In this document: positions 1 through 64,000 of the stretch, piece by piece
How the letters are laid out: every line of letters begins with the position of its first letter
How positions within the stretch are numbered: the stretch's first letter is position 1
Assembly (NCBI GenBank): GCA_963971425.1
Contig: OZ020514.1
Coordinates: 41,143,158-41,207,157 of the forward strand
DNA from: Bryoerythrophyllum caledonicum
Taxonomy: Eukaryota; Streptophyta; Bryopsida; Pottiales; Pottiaceae
Direction: 5' to 3'
Length of the DNA: 64,000 nucleotides
Notes under the pieces: generated by a model
What the model saw: the letters and a program-made list of their open reading frames with translations, nothing else
What the model was told of the DNA's origin: nothing
The model's database searches: none
Program-made: the position numbers and the translations under genes

Positions 1-3000
1 ATTTATTCTTTTATAGATACTTTTATTCTCTAAAAACAAATAGTATTCTATTTTATTAACTATAGAATATTCATAAATATTGAAAGATGATTCTATGTAG
101 AAGGTTTTTTTTATAATTCTCAATAGGCTTATATAATATCATTCTTTTAGTGTAAATATTTTCAAACTTCACTACTATGAATGATTTTAAGAGATTTTTT
201 GGATATATCTCATGTTTTTCCTGGACCTTGAAAAAGATATATGATAGCCACACTTTAGTTTTTGCTCGACAAACATTTCAAGTAACCATGCTATAGCCTT
301 CTATCAACCATGAGGTCTTTGACAAACGTGCTTAACGTAGTTTTCTTAAAAGAATTGTCATTTTATAGTGTGAAAATTTATCAAAAAGAGGGCCAAAGTC
401 CTACTCACATTTATAAAATAATAATTTTTAGTTAACATATACCAAAAAAATATTATTTCAATCTATTAAAGGCTATTTTTTTGAAAAAGTGGTTTAAGGA
501 TTTTTTTCCATTTGATTTGTATTTTTTTGTAATTATCGTATTTGAAAAAAAACTAAATTGTTCCATTCTACATTTGATTTTTTTAATAGTTGTACTTGTC
601 TACCAATTCTAAATTTAATGTACATGTAACCAATCAAGTCCTTTTTAGAATTTCCAACCCTTGTGGTTCAAGTTTTTTTAATGGAAATTCAAAGTCACTT
701 GACCATTTATAACACACTATTTCAAAAAGATGTGTTATATCTAAATCTAATTGTGAATGTTTCACAATTAGATATGTTGATCTTTTTTATTTCCTGTAGT
801 CAAAACATCAAAAAATAATTATAAATTTCTTTGATTGATCCATCCTAAGATGGTTCTCAAATCATAAATAATTATTTTATATTCTATTTTTCTCTTGATT
901 CTAAGATTGGCATTTTTTTTGCATCTCTAAAGAAAATATAATCAAGGCATTCTAAAGGTTGATCCTTTAACATCCACATGTTTTCCTTGATTTGGAAGGC
1001 CAATTTCATCTATAAGAATTTCACCATTTTCAATAATTCTTTGTTGATTTTCACAAGTTATACTACGAATGAGCTACATGTTTTGAATAACACCCATTTA
1101 AATGTTACAGCTATTACGCACAATTGCTTTGAAGTAGATCCTCAAATTACGTTTTTTTGTACTATTTATGATTTTTCCTATACATGGTTACAAAGTAAGT
1201 TTTAATTTAAAATATTTGAATGTTTTTATTAAAAAAATTCATTCACATGTTGGATAAAAAATCAACCTAATGAAACACAAAGTTGTGGATTCAAAGATAG
1301 TTAAAGTTTTATGGACTTTTGAATAAAACTCTAATTTTGACGTCTATTTCTTATTCAACATTGACTATATTTTGCAAATGAACAACTACATGAGGTAAAT
1401 GATGTATTATAAATCCTAATTCAAATTATTGGTCGAAAATAGAATACTAGACTATCAAAATGAAATTTTGATTCCGAAACAATCTCTACGGTACCCTTTG
1501 TCATCACATATGTTTAAAAATCAATTTTTTTTTTTTGTATGGTTGTGAATAGATATGCCATCTTATCAACAACAACAATGTTGCAAGAATAAGTTAGTAT
1601 ACACATCTACTATTGGTCAAAAATAATTTAGAAAAATTATATATTCAACTAGCCACAAATTTGTTATTTTTGGACTTTGAATTCTCAGTTGTAGCATACA
1701 AAGTGTGATTTATTGTTTAACCAATACTTGATTAAATGACCCACATTGAGATGTAAATTATATTTTTATACACTAAACTCATCAACTCTACAATGGCTAT
1801 CATCCATAATATATGATAATCTTGTAATTTAGGAATAGAGTGATTTGTGTCATTCTTTAATTTTGATCTAAATTGACCCTTTCAAGTCATTTTGCAATTT
1901 TTTTTCAAAGCAAGGATTATGAAATAACTATTTTTTTGTTGCTCATTATTTCAATTTCAAAGAGATGAATTTTTAGTACTTAGATTAAAAAAAATTAAAT
2001 TTAAAAGTTTTTTCAAATTTTTTGTTGTATTCCATAGGATGGTATTTTATTTGAGAATCTCTAATGTATTGAATTATAGTATATGAATGGTATAAGTCTT
2101 GTTTAAGGTGTAAAATTTAATATTTTATTTTGTTGTAGTGTAAATTTTCTAAAACTTGAATAAAAAATAGGTTCAAAGAGAATTAAAAACATATGATACT
2201 TAAAAATCGTGCAAGACTTTAAATTCTCAATTACTATAGATTTATTTGATATTTATTTCATAGAAGTAAACATAAAAATTAGTTGATGGAGTTCAACCAT
2301 TTTAAATTTGGTGTAACTAATTTATCAACATAAACATCAAGGTGGATTCAAAAATTTATACAATCATTAAAAGACTTGTAATAATTCTATCACTAAATAT
2401 TTATTGTCACCAAAAAATGTAAATAAATATATAATGTTGAAGATTCATGTTTTATTTTTATTCACTTGCGTAGCAGTATTTTGAATCAATTTTAAAACAT
2501 CAGGGTTCTTTATGTAATATTTTTCTAGATTATTACAAAATACCAAAAGCCTTTTTATATTATTCAATCCACTTTAGCTATATTTCTATTTTTGGCCATT
2601 TAAGATTTTTACATAATATTCGTTGAATGAAAGTATCGTACAAAGATTATGATCTTGAAAGAATCCTTTTGTTATCAAATTTTAGTCCTTATTCTATTGT
2701 AAAATTAAATTGAAGGAACTTCATCTAAAGAGATAGGCAATAAAAACATGTGTTTGGTTTTAAATTATGAATAAAATGAAGTTTGTTACTTCAAATATTT
2801 TATAATATCAAGCCTTTTATGAATTGCAATGCCATTATGATATATCCTTCTTCAACATAGATTATTACAAAATATTGTTTTCCATTTACCATATCAAATT
2901 CCATTTAAATTTTTCATTTATAAATAAAAATGTGGCCTCAATTTGAAACCTACAAATCTTCATCATAAATTGAAATATTATGAACAAGGATTATATAGCA

Positions 3001-6000
3001 ATAGAGACCTTTATATTCAAGGCTTTGGACCCAATAATTATTAGTAAAGTTGATGTTAAATTATGTAAACAATGATGTCTTAGTAGCTCTGTAGATGTTA
3101 TATTGCCCAAGAAAGACACAAAACCTGAAAGTTATTTTTAGTCAAGTGCCCATTCGACATATCTAAACTTACGTGATGAGGCAACTTGATGATGTCTTAG
3201 GTTAGGTCTATATGACAATCAACACGCTTTAAGAAAAAATGTTTATTTAAGTTATTAAAAATAAATTCTCAAAGATTTATTAATCTTTAAAACAATTTCA
3301 TATTTTCAGAGTTTTTCATAGTTTTATTCAAGACACAAAATCCTTCAATACTTTTTTGATTTGTAACATGCACAACTCTTTAATATTCATATTACAAGCA
3401 TTCTACTCTAAAATTTTTTGACACACCTGTATCCGAGTCGTCTTCATGATTGATAGTAGCACCTTCTAAAGGAATGACGCCTATCGGCTCTGTAGTTGAT
3501 ATCTACAATAGTAATATAGATTTTCCTTTTTCTAGCTTAGAAATATTATCGTTTAACTAATTTAGAACTATGCTGAGAGGATGTGTATTTATTAGAGCTT
3601 GAATTCTAGAGGTTATACGGTAACTTAGATTATTGTTGCATGTTGTTGATTAGACAACTGTTGTGAAGAGTGTATATTTTAAGATCTAGGGATTTTAGAG
3701 CTTATTATTGGAGTCTAGTGCGTGGTTTTGGAAATGTTAAACTTTGAGTTTTCCCACAAGTGGACTGAGGCAAAGTAGAGGGACGAACTTTGCAAAAGAA
3801 TTTATTTGAACATTTGAGCATTCTTAATCTTGGAAATTAATTTTGAACCTTGTATCAAATCTTTTCACATAAAATTATTTGCATGTCATGTATATAGTTA
3901 CCATCATTCATATGCTAACTCTATTTTACAGTCTTAGTTTATATTATGACAAATTTACAAGCGATTCCCATTTTTGCTATCAACTATCTAGTGCTTATTT
4001 AATATTTTTTTATGAAACTATCCCACGTTTCTTTTGGAAATGTTTCATTTTTATTCAAATTTTAAGTATAGCAATGATGCATCATAAAGTAAACGAGATT
4101 GAATATCCTTTGGTAATAACTCCAAGTGTATACTAAATTTTGTAAAATTTTGTTGTCTTGTAGCACTTTTATAAATGATTCAATTTAACGCATTAAGTAT
4201 ATTGACTATACCTGAACAAAGCACATTAAAATTACCCATTCTATTGTTAAGAGTGGAAAATTGAAAAAAATGTTTTTGTCTATGTTAAATCATAAAATCT
4301 TAATCTAGAATCATAAGACCACATCTTTGTAAAAATTCAACAATTTTCACTACATGGTTTAGAAGATTAAAAATTAATTCTTCCTTCACGTAAAAAGGAG
4401 TAACAAACTTTGGCATTATTGGTGCAAAATTTTTGCATCAAACGATCTCTAAGTTTTTTACTAATGTCATATTTAACATAATGTCAATTGCTTGTGCACC
4501 AAATTTGAAAGTAGACAAAGGATGTAGCATATTTAGAGCATTGTGCGAGAAATTGTGCTTATAAAATTCTCAATATATACTTTAATTTTCTCTTTAAATA
4601 TTGTTGTAGAATAGAAATCTAGATGGTCAAATAGAAGGTTTAATTTATATCTTATAGTAGTTAAGATAAGAATAAAAATATTATTATCTTGAAGTGTCAT
4701 GTGGAAAAGAAGAATTTATTTGGTGCCCATCTATTCGATGTGTGAAAATGCTTGGATTTTGTTAAATTGGAATTCTGTGCCATAGACTATATTAAAGGAA
4801 ATAATACTCAATTATTGCAAAAAATGCACAATGTTTATAGATGTCGTAGTAAATTAATTGAAGCCACCCAAAGAACTCAAAGTTGCACTTAGAATAGGAT
4901 AATTTTTAGTTTACAGGTCCGAATAAAAAAAATTATGATTCTATGAAGCTTCTACTATGGCACATCTTCATTGAACAAATTCAAAATTTTGTGATAAAAA
5001 TCAACATAATAGAACTCACCAAAATTCAATACACAGTTATTGCACTTAGATCTTATTAAATCCATTGTATAGGAAGTACTAAACATATTTTGATTGCGAC
5101 AAATTAATTTCTAAAGAACCATTTAGTTGTTGTCCAACTTTTGCCATTTGAGCCAAGAATGTCAATCTCAATAAAAAAATTAATTTCTTAAATGGTTTAC
5201 GGTAGAAATATTGTGGAAATAATACTCTTTTTCAATGTTAAAATAAAGTGGAATGTTTTAAATAATTTTTTATATCATTCTACTGTTTTTAAACAATTTA
5301 AAACTTGTTTTAAAAGATTTATTTTTTGCTTATATAGTTGTAAAGACCATGTTTGCACCAATGATCTTTAACTTCTACTTTTTTTGGATAATTTTATACA
5401 AAAAATACTTCAAAACTTGTGATAATAAAGCAATGGATAAGGTAGAAATCAATTTTTTTATATAGTAATTTTACCCATAAAATTATAATTTTGACTTATT
5501 AATTATCATATTCACAAAATTCCACCTATTTTCACCACTCATATTAGAATATGGTGTTTGAAGTAGAGAATTTAGCATAAATTTTCTTCTTTGTATTAGA
5601 TGGATGAATAGACTTTGACTTCACTAAGTTTTTAATTTTTGTAGCACACTAGGTTTAAATTATTTATCATGATATTGATCATGATCTTAGTTATTTGTTC
5701 ACAATTAATTAGGGGTGGAGGAGTGTAATATATTAAAAACAAAAAGTCATTTCTAATACTTTTGAATACCAATCTAAATAAGTATTTAGGAATAACCAAG
5801 TCAAACTCCAAATTGATAAGAACAATTAGCAGATACAACACAATGCAATGCAAATTACTCCAAACACATCATTCTAATCACACGCATGCTTACAGAAATT
5901 GGCTATAAAAGATCTCTAGGTGGGCCTTTGCCCTTCAAGACCTCCACAAACAATGCCGCCATATGCAACTATCCCTGTAATTAAATCTCTCTTCTATGAT

Positions 6001-8900
6001 ATCCTTAGACATTAACATAGACAACTGCATCTAAATTATTTTGATCCCAATAATGCCATTAGAGAATTTACTAATGGAATTGCAATGGCTTTGTCACTTG
6101 CAATCACCTTTCCCCTTGACTTTTTTGCATTCTTGTTTACTTGTACACCAACATGCTGTTGCTTACCAACTTAGTCAAGGAGAAATTTGAGCGTTAGAAG
6201 TGTCACTGAAGCAATAGCATTTGGTGTGAACTCTAGTTCTTCATTATTCAATTTGTGGATCTCCTCATGAGGAATTTGTGGATCTCCTAATTTACACCAT
6301 GAAGCACATAAACAGAAGAATGTGACACAGATACAAGTGAATTGTAATGGAACTCTAGGCAAGAAACACATATTTTTGTGATGTTCGAGTATAAAATAAT
6401 TCAGTACTGAAATTTCAAAGAAGTTAAAATAATTTATGAAGATTCTCAAAAAATACAAAACATTTCGTAATATGAAAAGTAGTTTATCTAAAATTTTTGC
6501 AGCCTCACCAAGCATGTTGTCAAAAACCTCGTGCCAAGGTCACTTCATAGGAGCTGCTCATATTGTTCCCTCCTTTTGCTTCTCCTCTCCACAATTTAGC
6601 TTCATTCTCAACCACTTGTCTCTACACTATCTCCAAGTTCGTTCCAACACCATATTCATTTTCCTTGCAAATTCCACCAATGATTGTGTCTAAAAGGCTT
6701 CCAATCATTCTTCCAATACTTCCCTCAACAAATGCTCAAAAAATAGCTAAAGAATCATCCAACTACTTCTTGTTGACCTTCTTTTTATAAACCTCATCTC
6801 TTCAGTTACTTAAAAAGGCCTATCTGTAAGCATCAAGTTCAAAAGCCTACTTATAAAAAACTTTTTCATGAGAGCACAACTTCAAAGCACTCAAAAATCC
6901 AAACACTTAAAACATTGCAAATAAAGAAAGCATAAAATCCTAGGACACAATAGGAGAAAGAGGATTGCCTAGGAAAAAATAAAAACTTGAAGAGTTTTGG
7001 AGATAGAAGAAGGATGGTGGTGGGGGATGTATTGATAGTTTTTTTTGGTATATTCGGAAAAAGTTAGTTTCATGGCGTATAATAACACACCTTGCAGAGT
7101 GTTGGGGTGCTAATCTAATAGTTTGTGGAGGCAACCAGGTCTGGAGGATGCACGTTAGGGCTTGATCTACAACCATTGAGGCTCATGTGCGCAAGACTAC
7201 TATTGAGAATTTTCCAAATGGTTTATTTCGTGCCAAAAAATCCGCTCTTCTTCATGTGCTCTAACCAATCATCATGGTCTGTGGCATTTTATGGCATTTA
7301 TTCTCCATATTGCAAAAAGAGGACGCAGTTCCAATCTCTCTAACGTAAATCTCAAATCCAAGTACTCAATTTGAAATATACGGTGTATTTTACACCACAA
7401 CGTCTACAACCAAGTTGAATTTGTGCCTTAAATAGAAATGATTAAAGTAAGACCTCCTATAATTGATCCAATTTTATAACCAACACCTATGAAAGTGGAG
7501 TATATTCAACCTACCTCAATTTCATTACCGTCCATTCAGCTCGAAATGGAAGATTTCTATTAGTCATGACTCCTTCCATATGGTTGTTGCTTATAGGGAT
7601 ATCTATTGGTAGCCACCCACTAAACATGGCAGCACACTTTGAAAATTCATAACTAATTCAACTTTCATTAAAAATTATATGAAACCACTTAAATTGAAAT
7701 TTTAATTTGATCGATTACCAACAAAAAAATAGGTTTATTTTTATTTTCTCTCTTAATATATGCACATTGCTTAATTTTTTGATTATGGAGGAGTTTACCT
7801 TAGTACTTGTTAACATTGATATAATTGTCTTGGCTTATGGTTTCAATTGGGCATTCATAATTTATTTTGGAAGAGATTTGGCACTTGAATTAGAATGTAA
7901 TTTTTTTTTTGCTAGTAGTTGCTTATTTTTAAGGTTAATTTTAAAATGAGTAGAGAAAAGATATACAAAATCTACTAACATAGGATAGATGTGAGAAAAG
8001 TTTTACAGCTGCCAATTTTGACAACCTCCCAAGAATTGAGATAAATTTATTTGTCCATGGAATTTTGTTAGTGAGACCATCTCCTTGTTGATTACATGTG
8101 TTAAAAATTTCAAGTCCAAAAGATCCATACAAAAGAAATATTCCAAATCTACCAACATGTGTAGTTATGAGAAATAAACGGAGAAACCATTTCACTACTT
8201 CCAGCTTTGACACCCTCCTTAGGCTTAAAAATTGTTACTTCACCATGAAAGTCTTGGTACAAGATCATCTCTATGTTGATAACATGTATGAAAATTTCAA
8301 TGTAAAAAAATGCATGTAAAATAATATATTCAAAATCTACCAATGTGTATGTTCTCTCGTAGCGTCAATTAGTGCTTGTAACGTGAAGGGCATAGAATGA
8401 CATAGATGTAGGAGCTTTGTACCAGTGACTGACTTCCACTCTCTTTCAAAAACTACCTTCAACGCATATAAACTTATGAGACATGCCTTGCAATGTTGCA
8501 TATCATCTTTTGAAATCTTCGAAAGGTTCTCAATTTTGACATCAAGAGAGTTGCAAGCCAATTGAGCTTCTCAAGAAGTTGTGTATGTCTCCATTCTTCA
8601 CATATTTTGCTGTGAAAGACAAATGCGCCATCCTCCATGAATACTCCTTGTGGAAATTTACACATGAAATGAACTAATTTTGATCATAGACCACTTCTAC
8701 AACTTCCACTCCTTAGTAGGCCGTTGTTTTGAAGGCATAAAGATAAGTTCTAACTTTTGCCATCCAACACATGCCCTCCAAATCATCACAGAAGCCCGTC
8801 CACTTTTAAAAATAGAAACTACACAACTTGATGAATAACGCTCATATGCAGTTCTCTAAACATAAATCTCTCCGTACTCCACCCAAGGTACTTCCGAGAA
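1..8900. other. AT-rich region without recognisable genes
   Basis: The stretch is strongly AT-rich with long A and T runs. The open frames in it (for example 3879-4136 and 6171-6515) are short, have low-complexity composition, begin at arbitrary places and show no motif I know. I saw no tRNA-like or rRNA-like sequence. A fragment near 5600-5700 resembles the dispersed repeat described at 27.6 and 52.3 kb. I take the region to be old repeat-derived intergenic DNA. Confidence 0.6.
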
Positions 8901-8929
8901 AAAGTCAAATGTTGAGACATGTGATGAGC

Positions 8930-9380
8930 TGAGTTACCAATTCGGGCGTCCGGTCAGACGCAACGTCTGGTGGTAAAACATATTTTACTAAGGCTATACA
9001 ATAAATAGAATTATATTAGCATAAATACAGTGAATTTACCCTAATCAAAGATCAAGCGTGGACGGCCTTAGCGAATAGCATGCACGGTGAGCCTTGATAG
9101 TAGAGCAATTAAAGCCATCCGATCATCATTACCGTCTCGCAGCCGTCGGATCCACAAGACATTCCAATTCAAGGTAAGGGCTCCAGGTCGTCAGATTGGA
9201 GGGACGACGTAGAGGCTGTTCGATTAGGTGGATGGCCTTGCGGCCATCCGATGGTAGGGATGGCCGCAAGGCCATATGTTCGTCCGGGCAAATAGCCTTA
9301 TGGTTGACTAACTCCCTATAAATGGCCGTCCGCCTCCATTCTATTCTCACTTTTTTTCTCTCCTCTCAATTTTTGAGCCC
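8930..9380 (+). promoter_or_regulatory. GC-box/TATA promoter of kinase-like copy 1
   Basis: A GC-rich block interrupts AT-rich DNA and carries several GGCCGTCCG or CCATCCGAT-type words, partly as inverted pairs around 9230-9270. A TATA box (TATAAATG, 9317-9324) is followed by a GGCCGTCCGCCTCC stretch and a pyrimidine-rich leader ending in TTTTTGAG. The same order occurs at 50393-50460 ahead of the second copy of the gene, where the box reads TATAAAAG. The shared architecture supports a promoter. Activity today is unknown because the gene behind it is broken. Confidence 0.55.
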
Positions 9381-10210
9381 TTGGCATTAAATTATTTTGG
9401 AAGTTTGCTGCAATATAGTCCAACCAATCGCAATCAAGGCCGGACCTAGCAAAAATGGAACACTAGAATGAATCAAAGGTTGTGAGAATTCCACATCCAG
9501 GTGTCATACAATTCACAGCCATCCATGTCTCAAAATATGAGGGATATGCATATTGGTGGAATGGAGAAAGATACGAGAGATGCTCAATCGAGACCACAAT
9601 ATGGCAAAGCGTGTACATATATTTATCATATGGAAATTTCCCAGATCGAAAGATTATTCAAGCCCATCAACTAGTCCTATTTTGCAAGAAATGTATTGAC
9701 CTTGCATGGGCATTGCTGCATATAATAAATGAAGTACACAAGAGCGACAACCTTCACAACGACTTATCTCGAGACAATGTCGTCTTTTATTTTCCACAAG
9801 ATGAATTGCGAGTGTACATTGGGGCTGGACAACAAAGTCAAGTGAACCGATACAATCACTATACAAGTTCACCAAAGCAAAGACAATGGCTAAGACTTTG
9901 CGGAGGCGGTGGTGGGTGGATCCTAAAGTTGCATATCTACACAAACACAATGCTGATACCAAATTATTCCCAAGTGCTCATAGACTTTGGAGGAGTATGC
10001 AACGATGCAAATAGCTCAACGAATCAACGGAAGGACCATGTCAAGGGAGTATGAGAGATTGCAGCAGGAGGGTGGATGTTCGGTAATATTCACAAATCAA
10101 GAATTTGCCAATACATTTCATTTGTACATGGGTAGAGTGTGTAAGGAAGGGAGAAACAACGCTGGAGGATTGTCACATATCATCAAGCGCTTCAGCAACC
10201 CCTAGAATTG
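9381..10210 (+). pseudogene. Decayed protein-kinase-like gene, copy 1, internally deleted
   Basis: The frame from 9482 starts RIPHPGVIQF and runs through a kinase-like core. The motif HNDLSRDN (about 9757-9780) corresponds to the HxDLxxxN catalytic loop of protein kinases. The DFG-equivalent segment, readable as CDWG in the second copy at 51.65 kb, is scrambled here. Against that copy the leader runs straight into the middle of the protein, so roughly 750 bp of N-terminal coding sequence is missing. After about 9830 the frame diverges, then returns as a match in another frame (10050-10200: NQEFANTFHLYMGRV). I infer a dead copy of an expanded kinase-like family. Its substrate is unknown. Confidence 0.6.
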
Positions 10211-10384
10211 GCCTACGCCACATGGACATTTTTGGACCATCTATTACTAATAGCAGGTAGAAGTCGTATTTCCTGTAGCACAAGTATATTTTGTACAGTA
10301 GTGTAGAAGTATAAGACATGACTAGAACTATAGAACTAGTTCAGGTTAAATTATATGCATTTCAAATTTGGATGGTGGAAAAAA

Positions 10385-10385
<1 letters not shown>

Positions 10386-10465
<80 letters not shown>
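10386..10465. repeat. (TA)n microsatellite
   Basis: About 39 uninterrupted TA units. The open frame spanning it is a chance translation (alternating Tyr-Ile) and not a gene. Confidence 0.97.
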
Positions 10466-10466
<1 letters not shown>

Positions 10467-10519
10467 ACATAATTTTGGATATTCTTATGTAAGGATGTGA
10501 TTTATATTCTATTCAATTA

Positions 10520-11100
10520 TACTTCTTTAATCCCTAAAAATCCTCGGCTATTTCTTCTCCCAAACACTTCTAAAGTGCCCATCCTACTGCAAAGAATGGA
10601 AGAGAGAAACCAAAGTGTTATTTCAAATTCTAACCGTAAGATCTCAATCTTCATCGCTAAATCCACGTACTCATGAATTTTCATAATATTTGATTGTATG
10701 GATTGAAAGAACATAGTGTTTGAGGTGGCAGAAAAGGCACTTTTTTCCCTACATTAAGTAGATCAGTTGAATTTCACTTCACATGGTGTCAAATTTTCCA
10801 ATGAAAGAAGTTCTAAATTTTATACCATTACGGTATACAAGATGTCAAGTCTTTGCGCATCGACTTTTAGAGATACTAAAGAAGTGAAGCATCTTCTAAA
10901 AATTTGTGCAAGATGTGGTTGTTCAAAATTTGACCAAAATACATTTCTACTTCTCACAAATTCATTTTCTTACATATTGCATACCCAAGCGGTCGAAACC
11001 AAGGTTTATTTATGTTCTTGAAGAATCAATTAAAAATAAGAAAAAAATCAAAATCTCTAATTCTTTAGGAAAATATCTATTCTTTTGGTGTCCATCATAA
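10520..11100 (+). repeat. Dispersed noncoding repeat R1, divergent copy
   Basis: The order of recognisable blocks (GGATTGAAAGA, GTGTTTGAGGTG, TTGAATTTCACTTCACATGGTG, then GTGCAAGATGTGGTTGTTCAAAA) matches the copies at 27.6, 28.8, 52.9 and 60.5 kb, with substantial divergence. There is no coding potential. Confidence 0.5.
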
Positions 11101-11596
11101 TGTTATTATTTCAATTCAGACATTTTACGATAACAATAAAAACAACCAAGTCATTCTCTATGCTTTTTTGCAATTCATATCTCGAATATGGATGCCTCTC
11201 CATGCTAATGTATGCATGTTTGTCATAATCATTGAATATACTTACTTGATGACTATGTCTACATTATGACAATGAATACATAATTTTTATAGTAATGTAT
11301 CTTCAAATTAAATAAACAATCTAATTTATCTCCAAATTAATTATTTATATCACCCTGAATCTAACTTCCTGCAATATTGCTTGAATGAAAAAAAAATGGA
11401 TTCCTTTCTCCCTTCTAAAAATATTTTTCATTATTTCTCTTTAGATATCATAATGTCTATATTTGATAATTTATATTATCTCCAAATATCTTGAGAGTAC
11501 AGTTCTTTTTAACGAGTATAGGACCTAGACAATTTTTCTCCAAACACACTTCAAAACTGTCTATTCTAGTGCCAAAAACAAAAAACTAAAACAAAT

Positions 11597-11796
11597 NNNN
11601 NNNNNNNNNNNNNNNNNNNNNNNNNNNNNNNNNNNNNNNNNNNNNNNNNNNNNNNNNNNNNNNNNNNNNNNNNNNNNNNNNNNNNNNNNNNNNNNNNNNN
11701 NNNNNNNNNNNNNNNNNNNNNNNNNNNNNNNNNNNNNNNNNNNNNNNNNNNNNNNNNNNNNNNNNNNNNNNNNNNNNNNNNNNNNNNNNNNNNNNN
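11597..11796. other. Assembly gap, 200 N
   Basis: A run of exactly 200 N. It removes the 3' end of the adjacent LINE. Frames crossing it are meaningless. Confidence 1.
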
Positions 11797-11859
11797 AAAG
11801 GATGAAGAAGAGGGTGTGAATCGCATTTTAAGAGGTTAAAATAAAGCAAAGAGGAAGTT

Positions 11860-14800
11860 TTAAGGGGAGTCTTGTGTATCGGGAAGGGCTTGGTTGTTTT
11901 TGATTTTGCGTTTACGTAAAAGGATAGACATATCGTGTTGTACGGCAATGACGTTAATATTCGTGAAAGTGTTGGTAATTGTGTTAATAGGAATTTTGAA
12001 GGTATCTTCTAGGGTTTTTATAGATGGGATAAAGGTGGTGGCGCGAGCGCCGGCTGTGATTACCATAAGGGGGTCCGCTTTCCATCTGAGGGCAGTGATG
12101 TCATCTATAAGGGGTTGGTATTTAGTGATTTGGTTTTCGATTGTTTCGGGGAAAAACCTATCATTACAATAAGTAAATTCGATGAATTGAATGGTATAGT
12201 TTTGGTTAATGTGGTCGAGTGGGGGGTCATTGTATGGTAGGCCTCTAACGCATAGTATGTCCGATTTGAGTCGAGCATGGCAATGACATCGTTGGGTTTC
12301 ACATGTACATGGGAGTAGCCATGGTGGGACCGTGTTTTCTTGTGGGTTGTTGTTGAAGGTGCCAACATTCATGAGAATAGAACATCTCGATTTGCTATGG
12401 GAGGTGATTAATTTACGGAGCTCCCATACGACTTTGTTATGTCTTTTGACAATTAGGGAGTGTATGTGATGGTTATGACATTTAAGTAAAACACGTAGCC
12501 ATGTGTCGGGATCCTTTTTTATGGGGATGTTATGGATGAGAATCTTTCTATTCCAAAGAAGAGTTGTTTTTGGGCCTTTCCCATGTATTGTCCGGTACGG
12601 AATTTGATAAGGCATGTTATTTGTGAGTCAGTAATGATGGAGTTCTTCCAAAAATTTGTAGAGAGTTCATAGTCTATGTTGTTGTTGTTAGTCCATTTTC
12701 CTATGTTAGGGAAGTTATCTGAGATTGTGTCAAGGTTGTTATATAGGTCTTGTTTTTTGAGGTATTTGTTCAAAAATCTTATCGAGCCTTTATTAGGGGT
12801 GTCTTCTTTCGGGGGCCAGTCTTCTTTTTGGAAGTAATGTGGGGTGGCGTGGGCATGTTCGTGTGGGTCTTTGGCATTTTAGTGTGATTTTTCTCAGCCT
12901 TCTTTTGCAAGTTTATCTGCTTGTTCATTACCATCTATGTTGGCATGGGCTCGGACTTTGTGGAGGGATGTAATTTGTCTTTGTTTTAGTATATTTGGAT
13001 CATTGATTTTAGTATGATTTGGTCGGGGTGGCTATTGTGAAGGGTAGGGTGTGTTATTTGGGTGTTTAATAAATATAGTGCATTAATGCAGTCTGTAAAT
13101 ATGTGCACCGGTTCATTGTTGTATTTCGTTGAGACGATTTCTAGTATTTTGTGGATGGCCATGAGTTCTGCTCTAAGGATATTTCGTAGTCCATGTAGTC
13201 TTTTGGCTAATTTGATTTCTTTCGTAGGATTGTATATTCCATTACCGGCTTTTTCTCTACGCCAATTGCCTTTACTAATCTGTTCTGGTGGTTTGAAGAA
13301 GCCATCGGTATAGTAGCAGTATGGAGGTTCAAATTTTGGTGAGGTGGTAGTTTAGTAGTCCACGAGGGGTGGGAGTGATAAATTGTAGTCTAATGTATTT
13401 TTGTTGTAATTTAGTTTTGACCATTTTTTGTTTCTATTGACTGGTGTTTGTATAGGTGTTGGTGGGGCCACTTTTGTATATAGCCGATTTATATTAAGAG
13501 TTTATCTATGGAGGTGAGTTCGGTAAGTTGTTCTAGGGTGCCAAGGGTTTGGTTCTGGTGGTGGACGCATATTATTTGTAATGTGGATGGTTCAATTCTA
13601 GGCTTTTTTAGCTCGGGTGGAATAGTAGGTTCTTCGTAAGGGATTGTGTCTGCTTCAAATATTGCGATGGTATGTAAGTCTGCAAATGGGTTTGTTTGTG
13701 AGTTGAAGTTTTGGTGCCAATTTTTTTCTGGTGTGATAATGAGTGTAGATGTATGTTGTGGGTTGTTTTTAGCAGCTAGGCGGCCCCAATGAAGTGCTTG
13801 TTGAGTTTTCTCATCGTTGTGGAGGTGAGCTATACCATTACCGACCCATTTATAGTCGAAGGCTTTTCCCAAGGAGCCAAATATTTTATCTCTTTCAAAG
13901 GGTGAGTAGAATTTTTTTAATTTAGTGGGCCATGTGACGGGGGAAGAGAAGTATGATTGTTTGATGTTAAAGGATGAGATTAATGAGTCTAGTAAAGGTG
14001 TGGGTATCGTGTATTGTGCATTTTTGAGTGGATTATTTTTTTAAAAGCCGTATTTATATCTTTGGTATAGCCAAATTAATTCGGTTTCAAATGGTTGGGT
14101 TGTTGGTTCAATGTTTATAGGAGTTTGTAGTTTCATCTTGTATTGATTCCATAGCTATTGGAGTCTAATAGTGGGATTAGTGTGTAAATGTCGGCCATTT
14201 ATTTCATATAGATGGGCTTGATTGTTCTCTATTATTATTGTATTTGAGGTTGTGGTAATGTCTTTTTTGGGGTTACATTCCGTTGTATAGATGTTTAGGA
14301 GTGGGATGTTTATAGGTGTAATACGGATCTTGAGTCTTGTAATTGTTCTTGGGGGTGGTGGGCTTGAATGATTTCCGAGTAGAATTTGTATTTAATTTTT
14401 TGGTAATATTGTTTTAGTTTTTCAATGTTTTATGTGGAGGTATTGCAGTCGTGTCTTGGAAAAAGTTTTTTTTGAGGGAGCCATTTATTGAATGTATTAT
14501 TATTGTGTTGCCATTGGCATAGGTATTTTGTATAGGTATTTTGTATTCTGTTGGTATCTAGATGTTGTATATGCTCATGTCGTATGATGTTATTGATAGG
14601 ATATGTGGTGGGATTTTTGGTGATGTATGTTGGGGGGCGGGGGTGGCATGAATATAAGGGGTTGGAAGGATGGATAGGTGGTGGGGTAGTTCTTGTGAGG
14701 ATGTTGTTGATGGTGATGAATGGATCTTGGAGTATGTAGGAGTATGGGTGTATGTTGCAATGGGTACCACATGTAGTTGGGCATGTTGGGTGGCAGAAAA

Positions 14801-17800
14801 GTTGTTTAGCAACATTTAGGGCACTTTTGATTAATTTGGATGGGATGGAGTGGAAGGTTTTGAAGTCCTCATTATTCATGATGTATGTGCAGTTTGGAAG
14901 AGTGATTTGTTTTAGTTCAAAAATATTTTTTGAGAGGAGTTTTTGTGAAAGTTTTTGGGAAAGTTGGGCATTAAGTGTGTTATGATTTTGTGTTTCTTGA
15001 CGCCATATTACTTCTATTGATGTTTAATGAAGGATGAAATCTGGAAGCGTGCTCTTAAGGTGAATTTTAGCTATATGTTTTAATAGGAAGAGTGTACGTT
15101 TTATTGGTGATCTTATACAATCTGTTTTTTTAATTCTAGGTATGTTTTCGACACCACCATATTGAGCAAGAACGTAGTGAGTTAATCCTTTATATATTTT
15201 TCCGAGCCTTCCTTTGTCATTTAGGGCATTTTGTAATTGTTCCCCTATACATAGTAAATATGCATTTTTGAGGGAGAAAGCCTCAAGTCCAAGTAGGTTG
15301 TGTGAGAGTTGGATTATTGCGTTTGACATGCATTCTGGCATACGACAAATGATTTTTTGTATTGCTATAATTTTTTTATCAAGTTTTTTGATCGCTGGCA
15401 TAGAGTATGGTACAATATAGAAGCTGTATGCTACTCCTGGGCGTATTACGGTGTCAACCATTTTAATTTTTTGTTTCATGCTGGCCGGCCATGTTGTTAA
15501 TTCTTTGCATTGTTTAGTGAGTTTTGTGGTTGTCGTATGAATTTGGATTTTCCATTTTAGGGAGGGGACAAGGTTTGTGCCTAAGTATACGTATGATTTA
15601 TTTTGGTGTAGTATGGGGATTGGTTGGCTACGGTAGTTTATGTTAGAAGCCTACATTAGGGCTTTGAATGTAGTTGGGTTCATTTTGGATTTGTTTGGAC
15701 ATCTAGTAGCCGTGCATTTTGAGACGCCTACGTCCATACCAGTCCAATTACAATATCTATTGATTTTATCAATTTGTGTTTGTATTGATTTTATTTTGTT
15801 AGTTATAGTGGCAAGGTCATTGGCGTAGGCGGCGGAGTTTATGGTGATTTGTGATGTACCAAAAGTGTATCCATTATTGCCGCGCTCTAGCCATCTAAGT
15901 AGTGGTTCTAAGAATATGATGAATAGGTATGGGCTAAGGGTGTCCTCTTGTATTGTTCCTCTATAAATGGGGATGGGTTTGGTTTTGTTGAAGTGTTCAC
16001 CGATGTAGTAGGTAGATAATTGGGAATATATATTTCCGATTAGTACGCTTGCATCTTTTTAGTATCCGATATCAGTCATTATTGCTAGTAGTCGAGCGTG
16101 GTCTATAGAGCCAAAGGCGTTTTTGAAGTCAACATATAAAATAAATATATCTTGGTTTGTGAATCGTACGTCTTCTAGTGCCGCTATTATAGTTTGTATT
16201 TGTGTAGAAGTACTTCTTTCTGCTCTAAAGCCTTCTTGACTATCATGTAGGATTTTGAACTTTTCGCCGTATGAGGATAGTATTGAGGTGAGAAAACTGG
16301 TGTATAGTTTAAAGATTGTGTTAGCTAATGCTATTGGTCTATGATTTGATAGTATTGAAAGATCTTTTTTTTTGTACAGTAGAATTGTTGCACTTGTTTT
16401 TCATGAGGCTGGTATTTGTTTTTGTTTGTAGCAATGGGAGAAGAATAGAAATATTAATTTGTAAAATCTTGGGGGCATGTTTTTTAACATTGGATTTGGT
16501 ATGCGGTCTCGTCCTGAGGCTTTGATATTTCCGAGGTTGCGTATACATGTATCATATATGGCTCTATTGAAGTATGTGTGTAATGGGGTTTCTGGTTCGC
16601 CTCGTTTGTCTAGGGTAAAACCGTCTAGATCATGCCATGGGTATTGGTGTACTGCACATAAATATTTGATTGGGTGTTGTATTTGGTAGTTGCATGTTGG
16701 TACCATGGGTCTATTATTTTTTGTTTCTTGTTTGAATATTTCGTTTGCAATGTCTTCGAGACTAGTTAGAATGTTATTATATTGGTCAATGATTCAATCA
16801 AGTGGTGGGGATTCAAAGTTTTTAAAAACTTTTTTATTTATTTTCTCAGGGCTAGTTTCATATAGTTGTCTGTATTTTGAGATGGCTTTTTTAATATTAT
16901 CTTTTGAGTACTTTGTAGTTATTTTCCGTGCTTGTATATTGGCATTTTTTGCAATTAGTGCAATGTCTTTTATCCATGTATCATGGGGTAGGTCTAGGGA
17001 GGTGGGGCAGGAATTTGGATATTTTGTAAAGTTAGTAATTCGTTGTATATGGGATGGTTATGCCATTGTGGATTATTTTTTACGGTTCTAATTGTTTTAC
17101 GTATTATATGGTATATAGCTAGGTGTTGTTTCCATATTTTTGAGAGTTTTCGGGGTAAATAGCCGCCTTGTTGTATTGTACGGTTTGTCATTTGAGGTAT
17201 TGGTTGGGCTTTACAAGTTTGTTCCAATGTATTAGAGATATTGTTGATAATTGTATCTAGGGTGTGGCATGTTTCATGCCATTGTATATGAGAGAATTGG
17301 TTGTTATTTTCAAGGATGTTTATAAGAGCATCAATTGATATTGAATTTTCTTCAAAGAACTTTGTGTTGAATTTTTCTAAGTTATCTTTTGGAATGGGAT
17401 TGAGTATGCATTTTGTGGTATTGTGTGTGATTGTAAGGGTATGACTTATTAATATGTTATTTGGGATGTTGAGTTGTATAGGCGAGTGGTCTGAGTTGAG
17501 AATAATGTCTTTGTTTGTTGTGGAAGTGTATTGTGTACTATTATTTATATTTATATAGAAGCCGTCTATTAGGCTCCAATCATTATAGTTGTAGCCGCCT
17601 TGTCTGGAGTATTGTGTATTAGTGTTTATGTAAGGTGAAATTTAGGTTTTCTATGAAGTGGCGCCATTGATAGTTTATGGTTTGAGGGGGGGTGTTATGA
17701 TTTCTGTTTTGTCTACCAATTAATTCTATGTCTCTATTGAAATCTCCGCACAACAAGGACGTATGATTAGGGTTTTGATTTATTTGCGATGTAATATTGT

Positions 17801-18867
17801 TTTGTATATCTATAATAAATCTAGTATCTTCAGGGTGAGATGGCATATATATGTGAAAGATTATCCATGGCTGCAATGGTTGATTAGTAATTCTAATTGT
17901 TTGAAGATAGGGGAATATGTGCATTGGGGTAGGAATTTTTTTGATGTTGCCCGGGTAGGCATATTTTTTGTGTATTAGTGTAAGAAGGCCACCTCGGCCT
18001 GGCGTATATGGTCTCCTTTGTTAGATGCATCTTGTTAGTGCATGTGTGTTATTAAGAATAAGTTTATAGTCATGGAATATGTTTTGTATGTATTTGATAG
18101 ATTTTGTGGCGTATATTTTTGTTTCTTGAATGACTATGAGGGCCAATGGTGTTTCTGCATGTGTGGTTAAAGTTTGTAAGCTAGGGAGAGCAGTGTTTAG
18201 AGATAATGCATTCCATGTAATGATGTTTTTATGTTCGTTATTTGTATTAATGATTTGGTTCTTTGGGGGAGGGGAAGAGAGGGAGGGGGTGGATGTGAAT
18301 ATTTTGCTATGGGTCAAAACATTTTAGTGTTTCGTTAATTAAATTATTAGGGAGGTAGGGGAATTTTTGTTTTATTGTGTTGCTTGAGGGTGGTGTAGTT
18401 TGGCTATGTACAAAGTTGTATAGTTCTTTATGTATTGAGTTCCCGTGGTTTATAATACTTTGGTTTTCTTCCATAAATTTTGTATATGGGTGTGGATTGT
18501 GGACATGTCTTTCAGGTGGATTTTGTAAGTTTGATAGTGTTTATAATAGTGTGTTTGTCCATGTGGTTATATTCGGGTTTTGAGGGTTTAGAAGATGGTT
18601 GCATTCTTCTATATTTGGGTGGGTGGTAATTACTAGGGCATATAAGATGTGTGTTGGTGGATGTGTGTTTTTTTGTTGTATATATTGGGCAATATATGGG
18701 TTTATATTATTGTGTGAGTGATGTAGTGCGTGTGTGGTTTTTAAGAGTGGTGCAAACGTGTGAGCGATGTGTTTGTATTCTGGTTGTAGTTTTATGGTAT
18801 TAGGTATAAAGTATATTTTGCCGTTTCTCTTATGTGGTGTAGGATGGTTGTTTAGTATGTTAGGCAT
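11860..18867 (-). pseudogene. LINE ORF2: endonuclease, reverse transcriptase, RNase H
   Basis: ORF2 would nick target DNA and reverse-transcribe the element RNA. Endonuclease signals are VIQETKI (about 18.12 kb), CGDFNRD (about 17.74 kb) and SDHSPI (about 17.49 kb). RT signals are SGRDRIPNPML (about 16.5 kb), FILYVDFKNAFGSIDH (about 16.13 kb), TLSPYLF (about 15.93 kb) and AYANDLATI (about 15.83 kb), where YANDL stands in for the usual F/YADDL. RNase H spans about 13.33-12.88 kb, with YTDGFF, RAELMAI, IFTD and VRAHANIDGNEQADKLAKEG. A further 330 or so residues rich in Cys and His (CTCETQRCHCHARL) end at the stop at 11860. Frames switch several times and in-frame stops occur, for example TGA where TRP is expected after PAS near 16.4 kb. 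The protein is not producible as it stands. Confidence 0.85.
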
Positions 18868-19783
18868 TGGTCCCGGGTGTGTTTCTATGTCTCCGCCTAG
18901 AAGTATTAGAAGTTTTATGTGTTTAGGTTTGTGTTTTAGAATTCTTGTTTTTTGTGTGATGTTCTGGGGTTTTTTGATGTTCTTGAGGTTATGTTTGTTT
19001 GGAGGTATGTGTGTGTCTTTATTTGGGTGGTTTGTTTTGTTTGTAGTTGTGATTATGGTGCATGTATGAATAATTAATATGTAATGAGTTTTGGGTGTTT
19101 TTGTTTTTTTATTGGTGTGTGGGGTTGTATTTTCCCTTGTAATTATGGTGTTAATTTTATTTTTGTTGTATATTTTTTGTGTGGTTATTTGTTTAAGTGT
19201 GTGTCTACATATTTTTTTGTGTATTTTTTGTTTGTCTCTGTTCGTTTTTTTGATGATTTGTGTATATGTGTATGTGTGTTTGTGTTTAGGTATGCGTGTA
19301 TGTGCGCGTATGTTTTATTTTGTATTTTTGTGTATGTTTGTTTGTTGTTTTTTTTCTTATTTGTTTGTGTATTTATGTTTATATTTATTGGTGTATGTAT
19401 TTTAGTATTGTATATATGTGTGTATGTATGTGTGTATGTATGTGTATAAATTTATGTATTTGGTATTTGGTATTTGGTATGATGGTTGGTATAGTAGTTG
19501 GGGTGGTATTTGATATAGTACTCGTATTTTGTATAAAAGAAGTAGTCTTTAATACATGTTTGGTAGATGGTATAGTAGTTGGGTATTATGTAAGTGTACG
19601 CATAGTGTAAAATGTATTTAGTACTTGTATAATAGATCGTACAATGTATAGCTATAAAGTATGTTGGAGCTACTACGTATATAGTACTAGTGAGAATGAG
19701 GTATTTATCTAGGATAGAATACCATGTGTAAAGAGTAATGAGTATTAGATGGTAATTATGCATTACCTTGAGGTCTTCAGTCT
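18868..19783 (-). repeat. CA/TG-rich low-complexity spacer between LINE ORF1 and ORF2
   Basis: The plus strand is almost entirely T and G with TGTG and TGTATG runs (densest at 19230-19450), so the LINE sense strand is CA-rich. It lies exactly between the end of ORF1 and the first frame of ORF2. Long frames here reflect the biased composition and I do not call them genes. Confidence 0.7.
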
Positions 19784-21379
19784 TTACATGTTTGGCGGCC
19801 TAGCTTTGAGTCTAGGTGGCATTCTTCCCTTCATGGCTTGGAATGCAAGTCTCGTGGCATTCATGGCTTTCTCCATCTTGTCTAGATTTTCCATCAAAGA
19901 GTTGTGTAGGGTGTCGGTGTACTTCTTGCTTTCTTCTATCATTTTTTTGATGTTTTCCTCCAAGGCTTCCTTCAACTCTTTTTTGGTGATGGCGGTGGGG
20001 GCATCTTGTATTTTGAAGGTTGCAACAGTGTTGACCATGGCGGCATTGATGTCGTTGAACCCGAAGGCGTTGATTTGCTCCTCCGTGGGGGGTTGTGTGC
20101 CTTCTAAGCTCTTCCAATGTGGGGTGAAGTCCACATAATTGTCTCCAATGTCAAAGTGCTTCCTGACAAATTGCTTGTATACAATTGGGTTAGCACATTC
20201 CACGTTAGCTTTGCCATTATACCTACCACCAATTTCTTTATGGAACCATATGGACTTAACGTTATTAACTCCCATGATTTTTTCGATGGCATTAGTGACA
20301 TCTCGCACATTCATGAGAAGAGGTAAAGGAGAGAGGGTGAGAGATATGGCATCTTTCTTAGCTTTGGTTTCGAGAGTCATGCAACCACCGGTGTATGTCT
20401 TCCTTGCCTTGATGCCCTCGTGATGAATGGTGATGTGTTGAAGTTGTATCTTGGAGGCTTGTAGAGGAGTAGTGGCAGCAATGAAGGCATAGGGGTCTTC
20501 TTTCACCTTAGACACCTCCGTGATCTTATAATCTTGGCCTCTTGAAACTATTGATGAGGATGTCCTTGAAGAGTTGGTGGGAGGAGATACCTATCAATGT
20601 ATCGCTTCTCACTTGCACGGAAAGGTTAGAACGTTAGCAACTTGGGGGTAAGCTTTACATACTTTTCCAATTGTGTTTTGATTGTCTATGGAAAGAATGA
20701 AAGGCCTAATGCCTTTTAACATCATGAGAGCATCGGTTTCGGGGTTAAGGAGATGTAATTTGAACATTCCGGTCCATACACCCTTTTGCCCACTCCTCTT
20801 GACACTATGACAATGAATATAGATAGGATCCATATTACCATCTCATAGTTTAATGTCCATGATTTCAAGCATATGGATTATCATTTTATAAACATCATCA
20901 TGCAATAAAATGGAGGAAGGGGGTTCAAACTAGATAGCTACATGAAAGCCATTTGCAAAACCTGTGGAACCATTGACTTTGGTGTTGTGGGGAATCTGGG
21001 TGATGTTGTAGTGTTGTTCCTCGCTTCCTGGTCTTGCAATGGGGTAGTAGAGTTGGGGTATCCTTGGGTAAGCCACCTTTGATATCTTGAACTCCTTTGC
21101 CTCATGCTCCTGGAATCCTCTGGTCATCATATCTTCCACTTTGTCATCATAGAGGAGTTCTCCCACTCCTTCAATTGCGAGGCGTTCCATGTCTTCAAAA
21201 CCTAGCCAAAACTTGAGGAACATGGTTAGTGAGTTGAAGGGTGGGGATTGACTTACCTCTTCAAGGGTGCTTCTACTCTTCTTGGTGCTGCTTGTGTCCA
21301 TCTCCATGTTTTTTCTTGTTCTTTTCTCTTTCAAGTTTGGGGCATTGCTTGTCCCTTCACCATCTATATCCATAAGCAC
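19784..21379 (-). pseudogene. LINE ORF1, interrupted by in-frame stops
   Basis: Three open stretches (21379-20930, 20833-20609, 20515-19784) lie in the same frame and together would give about 530 residues. The breaks between them include KEAIH followed by two adjacent stops, positions at which CGA and CAG codons would restore sense by C-to-T reversal. The N-terminus is Lys- and Ser-rich. The middle contains a conserved-looking hydrophobic region (VWTGMFKLHLLNPE). The C-terminus (KELKEALEENIKKMIEESKK) is predicted coiled coil by heptad pattern. By position it is the nucleic-acid-binding ORF1 protein, though I did not recognise a standard gag-type zinc knuckle. Confidence 0.65.
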
Positions 21380-21479
21380 ATCAAACTAGAGGTTACGTTT
21401 TGTGTTAGACGTGGTGTTAGCTTATTTGTTTTCTTAGTTTCTTTAGCACTTAGCTACTAACAAAAATGAAGAGAGGTGG

Positions 21480-22575
21480 GAACGTACCTGGTTGGTGAGG
21501 CTTACCTGGACCACTTGTGGAGGGAGGAGGTCGTTAGGTGAGTCGCAAGGTCTGAGGGGATTTAGGGCCAAGGAGGGTCTTTCGCTGGTGAGAAAGGTCG
21601 TCAAGCTGGGAAACGTTGAGCTGGAAGGTCGTTAAGTTGGAAGACGTTTGAACTGGGAGGTCGCAGGACCAGGGTGGGTTCTGATTCGAGGGAGGCTTTT
21701 GTGTTGGGGAAGGTCTTTCGCCGGTTTGCTAGGTCGTTGGCTGTTGTTTGCTGTGTTGCTGGCTATCGTGTAGGGTCGCTGGCTATCATGTAGGGTCGCT
21801 GGCTATCGTGTAGGATGGCTAGCTTGGAAGCAAGTTGCTTGGTCCGGCTTCATACATATGACGTGTTTGGGTTGTGTTCTTTGAGACGTGCTCCTTGCTG
21901 CTTGAGGGTGTTTTGTTGTTGCTCGTGCCTTGCTGCTTCTGCGTCTTGTAGCGCGCCTCTTGTTGCTTGAGCACGTTGTGCTACCGCTGCAGTTGTACCG
22001 ATTCGTTATGCTCCTACTTGAGGTGGGTGTTGTCTGCTAGGTCTCGACTGCGGGTCTGTATGTCTTGTAGCGCACGTCTTGCTGCTTGTATGTGTTGTTT
22101 TGCCGCTGTTGTTGAGTCAACTCCTTATGCTTGTGCTTGAGGTGGGTGCTGCTTGTTGGGTCTGGGTCTCCAAGCCTGTAGGTCTTGTAGCGCGCGCCTT
22201 GTTTGATGTATGCGTTTGTGTTGCAGGTGCTGATGAGTCGGCTCCGTGTGCTCTTGTTTTAGGTGGGTGTTGTTGGTTGTGTATGGGTCGCCGGGTCTGT
22301 AGATCCTGTAGCGCGCATCTCTAGCTTGTATACGTTGTGATGCTGTTGCCCTTAAGTCGACTTTGTGTACTCTTGCTTAAGGTGTGTTGTTTGCCAAGTC
22401 AGGGTCTCCGGGTCTGTAGGTCTTGTAGTGCAAGCCTCGCTGCCCGTATATATTGTATTGTCGCTACTGTTTGTGCCGACTCCATACGCTTGTGCTTAGA
22501 GTGGGTGCTGCTTGCTAGGTCTGGGTCTCCGGGGCTCGTGCTCAAGGTGGTGCTGCATGCTAGGTCTGGGTCTCT
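21480..22575 (-). repeat. Tandem monomers in the LINE 5' region
   Basis: The word TCTTGTAGCGC or a one-base variant recurs at 21944, 22063, 22183, 22304 and 22421, giving a period of 117-121 bp. Each unit also carries GGTGGGTGCTGCTTGCTAGG-like and CTTGAGGTGGGT-like blocks. A sixth, shorter unit ends near 22575. A separate 20-bp repeat (GGCTATCGTGTAGGGTCGCT) occurs three times at 21756-21820. The array sits just upstream of ORF1 in LINE orientation, the place where monomeric promoters occur in some L1 families, so a promoter role is a reasonable inference. Confidence 0.65.
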
Positions 22576-23755
22576 AGGACTGGTTAGGCTGTCAGGTCAA
22601 CTCTTGTTGTTCTAGGTCGTCTGTTGATCGTTTGGTCTTCTGATGATCTTCTGGTGCGGGTCGTATTCTGTTGGTCGTCTTGCTTCTTCATTTGTTCCGG
22701 TGATGACTGTTGTAGTTGGGTTGTTGCTACCGATGCTGGCTCCCCTATAGTGAATAATAATGTTGCGTGTTCTTCTGCAGGTGGTGGTTGATCTTGTCAT
22801 TTGTGTTGTGGGATGCGCTGCCGCGAGTTGTTGTGCTGTGATGGTTTGTAGACTTGCAAGATTCAAGAAAAATTCTGCAGTGCTTCCGCACTCTATTGTG
22901 TGTGGAGAGAAAATTCTATGTGTGCACAAGTTTACTGAGAACTAGGTTAGGTTAGGCTATTACTATAACTACTGTTGGTCTATATTATTTGTTAAGTTAT
23001 ATCAATAAGAAGATTGCATTACCAAGGGTGTTGGTTACTAGTATGTGAGCTCTAGATCTAATGCAGTTAACAAAGAAGAATGATGAGTGAGTGTTTAGGT
23101 AAGCTTACTGAGATGGTTGCTTTGCTTGTTGTGTGCGCTTGTTGCCGCTGCTGTGGTGCTCTCCAAAGTTGTGGGTGCGATTGTTGTTGCTGATGGCCTT
23201 GTCTTGCAATATTGTAAATGGATTTCTAGGTTTAGGGAGGTGTGGCGACTATCAGAGAAGACTGCAGATCCAATATCTAGGGTTTTAGATCTAGGATAGA
23301 TCTTGTGATAGGAGGTTGATCTAGATCTATGTGCCAACACATGCTCCCAAGCTTCTCAGTAAACGCACTTCATAGATCTAAAACATTGTCTCCCATTCAC
23401 TCCTCAAACCCTAGACCTAAGAATTTGTGAGCTCATTCCCATCATGTTCTACTTCCTAGCCTCTCTTTTCCTTCAAAACAAAGATATGTGCTGAACTCAC
23501 AACAAGGTCAACCACTTCTTGGTGTCCACAATCACGTTTAAGAAGCGAAGTCTCACCTCCCCTCACCAGAAATTTCGGAGCTCACTCACTCTTCAATTAT
23601 TGCAATTCCACTAAAGTACCTACGAAGTAAACATATTAGTACTTCGAGCAGCTATAAAAATTTACAAAAAGTTCCTATTGACATTAAGAGTTTTCATACA
23701 TATACAAAGCATTTCCTTTCTTTAAGATGTCAATAAACAATTTTTGTTTGTAGAG
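22576..23755. other. Non-coding stretch between LINE monomers and gene C copy 1
   Basis: GT-rich sequence continues to about 23.2 kb and may belong to the LINE leader. A run around 23270-23330 is rich in AGATCTAG and related words. I see no gene. Frames here (22612-22929, 23095-23340) lack motifs. Confidence 0.4.
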
Positions 23756-25070
23756 AAAAATAGCACTCTGACTTGAGTGGGACAGCTAGACGCCATCTTT
23801 CGGAGCCTTATTGCTTGCGCCCTCTCAAGCGGCCATAAGTCAAACCCACATCCACTTCTAACCAATTAACTAACATTTTACACATATTTATTAGTTCTGC
23901 AACTTGCAAACTAGGTTAAATCAAAAGTAAGCAACATGCCTAGACGTGGCATTGCTCCAAAGGGGAAAGCCCCAAAAATGAATTGGGAAGAAACAAACAA
24001 TCCCAATTGTGTAGCTGAAGAGGGATGGCAAGATGAACCACAAACGATTAGACATGCACCACGTGCAATAAAATATGTGAAAATGACACACTTGATGAAA
24101 TTGTGACCTAGAGCCCAAGAAAAAATATCAAAGCCACGGCGGGAAGGTCTTGCCAGCAGTTGTCAAAGTTCTCATTTCACGCATCGCTATCATAAAGTAA
24201 CAATTGTTGTTGGTGTACGCAATGCAAGGCTGGAGATAATGATAAATTCAAACATGGCAATGGTTTGGGCTGGAATTGTATTGCACAAAGATGTGGATTA
24301 GCGCACCGTAGCAGGTTGTAACGTCAGCCTCTTAGATCCTTCCCAAAATTTTATAGACACTATTTGGGATCAAGCAAATGATTGTTGGCTTTCTTGGTCA
24401 AACCGACGATCTATTGAGAACTTTGTTAGAATTCAACAACGGCCCGCACACGCCGAAGAGTATCACGCCGAAGAGTATCACGCCGATAACTATGGAGACA
24501 ATTCGTGTCGCAACGATGAAAATTGACCCCCTTTTACATTTGGTCAACCAAGAGGAGGCTATTATTACAAAAGCGGTCAATACTGTACTTAGATCAACAC
24601 CTCTCGTACTCTTACGAGTTTACATACGAGGAATAGCTATAAAACGTACTAAAATCTTTGAAGTGAGGAGCCGCCACAAATTATATAAGATAATGCGCCT
24701 GTTACCTTTTATAAATATGGAAGAGCACGCACGGAAGTTACCATATGCCTTCACCTTCCTTTCAAAGAACTTGTGACAATTAAGAGGCAGAGTACGAGAG
24801 GCTAATGCGTGAGGCCACCATTCAAAGCCAACACAAATTTATCCGCAAACTTGAAGTTGATTTGCGCTTCATGGAAATGCAGTATAATTCATTGCATGAC
24901 ATATTTTCAGGTGGGCCACACTCAAGTAGGGCAGGGCCACGTCATAGATATGATAGCCCGTCTTTTATGTTGTCCGCCCATGGCGGATGCTTTCTATCTG
25001 CCGAAGAACTGCCAGAGTTAGTCCAATTGCAAACCTCAAACATACTGCCCAATCAAACACCCTGATAAAG
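23756..25070 (+). pseudogene. Decayed gene of unknown family C, copy 1
   Basis: From ATG 23936 the translation begins MPRRGIAPKGKAPKMNWEE, followed by YVKMTHLMKL, LASSCQSSHFTHRYHKVT, a TVAGCNVSLLD block, a Tyr/Asn-rich stretch and a C-terminal predicted coiled coil (QSQHKFIRKLEVDLRFMEMQ, about 24.82-24.88 kb). All blocks occur in the same order in copy 2 at 59113-58088, where the second block also has CTMC. Several stops (including TGA replacing the Trp of LWPRA) and frame changes show it is dead. The 5' leader (23760-23830) also matches the leader of copy 2. I do not recognise the family. It may be an element-borne accessory protein or a host family. Confidence 0.55.
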
Positions 25071-25074
25071 TTCC

Positions 25075-25520
25075 CCCTATCGAACGGCCGGGACTGACTG
25101 CCTCATAGACGGCTCCGATTGACTGCGCGTCTGGCGCATGGCGTGGGCCACCTGCGTCGTAATCGAACAATGCCGATCGATCGACTCTCCATTTGGCAAT
25201 CGCCCTTGGCCGTTTGGCCCCCACGCCTTCTGGACGGCCATCAGGCCACCATCGCTTCAAACATGAGGAACTCCCCTCTTTTCCGGCATCTCCTCCATGC
25301 CGATGTCTTTGAACACCTTTCCAATTCAAAGACGCAGGCTGAGAGACGTTTTGCACTTTCCTTTCTCCATTCAAAAACATCACACGTGCAGTCTAAATAT
25401 GGAAATACATGCACATTAATTGTGGCCTTACAGACTGTCTTTTAAAATTGACGCTCATCTCGTTAAAATCCTTGGCATGCACATGGACATTCCATTCCAA
25501 ATATCCTATGCATGCAAAAA
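25075..25520 (+). promoter_or_regulatory. GC block related to the family C promoter block, displaced
   Basis: GC-rich DNA with CGGACGGCC-like words, CTGGACGGCCATCAGG, ACACGTGCA and GCATTAATTGT-like blocks. The same words appear in the same plus-strand order at 59.4-59.65 kb. There the block lies upstream of the (minus-strand) family C gene; here it lies downstream of a plus-strand copy. It therefore no longer faces the gene as a promoter would. Confidence 0.45.
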
Positions 25521-27600
25521 AATATAAAGAATAGAATATCAATTTAAAGTTTTATAGAAATATAAACATTGCAGAGGACCAACCCCATAGGGTTTGCTCT
25601 TCTTCTTTTCCCTCCAACAGTACAGGTTCGCCTTCATTTGTGTCCAAAAAAATAGGGGAAGAAAAATAAAAAGGTCTTATACGAGCTAAATAAAACACAT
25701 ATAATGTTTGATGTTATGAAGGAAAAAAGCTTGCAATTCATGGAGGTGACATTTGCAATTTTGCACTTCTAATTTCCAAATAATCATTTTAAACAAAGTG
25801 TGGAAATAAAATCAAATAATGAGTTCCGTTGCATACATACATAGGTTCTATCCATGCTATATTAATTATATATATTTTTAGTATTTATTATATACTATGA
25901 CATGGAAAGTGGAATTCTTTCTAAAACAAATGCAATTGAATAGATGTGTGTGAGTGGAACCAAACATGTCCATTGGGTACAATATATATGTGGCCCGTGG
26001 GTCACGATTATATTTGATTTCCTATGTGAATATTAAGAGATTTTCTCAACAGATAAATCAGAAACCTACAGTGGATGGATCTATATAGCGATTGAATTCT
26101 TGAAATGTGAGAAGGAATATGTGCATGTTAAAATTTATAATGCATTTTTTTTAAACTTCTAGGGCCCTAAGCGCCCAAGGTATTCTCCCTGATGAACTAC
26201 TTCAATCTGCAACTATGATTATGCCGCAAATAAATTTGATTTTTATGTCTAATTTTGACACTCACCATAGGATATTATAATATAACTCAATGTGAAGGCA
26301 CCATTATATTTAGGCTGCAATCCACCGCATGGATTGAAATATTATAGCCGACTAAGTCAAGAGAACGGTTAATCTCTTTCCTTGTGTTGAGTGAATTAGC
26401 AAACTTTGACTTCAATTGGTATCTATTTCTTGCACTACAAGGTATAATTCTTAAATCATTGTCCTAACCCCTCCAAATCCAACTGATTTTAGAGGAATTT
26501 CTACTTAGTTGATAAAATCTTTAAGATTGCGAAGATGACCTTCTATGAAAACATCACTATAGGATCTCTTTCATAACTTATATGAGTTATGTGGTCATTT
26601 AAAAAAAAATTGATCGTAGGACTAAAATTAGAATTGCACTTCAAGTGAACAAGTTCACACCCATTCGGTACACTTGAGCATGTAGGGATTAAGCATGATG
26701 GTAGTTGCCAATATACTAATTTGTAGAAGTATAGATTTATAAAATCACGGGAAAAGACATGTATGCATGTCTATTGTATAATTACTGACATGATGGTCTT
26801 CAATCATTTCAATTCTCAAAGAAAACATTACAAGTATTTAGAAACAATAATTATAACTATATACGTATATTTATATGTGTTTGTATGTATATTGAAAAGC
26901 ATGTAAAATTTTGTAGGTCATAAATTTGCTTTGGGCTCATTTCCTAAGTGATATGCGTTTTCAATTGTCCATTGCTTTTTCAAATAGGTCTTGATTAAAA
27001 AAATTGAACTTATAAATGTGAAGGTGGAACCAAATATGTCCATTTTGCAATGATAAATATGTGGATCACGAAACTATTGAATTCCTAAAATATAAATTCT
27101 AAGAGAGATGAGAACATAGAATTCCTCAATCTGAAGGTGCATCTATATATCATAAATCGACATGAGCCATATATATAGAATATTGTGAATCCTTATGTTT
27201 GTTTTGGTTTGTGATAAGAGCTATGTAGCATGGGAACGAGGAAAATTTGGTTGGTAGATAATGGTATAAGGATATACACAATGCACATGCATGGCAATAA
27301 GCACATGGCACTAGGTGATGTTATGTGTGGTGTATAGAATATTTTATAAATTTGATATGCATTCTACTATATATATATATTTAATATCACCTTACGTTTT
27401 TGGAACATGATGAAACCATTATTATTATTGAAACTCTACTATGAGAATTATTATCTATATCCAAAAATCTAATATAAAATGGCCTTCAGGTTGATATCTA
27501 TAGAAATATTGGAGTTTTTTGTAATCACTTTATATTAGAATTTTTTTAGACAAATTTAGTTTCAATAAATAGTGTACAACCTTCCACCGCACAACAACTC
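25521..27600. other. AT-rich intergenic DNA
   Basis: No gene seen. A short part around 26330-26470 (CCACCGCATGGATTGAAATATTATAG, then CAAACTTTGACTTCAATTGG, given here as words) resembles the core of repeat R1. Confidence 0.5.
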
Positions 27601-28480
27601 ACTATCTTTCTAATTATTATAGCATGGGGAGTGATATTTCAACGATTGTACATTACATGGCATTATTCCTTACATTATTTGGCATGTTAAGGAGGGAAAC
27701 AAAAACTTTTCCTTTTGAAACTTAGCCATAGGATCTTAATTAAGAACGACTTAGTGATGTCCTCACAAAGTATTTCAAATTTTGACCGCACAAATTGAAA
27801 GATTATAGGGTTTAAAATAGAAAAAGGTTTCATTTTCATCCCTGCATTTAGTGGAATGGCATGCTTTGTCTTCACTTGGTCTTTCGTTTCTACACTACAA
27901 TGGGTCTATGATTATTACCATCATGTTAATCATAATGTTATGACCTTCTACACCAATTTGTAAACGTAGAAAAGGGGGTTAGCACATTCAAAACAATCTT
28001 GGAAGGAGTGGAGGTTCAAAAATCGCCAATTCAACTTAAATTTGTTTTGAGAGCTAAAAATATTTTAGGATGAAAATCCAAACGGTCAATAAGCGATGTC
28101 ACACCATACATTGTAGTATAAAAAATACAATTTAAAAAATAAGATGATCTCTAAATATTATGCGGAGAAGAAGACGATTCATATGAGTACCTTGCCCGTC
28201 AATGTGTGAAAATGTTTGACTTGGGTTGATGTGCTATTTTTCACTAATGATAGCAATTTATTTATTGGACATCTTCAGGACTCGCCAGATTCTATATACG
28301 GTGACCAACAAAATTGTGAACAATTTCGAGTCACTTTCATTCAAAAAATCATACGATGAGTATAATAGGGCAAATTTAAAATGTCTTAAAATGAAAGTTG
28401 TAGTACATAATGTAATATAAAATTCTATAGAGTTTGAAGTGGAGGTGATTTTGTGGTTTAGGAGATATAAAATGTCAAAG
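27600..28480 (+). repeat. Dispersed noncoding repeat R1
   Basis: Contains the ordered blocks that define the family: TTGACCGCACAAATTGAAAG, a CTTTGTCTTCACTTGGT block, TTACCATCATGTTAATCATA, GTAGAAAAGGGGGTTAGCAC, GGAAGGAGTGGAGGTTCAAA, and a tail with ATGTTTGACTTGGGTTG. The next copies are at 28.78, 52.34, 52.85 and 60.44 kb. No protein motif is present. It may be an old nonautonomous element. Confidence 0.6.
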
Positions 28481-28779
28481 TAGACTATGCCAGTATATAT
28501 AATTTTGATCAAAATTGATTGGAGAGCCTTTAAAAATACGCGCAATTTGGAATGAAGCCAAACTTTATTTCTGTTGCCTACTTCATATTGTGAAACATCA
28601 TCATTAACATATATACAACCTTGATTTATGGAAATCAACATTTGTGAGAATGGAAATTGATAATTTTCATTTAATGAATAGCATGGAATATTTAGGGACG
28701 TCGTGAATGACCTACATGAAACAATATTGTCCATTATTGCATGTTTTTCATCTTCATTTAATTTTTTTTGCATGAACCG

Positions 28780-29420
28780 CTACGACCCCAAGGCATTTTA
28801 TTCCAAAAACACTTTTGAATTGCTTGTTCTAGTGCAATGAGTAAGAAGGAAAATAAAAGCTTTTACTTTCCAAATCTAACCATAGGATCTTAATTTAGAC
28901 TTATTTAATAATGCCCTCGCAAAATTCCTTAAACTTAGTCCGCACGGATTGAAAGATTATAGGATTGGAAGTAAACAAAAAGTTTGGTTTTCATCCCTGC
29001 GTTGAGTAAATTAGCAGACTTTGACTTCACTTGGTGTTTTTTTTTCCACCACACAAGGTCTAAATTTATTACCATCATGTAAATCGCAATGTTATTTTCT
29101 TCTACAACAATTTCTAGAGGTAGAAAAGGGGTGTGGCCTAACCATTTTCAAAGCAATTTTGCAAGGAATAGGGGTTAAGAAATTGCCATTTATCATTTTT
29201 ATTTTCTGAACTCAATGTGCTTAAGTATGAATTTCAAATAATTCATAAGAAGGTTTCTCTACATGTTGCTTAAAAAAAAATAAGAAGTGAAAAATATGTA
29301 GATCTCAATGTTTTATGTAGAAAATATAAAGTTTTTTCCCTCCTTGCTTGAAATGTGGGTAAATGTTTGACTTTGGTTTAAATATTACCTTTTCACCAAA
29401 GACAAGATTTTGGTTTAGAC
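28780..29420 (+). repeat. Dispersed noncoding repeat R1
   Basis: Shows the R1 order again: CTTTTGAATTGCTTGTTCTAG, CCGCACGGATTGAAAGATTA, GCAGACTTTGACTTCACTTG, TTACCATCATGTAAATCGCA, GAGGTAGAAAAGGGGTGTGG, then a GGGTAAATGTTTGACTTTGG tail. It lies directly after the previous copy in the same orientation. Confidence 0.6.
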
Positions 29421-29847
29421 ATCTTGAGGGAAGAAGTTATTCTATATGTGTATCAGAAATTCCAATGTCAATAGACAGTTTTAGCACCACCTCTTGCGCT
29501 ATCGGAAGTCTCCATTTTCAATTTCAACGCTAGTAACTTTTAAATCGTGAATCCAAGAAAATTAATAATAACACCTTCGCAAAGTTCTTATCAGACGCAA
29601 TCTAATATATAATTTTCATAGGAAATTGTATTTTTTCCAAATAATAGGTATTTTGCATAAAATAAATAATGCCCCCCCAACGTTCGAATGGGCTCTTAGG
29701 GGTTAAGTTCCAAGCTTGAAACTAGGACATGAGCAATTAATATAAATATGCCCAATTCAATTATTTCTGGACTATGAGCTGAATTTCAGACAAATGACTA
29801 AAATAAAGATCCGGAGATATGCCAGATAAAAGAGAGTATAGTATAAA

Positions 29848-30850
29848 AGTCGAGGAGTTTAGAGTACTTTTCAAGCATGAAATGCATCACTACTGACATG
29901 TACGAAGGAAAAAATGGCTAGAGCAACCAAATTTGAGTTTAGACTATACGTGAGTCTACAACATGCAGTCGGATATCTCCGGGTGAATGTCAAAGTGTGC
30001 TTCAGAAGAAGAACTAAGTCCTCAAAACAAAAATTGTTGGACATACTGTACATCACAGGGGTGTCCATACATGAAATCACATGTGGTTGGGAAAATTGAG
30101 ACAAAGATGCCGACAACAATTACTGGCAATTCATGGGACATACAACAGGATATCTACGAAAGAATTCAGAGTAAGAGTTTAGTAGTTAATTGTTTCATTA
30201 TAAAAAAGTGTCATATAATAAATAAAGGGTGGCCGTTGCTAAGAGGCGCATGTAATCTACGGAGAATTGATTCAACTATCTAATTTAAGTGCTTTACAGA
30301 TGCCCTCTACCCGTCATGTATGGTGTCTCCCAAATGTTAGATAATGGACTATAGCCTTCATGGGATTCTTGAATGGATCTAGATCTGCAACAACAACACA
30401 TTTAGGCCACAAATAATGCCTTGTTTTAGCATTAAATGAGGCCTTTCTAATAGTGTGGAGAAACCTAACATCGCGAGGCCTTCGAGTCTACTTGCTGGCT
30501 TAGAGAAAAAGAATATCTGATAAGATGTCTGGGGGCAATAACACTTGGGCCGCCTCCATGAGCCTATCTGGACGCATAGGTGACCAACTCTTGACATTGA
30601 AATACCCCAGTAGTACTCAAATTACATTGCCGTGTCATCAAAAGAAGGCAGTTGCGCGGAGCTGGATTTGGCCGCATCAAGTACCTTGTCGAAGCAGAGA
30701 GGACCGCGGAGAGATATGATGATGACCTACGAATAGCAAGGCACGACCATTGAATTAGAAATTGAACATGAGAATGAAGAGAAAATAAGGTGTGAGGTGT
30801 TCAAGTGAAAGGAAATCGACCGGAGATCTCCGAGTGCCCCTCCCAGACCG
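29848..30850 (+). pseudogene. Possible plus-strand gene fragment at the left side of the palindrome island
   Basis: A TATA-like GTATAAAAGTCGAG at 29848 precedes ATG 29914 (MARATKFEFRLY). A GTGAGT donor follows that peptide, and a Cys-rich segment CASEEELSPQNKNCWTYCTS with QGCPYMKSHVVG comes next, then WDIQQDIYERIQ. A second coding-looking stretch lies near 30640-30730 (GAGFGRIKYLVEAERTAERY in one frame). The composition is GC-richer than the flanks. I do not recognise a family. It could be the first exons of a small Cys-rich protein or a remnant. It converges on the minus-strand gene that ends at 31082. Confidence 0.3.
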
Positions 30851-31081
30851 ACGTTCTGTAGTCGAAATGGTCATCAGAATACTCAATAGTGTTCAAGGAT
30901 ACTAAAGTGTGAAGTTTGGAGGCGAGACACTAACAATAACAAATCGAAGGAAGGACCTCAACAAATTAAGTTATTCACAACAACATTTATCTTCAAAACT
31001 GAAAGGTCAATATCCAACAGACATTTTTGAATTGACATTTACAAAGCATAGAATTTAAAATATCAAATATATTTCAATGTT

Positions 31082-31795
31082 TTAAGGCGCCAAAATTATG
31101 CCCGCCACCATGGCGAGGGCCGTAGGGGAAGATTTGTCTACTGCTCCAAAGCCAAACTTCGGAGGATTCCGTCTAACATAGTCGGGAACATCCTCATTTG
31201 ACGCTAGCAGTCCGGCAAGCCATGGGCGAAACGTGGAAGTCAAGAAGGTGTCATTCAAAAACCCAGTCCATGATGGCGGATGAACTACGCTGAAGGGATC
31301 GTTATGGACATTCTTTAGTGGGGTATTGTACACAAAGAAGTCATCCTTGGAAGACTTGGGCATCGCCTTGGTGTTATAAATTGTCAGGTCCTTCAGGAAA
31401 ATTGGCTTCTTTGAATGAGATGGGAGCACCAACAATGCTTTATAGCAATCGGCCTACATCAGGATTGTGACGTCTTCCGGAATGGCAGCACCTTTCCTGC
31501 GCAACTCCTTCATAATTTCTACAATATTTTTTTCCACCACACTGCTCCAGAATGAGACAGTAGCCTTCTCCCCGACAAAGTTAAGAAGCTCTATGCAACT
31601 AGGCCTTACTTTGACGTCCCTCAATTGTCCCTGTTTAAATTCCCCCCTGTGCACAAGAACTCCATTTAAGTCAAACACGACATGATAAACCCATTGTGTT
31701 GTTACTTGATCCTCGTTTCTAGGCTCCCGGACAATCCTAGTGAGCATCTTCACTTTTGAACCCAAAATACGAGTACGTAGGCTGAGATGAAGAAC
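31082..31795 (-). pseudogene. FCP1/NLI-interacting-factor-like HAD phosphatase domain
   Basis: The frame from 31765 contains VVFDLNGVLVHRGEF, the DxDxT/V-type nucleophile motif of FCP1/SCP phosphatases, but with Asn in place of the second Asp. Then come VRPSCIELLNFVGEKATVSF with WSS, the usual R-P..L..L...Y.V.IWTS region. Next is FLKDL, NTPLKNVHNDPFS (the DDSP-equivalent without its Asp pair) and PPSWTGFLND with FLTSTFRPWLAGL. The order and spacing fit the family. The altered acidic residues suggest that, even when whole, the domain may not have been a standard phosphatase. An in-frame stop separates two halves. The frame ends at TAA 31082-31084. Confidence 0.6.
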
Positions 31796-32818
31796 TTGTA
31801 CAGCTTAGAAAAACTGCAAATATATATACAAAAGTGTTCCGCACTGACAATCTTGAAATCCTCGGTGGAAGATTGAGCACTATATAGACGATGGCACGTA
31901 AATATGAAAGTACACACCAGGCACCTGGGACAGTAGGTGGAGTAACCCTAGAGGTCTGAGCTACACCAGCAACTTCTGTAGTCTATGTGGGGTTTTTGTC
32001 ACCGACATCCTTCGACTGTGTTGATCGGGCCAAAACCTGAATACCAATACTGACGTAGTCAGAATACGGTCTGCCTAGAGTGAACTGTCCTGAGAACAAG
32101 CAAGAAGGTTTGATTGACAAGTAATTGTTCACCTTATCTTTTGGGCCCTTGTCCAAATTGGAACCGGAGGAGGAGGTACTATCGACACATGATTCCTCGT
32201 GATTGCCTTCTTCTTCTCTTTGTCAGGCAGCTGCCCCTAGCGACACGGAGGGCTTGCACGGAGGGCTACGCAAAGGGCATTAACATGTAATTCACGCATT
32301 GTTTATGCACCAATACCTCATCCATCGTGTGATTGATGTCACGCATCGTCAGGTCCTCGGTACTCTTGATTACAACCTCCTGTTCAGGACGCGTCGTCAC
32401 AAGGACGTCCTGCGGGAGATCTCCGGCTGCAACATGGCCGTTGTTGAAGTGTAGGGGATCGGACATAGTCGTGTCATCGTGGAGATTTTGCGGTAAGAGA
32501 CGCTTCCCATCCGAATGCGAAATGGTTTCTTTAAGAGAAGGACTTAATCGAGCGTCCGGAGTAAAGTCGCTTGTCGAACTAGGCAAGTCACGACTGAATG
32601 GATGACGAGGTTCATCATTGTTTCACTCCATAGGGTCACTTGGGGTGCCCGAACCCAGGACCCGTGCGGCTGCGGCCAAGGACTCGAGTCTAATGTTGGG
32701 AACTGCTGATGGATTTGGTACATACAACACATCAACATCATGCATCGAGTCATCAGTCATCTACGTCACATTGATGAAGTCTGTGTAAAAAAAATGAAGA
32801 TGCAATACAAAACAAAAC

Positions 32819-32983
32819 GGCATCATACACCCGGAGATCTCCAGTTCAACGTGGTCCATGTTTGCTGGGCGAACTCAATTTGAACATTGCAATGAATGAG
32901 ATGAGTCTTGAAGTATCGAGGGCATTCGGAGCGTATGATCAGCCAGAGATCTCCGGCTCATGAAGTTGCCGTAGGCATCATAC
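32819..32983 (-). repeat. 145-bp insert between 10-bp direct repeats inside an intron
   Basis: GGCATCATAC occurs exactly at 32819-32828 and 32974-32983. Between the copies are 145 bp with a palindrome near each end (32831-32844 and 32943-32956). The right-hand repeat copy, read on the minus strand as GTATGATGCC, contains the donor GT of the intron that runs to the TTTACACAG acceptor at 32781. Removing one repeat plus the insert would leave an intron of about 48 bp with the same donor. This looks like a small insertion with target-site duplication that took over the splice donor position. Confidence 0.55.
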
Positions 32984-33303
32984 CTCCTTGGTGAAGTTCA
33001 TCCTGGACATTGCTCGTGTTTGAATTCCAGCGCTTGGGATCGACTCAATGATGTCAGTCTCCTCTGCGTCCTCGACAACGCCGTCTTTAGCGTCGAGTAA
33101 GATATTCAAGTGGTACTTAAATATCTCTTCTGCGCAAGATTCGACCTTTATTTTGGCATCTTCACTATTCACAATCTCGAGGACCCGTGCGTCGTGAGCC
33201 TGCAAAGATGAAACTTCAGTAATGGCGTCCTCTGAAACATATAACTGTATACGGACACAAAAATCTTTGACAAAGGATTGCTTGGAAAGGATGTCCTACT
33301 TAC

Positions 33304-34680
33304 CAAGCCAAGATATGTTAAATGTTGTCCTCCATTAACATTTACGACCACCTTACCCTTTGTGTAGAACCCCTTGAACTGCAAATTGAGGACCGAGATC
33401 CTCACTTGCGGAACACCGGGGCTCTACCAGCGTTTGATGGATTCGGCATGATCAGCGGCTGAAATGAAGGTCGACATTTTCTCGGGGTGGCCTTTGAAGA
33501 GCCTCTTGAATGACTGAGCATGCATCTCGCTTGCATCATATTCATACAGGAATACACAGTATACTGTCTCCCTGACACCAATATCTGGGGTCGGAAACCC
33601 ATGAGCTGGGTGGGAAAAGTAGTAGACCACATGCGTTGCTCACAATTTCACCTTGCTCCTGGACTCCCTCTGCCGAAGTATGAGGTGCCTCTTTAATTCC
33701 ACGAATCCTGCTTCGTCGGTGATAAGATTCGACAGTGATCCAACACTCGTCCGGACGTCCTTTGTGTCCACTTCGAGATGGTTGAAAATTTTCTTGAACT
33801 CAAAGAGATCGAGGACCTCAGCACGACATCTCTAGTCTTTCACGCGATAGAAGAAATAGAAGTTAAAGTGGGGGTCTTTAACATTACGCCACTCCTGAAT
33901 GTCCGGCATAATAAGTACTTGGGCGACCTCCCTCCCATTGTCAAGCAGAATCGTACAGGTGTATTTGGAGTCGGACATGGACGTGTCATTGTTGAGGGTG
34001 GCTTTGGCATTCGCATCTGGAATGTGTTGATTCCAAATAGACACAAGGATGTCTGGGGTGGCGTCGGTCTCCTTGTTAATCGCCTTCAGTCGGCCCTCAA
34101 GCCAAGCTTTACCCTTGGCTGAGTGATTCGCGGCATCCACCCATGACTCAAGCTAGGCCCGTCCAATATTTTTCTCTTCTGCAAATTCTTCCCACTGCTC
34201 CTTTGGGTATGGGACAAAGACATCAGACTTCAAGGGAAGGAGGTGATTTTTGTATTTCAACATGAGTTCATTCTTTATTGTTTGGATTCTCTTCTCCCGA
34301 TTGGCAACATTTTCAAGAGTCTCGGCCTGCCCTTTCATGGTACCTTGGTTCGCTGCTTGGGATGACTTCACATAGACCTTCTTCGCGAGCACCAAGTCCG
34401 CAATGTAGTCTAGGTCCTCAGTGCACATTTTATAAAGTGGCTTGAAGTTGTTTTGCACCAGAGGTTTCCACGTCAGTTTAGTTGGGTCGCCCGTCTTCCC
34501 GTTCGAGTCCAGTAGGAGAGCAGCGACGTACATCTCGTTGATTCGGATCCATTTCCGGACCACCACGTCATCCATCTCCAATAGAAGAGGGACCTTTGCA
34601 TCTTTAGGGTCCATTGGACCGAGGTGCGTGAATATCGTTGGCACTACATCTCGTTGGAACGCCCGCAATCAGAAATAATT
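33304..34680 (-). pseudogene. Large central exon of the ParB-like gene, unknown domain
   Basis: About 450 codons follow one frame, with parts such as WIRINEMYVAALLLDSNGKT, TWKPLVQNNFKPLYKMCTED, YPKEQWEEFAEEKNI, WLEGRLKAINKETDATPDIL and VYYFSHPAHGFPTPDIGV. The composition is that of a soluble globular protein. I do not recognise the fold. It ends at a good donor (TTG|GTAAGT, 33304/33303). A few stops interrupt it. Confidence 0.45.
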
Positions 34681-34785
34681 CACTAAGTGACCGGCCGGAG
34701 ATCTCCGGTTCAATGATTTGGTTACTGTCAAGAAAGAGCACATTGATGGAATTTAAATCTGTTAAGGTTGAGAATGTAATCTTAC

Positions 34786-36111
34786 TGAGAATGCCTCAAA
34801 TTGTGGACGACCATGCAGTTGGGGGGCAGGTTTTCCGAACTCAAAGCACTTCACTCTACACCTTTGTAGCTGCTCTGTGAAACTCTGCTCCTTCCGTAGA
34901 CCCGTCAGATCTTAGTTGAGAGCGCGCGAGAGTTATAGGAGGGTCATATCTTCAGGATCAGGTTTTGTCCAAACCGGGATGATAGAAAAGTGGGAGATCT
35001 CTTCGAGCGTCCAAATAGATGGCAATTCGTGTGACAAAATCCTGTGTGCCTCCACAGTATGCTGACCACCAATTATATAAAAGTGCGTTAAGTCCCTCAC
35101 GCAATCTTCCTTTGTCGCCTTGGTCTTGAAGAACTCCACCTTACTTCCTTCAGGTTTTTTCTTCAGCTGCAGGACTCGAATGTGAATCTCTTGTGTCGTT
35201 GCCTTCGAGGATGCGCAAACTGCATTGATGATGCCTTCAAGCCGTTCTTTCTGGATGCCCCTGTATACTAATCCTCCAGGGGGGCCCTATGCAGGTTATT
35301 GAAATGAACAAGCTTGAGGACATCCTTCTTTGTGATAGGATCTTCTACTGCCAACGGCTTATTCTTGTGTATGTAAACATTTTGGAACGCGTCATCGAGA
35401 ACCTTGCCAATAGCTTCCACTTTAGCTTGCTTCATTTTGGTGAGGTCAGCCTATGTGAAGTTCAGGCACTTTTCGATTATGAGGCCTGGCTCATTGGCCT
35501 TTGCTTTCTTCCCCTTCTCCGCTCGTGACGAGGAACCTGGGGTCAAAGTCTTTAAGGTGGTCTTGCGTTTTCTTCCCGGGGTCGATGCTCGTGTCAAAGA
35601 CAGTATGGGAGTAGGGTCCGGAATGGGCTTTCGGGAATTTCCTTGTGCTTCTGGCATCCACTTCTACTGCTCCATAATGTACTCCGGCATCTTAGTATCA
35701 CCCGTGGGAGGGGGGAATAGAAAATTCTCATTCTAGCAGGTCTCCATCAACACTTCCTATATCTTAGATGTGTCTAAGATCAAGCCGTATATGAGAGCAT
35801 TGGTGGAAGAGTTCGTGTTCTCCTGGATAACAAGGAGATAGACCTCGTCATCAAGACCCTGCATCTGTAGAATGTAGAGACCAATGTCGAGGTGTCCTCG
35901 TCTACCAAGCCTAAGCTCAAGGACGAATTCCTAGGCTCCTTCAGGGGTTTTAATTAGCTTGATGCCCCACTCGATCATGGTCCAACGACATCTGTATACG
36001 TAGCCGACATTGTATATCCCTCTATAGACGATTTCAAGGAGCCAAAACTCTACAAACGCCCCACATTTCCCGGGACAACTTTCCGTCAGAAGTGTGGTTG
36101 ACCATGAATCC
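34786..36111 (-). pseudogene. Exon with ParB/sulfiredoxin-like region
   Basis: Near 35085-35040 the translation reads FYIIGGQHTVEAHRIL, preceded by VYRGIQKERLEGIINAV and followed by DPEDMTLL and LSRALN. This matches the ParB/Srx fold pattern: a helix over the input residue, the G-x-H-R..A box, then an acidic ALELALIENLQR-like helix. Upstream is a basic linker (TPGRKRKTTLKTLT, about 35560) and a hydrophobic N-terminal region (FVEFWLLEIVYRGIYNVGYV, about 36050). No ParB helix-turn-helix was seen. The assignment rests on motif recall and needs a profile search. The reading frame contains several stops. Confidence 0.45.
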
Positions 36112-36547
36112 CTGCAAGATGGTTTTGAAACAACACATCGATAGTTAGTAATCATTGAAATTATCCGGTCATCTATGTAGTGTCCAGAGATCTCCGGCTA
36201 TATTTCCAGAGGTGGAATACATGGAACGAGCTTCCACTTCCATGACACAGTGCCAGCAGCAGGAGATCTTGGTCCTATTTGTGAATCTTCAAAAACTCGT
36301 GTAGCTAATGATCTCTAATTGCTTGAAGTATGTGGCTCGGGCTACAGCTGAAAATCTCTGGTTCGGCAGCCAAGTTCTGACGTCAACACTAAGCAGTATT
36401 GCAACTTACTTGAAACGTCCGGAGATCATCGGAGGCCTCAACATCAAGTTCTTTATTACAAAATTCAGGAAGAATCATCATACCATCAAGAAAAAATTCA
36501 TTACCGTCTTTAGTATACTTGGACAAATGATTCAATGAAACGCAGAA

Positions 36548-38335
36548 CTGTGACGATTCTACATGGACTATTCTTTTCACACATTCACAGTGGACCGGAC
36601 TTGAAGGACTGAGTAAAAAGAAATTCATTCGAACCTTCAAGGGAAAACTAAAATCAAACGCCTCTACATGGATAGATATATAGTAATGTTTACAACACAA
36701 AAGAAAACCAATCGACTACAGAGAAACACACTTTTGTATTCTAGTACAATATTTTTGAGGTTTCTCATATTCATACAAGTGTTCGACATTGTCTTACACC
36801 TGGTCGGTAACAAAAGAACCAATTCTAAGCTGACAAAATACCAGAAACCCCACACGATCGCATAGAATGTGCATAAACAGTTGTGAATGGATGACGTACT
36901 GGTTACCCTACCACGAAGTCCCACTCGACGTCCTTGCCAAAGTAACCATTTCTCCACCGCCTCTAGCAACTGCTCTACAACAACGCACAAGCGGCTCTGC
37001 AATACATCAAAATTCCACAACTCAGCATTACAATTTCAATAGTTACTCAGACGCCCTAGAATTTGAGCTCCAAATCCGGTTGACATGAATTACTCAGAAT
37101 AAATCACAGCATAGCATAAAATGCTCATATACAACCCTTATGAACTGAATATAGAGAACACCAAAACCCTATCCCCGTTAAAATACAAATCCAATCAAAC
37201 TACTTACAACATCAATACTATTCGAGTCTATCGAACCGTAACTAAGCCCACCAAACCCTAGGCCCTCTCTAGTGGCTTTTCTAAGCAATCCGGAGCAAAT
37301 GCAAAGTCCGGTGACACGTAACCCTACAATTCTGTTTATCATTCACGTTACTTACCTCCTCACTTGCCGATACGCCGCACCCCTACGTTGTGTCCGTTTG
37401 TGCCGACGCCACCCTCAACTGTAGCGTTGTTCCCTCTCTTCTAGTGAACCAACCGCGCTCTTCCAAATTCTTCCAAGTTCAAACGCTCTCTTCTTGTCGT
37501 GCACTCTGACATATAGACGTTCTCCATCAAACACCCCGACCGCTCCACTCACGACAGCCGCTAGCGCTTCTTTGAACTCTCTCTCAACTCACGACAATAA
37601 TCTCTTGACGGTACGCTCAATTGCCGACACTTAAAACAACCCTCACCGCTCACACTGACAGCTTCTCTCACCGCATACAGCCCAACCTCAAAGCCTCATC
37701 GCCGATTCCGCAAACCGCGCAAAAAGAACCATTCCCGCCACTTCCGATCACTAGCTACGATAGTACGAAGACACAAACCCACAAAAAAAAAGGGATAATG
37801 CTCATGAGTTTTTCTAACCTGAAGTGGACAAGTTGGACTGCTCAAGGGCGTGACGGCTCATGATGACAGAGGGTGAAGCCACAATCAGCTAAAATCACGT
37901 ACATATACAACGTGTACATTTCACAATCATGACATTGTCAATGTCGTCAGCATGCGTGACAAGACGTATTGATACCCGACTTCAACGATATTACAAATGA
38001 CTAGAGTAGATACTGGGGTTCATCGGGTATTAAATTAATCACTATATTTGAATTTAATACAACATAAGTGAAAAAACCATTCTAACACAAATTAAATGAC
38101 ATAAGTGATCATTTAATTATGTCATCACTATCATTTGTAATTCTATTCTCTGTAGAATATTATTCATTATATTTTTCATCCATCTCTCACATATCTATTT
38201 ATGAAGTCGTCCATCTTATTCAAACACAATAGACATATTCAACACGGATTCTCATTTTATGCCATATAATTTACCATATACTTTAATGGATTCTCCGTGA
38301 CAACCTCATCCTTTTTATACATCATCCATGAACCA
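36548..38335 (-). other. Upstream region of the ParB-like gene, GC-richer than surroundings
   Basis: No convincing further exon was fixed. A minus-strand GTAAGTAAC donor-like site near 37360 follows a GC-rich stretch, and a 5' untranslated exon there is possible. From about 37.9 kb the sequence becomes AT-rich with a local palindrome at 38086-38125 (ATTAAATGACATAAGTGATC and the reverse). Frames such as 36664-37020 are probably not coding. Confidence 0.35.
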
Positions 38336-38339
38336 AAGA

Positions 38340-39190
38340 TCTCCTATTAAAATTGATCCCTCACTCTCCCTCTCTTACTCTCCCTCTCTCCCTTACTCTC
38401 CTTCTCTTACTCTCCTCTCTCCCTTATTCTCCCTCTTCCTTACTCTCCCTCTTATGTTCTCTCCCTCTCTTTCTTACTCTCCCTCTTCCTTACTCTTCCT
38501 CACCATCTTTTTTTTATTTTTGATATATTTTTTTCTAGATTACCTCTAATTTCAATAATTACACATTCTAAAAATATAAACTACTCTAAAATAAAATCCT
38601 TCACTATCCCTCTCTTACTCTCCCTATCCCTTACTCTCCCTCTTTATTACTCTCCCTCTCCCATACTCTCCCTCTTCCTTACTCTCCCTCTCTTCCTTAC
38701 TTTCCTTCTCCATCTCTTTTCTAATTTTGATATTATATTTAGATTGCCCCTAATTTCAATAATTACACATTCTAAAAATAATTAACTACTCTAAAAAAAA
38801 TCCCGCACACTCCCTCTCTTTCTTACTCTCCCTCTCTATCTTTTTTTTATTTTTAATATAATTTTTTTGACATAGACTGCCCCTGATTTCAATTATTATA
38901 CATTCTAAAAATATAAACTACTCTAAAAATAAATCCCTCACTCTCCCTCTCTTATTCTCCCTCTCTACCTTACTCTCCCTCACCCTTACTCTCCCTCCCT
39001 TATTCTCCCTCCCTTACTCTCCCTCTCACTTGTTTTTATTTTATTTTTATATTTTACTCTCCTCTCCTCCTACCTCTCTATCTCATATTTAATTTTGATT
39101 TTAAAATTTTTAGATTGCCCCTAACTTTATTAACAGTGTACTCTAAAAATAAATCCCTTGCCCTCCCTCTCTTCCTTATTCTCCCTCTAA
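38340..39190 (+). repeat. Pyrimidine-rich satellite (CTCTCCCT blocks with AT-rich linkers)
   Basis: Blocks of TTACTCTCCCTCT alternate with a linker containing GATTGCCCCTAATTTCAATA, ATTACACATTCTAAAAATA and AACTACTCTAAAA. The linker recurs near 38550, 38755, 38890 and, degraded, 39115, so units vary from about 135 to 230 bp. The composition is almost free of G on the plus strand in the C/T blocks. Confidence 0.85.
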
Positions 39191-39358
39191 CTAATTATAA
39201 TGTATGAAGTTTTAAATAGTTATTGTACAATTCTAGCTAAATTTCCTTCTACTCTATTGTATCAAGTTTATTGTTACAGTTATGGTTATCGATAAATTTA
39301 AGGTTATAGTTCATAGTTATTAAAGAAATTTAATTTATAGATTAATAGGTGATATAAG

Positions 39359-39565
39359 CCCTGGACCTTCAACTGTGAACCATGAATCCTAAACCCTAAA
39401 CCTTCAACTATGAACCCTGAACCTTCAACTGTGAACCATGAATCCTAAACCCTGAACCTTCAACCGTGAATCTTGAACCTTGAACCCTGAACCAAAAACC
39501 CTAAATTCTAAACCCTGAACTAAAAATCCTAAATTCTAAACCCTGAACCGGAAACCCTGTATCGT
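39359..39565 (+). repeat. Degenerate interstitial telomere-like repeats, left part
   Basis: Repeats of the form AACCCTAAACC, GAACCCTGAACC and TTCAACTGTGAACC derive from the plant telomere unit CCCTAAA with many changes. The array is cut at CGT|CACTA by the transposon and resumes at 46228. Confidence 0.85.
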
Positions 39566-39594
39566 CACTACAAGAAAACCAACCCAATGTGACT
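39566..39594 (+). repeat. CACTA left terminal inverted repeat
   Basis: 29 bp matching the right end at 28 of 29 positions (A versus G at the 17th base). It begins CACTACAAGAAAACC and ends AATGTGACT. Confidence 0.95.
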
Positions 39595-40098
39595 GGATGT
39601 GACTAAGCGCATATGACTGCGTAGTCACCTCAGTCATTGGTTTAGTCTAAAATCAGTCCTAAGAGGGTCCAGTCATGCACTAGTCATATATGTAGTCATA
39701 TTTTAGAGGACCTGGGTGGGAACGGCTACGGGAACGGGACATATGTTCTCCTGCCCGGTTCCCAGAGTCATGCTCTGAGTGCTTACTATGTGTAGTCATA
39801 GTAATGTAGTCATATGGTAAGGGTAATTGGTTTATGTATGACTTATTGTAGTAAGAGAGTTGGTTTGGGTGACTACACGCAGCCATGTAGTAAATAACCT
39901 GACTAGTAGTAGTCATATATGTCAATCAGATGATTTTGAAGTCCTCTACTCGTTGGCTCAATAGGTGAGTGCTGTGAAATTGGAGTTGGTCCATAATCTC
40001 CACTTACATAATAACTTCCCTGTACAACACTACTATGTTTGCGCGCCAACATTCTAGGATGTCATTTAAGGGCACCATTCTAGAAACACTTTTAAATA

Positions 40099-40682
40099 CA
40101 CCTTCAAAAATTAGTAACTAATGTGCAAGAGAGTCCAAAAATCATGATTCCACTTGCTCTATCTTCCTACTTGCTCTATCTTCCCACTTGCTTTCCAGAT
40201 GCACGAAATTGCCTTGTAGGCTTAACTTTCAGACAGATTTCCAAAAAAGCCGTTATTGATCACATTCCCATATTTTTTTGAGACGTCAAAGTGACTGCAA
40301 AATAATGTAGTCATGTGGACGGTTTTCTTTACTACAATTAGTAATGAATACAAAATCCGATAGTCATCTAGACAGTTTCTGTTACGTATATTAGTAATGA
40401 ATTGCATGTTAGCAAAACCTATGAATACAACTTCAAACGATTACTGACTACTTGCAAAAGAGTCTAAAACTCATGATTAGCACTTGCTCTACCTTTCCAC
40501 TTACTTTCTAGATGCACGAAAACGCCTTCACTTTGCTTTAGATTTCCCATGCTGACACATTGGGCTATAGTTGATCACATTCCCATATTTTTTTGAGACG
40601 TCAAAGTGACTGCAAAATAATACAGTCATGTGAACAGTTCTCTTTACTACAATTAGTAATAAATGCAAAATCACATAGTCAC
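40099..40682 (+). repeat. Direct duplication inside the CACTA element
   Basis: The segment about 40099-40366 is repeated at about 40424-40682. The best-conserved core (TTGATCACATTCCCATATTT and the following GAGACGTCAAAGTGACTGCA) lies at 40257 and 40571. The copies contain the GTGACT and AGTCATGTG words of the subterminal arrays, so duplication adds presumed binding sites. Confidence 0.8.
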
Positions 40683-42415
40683 TGCTGAAATTCTAAGAAG
40701 GCAAGTGCACCTTGTTGTATAATCTTCTCTCCCATACAACCAACCCTTTGAACCCTACAGGCAATCCTGATAGTGTAGTCTCAACACTACAAGAATGGCA
40801 TCACACTACCTTAATAAAAATAGAATCACACTTGAATCTACCATGCAGGTTGATATGCTCTGTGACTGCCTCCAGTCACAGGCACCAAAGAGCTAACTAT
40901 TGAACACGTTACGTGTTCAAGGATTCTCACTCCTTACCGTCACATGAACCAAAATCATGACTAACCTTGGTCAACAGAAAGCATTGGATTGAGTGTTTTA
41001 GTGCACAGTCCTATTGAATTTCTAAGAGTACGCGTTTATAAATGATCACCTCGTCCAGACTGAAAACAACACTCATGTTTCCAAGCTCTTTAGGTGTTGT
41101 TCCAGTTATGTCAGGTATCAACCAACTCCCTACAATGCCCAGCAAAGAGAAATTTACATCAGAAGCAAAAATCTCAAATGCTAACATTCAAAATCTTGCA
41201 AGAGGAAGCTTCTCTACAGCACTGGAGCTGAAATTCTATTCTAAAGGGTACCTCTCATTGAGAATGATGTTATGTTAATCAAAAGCTTCCTTCAAGTTGT
41301 GATTGGCCAAAAAGTCTGCCTTTGCAATCCGCCTTTGCCTCTAGAAATGGATACCGTCACCTGCAGCCTTGGTGTAAAACAACAACATCAAGTAAGCCCT
41401 TAAGGACCTGGGACTCATTCAAAACTCACAAATCTATCACATTCTAAACCATAACGGATCAAGGAAACCGTACAAGCAATCCACGTACAGGCGTTTTAGC
41501 GTAGTGGTGCTACTCTCTATCAAACTCGCATTAACCCCTAAAGTCGAAAGCCCTCAAAACTGCCAAAAACCCTCAAAACTGCCCTCTTTCAATGCAAGGT
41601 GAAAATTTTTAACTTTTGACAAATTTTCGAGTATGAAACCGTAAGTTCTAGTACCTAACTTGTACATGTACATGCATACTGAATCTTAGATTCAAATTCC
41701 TCTCCATTTGTGAGATCGTAATGTTCAAAGTTGAAAAAAAAGATTTTTTCCTTGTTGTAGAATGGAAAACTAATGTTTTGGGGGCCAAAAAAACCAATTT
41801 TGAAAGGAAATTTGACATGAGGCTCTTCAAATTCTTGTTCCTATGTGAGTAAGGAATATGTCCATATAATTTTAACCCTCATAGGACCTATAAAACCTAA
41901 AGAAATGCTTAATTTTTCACATGGAGGTATGCTGAAATACAAATACAAATGCCCATTTTCAACAATTAAAAAGGCATGCAAAATTATCGGATTGAAAATC
42001 CAAACGGTGAGATCATGCTTTACTACCTCTTTTACATGTACAAAAAACAAAATTCGAAAAAGAGTAAAATCTCAATTTTTGGTGAATTCTTGAAGTTACT
42101 GCGATCTAATTGATTTTGGGCAGATTTTGAGAATAAATGAGCATATACCGCAGTTTTGGGCAGATTTCAGCATGCCCTAACAGTGTTTTCAAACTTTGAC
42201 CGTGAATATCTCCTAAAGTATGAGGAATTTTGAAGCATGAATGGTGTCATTTTAAAGGTATGGGAAAACTCTACAACCTTCTGGTCGATTTCGACTTTAG
42301 GGGTTAAGTTTTCGAATTGACGGTGGCGGCGGAATCTTACCTCAGTTTATCAAAATGGCGATTGCAAGGGCGAACGCACAGCTCCCACGCATCACTGCTG
42401 CTACTGCCTCGAGCG

Positions 42416-45400
42416 ATGGCGACGCCCACGAACACCGCTCAAGCGCCTTCGGCGACTGACGGCGACACCTCCTCTGGCGAGCAGGTTACCCACGCATCTG
42501 AAGGCTCCGAACGGGAGGAAGGGATTACGAGAGACGAGGAGGCCAAAGTGCCTGAGTATGAGAGGCTGCGGCAGGAGAACTTGCGCAAGAACTCCCTCAA
42601 GCTACGCGAGGTCGGAGTCCCGCTATTGGCAGCATCTTTGAGAGAGTCGAGAACCACCGAAGCGGGGGGAGGAGAGGGGAAGACCGAGACGAAGAGCACT
42701 CGCAGCGCCGGCGCCAGCAGCCTCGAAAACTGCCCCGGGTACGAAACCCTAAACCATAACTCTGTCCATTGAATGCACTCGCCGTTGACGATTGGATAGC
42801 GTACCTCCCCCCTCGCAATCGCGTACAAAACCCTACAGCCATCCGGCCTGCAGCCATTCTAGGTGCTTCGCAATCGCGGTCCTCCTAACCTCCGCAATTT
42901 GTTCTGACTTCTTGATTGCTTGAATTGCAGCGACGGTGGGGAACTGGTGCGTCGGAGTTCGCGACTTAAACAACCACCACCAAAAGCTAGAAGGTCACGC
43001 AAGCGGGGGAAGAAGCAGAAAGACGCGCTCTGCAAGGAATCAAAGGAAATCGTGAGAAGCGTGAAGAGCAGCTCCGACGAGTGGCACAGCGAAGAGGAGA
43101 AAACGGAGAGCACTGACATCGAGAATGATGACGAGCGTGGCAATGGCGATGATGAGGTCTCACTAGTAGGAGTGCAAAAGCCCCATCGAGGCAAGCAAAA
43201 ATCTCAGGTGAGTGTACTGACTGAGTATTGGGATTTTTTAACATGCTGATGGGTGCACAGTTTTCACTTGCAAACATCAAACTACCTAGATTTGTTGGAA
43301 TTTATGCTTCCATCAAAGTACCTTAAATCGGTGTTTGTTTGCCCTGCAACTCCAATCATCTTTCAAAGCTCTGTGACTGCTCATAGTCACATGAACGAGA
43401 TTTGTGACTACAAAACTAGTATGGAGCCCAACAAATCTATACCCTGTAGGTTTCCTTTGCTTCTTGCTTTGTTCCAGGACTGCTTCTCGCTCATCATGTT
43501 TACCCAGAACCTAGTGCTACCTGCTGCTAGCATGCACATTCTCTCATGTACAAAGCTGCCACCCCCGCGCCTTGTTTTACTATACATTACTGATGTGTTG
43601 GAAATTATATTCTTCTTTTGAGGAGATGCTATTTTTTGTTAGTTCTCTAGTTTTGCATGTTACAAAATGGCAGTTTTCAATCTTCAACATCTCGCAAATG
43701 GTGAAGATCACCAACTGGTGTGTGTTTAATGATAGAGAATGCTCAATCTCAAATAGCATGAGATCGATAAATATCATGGGATCGATGCATTTGGGGGTAG
43801 TATGAGTAAGTTTAACATCACGAGAGAGTGCTAATGTAGAGGATACGTGGCTCATATTCTGTAGCTTGAAACTGTTGCAACATTTGCTTGAAACTGTAGC
43901 TCATCTTCTGTTTCCTTGCTTGAAACTGCAATACCGATGCAACAAAGAAACTGAATTCATAGTAGGTGTTTGAATTTATGGCATGGATTTCTACACTTCA
44001 CAAAAGGCAGATGACGTTCAGGAAAGTATCCTGGCACTATAGGTACGAATAGCATTTTGATGTGTGTTGTGCCTTGGTTCTTGCAACATTCAATGTGCCT
44101 AGGATTTTGTGACTGTTTGTAGTCATTGATATGGAACAAGTGACCAGGCTTTACTAGATGCAGTCATGAATCTGGAATACGTGATCAATATTAGTAATGA
44201 AGTTAGAATATGTGACTTCTCACAGTCACTAGTTTTGAATAAATTACTATTCATAGTCATAGAATTTGAATAAGTGACTAGAATGGTAAACAAGGTGTGG
44301 CATTGTTAAACGAAATCACGAACATTGCTCATGATTGAAAGCAATGACTGAGAGGATCCCTATTGACGTGTTGCCTCTGTACTTAATAGGGATTGCAGGA
44401 AGCAGGGGAGTGCGAATTGCAGCCTATAGATCCGGATAAGGCAGTGGAGATTCCTGCAGTAGGTGATGTGAACGACTCACAGACAACGGGAACTTTGAAC
44501 AACCCTGCAGGAGGCACTCCAGATTGTGGTGCAGTGACCGTGGCAAAGGCAGGAGGACGTGCCGCAGTTGTGTACTCAACTCGAAATTTGAGGGCTTCTA
44601 AGCCTGCAAAGGAGGACACTCGCACCCAGAAGAAAATGCGTTTGACAGAGGTTGAGAAGCTGAAGATAGACCACGATGACACAAAGAAGCAAAGGGCAGT
44701 TCGGGGGAGCAAAGAGAAAGCTAAAAAGAGCAAGGAAGGCAACATTGAGAATCAGCAGAACGCGAAAGGGAAGAGGAAGAGAAACATGAACGCACAGGGG
44801 AGTGAATATGTATGTGTAGTCAACCTTGTATTTTCACATTTTTATTTCTGAAAGCACCAATTCAGTCCCAGCTGATCCTTGTTTTGTGTATTTTTTTACT
44901 TTTATAGGTTGTATAAGAAACCTCCGACCCCGAGTTGAAGAAGGGTGACCCAAGTTTGTGACTGTTTTTAGTCATTCATATGGAACGAGTGACCATGCTT
45001 GACTAGAGACAGTCATGAAGTTGGAATATGTGATTGAGATTAGTAATGACGTTAGAATACGTGACTTCTCATAGTCATTGAATTTAAATAAGTGCCATGA
45101 GCCTTGGAGAAGTACATCTTTGTATCAAGGCAGCAATTCAGTCCCAACTAATCCTTGTATTGTGTGTATTTTTTTTTAATATAGGCTGTACAAGAAGGGG
45201 AGGACCTGGAGTTCAAGAAGGGTGACCCTGTGAGACTAAAGGGACTTGAAAAAGGGGAGGAGGATAAAGTTGTGGCATTCGGGAAAGTGCAGAATGTAGC
45301 TGGGGCTTCTCTACACAGGAAAATCATAATTGCAGGTACAGTGTCTGTAGAAGTGCTAAAAAGCCTAGATGACGACTACAGTTTATTTGCTCCCGTAGAT

Positions 45401-45505
45401 CTAGATGATCCTCTTGTGACCTTGGCAGGACAAGCAGTAGGGCACTTTGTACTGTGGCCCACAGAGTTCATGGACATTGATCTGTCCTTCTTCCAAGCAG
45501 TTTAG
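42416..45505 (+). CDS. CACTA-borne accessory protein, four exons, intact
   Basis: Exons 42416-42738, 42931-43207, 44399-44809 and 45185-45505 join in frame to 443 codons plus stop. All introns have GT-AG ends (GTACGA, GTGAGT and GTATGT donors; TTGCAG, TTGCAG and ATATAG acceptors). Residues about 40-75 contain PEYERLRQENLRKNSLKLRE, the plant YExxRxxRIxEN-type motif seen in transposon-associated proteins. The middle is basic and nuclear-looking (RRSSRLKQ, KARRSRKRGKK, VYSTRNLRAS, KGKRKRN). The last exon (VRLKGLEKGEEDKVVAFGKV to HFVLWPTEFMDIDLSF) resembles the C-terminal domain I know as DUF8039, which accompanies plant transposase-related proteins. By analogy with TNPA it may bind the subterminal repeats. 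That is inference. The first ATG in frame was chosen. Confidence 0.8.
44854..45229 (+). repeat. 276-bp tandem duplication spanning the exon 4 acceptor
   Basis: CAATTCAGTCCCAGCTGATC, then the T-rich tract, ATAGG acceptor and GTTGTATAAGAA at 44857-44956, is repeated from 45130 with CAGTACAAG-type changes (GCTGTACAAGAAGGGG). The upstream copy of the exon start has a stop as its third codon, so only the downstream acceptor at 45184/45185 gives an open exon. The intervening DNA (44955-45090) is in turn a copy of 44105-44250. Confidence 0.75.
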
Positions 45506-46198
45506 GTTGATCCCCTTCCAGTTGGAGTGCATCTTATTTGAACCCAAATTTTCTGTTTCAATGAAATGTTTGAAAATCACTTGCATGACCTGACGCAGTG
45601 CTCACAACCGCACGTTTGACTTGTAATAGTCAGCAGATCTCATTATCACCCTAATCTGAAACTGAAATCTATGACTACACACAGTAAGAATGGCAGATTC
45701 GACTCCATGGCATATCTTTGCATTAGACTACGGACAGTCAAGTTCTAGTCAGATGCTTCCGATTTAATATTGAAATTTCTCTCCCAATAGTGAATGAAAC
45801 TAGTATACTATGACTCCATGCAGTCATCAGGTTATATGAGTGACTATGTGTAGTGAAGCATATTTGACTTTACAACGTCGTATTAGCTCACTTGAGTATG
45901 ATGCAATACAATCACAACCACATCACTATACCTCACTAGAAATAGTCATTCATTCAGTCACTATTTACATATGGATGACTACGTGCAGTCATACATATAT
46001 GACTATATAGAGTCATATGGACCCAAGTCCCATTGCAGGTCCCGTTTTGAGGTCCCAAAACACTGTGGGAACGCAGTATTGGGAACCAGAAGTGTCCGAT
46101 ATGACCCCCAGTCAGATTGTCCGAAGCGACTAAGTCAAAATGACTAGAAACAGTGCTAGTCACATTTTGGTTTATGCCCAACTGTAGTCATAAAACCT

Positions 46199-46227
46199 AG
46201 TCACATTGGGCTGGTTTTCTTGTAGTG
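46199..46227 (-). repeat. CACTA right terminal inverted repeat
   Basis: The reverse complement of the left end with one mismatch. The last bases on the plus strand are TTTTCTTGTAGTG, followed by the CGT target duplication. Confidence 0.95.
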
Positions 46228-46310
46228 CGTAAATCCTAAACCCTAAACCTAAATCGTGAACCGTGAACCCTAATATGTAAACCAAGAACCCTAAACCCTA
46301 AACCGTTCAC
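46228..46310 (+). repeat. Degenerate interstitial telomere-like repeats, right part
   Basis: It continues the array interrupted by the CACTA element: CGTAAATCCTAAACCC, then AAACCAAGAACCCTAAACCC. The two parts together are about 290 bp. Confidence 0.85.
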
Positions 46311-47540
46311 TATGATGCATAATCTAACATGAACACGAAAGCTGAACCCGAAGTCATAGTACTGGCTTGTTGTAGTTTCAAAAGCATCTACTCAGTAATT
46401 TGTGTACGTATCTTCTCAAGCATCCATATTACTACTGTCAAACTAAGGAATGTTGACGAATATTCTATATAGTGACGAATGCCGAAGTTCTACTTGTAAT
46501 GCCATATGAATATGATTAGTAGGCAGCAGAGGGCCGACTCTTTTCCTAGGGTAGGATATAATTTCATTCACGAAGGTGAACACCTGAAGTCCCACACAAT
46601 TACATTACACTCTATTATAGTCTAAGACGTGTTACGGCCCTAGTTTATACAAAAATACATCATGGGGCATACTTCATCTTCCGTTTCCCAATTACAAGCA
46701 CTCTCGGAACTAAATTGTTTCCTTACGATACGATCATCCCAAGAGTACGAGCCTTTCATTATCATGAGTGCAATGTGGCCTCGGTCGTGGGCACATCAAA
46801 GAATGCGCACTAACATGATGGTGTACATCAGTGAGTTTGAACGAGCATGCATGCCCGAGATCCATATCAAATTTGAGCGCCTGAATTTCCCCTCCATGAG
46901 GTGTTGGGAAGGATTGATAAGAGTATTTTACAACTCAACTCTCATCCTTTTTTGCTTTGAAGGTTTGATATACTGTAGGAGTTGAGCGCGTCAATGAGAG
47001 GGTTCGCAAGTTCGACTTCGTGCTAGTAAAGTGTAGGAAAACAATTTGACATTATTCCAAGAATGCTACGTATGTTTCCTTGTACGATTCCATATCCGTT
47101 GTCTTTTTGAAAGGATTGGTGAAGATTGTGTTTAATTCTAACCTTTAAGTCGATTGGCAGCTATTGTGTAGTGCTTTTGTAACTAAATAGTCTTTGGAGA
47201 TACTGTCATAGCCTGAAAGCCGATATTTTTTTTTACTCCGGAATTAAGATGATGAACTGCTTGGCATGTGCATACGTACTGTTGTCCTGCGTTTGCAAGT
47301 GCATCTCACTGCCTATTCCGCAAATATTCCGTAAGGCATGTGTTTTATTTAAGAGAACGAAAGCCAAATGGAGATCTCGGACTGTTTAAGCCGTGCAAGT
47401 ATGACTTCTCCCTAGCTTGTTTGCTTACCACGGTTGCTCCCCTAGAAACCTGTGGCTCTCATTTTGGTCCCACGCACAACAACCGGAGATGTTCGGCTAT
47501 TGTAGCGTGGAATATTCTACGAAAGTTGGCTCGACACCCT
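46311..47540. other. Mixed-composition region, possible coding remnants
   Basis: The frame at 46662-46985 is open for 107 codons (WPRSWAHQRMRTNMMVYISE) but has no motif I recognise, and it ends without a clear context. I treat it as a possible decayed exon. The rest shows nothing identifiable. Confidence 0.25.
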
Positions 47541-47550
47541 GGTTTAGATT

Positions 47551-48191
47551 GACCGAAGATCTCCGGTTGGATACGAGTGGAGCTTTAAGCTCCACCCAAC
47601 TCTGTCGGCGTCGAATAACAAGGCGTGGTTGTAGATCATTCTCCGATCAGCTGGAGATCTCCGGCTCGTCCAGCCTTTGAAATTGAGCTTGATAATCCAG
47701 TTCGTATCCACATACACTTATACTCCCATTGAGGGCATGTGCCACCAGACGAACATCCACCGATGCAGCACGGAAGTATGTCTCACTTTGAGCCGTGGGA
47801 GCATGACCCGGACGACCTTGCCATGGTCGCAGCTCAGTGCCCCAATTTTGAACATGTGAATTACTCGGAAGACGATGAACCATCCCAAGAGTCTACACGA
47901 CGTTCAAAGCTTCTACGGCCAGGAATGTCCGTGAACCTTGTGAGGCCGAATTCTAGCAAAAATAAAGAAGCATCCATTGTTGAGGTTCATCCAGTAGGAC
48001 AATGGCTTGGAGTCGACATACGAGTCGGTTCGAGGGAGTTTGTATTACTTAGACCGACGGCCATAATGTCCACGGCGGAAGAATAACCACTCATACCCTT
48101 CCAACGCGGGTACGATTTACTTAATCATACACTCCAACGAACTGTCTTGTGGAGAAGGGCAGATGTCATGATTCCATCCGGAGATCTTTGG
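47551..48191. promoter_or_regulatory. Second cluster of CCGGAGATCTCCGG palindromes
   Basis: Sites at 47553-47566 (CCGAAGATCTCCGG), 47651-47664 (CTGGAGATCTCCGG) and 48178-48191 (CCGGAGATCTTTGG). The first and last share a TTGACC / GGTCAA flank in opposite orientation and bracket the small frame at 47739-48086. The middle site shares its outer flanks with the one at 32943. Confidence 0.65.
47739..48086 (+). CDS. Small acidic protein with SH3-like C-terminal segment, hypothetical
   Basis: An open frame of 115 codons from ATG 47739. The first half is acidic and rich in Pro and His (HFEPWEHDPDDLAM, NYSEDDEPSQES). The second half, LLRPGMSVNLVRP to VEVHPVGQWLGVDIRVGSRE and FVLLRP, alternates glycines and beta-branched residues in the manner of an SH3-like barrel (KOW or Tudor type). 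The family is not recognised. It lies between two inverted palindrome sites. It may be the last exon of a longer decayed gene, because no good promoter is visible. Confidence 0.4.
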   Translation: MPPDEHPPMQHGSMSHFEPWEHDPDDLAMVAAQCPNFEHVNYSEDDEPSQESTRRSKLLRPGMSVNLVRPNSSKNKEASIVEVHPVGQWLGVDIRVGSREFVLLRPTAIMSTAEE

Positions 48192-48359
48192 TCAAACAAT
48201 TCCCCATTTGTACCATAAGAGCGTTGGAATGGACTTGAAGTGCAACGGTTGGATGGAAATGGGTTGTTGCTCTGCTCTTGGAGAATCATGGCTGCGATAC
48301 TAACGGATCATTTCTATAGTGGTTGGTTGGGAGAAGATAATAAGGCACACTTATTGTAA

Positions 48360-49860
48360 GCCCACTTGATACAACCACTTAAAAAGTGTGGGTTGTATTG
48401 AGGATATTGGACATTGATAGTGGTGGTAGTAAGAGGAAATTAGAAGAGTCTAGTGTGTCTATGGTAGAGATTAATACTAAGACACTTAGTCATTTGATTT
48501 CATGCCTCCAAGACTTGTAGCTGAAAGCTTTACCTCTCAAGGCCAAATCCTGTGGTAGAAATTTTGAGCTATCTTCCATAGCTCACTCTTCAACCAAGCC
48601 CATGGATTTTGTGGGAGTCAGGTACAAAAGTGCTAAGTGAGGAGTTCGTGAAATACTTGACATCACTAAGCGATGTACGCAAAGTCTAGGCACTTTAGGT
48701 CACAGAGGGTGTGCCAACATCTCTTTTGCTATATTTGAGGATAAGTAGAAGCTTTAGACCTTGATGTGGAGGAAAAATTCAGTTGTCTTGAAGAACGTTG
48801 TGTCAAGGTACGCCGTGGACGTAGAGGACTTCCGCCGAGGAAATCGCTTGCCAACTTTCTCTCTAATCTTCATTGAATTTGAAAATTTGGGCTTCCTGTT
48901 GAAACTACATGGCAATGGAAGAAACGTATGTGGCGAGAGCGTGCTAAGAGCGTGTGGGACATCCTCACTATGACATTGTTGGATAAGTAAGTGTTGTGGA
49001 CCATTTATGCCTCAGAGATAAAGGGCACATATGAGGCATAATGCTTCTTTGACTAAGCGAGCCGGTTCACACCTTCGAGGCGTGGAAGGGCCTAAATTTA
49101 CTTGGAGAAATATTCTTTTTGCAGTAGGTGTTGGCTAAGAAGATTGTTCTATAGAAGGCGTTGAAAGCGAATCTGAGGAGATAGAGGACATAGTTCCTCT
49201 ACCGTTAGCTAAGGAGAAGGAAGTTCTTGAAAAACCGGCCGTTTGCGGTGCACATTCTCTACCAAAGAAGCCTTACTTATCATATATTGATTGAAATAGA
49301 TGGCTTCACGGTATGGAAGAGGAGAACAAGGAGTGCAATAATTTTTGGGTGCCACGTGCACCATCAGAGTCGATGACTTCAAGAGAGAATTCAACATATG
49401 GTGTAAGCTTTAGAAGTCTTTTAGCCTAAACTTCAATCTTTACATAATGTGGAGAGCCTTGTTTGGATGTCTAGAAGGAGCTCAGTTTGTAGATTATAGA
49501 AAGTTTGAGGAGGCTCGCTTTATAGAAATCCTGGCCTGGAGAGATTTCTACGCACCGAACTGCGTGGATGTTTTTGATAAAGTACCAAAGGTGCCATTAC
49601 TCCTGGGCAAGAGGAAGATGAACGGCGCCACAAGCGGTGCCGAGAAGGTGAGCCAACTAGTGGAGATGGTGGCTACCCCACCTCCATTCTATCTCGTCGC
49701 CAAATTCTTCATATATTTTTGCCGAGACTACCAAAGTCAATGAGTGGACAAGATGAAGGCGTTGAGGTCCTTTGCACAAAGAGGGGATAAATCCTTGTTG
49801 TAAGCTCATGCTAGATTGAGAAGACTAATCTTTGCTACTCATGGAGTCAGATAGCAAGAA
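48360..49860 (+). pseudogene. Decayed coding remnants of unknown identity
   Basis: Coding-like stretches appear in changing frames: NISFAIFEDK and VLKNVVSRYAVDVEDFRRGN (48.7-48.85 kb), EESESEEIEDIVPL-like acidic text (49.15-49.2 kb), and FVDYRKFEEARFIEILAWRD with FYAPNCVDVFDKVPKVPLLL (49.49-49.6 kb). Stops separate them, many TAG. The GC content is higher than in neighbouring DNA. I could not place any of it in a family. Confidence 0.35.
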
Positions 49861-49989
49861 GCGGGGCAATACTGGTGTAGCGTCTTAACACCATATTCAT
49901 TCAAATGAGACATTTCGGAGTCTCAATTTATCATGGTGTCTTATTCTAGTCAATTTATAATTTCATTAATTTGAGACTATGAATTAAAT

Positions 49990-50460
49990 CGGGATTATTG
50001 ATCCAACGTCCTAGGAGGTTTGAAAGCGTCTTGAGACGTCGTCCAGACGAGGACGTCCGGACGTCTCATCAGACGCACCATCCGGGGGATAAAAACCATT
50101 TACAGAAGGCCTTGGTAAGTTTTCTAGATCGTTGGATTTGCTGAAGTGCCACGCGGCCGGATCGGAGCCGTCCAATACCGATCGGTCGTCCGATTAATCG
50201 CTGCCGTCAGGGCCATCAGAAGGTGGCTTGGCCGTCCGCACGATCGAACGACTGGCAGACCGATCCGACGGCCGTGTTCAATTGCGCAGGCACACGACGC
50301 CTGTCAAATCGGGCGGCTGATAAGCGGACGGCCGCCCGACCGTCCGATCGGCTGACTGTGGTGGCGGTTGGCCTCATGGCCGTCTGCCACCCTATAAAAG
50401 GTCGTCCGCCCTCCTTCCTCTCTCACTTTTTCTTCCCCTCTCAAGAATAAATTTTTGAGT
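49990..50460 (+). promoter_or_regulatory. GC-box/TATA promoter of kinase-like copy 2
   Basis: Repeated CGGCCGTCC/GGACGGCC words at 50150-50390 precede CCCTATAAAAG (TATA at 50393-50400), then GTCGTCCGCCCTCC and a TC-rich leader ending TTTTTGAG, as in copy 1 at 9317-9380. At the upstream edge an inverted repeat, TGAGACGTC (50032-50040) and GACGTCTCA (50060-50068), could form a hairpin with a 19-base loop. Confidence 0.6.
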
Positions 50461-50616
50461 GGATGTGAAGTGGCTTTGGCTGGCAATTTTCCATCCATTG
50501 GCTCCTCATCTTTGGGAGGAAAAAAGTAATTCACATTGGGGGGGGAGGTTTTGTCATTTTTTAAAAAGTTTTTCTAAAAACTTGTACCAATCTTTTACGG
50601 CATACGTTGAACGAAG

Positions 50617-52087
50617 ATGCCGAAGGACAAGAAGAAGCGGAAGTTTGTGAACTTCGGTCCAAAGCTTCATCCCATCCGAGTCCTGTAAGATTTTTCTCAT
50701 AGAATTGATTGTCAGATTCTATGAGGAAAGTACTCTTCGATCCTTAGAGAGCAAGTACGTCAGATATTGGGATGAGGGCCCCGAGAAGTTTTGGAGGGAC
50801 ATGTGGTAGCACATGATGGACGCGCTTCAAGCCCTGGTGTGGATTACGGAGACCCAGAAGCGGGGGTTTTGAAAGTTTGTGGATGACAGAGTGCACGATG
50901 CACTCTGGAATGCCAAGAACTCATTGACCAAGTTTGAGAGATTTAATCGCGCGACTGATGGGGATTTCAACGACTTGTTGTTGAAGGCCGGTTTATTTCT
51001 TGCCCAGATGAAGCCGTTCGCCAAGAATCAAAACAGGCATGGCTCTATGGGATGGTGGAACTCAATGGAGGGGCACCAAGAGGACCTACTGTGGAAAGCT
51101 CATTTGATTGCCATTCCGCCAACAGCCACAGTTACACGGATTGACAATATCAATTGGAGACGTGGATACGCCACCATTTGCAAAGTCCGCATTGAGGGTG
51201 CTCCGGGCATTGAACCATTCTGGGAATTTGCCGCCAAATTGTCAAACCAATTGGAGACACGGCCGGACTTGGCAAAAGTGGAGCATCAGAATTAGTCCAT
51301 GGCGGTGAGGATTCCACATCCGGGTGTCATCCAATTTGTAGCCATTCATCCGGACAAGTATTAAGGCTATGCGTATTGGTGGAATGGCGGGACCATTCGA
51401 CAGATGCTGAACCGGGATTTCGAGTATGGTAACGATGTCTATGTACATTTGAACCATGGAAATTTCCTAGAGGGTGAGGTTATTCGAGCACATCAGTTGG
51501 TTCGTTTTTGCAAAAAACAAACCGAGCTTGCGTCGGCGATGTTGCGCATCATGAACGAGGTCCACAAGAGCAATAATCTTCACAACAACTTGTCTCTGGA
51601 CAATATCCTCCTCTACCTTCCTCTAGATGAATCGTGAGTGTATATTGGAGTATGCGATTGGGGCATGACCACGAAGGTTACCAAACCAATGCAGTTTCTT
51701 TATACGTTCACAAATCGTGAAGACATGGCCGAGACTTTGCGAAGGCGATGGTGGGTGGATCCGCGGGTTGCGTACTTGCACAAACCAGATGCGGATGTTC
51801 AAATGATTCCAAAGTTATCGATGGCTTCGAAGGAGTACGCTATGGCCCAAATAGCGCAATGAATCAACGGGCAGACAATCTCCATGGACTACGAGAAATT
51901 GCAATGCGAATCTCGGAGTTCCGTAGTATTCTCAAATCAGGAATTTGCGAATACATTTCATATGTACATGGACAGAGTCTACAACGGAGGTGGAGAGGGC
52001 GCTGGAGGGTTCTTTCATATCATTACACCCTATAGCGACACATACAATTGGCCCACGCCTCATGAGCATTTTTGGTCCACGTATTAG
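50617..52087 (+). pseudogene. Decayed protein-kinase-like gene, copy 2, near full length
   Basis: From ATG 50617 (MPKDKKKRKFVNFGPKLHPI) the protein would be about 480 residues: a basic start, an N-terminal part of unknown fold, RIPHPGVIQFVAIHPDKY, a kinase-like core with VHKSNNLHNNLSLDN (catalytic loop HxDLxxxN with Asn for Asp), VYIGVCDWGM (DWG for DFG), RRRWWVDPRVAYLHKPDADV (a WWV-P-E/R region in the place of the APE motif), and a C-terminal NQEFANTFHMYMDRV. Seven or so in-frame stops and one frame change kill it. Stops at 51363 and 51635 correspond to Glu and Arg codons in copy 1. I infer an expanded kinase-like family, possibly already catalytically altered. Confidence 0.65.
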
Positions 52088-52339
52088 TAATACATATTAC
52101 ATAGATTTTATTTGATTCCTTGCGGCATTATTAGACTATATTGGATAGCATGCACGTTTTAAAGTGACTATAGCAATAGTCTTAGATTAATATGTACTGC
52201 ATGTCTTTGAAATTTAGGCACGACAATTTATTTTTATTTTTTTCATATAGCCGTGCAAAGATCGACATTTTTTTGTATTTTATATGGTTAGTTTGTGGCA
52301 TAGTTCCGATTTTGTAACTTATCAATGTGTTCTATTTCA

Positions 52340-53420
52340 GAATTATTGTAGAAAAAAATCTAAAAGAAAATCACTTCAAAATATCCAATTCCAACCTTAT
52401 GATGATATTTCCCTACACACCAATTTTTAGAGGTAGAAAAGAGCTGTAGCATATTCAAAACAAGTGCGCAAATACTTGAGTTTAAAAATGCCATTCTACG
52501 TTTTATTTTTGTGAACTAAATTTGTTTTCAAATGATAATCCAAAGTATGAGTAAGATGATTTTCACTACATGTTGTTGATAAAGAAAAATGTATAAAATA
52601 TGACGATCTCTAGGTTTTATGTAGAGAAGACTTATTTCAAATTTTACGAGTTTGGATTTAAATTTTTTTGATAGTGCCCCTGGCACTAAATCATACATAA
52701 CCTCAACCATTTCATGCTTTTTGAATATAATTTAGCATTTGTAGAAATTACCCCCATTTGAAACGCCTCCTTAGTCCCTACTCATACAACATGTCTCCTA
52801 TATCCCCTAAGGTACCGTGGCAGTTTTACACCAAAAACACTTCAAAATTGTTGGATTCTAGTGCAATGAACAAAGAAGGAAACCAAAACTTTGGTTTCTA
52901 GTTCTGACCGTAAGATCTCAATTAAAACTTATTAGCTAATTTGCTTACAAAATTTCATAAACTTTGACCGCACAGATTGAAAGATTATAGTGTTTGAAGT
53001 GAAGCAAATGGCTCATTTTCTTCACTGCGTTCAATGGATCAGCAGACTTTGACTTTACCTAGTGTCAAATTTTTGCACTACACAAGGTCTAAATCCATTA
53101 CCATCTTGTTAAGCATGATGTTAGTTCCTCATGCACCAATTTTTAGAGCTAGTAGATAGGTGTAGCATATTCAAAACAATTGTGCAAGGAGTGGAGGTTC
53201 AAAATTTGCCATTTCAAACTTTTATTTTTTGTGAACTTAATATGTTTTAGATTGATAATCGTAAAAAGGTTTACACCACATATTAATGTGGAAAAAATAA
53301 AAAGTAAAAAATATCAATATATCTAGGTTTTATGTGGAAATGAATAAAAAAATTTGGTACCTTGCTCGACAATAAGTGACAATGTGTGAAAATGTTTGAC
53401 TTGGGTTGGTATGCTATTTT
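52340..53420 (+). repeat. Dispersed noncoding repeat R1, partly duplicated
   Basis: One partial copy begins near 52340 (GAGGTAGAAAAGAGCTGTAG at 52430). A fuller one runs about 52850-53420, with TTGACCGCACAGATTGAAAG, GCAGACTTTGACTTTACCTA, GGTGTAGCATATTCAAAACA, GCAAGGAGTGGAGGTTCAAA and the ATGTTTGACTTGGGTTGG tail. It is the best-preserved copy in the window. It has no coding capacity. Confidence 0.7.
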
Positions 53421-53599
53421 TCACTAAAGTCAAGAGTTTTTTTTTTACAATATTAAGGGAAACAATAATACTTGCGAGTATTGAAATTCTCACTTTCAAT
53501 AGAGTGTCCTAGCAAAAGTTTTTTGAGGTGCCCGTGGTGCCCGCTCTCCCCATTTGAAATTCAAAACCCTACAACTTTTTCATCAAATGTCCAATTTAA

Positions 53600-53780
53600 G
53601 AAAAAGTTGTTTTCCCACTAAGGTATCGGTAATACCTTTCTATAGTAAAAATTTCAAAGAGGAATGTTGTAAATTGACACGATAGGAACCTGACCAAACT
53701 ATCAAAAAGCCCATTTTTTACACTTGGTCCTTTAGGGGATATACTTACTTCCCTAAGAAGTTAAATATCTGTACTTCATG
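53600..53780 (+). repeat. Dispersed repeat R2
   Basis: The stretch with ATAGTAAAAATTTCAAAGAG, GGAACCTGACCAAACTATCA and CTTGGTCCTTTAGGGG recurs in reverse orientation at 62090-62220. Its nature is unknown. Confidence 0.6.
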
Positions 53781-54635
53781 ATTTTTACTCTGTCAAAATA
53801 TACAATTTTTTTGTCTTTTCATATACTTTTCAATACACGTCTAACTATACAAGAATTTGGTCTACTCCATGGAGTAATTTCCACACCCATTTGCATCTAT
53901 AGAAGTTCAGTAGCGATTCGCGCTTGCTTTGCAACGAATTAGAACAACCATCCTAATGCGTTTCCTATATTACAAAATAATTTTTAAAAATATTAATTTG
54001 AAAATTTTATAGAAAATTGGAAGAGTAGAGAAAGAACGGGTTACAAACATTAAGTGTTTGTTAATAGTGTTGGTGATGATTCTTAACACTTAGCCGTAGT
54101 CATTAGAGGACGATTTTTCATCCAGAGATTGTTTTTGGTCCACGGACTGTATTTTCAACCACGGACTACTTTTCCATCCGCAGACTATTTTCATCCGCAG
54201 TGGATGAAACTATTATTTGGCCAGATTATATTAATAGTGAGTTAATATCTCCTAAAATAATCATTGTTTTTTAATTCCAACTTTGGATATTGGCTCTCTA
54301 GGGGGGTTTTCATTTAGTAGAAAAAAAAAATTTGCGAAGAAGGTTTTTCAAAAACCACATTCTTGTGAGTGTTCATAAATCATTTTAAGAAGTTCTATGC
54401 CTAACTTTGTAGGTAGATTGCTAGGGCATATTTACTCGGTTTTAAATATCCATAATAATTTGAAACAATGAAGTATATGCAATGATTAATACAAACATGC
54501 ATACATTAAAATGCAGAGGCATCCAAATATGAATAGCAAAAATGCTTAAATGAAGATTTTTTTGTATTTATTGATATTGTATAATGTATTTGGTCTACTA
54601 TTTGGTGTACTCTATGGAGTAATTTCCACACACTA

Positions 54636-55960
54636 AAATATCGTTAGAGGAGAACTTATGGCCATACACAAAACACTACAAATCATCACAATAAAATACA
54701 ACAATGAATCCGCACACATATTCACTGACTGAATCAATGCACTTTATCTATTAAACACCCAAATAACACACCCTACCCTCTACAATAGCCACTCCGACCA
54801 AACTATTTTAATTGCGATGGTCTATATATTACAAAACTCAACACAGATAACAACCCTTCACAAAGTTAGAGCCCATGCCAATATCGATGGAAACGAACAA
54901 GCAAATAAACTTGCAAAAGAGGGCCGCAAAAAATCGCATAAAAATGCCAAAGACTCGTACGAACATGCACATGCTACCTCATACTACTTCCAAAAAGAAG
55001 ATTGGCCTTCTAAAGAAGATACCCCCGATAAAGGCCCAGTTTTATTCTTGAACAAATATCTCAAGAAACAAGACCTCTATAACAACCTTGATACAATTGC
55101 AGGAAACTTTCCTAATATAGAAACATGGACTGGCAACAACAAAATAGACAATGAACTCTCCACGAATTTCTAGAAGAATCCCATCATCTCCAACTCACAA
55201 ATAACATGCCTCATCAAATTTTGTACCGGTCGATATATGGGAAACGCCCAAAAACAACTCTTCTTTGGAATAGAAAGATTCCCATCTATAACATGCCCCA
55301 TATGCACTTCCACAGACCCCGACAAATGGCTCTATGTTCTACTCAAAATGCCAAAACCATCACATATACTCCTTGATTGTCAAAAGACATAACAAAGCGG
55401 TATGGCAAATTCAAAAACTAATTCCCTCCCATAATAAATCACGATGTTTTATCCTCATGAATGTCGGCACCTTTAATAACAATCCACAAGGAAATATGAT
55501 CCCCCCTTGGCTAATTCCATGTACATGCGCAACTTAGTGTTGTCACTGTAACGCTAGACTCAAAGCATGCATACTTTGCATTTGAAGCCTACCATACATT
55601 GACCCCACACTCGAGCACATTAACCAAGACTATACCATTCAATTCATCGAATTCACATATTGTAGAGATAGATTCTCCCCAGAAACAATTGAAAACAAAA
55701 TGAATAAATACCAACCCCCTTATTGATGACATTATTGCCGTGGGATAGAAAGTGGACCCCCTTATTGTAATCACAGCTGGTGCTTGTGCCACTACCTTTA
55801 TCCCATCTATAAAAATCCTTGAAGATACCTTTAAAATCTCCATCAAAATAATTTCATACACTTTCAATAACATTAACACCATTGCCATTCAACATGCCAT
55901 GTCCATTCTACTACACAAACGCAATATTTAAAACAACCAAGCCCTCCCCGACACGGTGTC
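54636..55960 (+). mobile_element. 5'-truncated copy of the same LINE family
   Basis: It starts within the RNase H domain (GELMAIHKTLQII) and continues through IFTD, HKVRAHANIDGNEQANKLAK, FLNKYLKKQDLYNNLDTI, LIVKRHNKAVWQIQKLI and FNNNPQGNMIPPWLIPCTCA, to the family C-terminus near 55930. Parts in three frames show frameshifts and stops. Plus orientation, whereas the long copy is on the minus strand. 5' truncation is the usual outcome of LINE insertion. The 3' tail between 55960 and 56250 is not clearly poly(A). Confidence 0.85.
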
Positions 55961-56250
55961 TGGTGGGCATGGTCTTTGTGGTGGAACAAACAGACCCTTT
56001 ATTCATGCCGGCCCTTTCGCGGACCGGCGTTCTTTTTCTTGCTTTTACTTTTGGTGAAAAATACTCAAGGAATTTTAGGGGTATTGGTTGTAAAAAGAAA
56101 TTTGTTGAAAATGTAATGATACAAAAATTTCTTGAACTTATATGAGGTGAATGAAAAGTTGGAATGTATAAAAAAATTTCATTCCACACATCCACTTATA
56201 CTAAACAACTATCAATAAAATTCATTTGAAAATGCGTAACATGCATTGTA

Positions 56251-56283
56251 CAGTGCCCTCTAGTAAGTAAGGTAACTCCTGTG
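56251..56283 (+). repeat. Tc1-like left terminal inverted repeat
   Basis: 33 bp, starting CAGTGCCCTCTAGTAAGTAA and ending CTCCTGTG. It differs from the other end at positions 4 and 27. Confidence 0.95.
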
Positions 56284-56463
56284 AAGTGTTGGTAGAAACA
56301 CAGAAATGCAAAGGGAAAGCATGGTCAATGCTTCATCTGAAGTGGATGATGGATCAATTTTTTTGCATATATAGAAAGCTGTGGACATATTGAAGCATCT
56401 AAATTTGAATATATACAATTGTTACCATAAGTATGGGATGTAAATTGAACTAACTATCAACTA

Positions 56464-57481
56464 CTACCAACGTGTGCTACCTCCTTTGGCATCAATAACA
56501 GCCTTCATGCGTTCGGGCATGCTTGCAACCAAATCACTCAACATCTTCATTGGTATACTCTCCCAAGCTGCATTCATTGTATCCCACATTTGAACTTTAT
56601 TCTGCGGCCGGTTCATGCTTTGGACGCGGTCTTTGCAAATCATCAAAAGATTTTCGATAGGGTTGAGATCAGGAGAGTTTGAGGGCCAGCTCAATGTCTT
56701 TAATCCATTGTCTTCCATCCAAGACTGTCACATTAGCAATATGCACTGGTGCATTGTCCACCATCAAAGTCAAATGCTCATGGTTGGCATGGTGGTAGAA
56801 ATAAGGCAATAATCCGTGCTCACATACAACAACGACGAAGTCCACAGCAGTGCGTTGTCCAAAAGGAATCAAGACCATATAACACTTGCTAAATGCAGTG
56901 AAAGCACCCCACACCATTATTGACATTCTTCAAGACTTGAATGTTGGTGCTAAACACTGTGAATCATATCTCTCCTGAGTACTCCGCCATACTCGAATTT
57001 GACGAGAATTCTTACCTATTTCAAACAATGCCTCATCACTCCAAATAACTGAGCTCCACTCTCGAATTGTCCAATCCTTGTGAGCTTTTGCAAAGCACAA
57101 CCTCTGCTCCTTGTGTCTTTGGTTCAAATAAGGCTTCTTGACTGCAATTCGACTAGGAAGTCCAAGCTCATGCAATGCTTTTCGTACCGTAGTTTGGCAC
57201 ACAAGAATTGGCAAACTATGTGCAAGTTCTGAAAGATGCACACAACGACTCTTTTGAAGCTCATACTTGAGATGCCTTCCATCACGAGCCTGCAACTTTT
57301 GAGGCCGTCCGGACCTCTGTCCAATTTGTACTGAGCCCCTCTCGCGATATCTCTTCAGAACTAACGAAATAATCTTCTTCGGTCTTCCAACACAACGTGA
57401 AATCTCGCTCAAAGACGATCCAGCCTTACTCATTCCTACAATACTCCATTGCTCTCCAATGTCAAGAAAGTGTCCTGCCAT
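56464..57481 (-). pseudogene. Tc1-like transposase, one stop and one frameshift
   Basis: From ATG 57481 (MAGHFLDIGEQWSIVGMSKA) about 339 residues. The N-terminal half has a bipartite helix-turn-helix DNA-binding region with the linker GQRSGRPQKL (about 57.3 kb). Catalytic residues are visible as WSDEALFEIG (first Asp, about 57.03 kb), LMVDNAPVH (second Asp, about 56.76 kb) and SPDLNPIEN (Glu, about 56.66 kb). About 33-34 residues separate the second Asp from Glu, as in Tc1 (DD34E). A TGA at 56930-56932 precedes MSIMVWGAF, and the frame changes near 56720 ahead of MEDNGLKTLSWPSNSPDLNP. Otherwise the protein is complete, so inactivation is recent. Confidence 0.9.
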
Positions 57482-57891
57482 AGTGTTGTGTTGAATCAGT
57501 GCACAACTCAAACTCACTGAGCAGCTTTCTTCACAACTAACTGAAGCACCAAAATGAAGTTTTGCAACAAAATTTTCTAGGCATGTGCAACAATTTCAAG
57601 CTCAAAATCAAGGCAGCTAGTCAACTTCATCACATTGCAACAAGAAATCAATGAATTCATACTCACAAAGCTCATTAAAATACACAATTTGTTCTCAGGG
57701 CTCCATGTATTGCAACAAATGTCAATCGCTAAATTTATTAATGTATTTCATATAGTTGATTTTTTTTCAGCAAGTGAATCATTGTGACATTCTTCAGCAT
57801 GTTAGCTTCCTTAATCCACAATATCTTTTCCAAATCACCTTGCTAATTAAAGATAGGAGGTGCACTATCTAAACATCCCCATGCAGAATTT

Positions 57892-57924
57892 CACAGGGGT
57901 TACCTTACTTACTAGAGGGCCCTG
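57892..57924 (-). repeat. Tc1-like right terminal inverted repeat
   Basis: 33 bp, inverted partner of the left end. On the plus strand it ends AGAGGGCCCTG and is followed directly by the TA duplication. Confidence 0.95.
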
Positions 57925-58087
57925 TACATTCATCGTTCACATTGACATGGCCGCAACGTAGAAATATTTAATAAACATCCATTTGAAGATCTTAAAAAAT
58001 GACCTTCTAAATTTACAAAATAGTCAATATTGTTCTCGCACGAAGATATTATCCACATGGATTACATTACAACGTACCCATATATGA

Positions 58088-59113
58088 TTAATCTTCATAT
58101 GAGTTAGTATCACGTCTTTGACTTCGCCCTACCCCACTTGAGTACGACCGGCTTGAATAAACATCATACAAGTTATTGTACTGCCTGTTCATATAGCCGG
58201 ATTTATCTTCGAGCCTACGGATGTACTCTTCCTGGCTCTATAATGTGGCTTCACACTTTTGTCTCTCAAACTCGGCATCTTCATCCTCACGAAGTCCAAA
58301 CGTTGGTGGAGGTGTGTTGTCACTCTCATATGTGCTCTAGCCATATCCATCGTACGAGACGGGTGCATAGTTTGGGGTGTGGTGTTCTTCTTCTTTTTCC
58401 AGGGAATTACGACAAGACTCGTACGTATCCCTTGGATGCGTTGGCGTATAGCTCTAAGTGGTGTTGGTTCTTGTACCACATTGGTCACCTTCGTAGTAAT
58501 GGCTGCCACTTTGTCCACCAAATGATACTGGCTTAACCCATATTATTGCCATAGTTGTAGTCGTTGTAGTTATGGCCCTCGTACTCCTGTGGAGGTGTCG
58601 CACGTTGTTGCGAGGCATCGGGATCGTCCTCGGATCTTTGGTTTGACCAACGTGGCCAACAATCACTCGGTTGATTCGAGGTGGTTGGTATAAAATGTTG
58701 GCTTCGATCCAAAAGGCTGACATTACGACCGGCCACGGTGGGCCAATCCACATCCTTGTGTAGGACAGTTTCTTCCCAACCATCGCCATGTTCGAGTACA
58801 ACATGATCTCCGGCCTTGAGTTGCGCACACCCACCGCAACTGTGGCTTTATGATATCGATGCAAGAAATGGACGTAGGGACAACTGCTCGCTAGACAATC
58901 GCTCTACGGCCTCGATATCCTCGCTTGTGCCCTCGGCCACAACTTCATGAGGTGCTTCATCTTCACGTACCTCTTGCACATGGTGCAAGTCGAGAGCCTC
59001 TCTTCCTCATCCTGCCATCGATATTCTACGACAACATCTCGATCGTTCGTTGCGTCCCAATCCATGTCAAGGGCTTTTCCCTTTGGAACTACGGGCCGGT
59101 TAGACCTTGACAT
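58088..59113 (-). pseudogene. Gene of unknown family C, copy 2
   Basis: From ATG 59113 (MSRSNRPVVPKGKALDMDWD) it runs through EEERLSTCTMCKRYVKMKHL, LASSCPYVHFLHRYHKATVA, DWPTVAGRNVSLLDRSQHF, a Tyr/Asn/Gly-rich stretch (NYNDYNYGNN, about 58.56 kb) and a coiled-coil end (SQEEYIRRLEDKSGYMNRQY) to TAA 58088. The TCTMC pair may bind metal but is lost in copy 1 at 23.9 kb. A stop after ISRP and a frame change near 58.77 kb break it. The family is unknown to me. The shared block order with copy 1 shows that the whole length was once a protein. Confidence 0.6.
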
Positions 59114-59149
59114 CTTCCCGAATTGTACCAAAGAATTAAATGAAGTAAA

Positions 59150-59650
59150 GAAAATTCAATGAATTAAAAATTAATGAGTGCACTTGAGGGGGCGCAGGCA
59201 ATTTGGCCGAAATGCCAAAACGACCAGCTCGCCCACTAAAGTGTGGGAGAATGGTAGGCCATCCGCCTTTTATGCCGCCCGCAGATGGCGGACGGCATTG
59301 GCGAACGGTTGGGCAATGGTTCGGGCCGTCCGATGGCGGACGGCCTTTATCGCATTGCCTGATCATACGCTCGTGGCCGTCCAATCGGATGTGTCCGCGG
59401 AGTCCGTCTGTGGGCGTCAGATTGGACGGCCTCCCCTCTTTGCTTCTCCACTTCTCTACGCTCCCTCCCCCTCGAACTCTCTCCGCTCCCACCTCCCTTT
59501 CCCTGTCCTCCACTTCCTTTTCTGGGATGGTTGACATTACACGTGCACTCCAAATCAAGAGATCGAGTCACGTGCATTAATTGTCGAAGGAATGTCGGGA
59601 AGATTTTATGCGCATTCACGAGGATATTCCATTGTACGCACAGCAGCACA
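59150..59650 (-). promoter_or_regulatory. GC-box/TATA promoter of family C copy 2
   Basis: Read on the minus strand: GGCCGTCCAATC, GGCCGTCCGCCATCGGACGG and GCCGTCCGCCATC boxes, then GGCATAAAAGGCGGATGG (TATA at 59274-59266), a leader with CACTTTAGTGGGCGAGC, and the ATG at 59113. The layout is the same as at the kinase-like genes at 9.3 and 50.4 kb, although the coding sequences are unrelated. Confidence 0.55.
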
Positions 59651-59939
59651 GATTTAAATAGTTTCTTAATAATGGTTCCACTTAAAATATCCTACATAAC
59701 ATATAAGAGATGCTCGTATCTTTTTTTTAACCTTTAACGAACGAGGAGGAAATTGGAATGGCCCACGGGCGCAATGTTCCAAGGGCCAAGGGTTTATAGC
59801 CCATGAGGTCGGCATAACTTTGTATGGGAGGATTTTTGGCCTCTATACGACTAAATCTCCTTCGTGGCAAGTTTTCAATTTTTGACAGGTTTCTAGAATT
59901 AAAAAAAAAACAACTTCTCAAAATTTACATTTACAAGTA

Positions 59940-60440
59940 ATTGTAATGTGAATTGGCCATTCTTGAACCTCCACTTGTTGCTCAAATTTTTTTGAAGATG
60001 CTACACCCCTCTTTTACCTCTAGAAATTGGTGTATTGGGAATGAACATGATGCTTAAGACAATGGTAAAAGATTTGGAACTTTTGTACTTTAAACATTTC
60101 ATAGAAAGTGAAGTCAAAGTCTACGAACTCGGGAAGAAAACTCAACCATAGTTTTCATGTTAGACACTATAATCTATCGATTCGTGCGGTAGATTGCAAC
60201 TAAAAGAGTATGGCGTGTTCATATATTTGGTTCCTATCGACCGCATGGATTGATAAATCATGGTCTTTACAATCCAAACAACAACTCATTCTCTTCCCTC
60301 CGTTGATCCATATTCATGAGACTTTGACAACACTTCGTATCATATTTATGTAATATGCATGGTCTAAATCTTTTACCGTTGTCTTAAACTCTACTGGAAC
60401 ACGACCAATTTAGCTAAAAAATTAGTCCAAAACGTCACAT
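59940..60440. repeat. Inverted repeat of R1-type sequence
   Basis: The left arm (about 59950-60180, R1 blocks in reverse orientation, with GCTTAAGACAATGGTAAAAG) pairs with the right arm (about 60240-60410, ATCTTTTACCGTTGTCTTAA). Two R1-like copies stand head to head. It could be a foldback structure or two independent insertions. Confidence 0.5.
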
Positions 60441-60850
60441 TGAAAAAGAGGCATAGCAATCACATTTTTCAAGTGATCTTTAGATTTTCAACCGTAAGAT
60501 CCTAAAGTAGACTTCTATTTGAACACACTATGCTCTTATGGTTGCAATCCACCACATGGATTGATAGATTGTAGTGTGTAAAGTAAAAAAAATTGTTCAT
60601 TTTCTTCCATCGTTGACAGGTACCCTAGACTTTGACTTTGCTTTCTATAAACTTTTTACAATCCAAAAAGTTCATAATTTTATATTGTTCTGCGAAGCAT
60701 GATGTTAATTCAATATACACCAATTTGTAGAGGTAAAAAATGGGAGTAGCATATTCAAATAAAATTGTGCAAGGAGTGGAGGTTCAAACATGGCCAATTC
60801 ACATCTCACTTTTTGGTGCACAAAAAATCTTTTAGAATGTTTATCCAAAC
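60440..60850 (+). repeat. Dispersed noncoding repeat R1
   Basis: Ordered R1 blocks: CCACCACATGGATTGATAGA, CTAGACTTTGACTTTGCTTT, CGAAGCATGATGTTAATTCA, GGGAGTAGCATATTCAAATA and GTGCAAGGAGTGGAGGTTCA. Confidence 0.6.
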
Positions 60851-61369
60851 AATCAATGAGAAGGTTTATAACACGTCTTGTACAAGAGAAAACAAGATGT
60901 GTCAAATTTAATAAGGTGTACATTTATTATTGTCCATCGCTCTCTTTGGTTCTCCTCCTAGTTTACTTGAGAGTTTCATTTTTATTTGGTTGTCCTTCTC
61001 TTCCTTTTGTCTACTAAAAAAAATTGAGATGTTCCTCCCCAAACTCACACCTTCTAAATTACTTAATATCCAAATCAATAATTGTCCCTAAAGCCTAAAC
61101 CCTCTTCCTTCCCTTCTAATTAAATGAAGAATTCATTTAGAATTGTCCATCTCTTGTTTTTGCCTCCATTTTTTTTGTTTTTTGAAGAACCTTCTTTTAT
61201 TTTATTTATAATTTTTTGCATTCTTCTCCACTCCTTCCAACAAAAAGAAAATGGAATTCTTATGCCTTGGATCCTCTTCTTCTAATTTAACTAGGATCCT
61301 CCTGAACAATTGTCCATCTCTCCCTTCTCCACTCACTCCATCTAAATTAAATGAGATCTACATTTATAA

Positions 61370-61410
<41 letters not shown>

Positions 61411-62280
61411 TCCCTTCTCTTTCTGTTTTAGTTCAGATCTGGAATTTTGTAGATAATCACTCTCTTCCTTTTGTCCTCTTCATTGCTTTATCAATTTTTA
61501 TTTCCTTTAATTCTTTTTAATTCCTCCCCGACTCCTTTAACCCCTAGTGGTCCAAGCAATTTTAGATTAATCTCTACTTCGTTGATTAATAACTACGAAG
61601 AAGAACTTATTGAAATTGTAACGATAGGATTTCTTTCTAATTTCATATGAGATAATGTGGTCAAAATTTTGTGAATTCTGATTGTACGGATTAAAAGCTA
61701 ATTGCTTGTTACAGTATGCATTTCTGTACCCCGATGACATTTGGGCTTATAGTGGTTAAATTGGCAAAAAGAAATGAAAGCCTTTGTGCCTATTGCTAAA
61801 GTAAAAGTCAACTTAGAAACGATCAGTAGATTCTATATCCGTATATGGTAAAACGAACTTATGTTTCTATATCCGCTCAAAGTAAAGTGAGCTTGTAGTT
61901 TACTTTATCTTCTATGGTGGGAGGAAAGTATATAAGGCAACTCTCCCACAAAGTTGAAAAAGCTTCTCCATAGCTAATATATTTCAAATTATATACTTTG
62001 ACTCGTGTTATTTGTTGTCTCTCCCTTATATTTGCTCTCTCTTATATATTTTGGTTTCCCTAGAGTCTGTAGTTCTATTACCTTACAGTTTATAGCTCCA
62101 TCTTAACCCCTAAAGGAACAAGTATCAAAAAGAGGCTTTTTGAAAGTTCGGTCAAGTTCCTACGGTGTGAATTTCCAACATTTCTCTTTAAAAATTTTAC
62201 TACAAACGGACGGAAGCTTGTTTTTTTCTCACTTCCTTTCTTCTCATGCCGAGTCGAATGTGCTGCAATTACAGTTTTTT
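60851..62280. other. AT-rich intergenic DNA with a (CT)n tract and repeat R2
   Basis: A pure (TC)n run of about 36 bases lies at 61372-61407. The reverse-oriented R2 copy is at about 62090-62220. No gene was seen elsewhere. Confidence 0.6.
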
Positions 62281-62299
62281 TGTACTTGTTGCTCTTACC

Positions 62300-64000
62300 A
62301 GGTGAGGAGATGGAAGTCATGGTGGAGGATGTGAGTGAAATTGGAACCGGAAGGTTGAAGAAAAGGATCAAACAGAAAGGTGCTACTCATGATCTTTTGC
62401 CAGCTATGATCTCCAAAGACACTTTGGATCAAAGGTTGATAGAAGACTCCGTACGATCTGATATTCAAAATATTGTGATGATAGGAGGTGAAGACAATGG
62501 TAACGCGGAATAAAAGGGAAAAATATGGATGGAGAAGAAACCGTTGTTCCAAACGTTCAAACTTTGGAAGGCATGGCTGCAGAAACAATGGATGTTGGCC
62601 AAAAACTTCAACGCGGGAAACATTGGAACCAAATTCCAATGACCCAATGATTAACAAGGGTATAATTTCTGGTATTGAAGAAATGCTTCGAACAATGCCA
62701 AACAAGGATAAGTTCAAAGAGTTGCTCGACTTGAGTGTTAAGTGAACTGATGCGTGCATTCAAACAATGGAATTTGGTAGCCGGACTGCAAAGTGATTCG
62801 AACGAGGCAGCTGAAATGAAAAGAATAGTGAGAGTGGCACGTAATTTGATGGATGGGGCCAAAATTCTTGCAGCAATGGCTTCTTCTCTTCTAGATATGG
62901 CTCATGCATTTTCAAGTATAATTCCAAGTGTGCTACGAGCCGCCTATGGCTTCGACACATTGACTTCATGTATAATGCCAATGTTAGAAGAAAGGATCGC
63001 GCTATTACATGTGACTGAATTGGAAAAAGAGGCCGATAAAAATGATGCCCTCACTAGACAACTAAAATGTGAATTGGAAGGGAACAAGCGGCATGTGGAT
63101 GCAAGTAGAAGAGACCTTAAAAAGATGTCGGAGAAGATGAATGTGCCAGTCCTAGAGTCTGGATGTGGTAGTCATTGTAGGCAATGCTGAAACTTCAGAC
63201 AACCTTTATTTTCCTAGTTTGAAAGGAATGATGGAGAGGATGCCTCACCAATCAAATCTAGCAGACCAGCCCAACCTTCTTTTGTTGAATGAGTAGTCAT
63301 GAGTTGAGAGTAGCCAAGTACGGCCAAAAGCGCATGGAAAAGGAAAGGCGATAGTGGAATGTGAGAGGGAGATGGAATTGGTGTCACAGAAGTTGGAGGT
63401 GGCAAATATGAAGAGGGACGAGGCACGAGCCGAACTAGAGACATTGCGGAAGACATTGAGATTAGTGGACGACACACCATGCAACGTTAACACAATGCCT
63501 AGGTTGGATTGGATTCATTGCCTTCAGGATAGAGAGACTATGGTCTCAAAAGCACAACATGATTTCAAAAAATTTGCCGCCGAATCACAAGAATCATGTG
63601 AACTCGTGGATACCTCATTGGAGAGATTCAAGAAATTCATCGCACAAACTATCATCGGAAGGGAAAGAGCAATGGTAATGACTCGACTTTGGAAGTAGAG
63701 GAAGGATGGATGCCCAACAATATCTTCTCATCACATTTTGCGGAATTAAAACAAAGAGTAATCCATACTTGCGATCATGTCCCGACATCCCTCAACGACA
63801 CATGCAGCTTATGCCAAGAACATTTCGGTCCGGAGGGAGCGTATACGTTGGGCCAATGTGGCCATAACTTTCATATTACTTGCATTTCTCCAAGTTTTAT
63901 GATACAATTGGTGTGTCCCATGTGTCGTTCTCCAATTACCAGAAGATTCTACGAAGTGATGGGGATACAAGATGTTATGCCACCGAGGCACGAGTTCAAC
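62300..64000 (+). pseudogene. Coiled-coil / RING-H2 protein gene, broken, runs off the window
   Basis: An intron-like CAG at 62299 precedes GEEMEVMVEDVSEIGTGRL. Later parts in shifting frames include NKGIISGIEEMLRTMPNKDK, RVARNLMDGAKILAAMASSL, a charged coiled coil (MELVSQKLEVANMKRDEARA, 63.37-63.45 kb) and, from 63.8 kb, a RING-H2 finger. The finger is C-x2-C (TCSLC), C-x-H-x2-H-x2-C (QCGHNFHITC), then C-x2-C (VCPMC), all eight ligands present, followed by RSPITRRFYEVMGI. RING-H2 proteins are typically E3 ubiquitin ligases, and the coiled coil would mediate partner binding. At least three frame changes separate the parts, so this copy is probably dead. The C-terminus lies beyond 64000. Confidence 0.6.

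Follow-up and report, generated by a model that had tools for sequence, protein, structure and literature searches.

Clade-matched GATC-containing palindromes in large moss DNA transposons: candidate sites of element self-recognition

We report here that the palindromes in a stretch of DNA from Bryoerythrophyllum caledonicum (the window, 64 kb, analysed over its full length) belong to a large plant DNA transposon, within which they are conserved sites, and that divergent homologues of one of its genes, the GGQH gene, come with divergent sites. Our main reading, to which we give a probability of about 0.5, is that a group of large DNA transposons uses the palindromes for self-recognition, the reader being a protein of the element's own clade that counters silencing. 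According to this proposal, each transposon clade would encode its own GGQH protein and maintain, 5' of the gene for it, arrays of a GATC-containing site peculiar to the clade; in the present clade such sites also precede the transposase gene and occur in introns and close to the ends. An element-encoded protein, most likely GGQH, would bind the sites on copies of the same clade and maintain the activity of their promoters. It would most likely do so by anti-silencing, counteracting host DNA methylation in the manner of VANC in VANDAL transposons.

The transposon is about 17-18 kb long, with inverted ends of 26 bp and target duplications of 4 bp. It carries both a transposase-like gene of the DUF7869 type and a divergent GGQH gene. 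Inverted ends and duplications (TAGG, ACAA) were observed in copies A and B, and DUF7869 was matched in copy A (Pfam PF25273, E 2.8e-46), the transposase role being predicted; the DUF7869 protein, inverted ends and target duplication assign the element to the DUF7869 DNA transposons. A search of IMG/VR found no relatives of the DUF7869 protein. The copy in the window has kept its left end, has lost about 4.9 kb on the right, and holds an insert with CACTA ends and a 3-bp duplication. Its parts are the following.

29748-48342, plus strand: decayed transposon copy (blastn identity of about 77-82% to copies A and B in the main stretches)
29748-29773, plus strand: left terminal inverted repeat ATGCCCAATTCAATTATTTCTGGACT (comparison with other copies)
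30279-30720, minus strand: conserved left segment, probable further exon (mapped from copies)
31085-31740, minus strand: NIF/FCP1-type phosphatase exon (PF03031, E 4.1e-13 in copy A; mapped onto the window)
32094-32756, minus strand: GGQH gene exon 4, low complexity (mapped from copies)
32992-33198, minus strand: GGQH gene exon 3 (mapped from copies)
33304-34661, minus strand: GGQH gene exon 2 (4 stops)
34787-36110, minus strand: GGQH gene exon 1, with the IIGGQHTV region (disrupted by a frameshift and stops)
39566-46227, plus strand: nested CACTA element with AGTCA-rich ends that interrupts the transposon (sequence analysis)
47778-48340, plus strand: first exon of the DUF7869 transposase-like gene (mapped from copies; truncated ahead of the DUF7869 domain)

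Twelve sites within two mismatches of the 14-mer CCGGAGATCTCCGG occur in the window, all of them in 29969-36432 and 47483-48191; shuffled sequence gave a mean of 0.03, and none of 100 shuffles reached 12. The first-pass annotation had described thirteen near-perfect palindromes confined to two blocks. The confinement holds for the twelve, with none elsewhere in the window, but the thirteenth (29811) is not within two mismatches of the 14-mer, and the two blocks are halves of one interrupted element, separated by tandem repeats and the nested CACTA element. Only the site at 34695 is exact, because the window copy of the element is decayed. Better-kept copies elsewhere in the genome hold exact arrays. 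Flank letters shared by the sites at 32943 and 47651 had been taken as a mark of common ancestry; their counterparts in copy A have unlike flanks (acat...gtcg and tctg...ctat), so that the resemblance looks like chance, and the idea that flank-sharing sites arose from one another by duplication finds no support. The sites, listed without strand, are as follows.

29969-29982: end-proximal site, variant class CCGGATATCTCCGG (1 change relative to copy A)
30146-30159: end-proximal site, decayed (3 changes relative to copy A)
30820-30833: palindrome site (1 mismatch)
32413-32426: palindrome site CGGGAGATCTCCGG in a low-complexity coding part (1 mismatch; identical in copies A-D)
32831-32844: intronic palindrome site (1 mismatch)
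32943-32956: intronic palindrome site (1 mismatch)
34695-34708: palindrome site in the intron separating GGQH exons 1 and 2 (exact)
36184-36197: palindrome site 5' of the GGQH gene (1 mismatch)
36419-36432: palindrome site 5' of the GGQH gene (2 mismatches)
47368-47381: decayed site 5' of the transposase gene (4 changes relative to copy A)
47483-47496: palindrome site 5' of the transposase gene (2 mismatches)
47553-47566: palindrome site 5' of the transposase gene (1 mismatch)
47651-47664: palindrome site 5' of the transposase gene (1 mismatch)
48178-48191: palindrome site within a coding exon of the transposase gene (2 mismatches)

The host genome carries rbcL on three contigs; two of these genes were compared with PDB sequences, and they differ from one another, each having its best match among land plants. 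Across the genome, the exact 14-mer was found 2718 times and its reversed control 3 times. Within the element, both genes have sites on their 5' side, and further sites fall in introns and close to the ends. Eighteen of the 19 exact sites of copy C are noncoding (P 3e-4, or 9e-7 without the tandem middle), including six directly 5' of the GGQH gene, four directly 5' of the transposase gene and four in introns. Near the ends the variant CCGGATATCTCCGG is conserved, with two per end in copies B and C, and its class has 364 + 299 matches genome-wide (control, 0). Conservation of the sites is strong. Between copies C and A, which belong to different subfamilies, 278 of 280 bases in noncoding sites are identical (99%), compared with 74.9% in other noncoding DNA (4844 bases) and 88.9% in coding DNA, and CpG was retained at 38 of 40 positions in sites versus 90 of 168 in other noncoding DNA. 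In 30 recent copies, decay was modestly lower in sites than in other noncoding DNA (21/2520 versus 492/35811). The copies also carry a methylation footprint, with C>T changes at 1.68% of CG, 1.77% of CHG and 0.49% of CHH positions; there is therefore silencing to oppose. C>T changes at CG/CHG were not reduced near sites (2.2%/2.4% within 100 bp; 1.1%/1.8% beyond 700 bp), and thus no local protection is visible in these copies.

Gene clade and site class go together. The first-pass annotation had assigned the palindrome to a plant element and associated it with the gene at 31-36.5 kb, which is the broken GGQH gene of the window copy, and a genome scan bore this out: listed sites cluster with homologues of the gene. 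A GATC-rich array is present 5' of the GGQH gene in nine of ten genes read (9-30 GATC, about 3 expected), these ten being genes with their 5' side read that either belong to copy C or are not among the close F0 copies. The flanks of the GATC are clade-specific: CCGGA-GATC-TCCGG in the clade of the window element, and CGTAG-GATC-CTACG, GATC-TTAC-GATC, CCGGAG-GATC-CTCCGG and others elsewhere. At least five or six site codes with a common GATC core appear to exist in one genome, each tied to its own GGQH clade; F7 and F8 are the least clear among them, and in F3 the commonest 9-mer is part of GGAATATATTCC and not a GATC site. Some arrays show tandem periods between listed sites (28 bp in F2, 126 bp in F3).

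Among individual homologues, L056 (52% identity) retains CCGGAGATCTCCGG, and L055 (44%) has decayed sites only, three with three mismatches each. The distant homologue L054 (24%, E 5e-37) has eight exact copies of CGTAGGATCCTACG, in the intron and 5' of the gene, and no CCGGAGATCTCCGG site even at up to three mismatches. All nine stretches in the GATC-array analysis, a set that does not include L055 and L052, had arrays (9/9); no array was seen at L052. Stretches of other DUF7869 elements had GATC-rich arrays in none of three cases, these stretches being largely coding.

Among the matches listed, a GGQH gene lies within 3 kb of 41 of 46 sites in F2 (exact sites only, from a search permitting one mismatch), 67 of 100 in F3, 27 of 50 in F1 and 22 of 58 in F4; as background, 0.8% of C1 is that close to a listed gene. 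Likewise among the matches listed, no GGQH gene was present within 15 kb of 9 of 50 F1, 4 of 46 F2, 29 of 100 F3 and 20 of 58 F4 sites. For F0, where the comparison covers three gene places, 7 of 50 listed sites were unmatched to a gene; they lie at C1:4302560-4306722, beside a right end. The F1 14-mer had 337 matches genome-wide compared with 28 for its control, and four F1 sites, among the matches listed, adjoin genes of the 47-54% class, the gene classes being classes of identity and not a tree. Of 150 genes listed, 71 have a listed site within 3 kb, and in 70 of these 71 the sites are of a single class. The link between gene and site is real, because GATC arrays with clade-specific flanks accompany GGQH genes and one site class accompanies 70 of 71.

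Co-divergence alone does not name the binder, because the transposase sits in the same element and was read in the present clade only. The GGQH protein is the probable binder, and we would put anti-silencing, rather than ordinary transcriptional control, at or slightly below even odds as its effect. A less likely reading, though the best placed of the alternatives, is that the DUF7869 transposase itself binds the sites, in the manner of the repeated subterminal motifs of other DNA transposons, with a role in transposition and regulation. The conserved CCGGATATCTCCGG variant near the ends and the four sites directly 5' of the transposase gene agree with such a role, but exact sites are mainly interior, intronic and 5' of the GGQH gene, it was by tracking the GGQH gene that the divergent sites were found, arrays precede this gene in nine of ten cases, and the three stretches of other DUF7869 elements, largely coding as they are, lack them.

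Alternatively, the sites could be acquired promoter or enhancer elements for host transcription factors, which would suit arrays 5' of both genes and in introns. We regard this as improbable: clade-matched sequences, with one class in 70 of 71 genes, fit an element-encoded reader better than a common host factor, and a constant GATC core with changing flanks suggests a single evolving protein family.

Nothing above chance level came from comparing the GGQH exons with Pfam, NCBIfam, PHROGs, PADLOC and PDB sequences: the best row, at E 0.037, was a lipoprotein model, and the weak rows of Pfam at E up to 10 included PF20281 (E 0.11) and PF11385 (E 0.21). These profile and PDB-sequence searches recognised neither a DNA-binding domain nor a known family, and no relatives were found in IMG/VR, a prokaryote genome collection or phage records. 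A resemblance of exons 2-3 to a methyltransferase fold was noticed by eye; none of the searches supported it and we do not claim it. These results bear on a parS-like system, in which the palindromes would be loading sites of a ParB-type protein that serves the element's segregation, pairing or replication, and which we consider very unlikely. The length of the palindrome and its clustering near the gene are as expected for such sites, the motif IIGGQHTVxA resembles a ParB-type box by eye, and PHROGs returned one ParB-like row (E 0.33) for one of four GGQH family members. The ParB-like region of the first-pass annotation is, however, this one short motif, and the identity is unsupported, though remote homology may exist: at E up to 10 no ParB row came from Pfam, NCBIfam or PADLOC, and hhalign, run with a profile of four GGQH sequences (Neff 2.1), put the match to F SopB and P1 ParB at a probability of 0.2%, similar to shuffled and unrelated controls. 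Moreover, no ParA-like Pfam row was found among the ten ORFs of copy A scanned (VirB works without ParA), the element is integrated in chromosomes, and nothing was found that points to DNA segregation. Functionless neutral repeats spread by tandem duplication, as the periods in F2 and F3 might suggest, are the least credible source of the sites and are already contradicted by their conservation between copies C and A, at 99% with CpG retained where other noncoding DNA is at 75%.

Self-recognition by an element-encoded protein has precedents with which the present transposons can be compared. VANDAL elements have a Mutator-type transposase and a target duplication of about 9 bp, and in En/Spm the element-encoded TnpA, with its repeated subterminal motifs, is linked to demethylation. 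The present elements resemble En/Spm in the repeated motifs and the element-encoded protein proposed to read them, but their sites are distributed over the entire element, and they end in ATGC with a 4-bp duplication and not in CACTA with 3 bp. They differ from VANDAL in having DUF7869 and a 4-bp duplication instead of a Mutator transposase, in sites that contain GATC and are often palindromic instead of YAGTATTAY, and in that the GGQH exons scanned gave no Pfam row at E up to 10 for DUF1985 or DUF287, which VANC has. The likenesses are nevertheless several. As the available part of PMC5735166 describes for Arabidopsis VANDAL/VANC, a dedicated gene is encoded besides the transposase; VANC21 binds motifs in introns and in intergenic and terminal noncoding regions, and the short motif is repeated in introns, upstream and in terminal noncoding regions, as in copy C with its noncoding exact sites and variants near the ends. 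The same part of PMC5735166 reports related proteins accompanying different target motifs, a matching that we observe here between gene and site by sequence, and target arrays that enlarge via tandem repetition. ParB-parS and VirB are alike in that palindromic sites cluster close to the presumed binder's gene and unlike in that ours is an integrated plant transposon whose protein has no significant ParB homology by profile; VirB, a ParB relative, is described as an anti-silencer in the available part of PMC10653881. Fungal DNA transposons that encode TET/JBP dioxygenases likewise carry a gene thought to aid escape from methylation-based silencing; there the product is an enzyme acting on methylcytosine, and the available part of PMC12730594 does not describe a clade-specific site system.

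In sum, related transposons with related genes and different dedicated sites look like an evolving address system for family self-recognition. More tentatively, an undescribed protein family of plant DNA transposons may read a modular address, made up of a GATC core and a clade-specific stretch of about 4-5 bp, with many clades in one genome each acting on its own copies only, as a recognition code for escape from silencing. Transposon self-recognition has so far been known in detail for one plant group, VANDAL/VANC. The series of site codes provides natural material on how DNA specificity changes and how transposons avoid cross-talk, and it bears on how transposons might escape methylation while leaving the host undamaged. 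GGQH proteins are also candidate sequence-specific proteins for epigenome editing.

A scan of the window for CCGGAGATCTCCGG at up to 2 mismatches found 12 sites, all inside two blocks and none in the remaining window, which bears out the confinement of the palindromes described in the first-pass annotation. In the 437-Mb plant genome searched, in which the window is located on the largest contig (C1), exact copies number 2718 (reversed control, 3). The first 50 exact sites, the ones listed, form four clusters, all on C1. Separately, two contigs of the assembly (L047 and L049) carry rbcL of two differing land-plant-like sequences, a third rbcL contig (L048) being outside the comparison; judged by rbcL, this suggests that the assembly includes plastid DNA from at least two plants.

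The window holds a decayed copy of a DNA transposon. Two other copies, A (C1:1561628-1579396) and B (C1:3739139-3756013), show 87-94% identity in their principal aligned stretches; between 29748 and 48342, the principal stretches of the window align with both at about 77-82% identity. The element ends in imperfect inverted repeats of 26 bp starting ATGC, with 4-bp target duplications (TAGG in copy A, ACAA in copy B), and its end motif AACTATTTCTGGACTNTG occurs 185 + 178 times genome-wide (control, 0). In the window copy the rightmost ~4.9 kb are missing, and a CACTA element flanked by a 3-bp duplication, CGT, interrupts it. No earlier description of such an element or its site sequences was found in the open-access literature (subscription papers and preprints were outside the search), and the term DUF7869 was absent from the open-access literature searched.

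Genes of the element.
Plus strand: DUF7869 (transposase-like; below, transposase) gene, E 2.8e-46
Minus strand: NIF-type phosphatase exon, E 4.1e-13
Minus strand: GGQH gene, multi-exon, containing IIGGQHTV; no significant family match in profile searches

A first look at the genome gave 3611 candidate DUF7869 proteins, and many of 150 scored candidates have intact frames of about 1075 aa. The right end of copy A carries a perfect 28-bp hairpin, ATTTCTGGACTTTGCAAAGTCCAGAAAT, adjoining the terminal repeat (C1:1579354-1579381); that of copy B has one mismatch, and the left end of the element has no such 28-bp hairpin. The nested CACTA element (39566-46227; ends CACTACAAGAAAACC, duplication CGT) has its own dense AGTCA/TGACT repeats, 66 vs 14.4 expected, densest towards both ends. 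Elsewhere in the window, the plus strand is G- and T-rich over a long stretch (12001-20000), with GC skew up to 0.55 and AT skew down to -0.40.

The ParB-like identity first assigned to the GGQH gene rests on a short motif recognized by eye and was not upheld: ParB in Pfam and NCBIfam gave no row for the GGQH protein, and PHROGs gave one ParB-like row at E 0.33. Comparison of the GGQH profile with ParB by hhalign was at control level, in a profile of four sequences only, with which remote homology would be possible.

Using our own gene models, built from open frames, the codon-phase of changes and splice signals, we found 18 of the 19 exact sites of copy C to be noncoding. End-proximal sites are a conserved variant, CCGGATATCTCCGG, with two per end in copies B and C and 364 + 299 occurrences genome-wide (control, 0).

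Placement of sites in copy C.
6601-7064: six, immediately upstream of the GGQH gene
13050-13345: four, immediately upstream of the transposase gene
3081, 3193, 4951 and 14850: four, in introns
3' of genes: four

Noncoding sites are also more conserved than other noncoding DNA in an alignment of A, B, C (from C15) and D (from C12).

Identity of copy C to other copies (tandem middle left out of other noncoding DNA).
C vs A: noncoding sites 278/280; other noncoding 74.9%; coding 88.9%
C vs B: noncoding sites 289/294; other noncoding 75.1%; coding 88.3%
C vs D: noncoding sites 270/293; other noncoding 84.3%; coding 92.1%

Between C and A, 38/40 CpGs are retained in sites vs 90/168 in other noncoding DNA. 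Between the window copy and A, 16/154 site positions are changed (11 of the 20 sites of A being alignable) vs 1901/9667 other positions. Only a small difference separates the two in 30 recent copies: 21/2520 positions changed in sites, 492/35811 in other noncoding DNA. C>T changes in these copies reach 1.68% at CG, 1.77% at CHG and 0.49% at CHH, with A>G/T>C at 0.27%, a pattern that, as read from the sequences, is the mark left by methylation at CG and CHG. No dip in C>T changes was seen near sites in the 30 copies, so lasting local protection is not favoured there.

A back-translated IGGQHT pattern occurs at 181 places in the genome. By hand count, C1 holds 75 of these, against 27 expected from its 14.9% share of the genome; this contig may be a sex chromosome or one rich in repeats. 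Three places with unusual codons were examined as 3-kb slices: L056 (52% identity) retains CCGGAGATCTCCGG, L055 (44%) has decayed sites only, and L054 (24%, E 5e-37) has no CCGGAGATCTCCGG-type site at up to 3 mismatches in its slice. L054 carries eight exact copies of a different palindrome, CGTAGGATCCTACG, which lie upstream of the gene and within the corresponding intron. A genome search with L054 gave at least 151 matches, and the 150 listed span 100% down to 39% identity. Adding 5' slices (0.8-0.9 kb) of six further genes to the stretches from F0 (the clade of the window copy; here copy C), F1 (L054) and L056, with L055 left out, we found GATC-rich arrays in 9/9 (10, 14, 29, 19, 9, 30, 17, 21 and 14 GATC; 2.8-3.4 expected). 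Their commonest 9-mers occur in 6-15 copies vs 2-4 in shuffles, and the GATC flanks are clade-specific.

Site codes of GGQH clades.
F0: CCGGA-GATC-TCCGG
F1: CGTAG-GATC-CTACG
F2: GATC-TTAC-GATC
F3: GATC-GGTA-GATC, alongside a second motif, GGAATATATTCC
F4: CCGGAG-GATC-CTCCGG
F5: GATC-CATC-GATC
F7 and F8: GATC-GGG, alike and least clear

The F3 stretch (L058, C4:17909187-17910087) holds three near-copies of GGAATATATTCC besides GATC-GGTA-GATC, perhaps a second recognition site. Three largely coding stretches of other DUF7869 elements showed neither a GATC array (2-6 GATC vs 4.5-4.9 expected) nor an excess of repeated 9-mers (top 9-mer, 2).

Genes and sites were matched for the listed sites of F1-F4 and 150 listed genes. 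Listed sites lying no more than 3 kb from a listed gene number 41/46 for F2, 67/100 for F3, 27/50 for F1 and 22/58 for F4, the comparison level being the 0.8% of C1 that lies so close. All 41 F2 sites (exact only) stand 0.7-1.8 kb upstream of genes in the 47-54% identity class. A listed site lies within 3 kb of 71/150 listed genes, 70 of which have a single class (F3 29, F2 28, F1 8, F4 5) and the remaining one F1 + F2; the other 79 are neutral as evidence because the matching covers only listed sites of F1-F4.

The most economical reading of this pairing, judged from sequence, is a self-recognition system, in which an element-encoded protein would bind clade-specific sites within copies of its own clade and binding would keep those copies expressible. 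The transposase is a possible binder, since the GGQH-clade comparison took in the F0 transposase only. The GGQH protein is the favoured candidate, because its gene leads to the divergent sites and the array stands in front of it. In Arabidopsis, PMC5735166 (see also PMC10398659) describes such self-recognition by VANC21, via motifs that lie in introns, between genes and in terminal noncoding DNA, with targets expanding through tandem repetition. Proteins of the GGQH element match none of the VANC domains in Pfam, and the likeness is thus not one of membership in VANC; what would be shared is the way of working, motif-based self-recognition being proposed here for the GGQH element.
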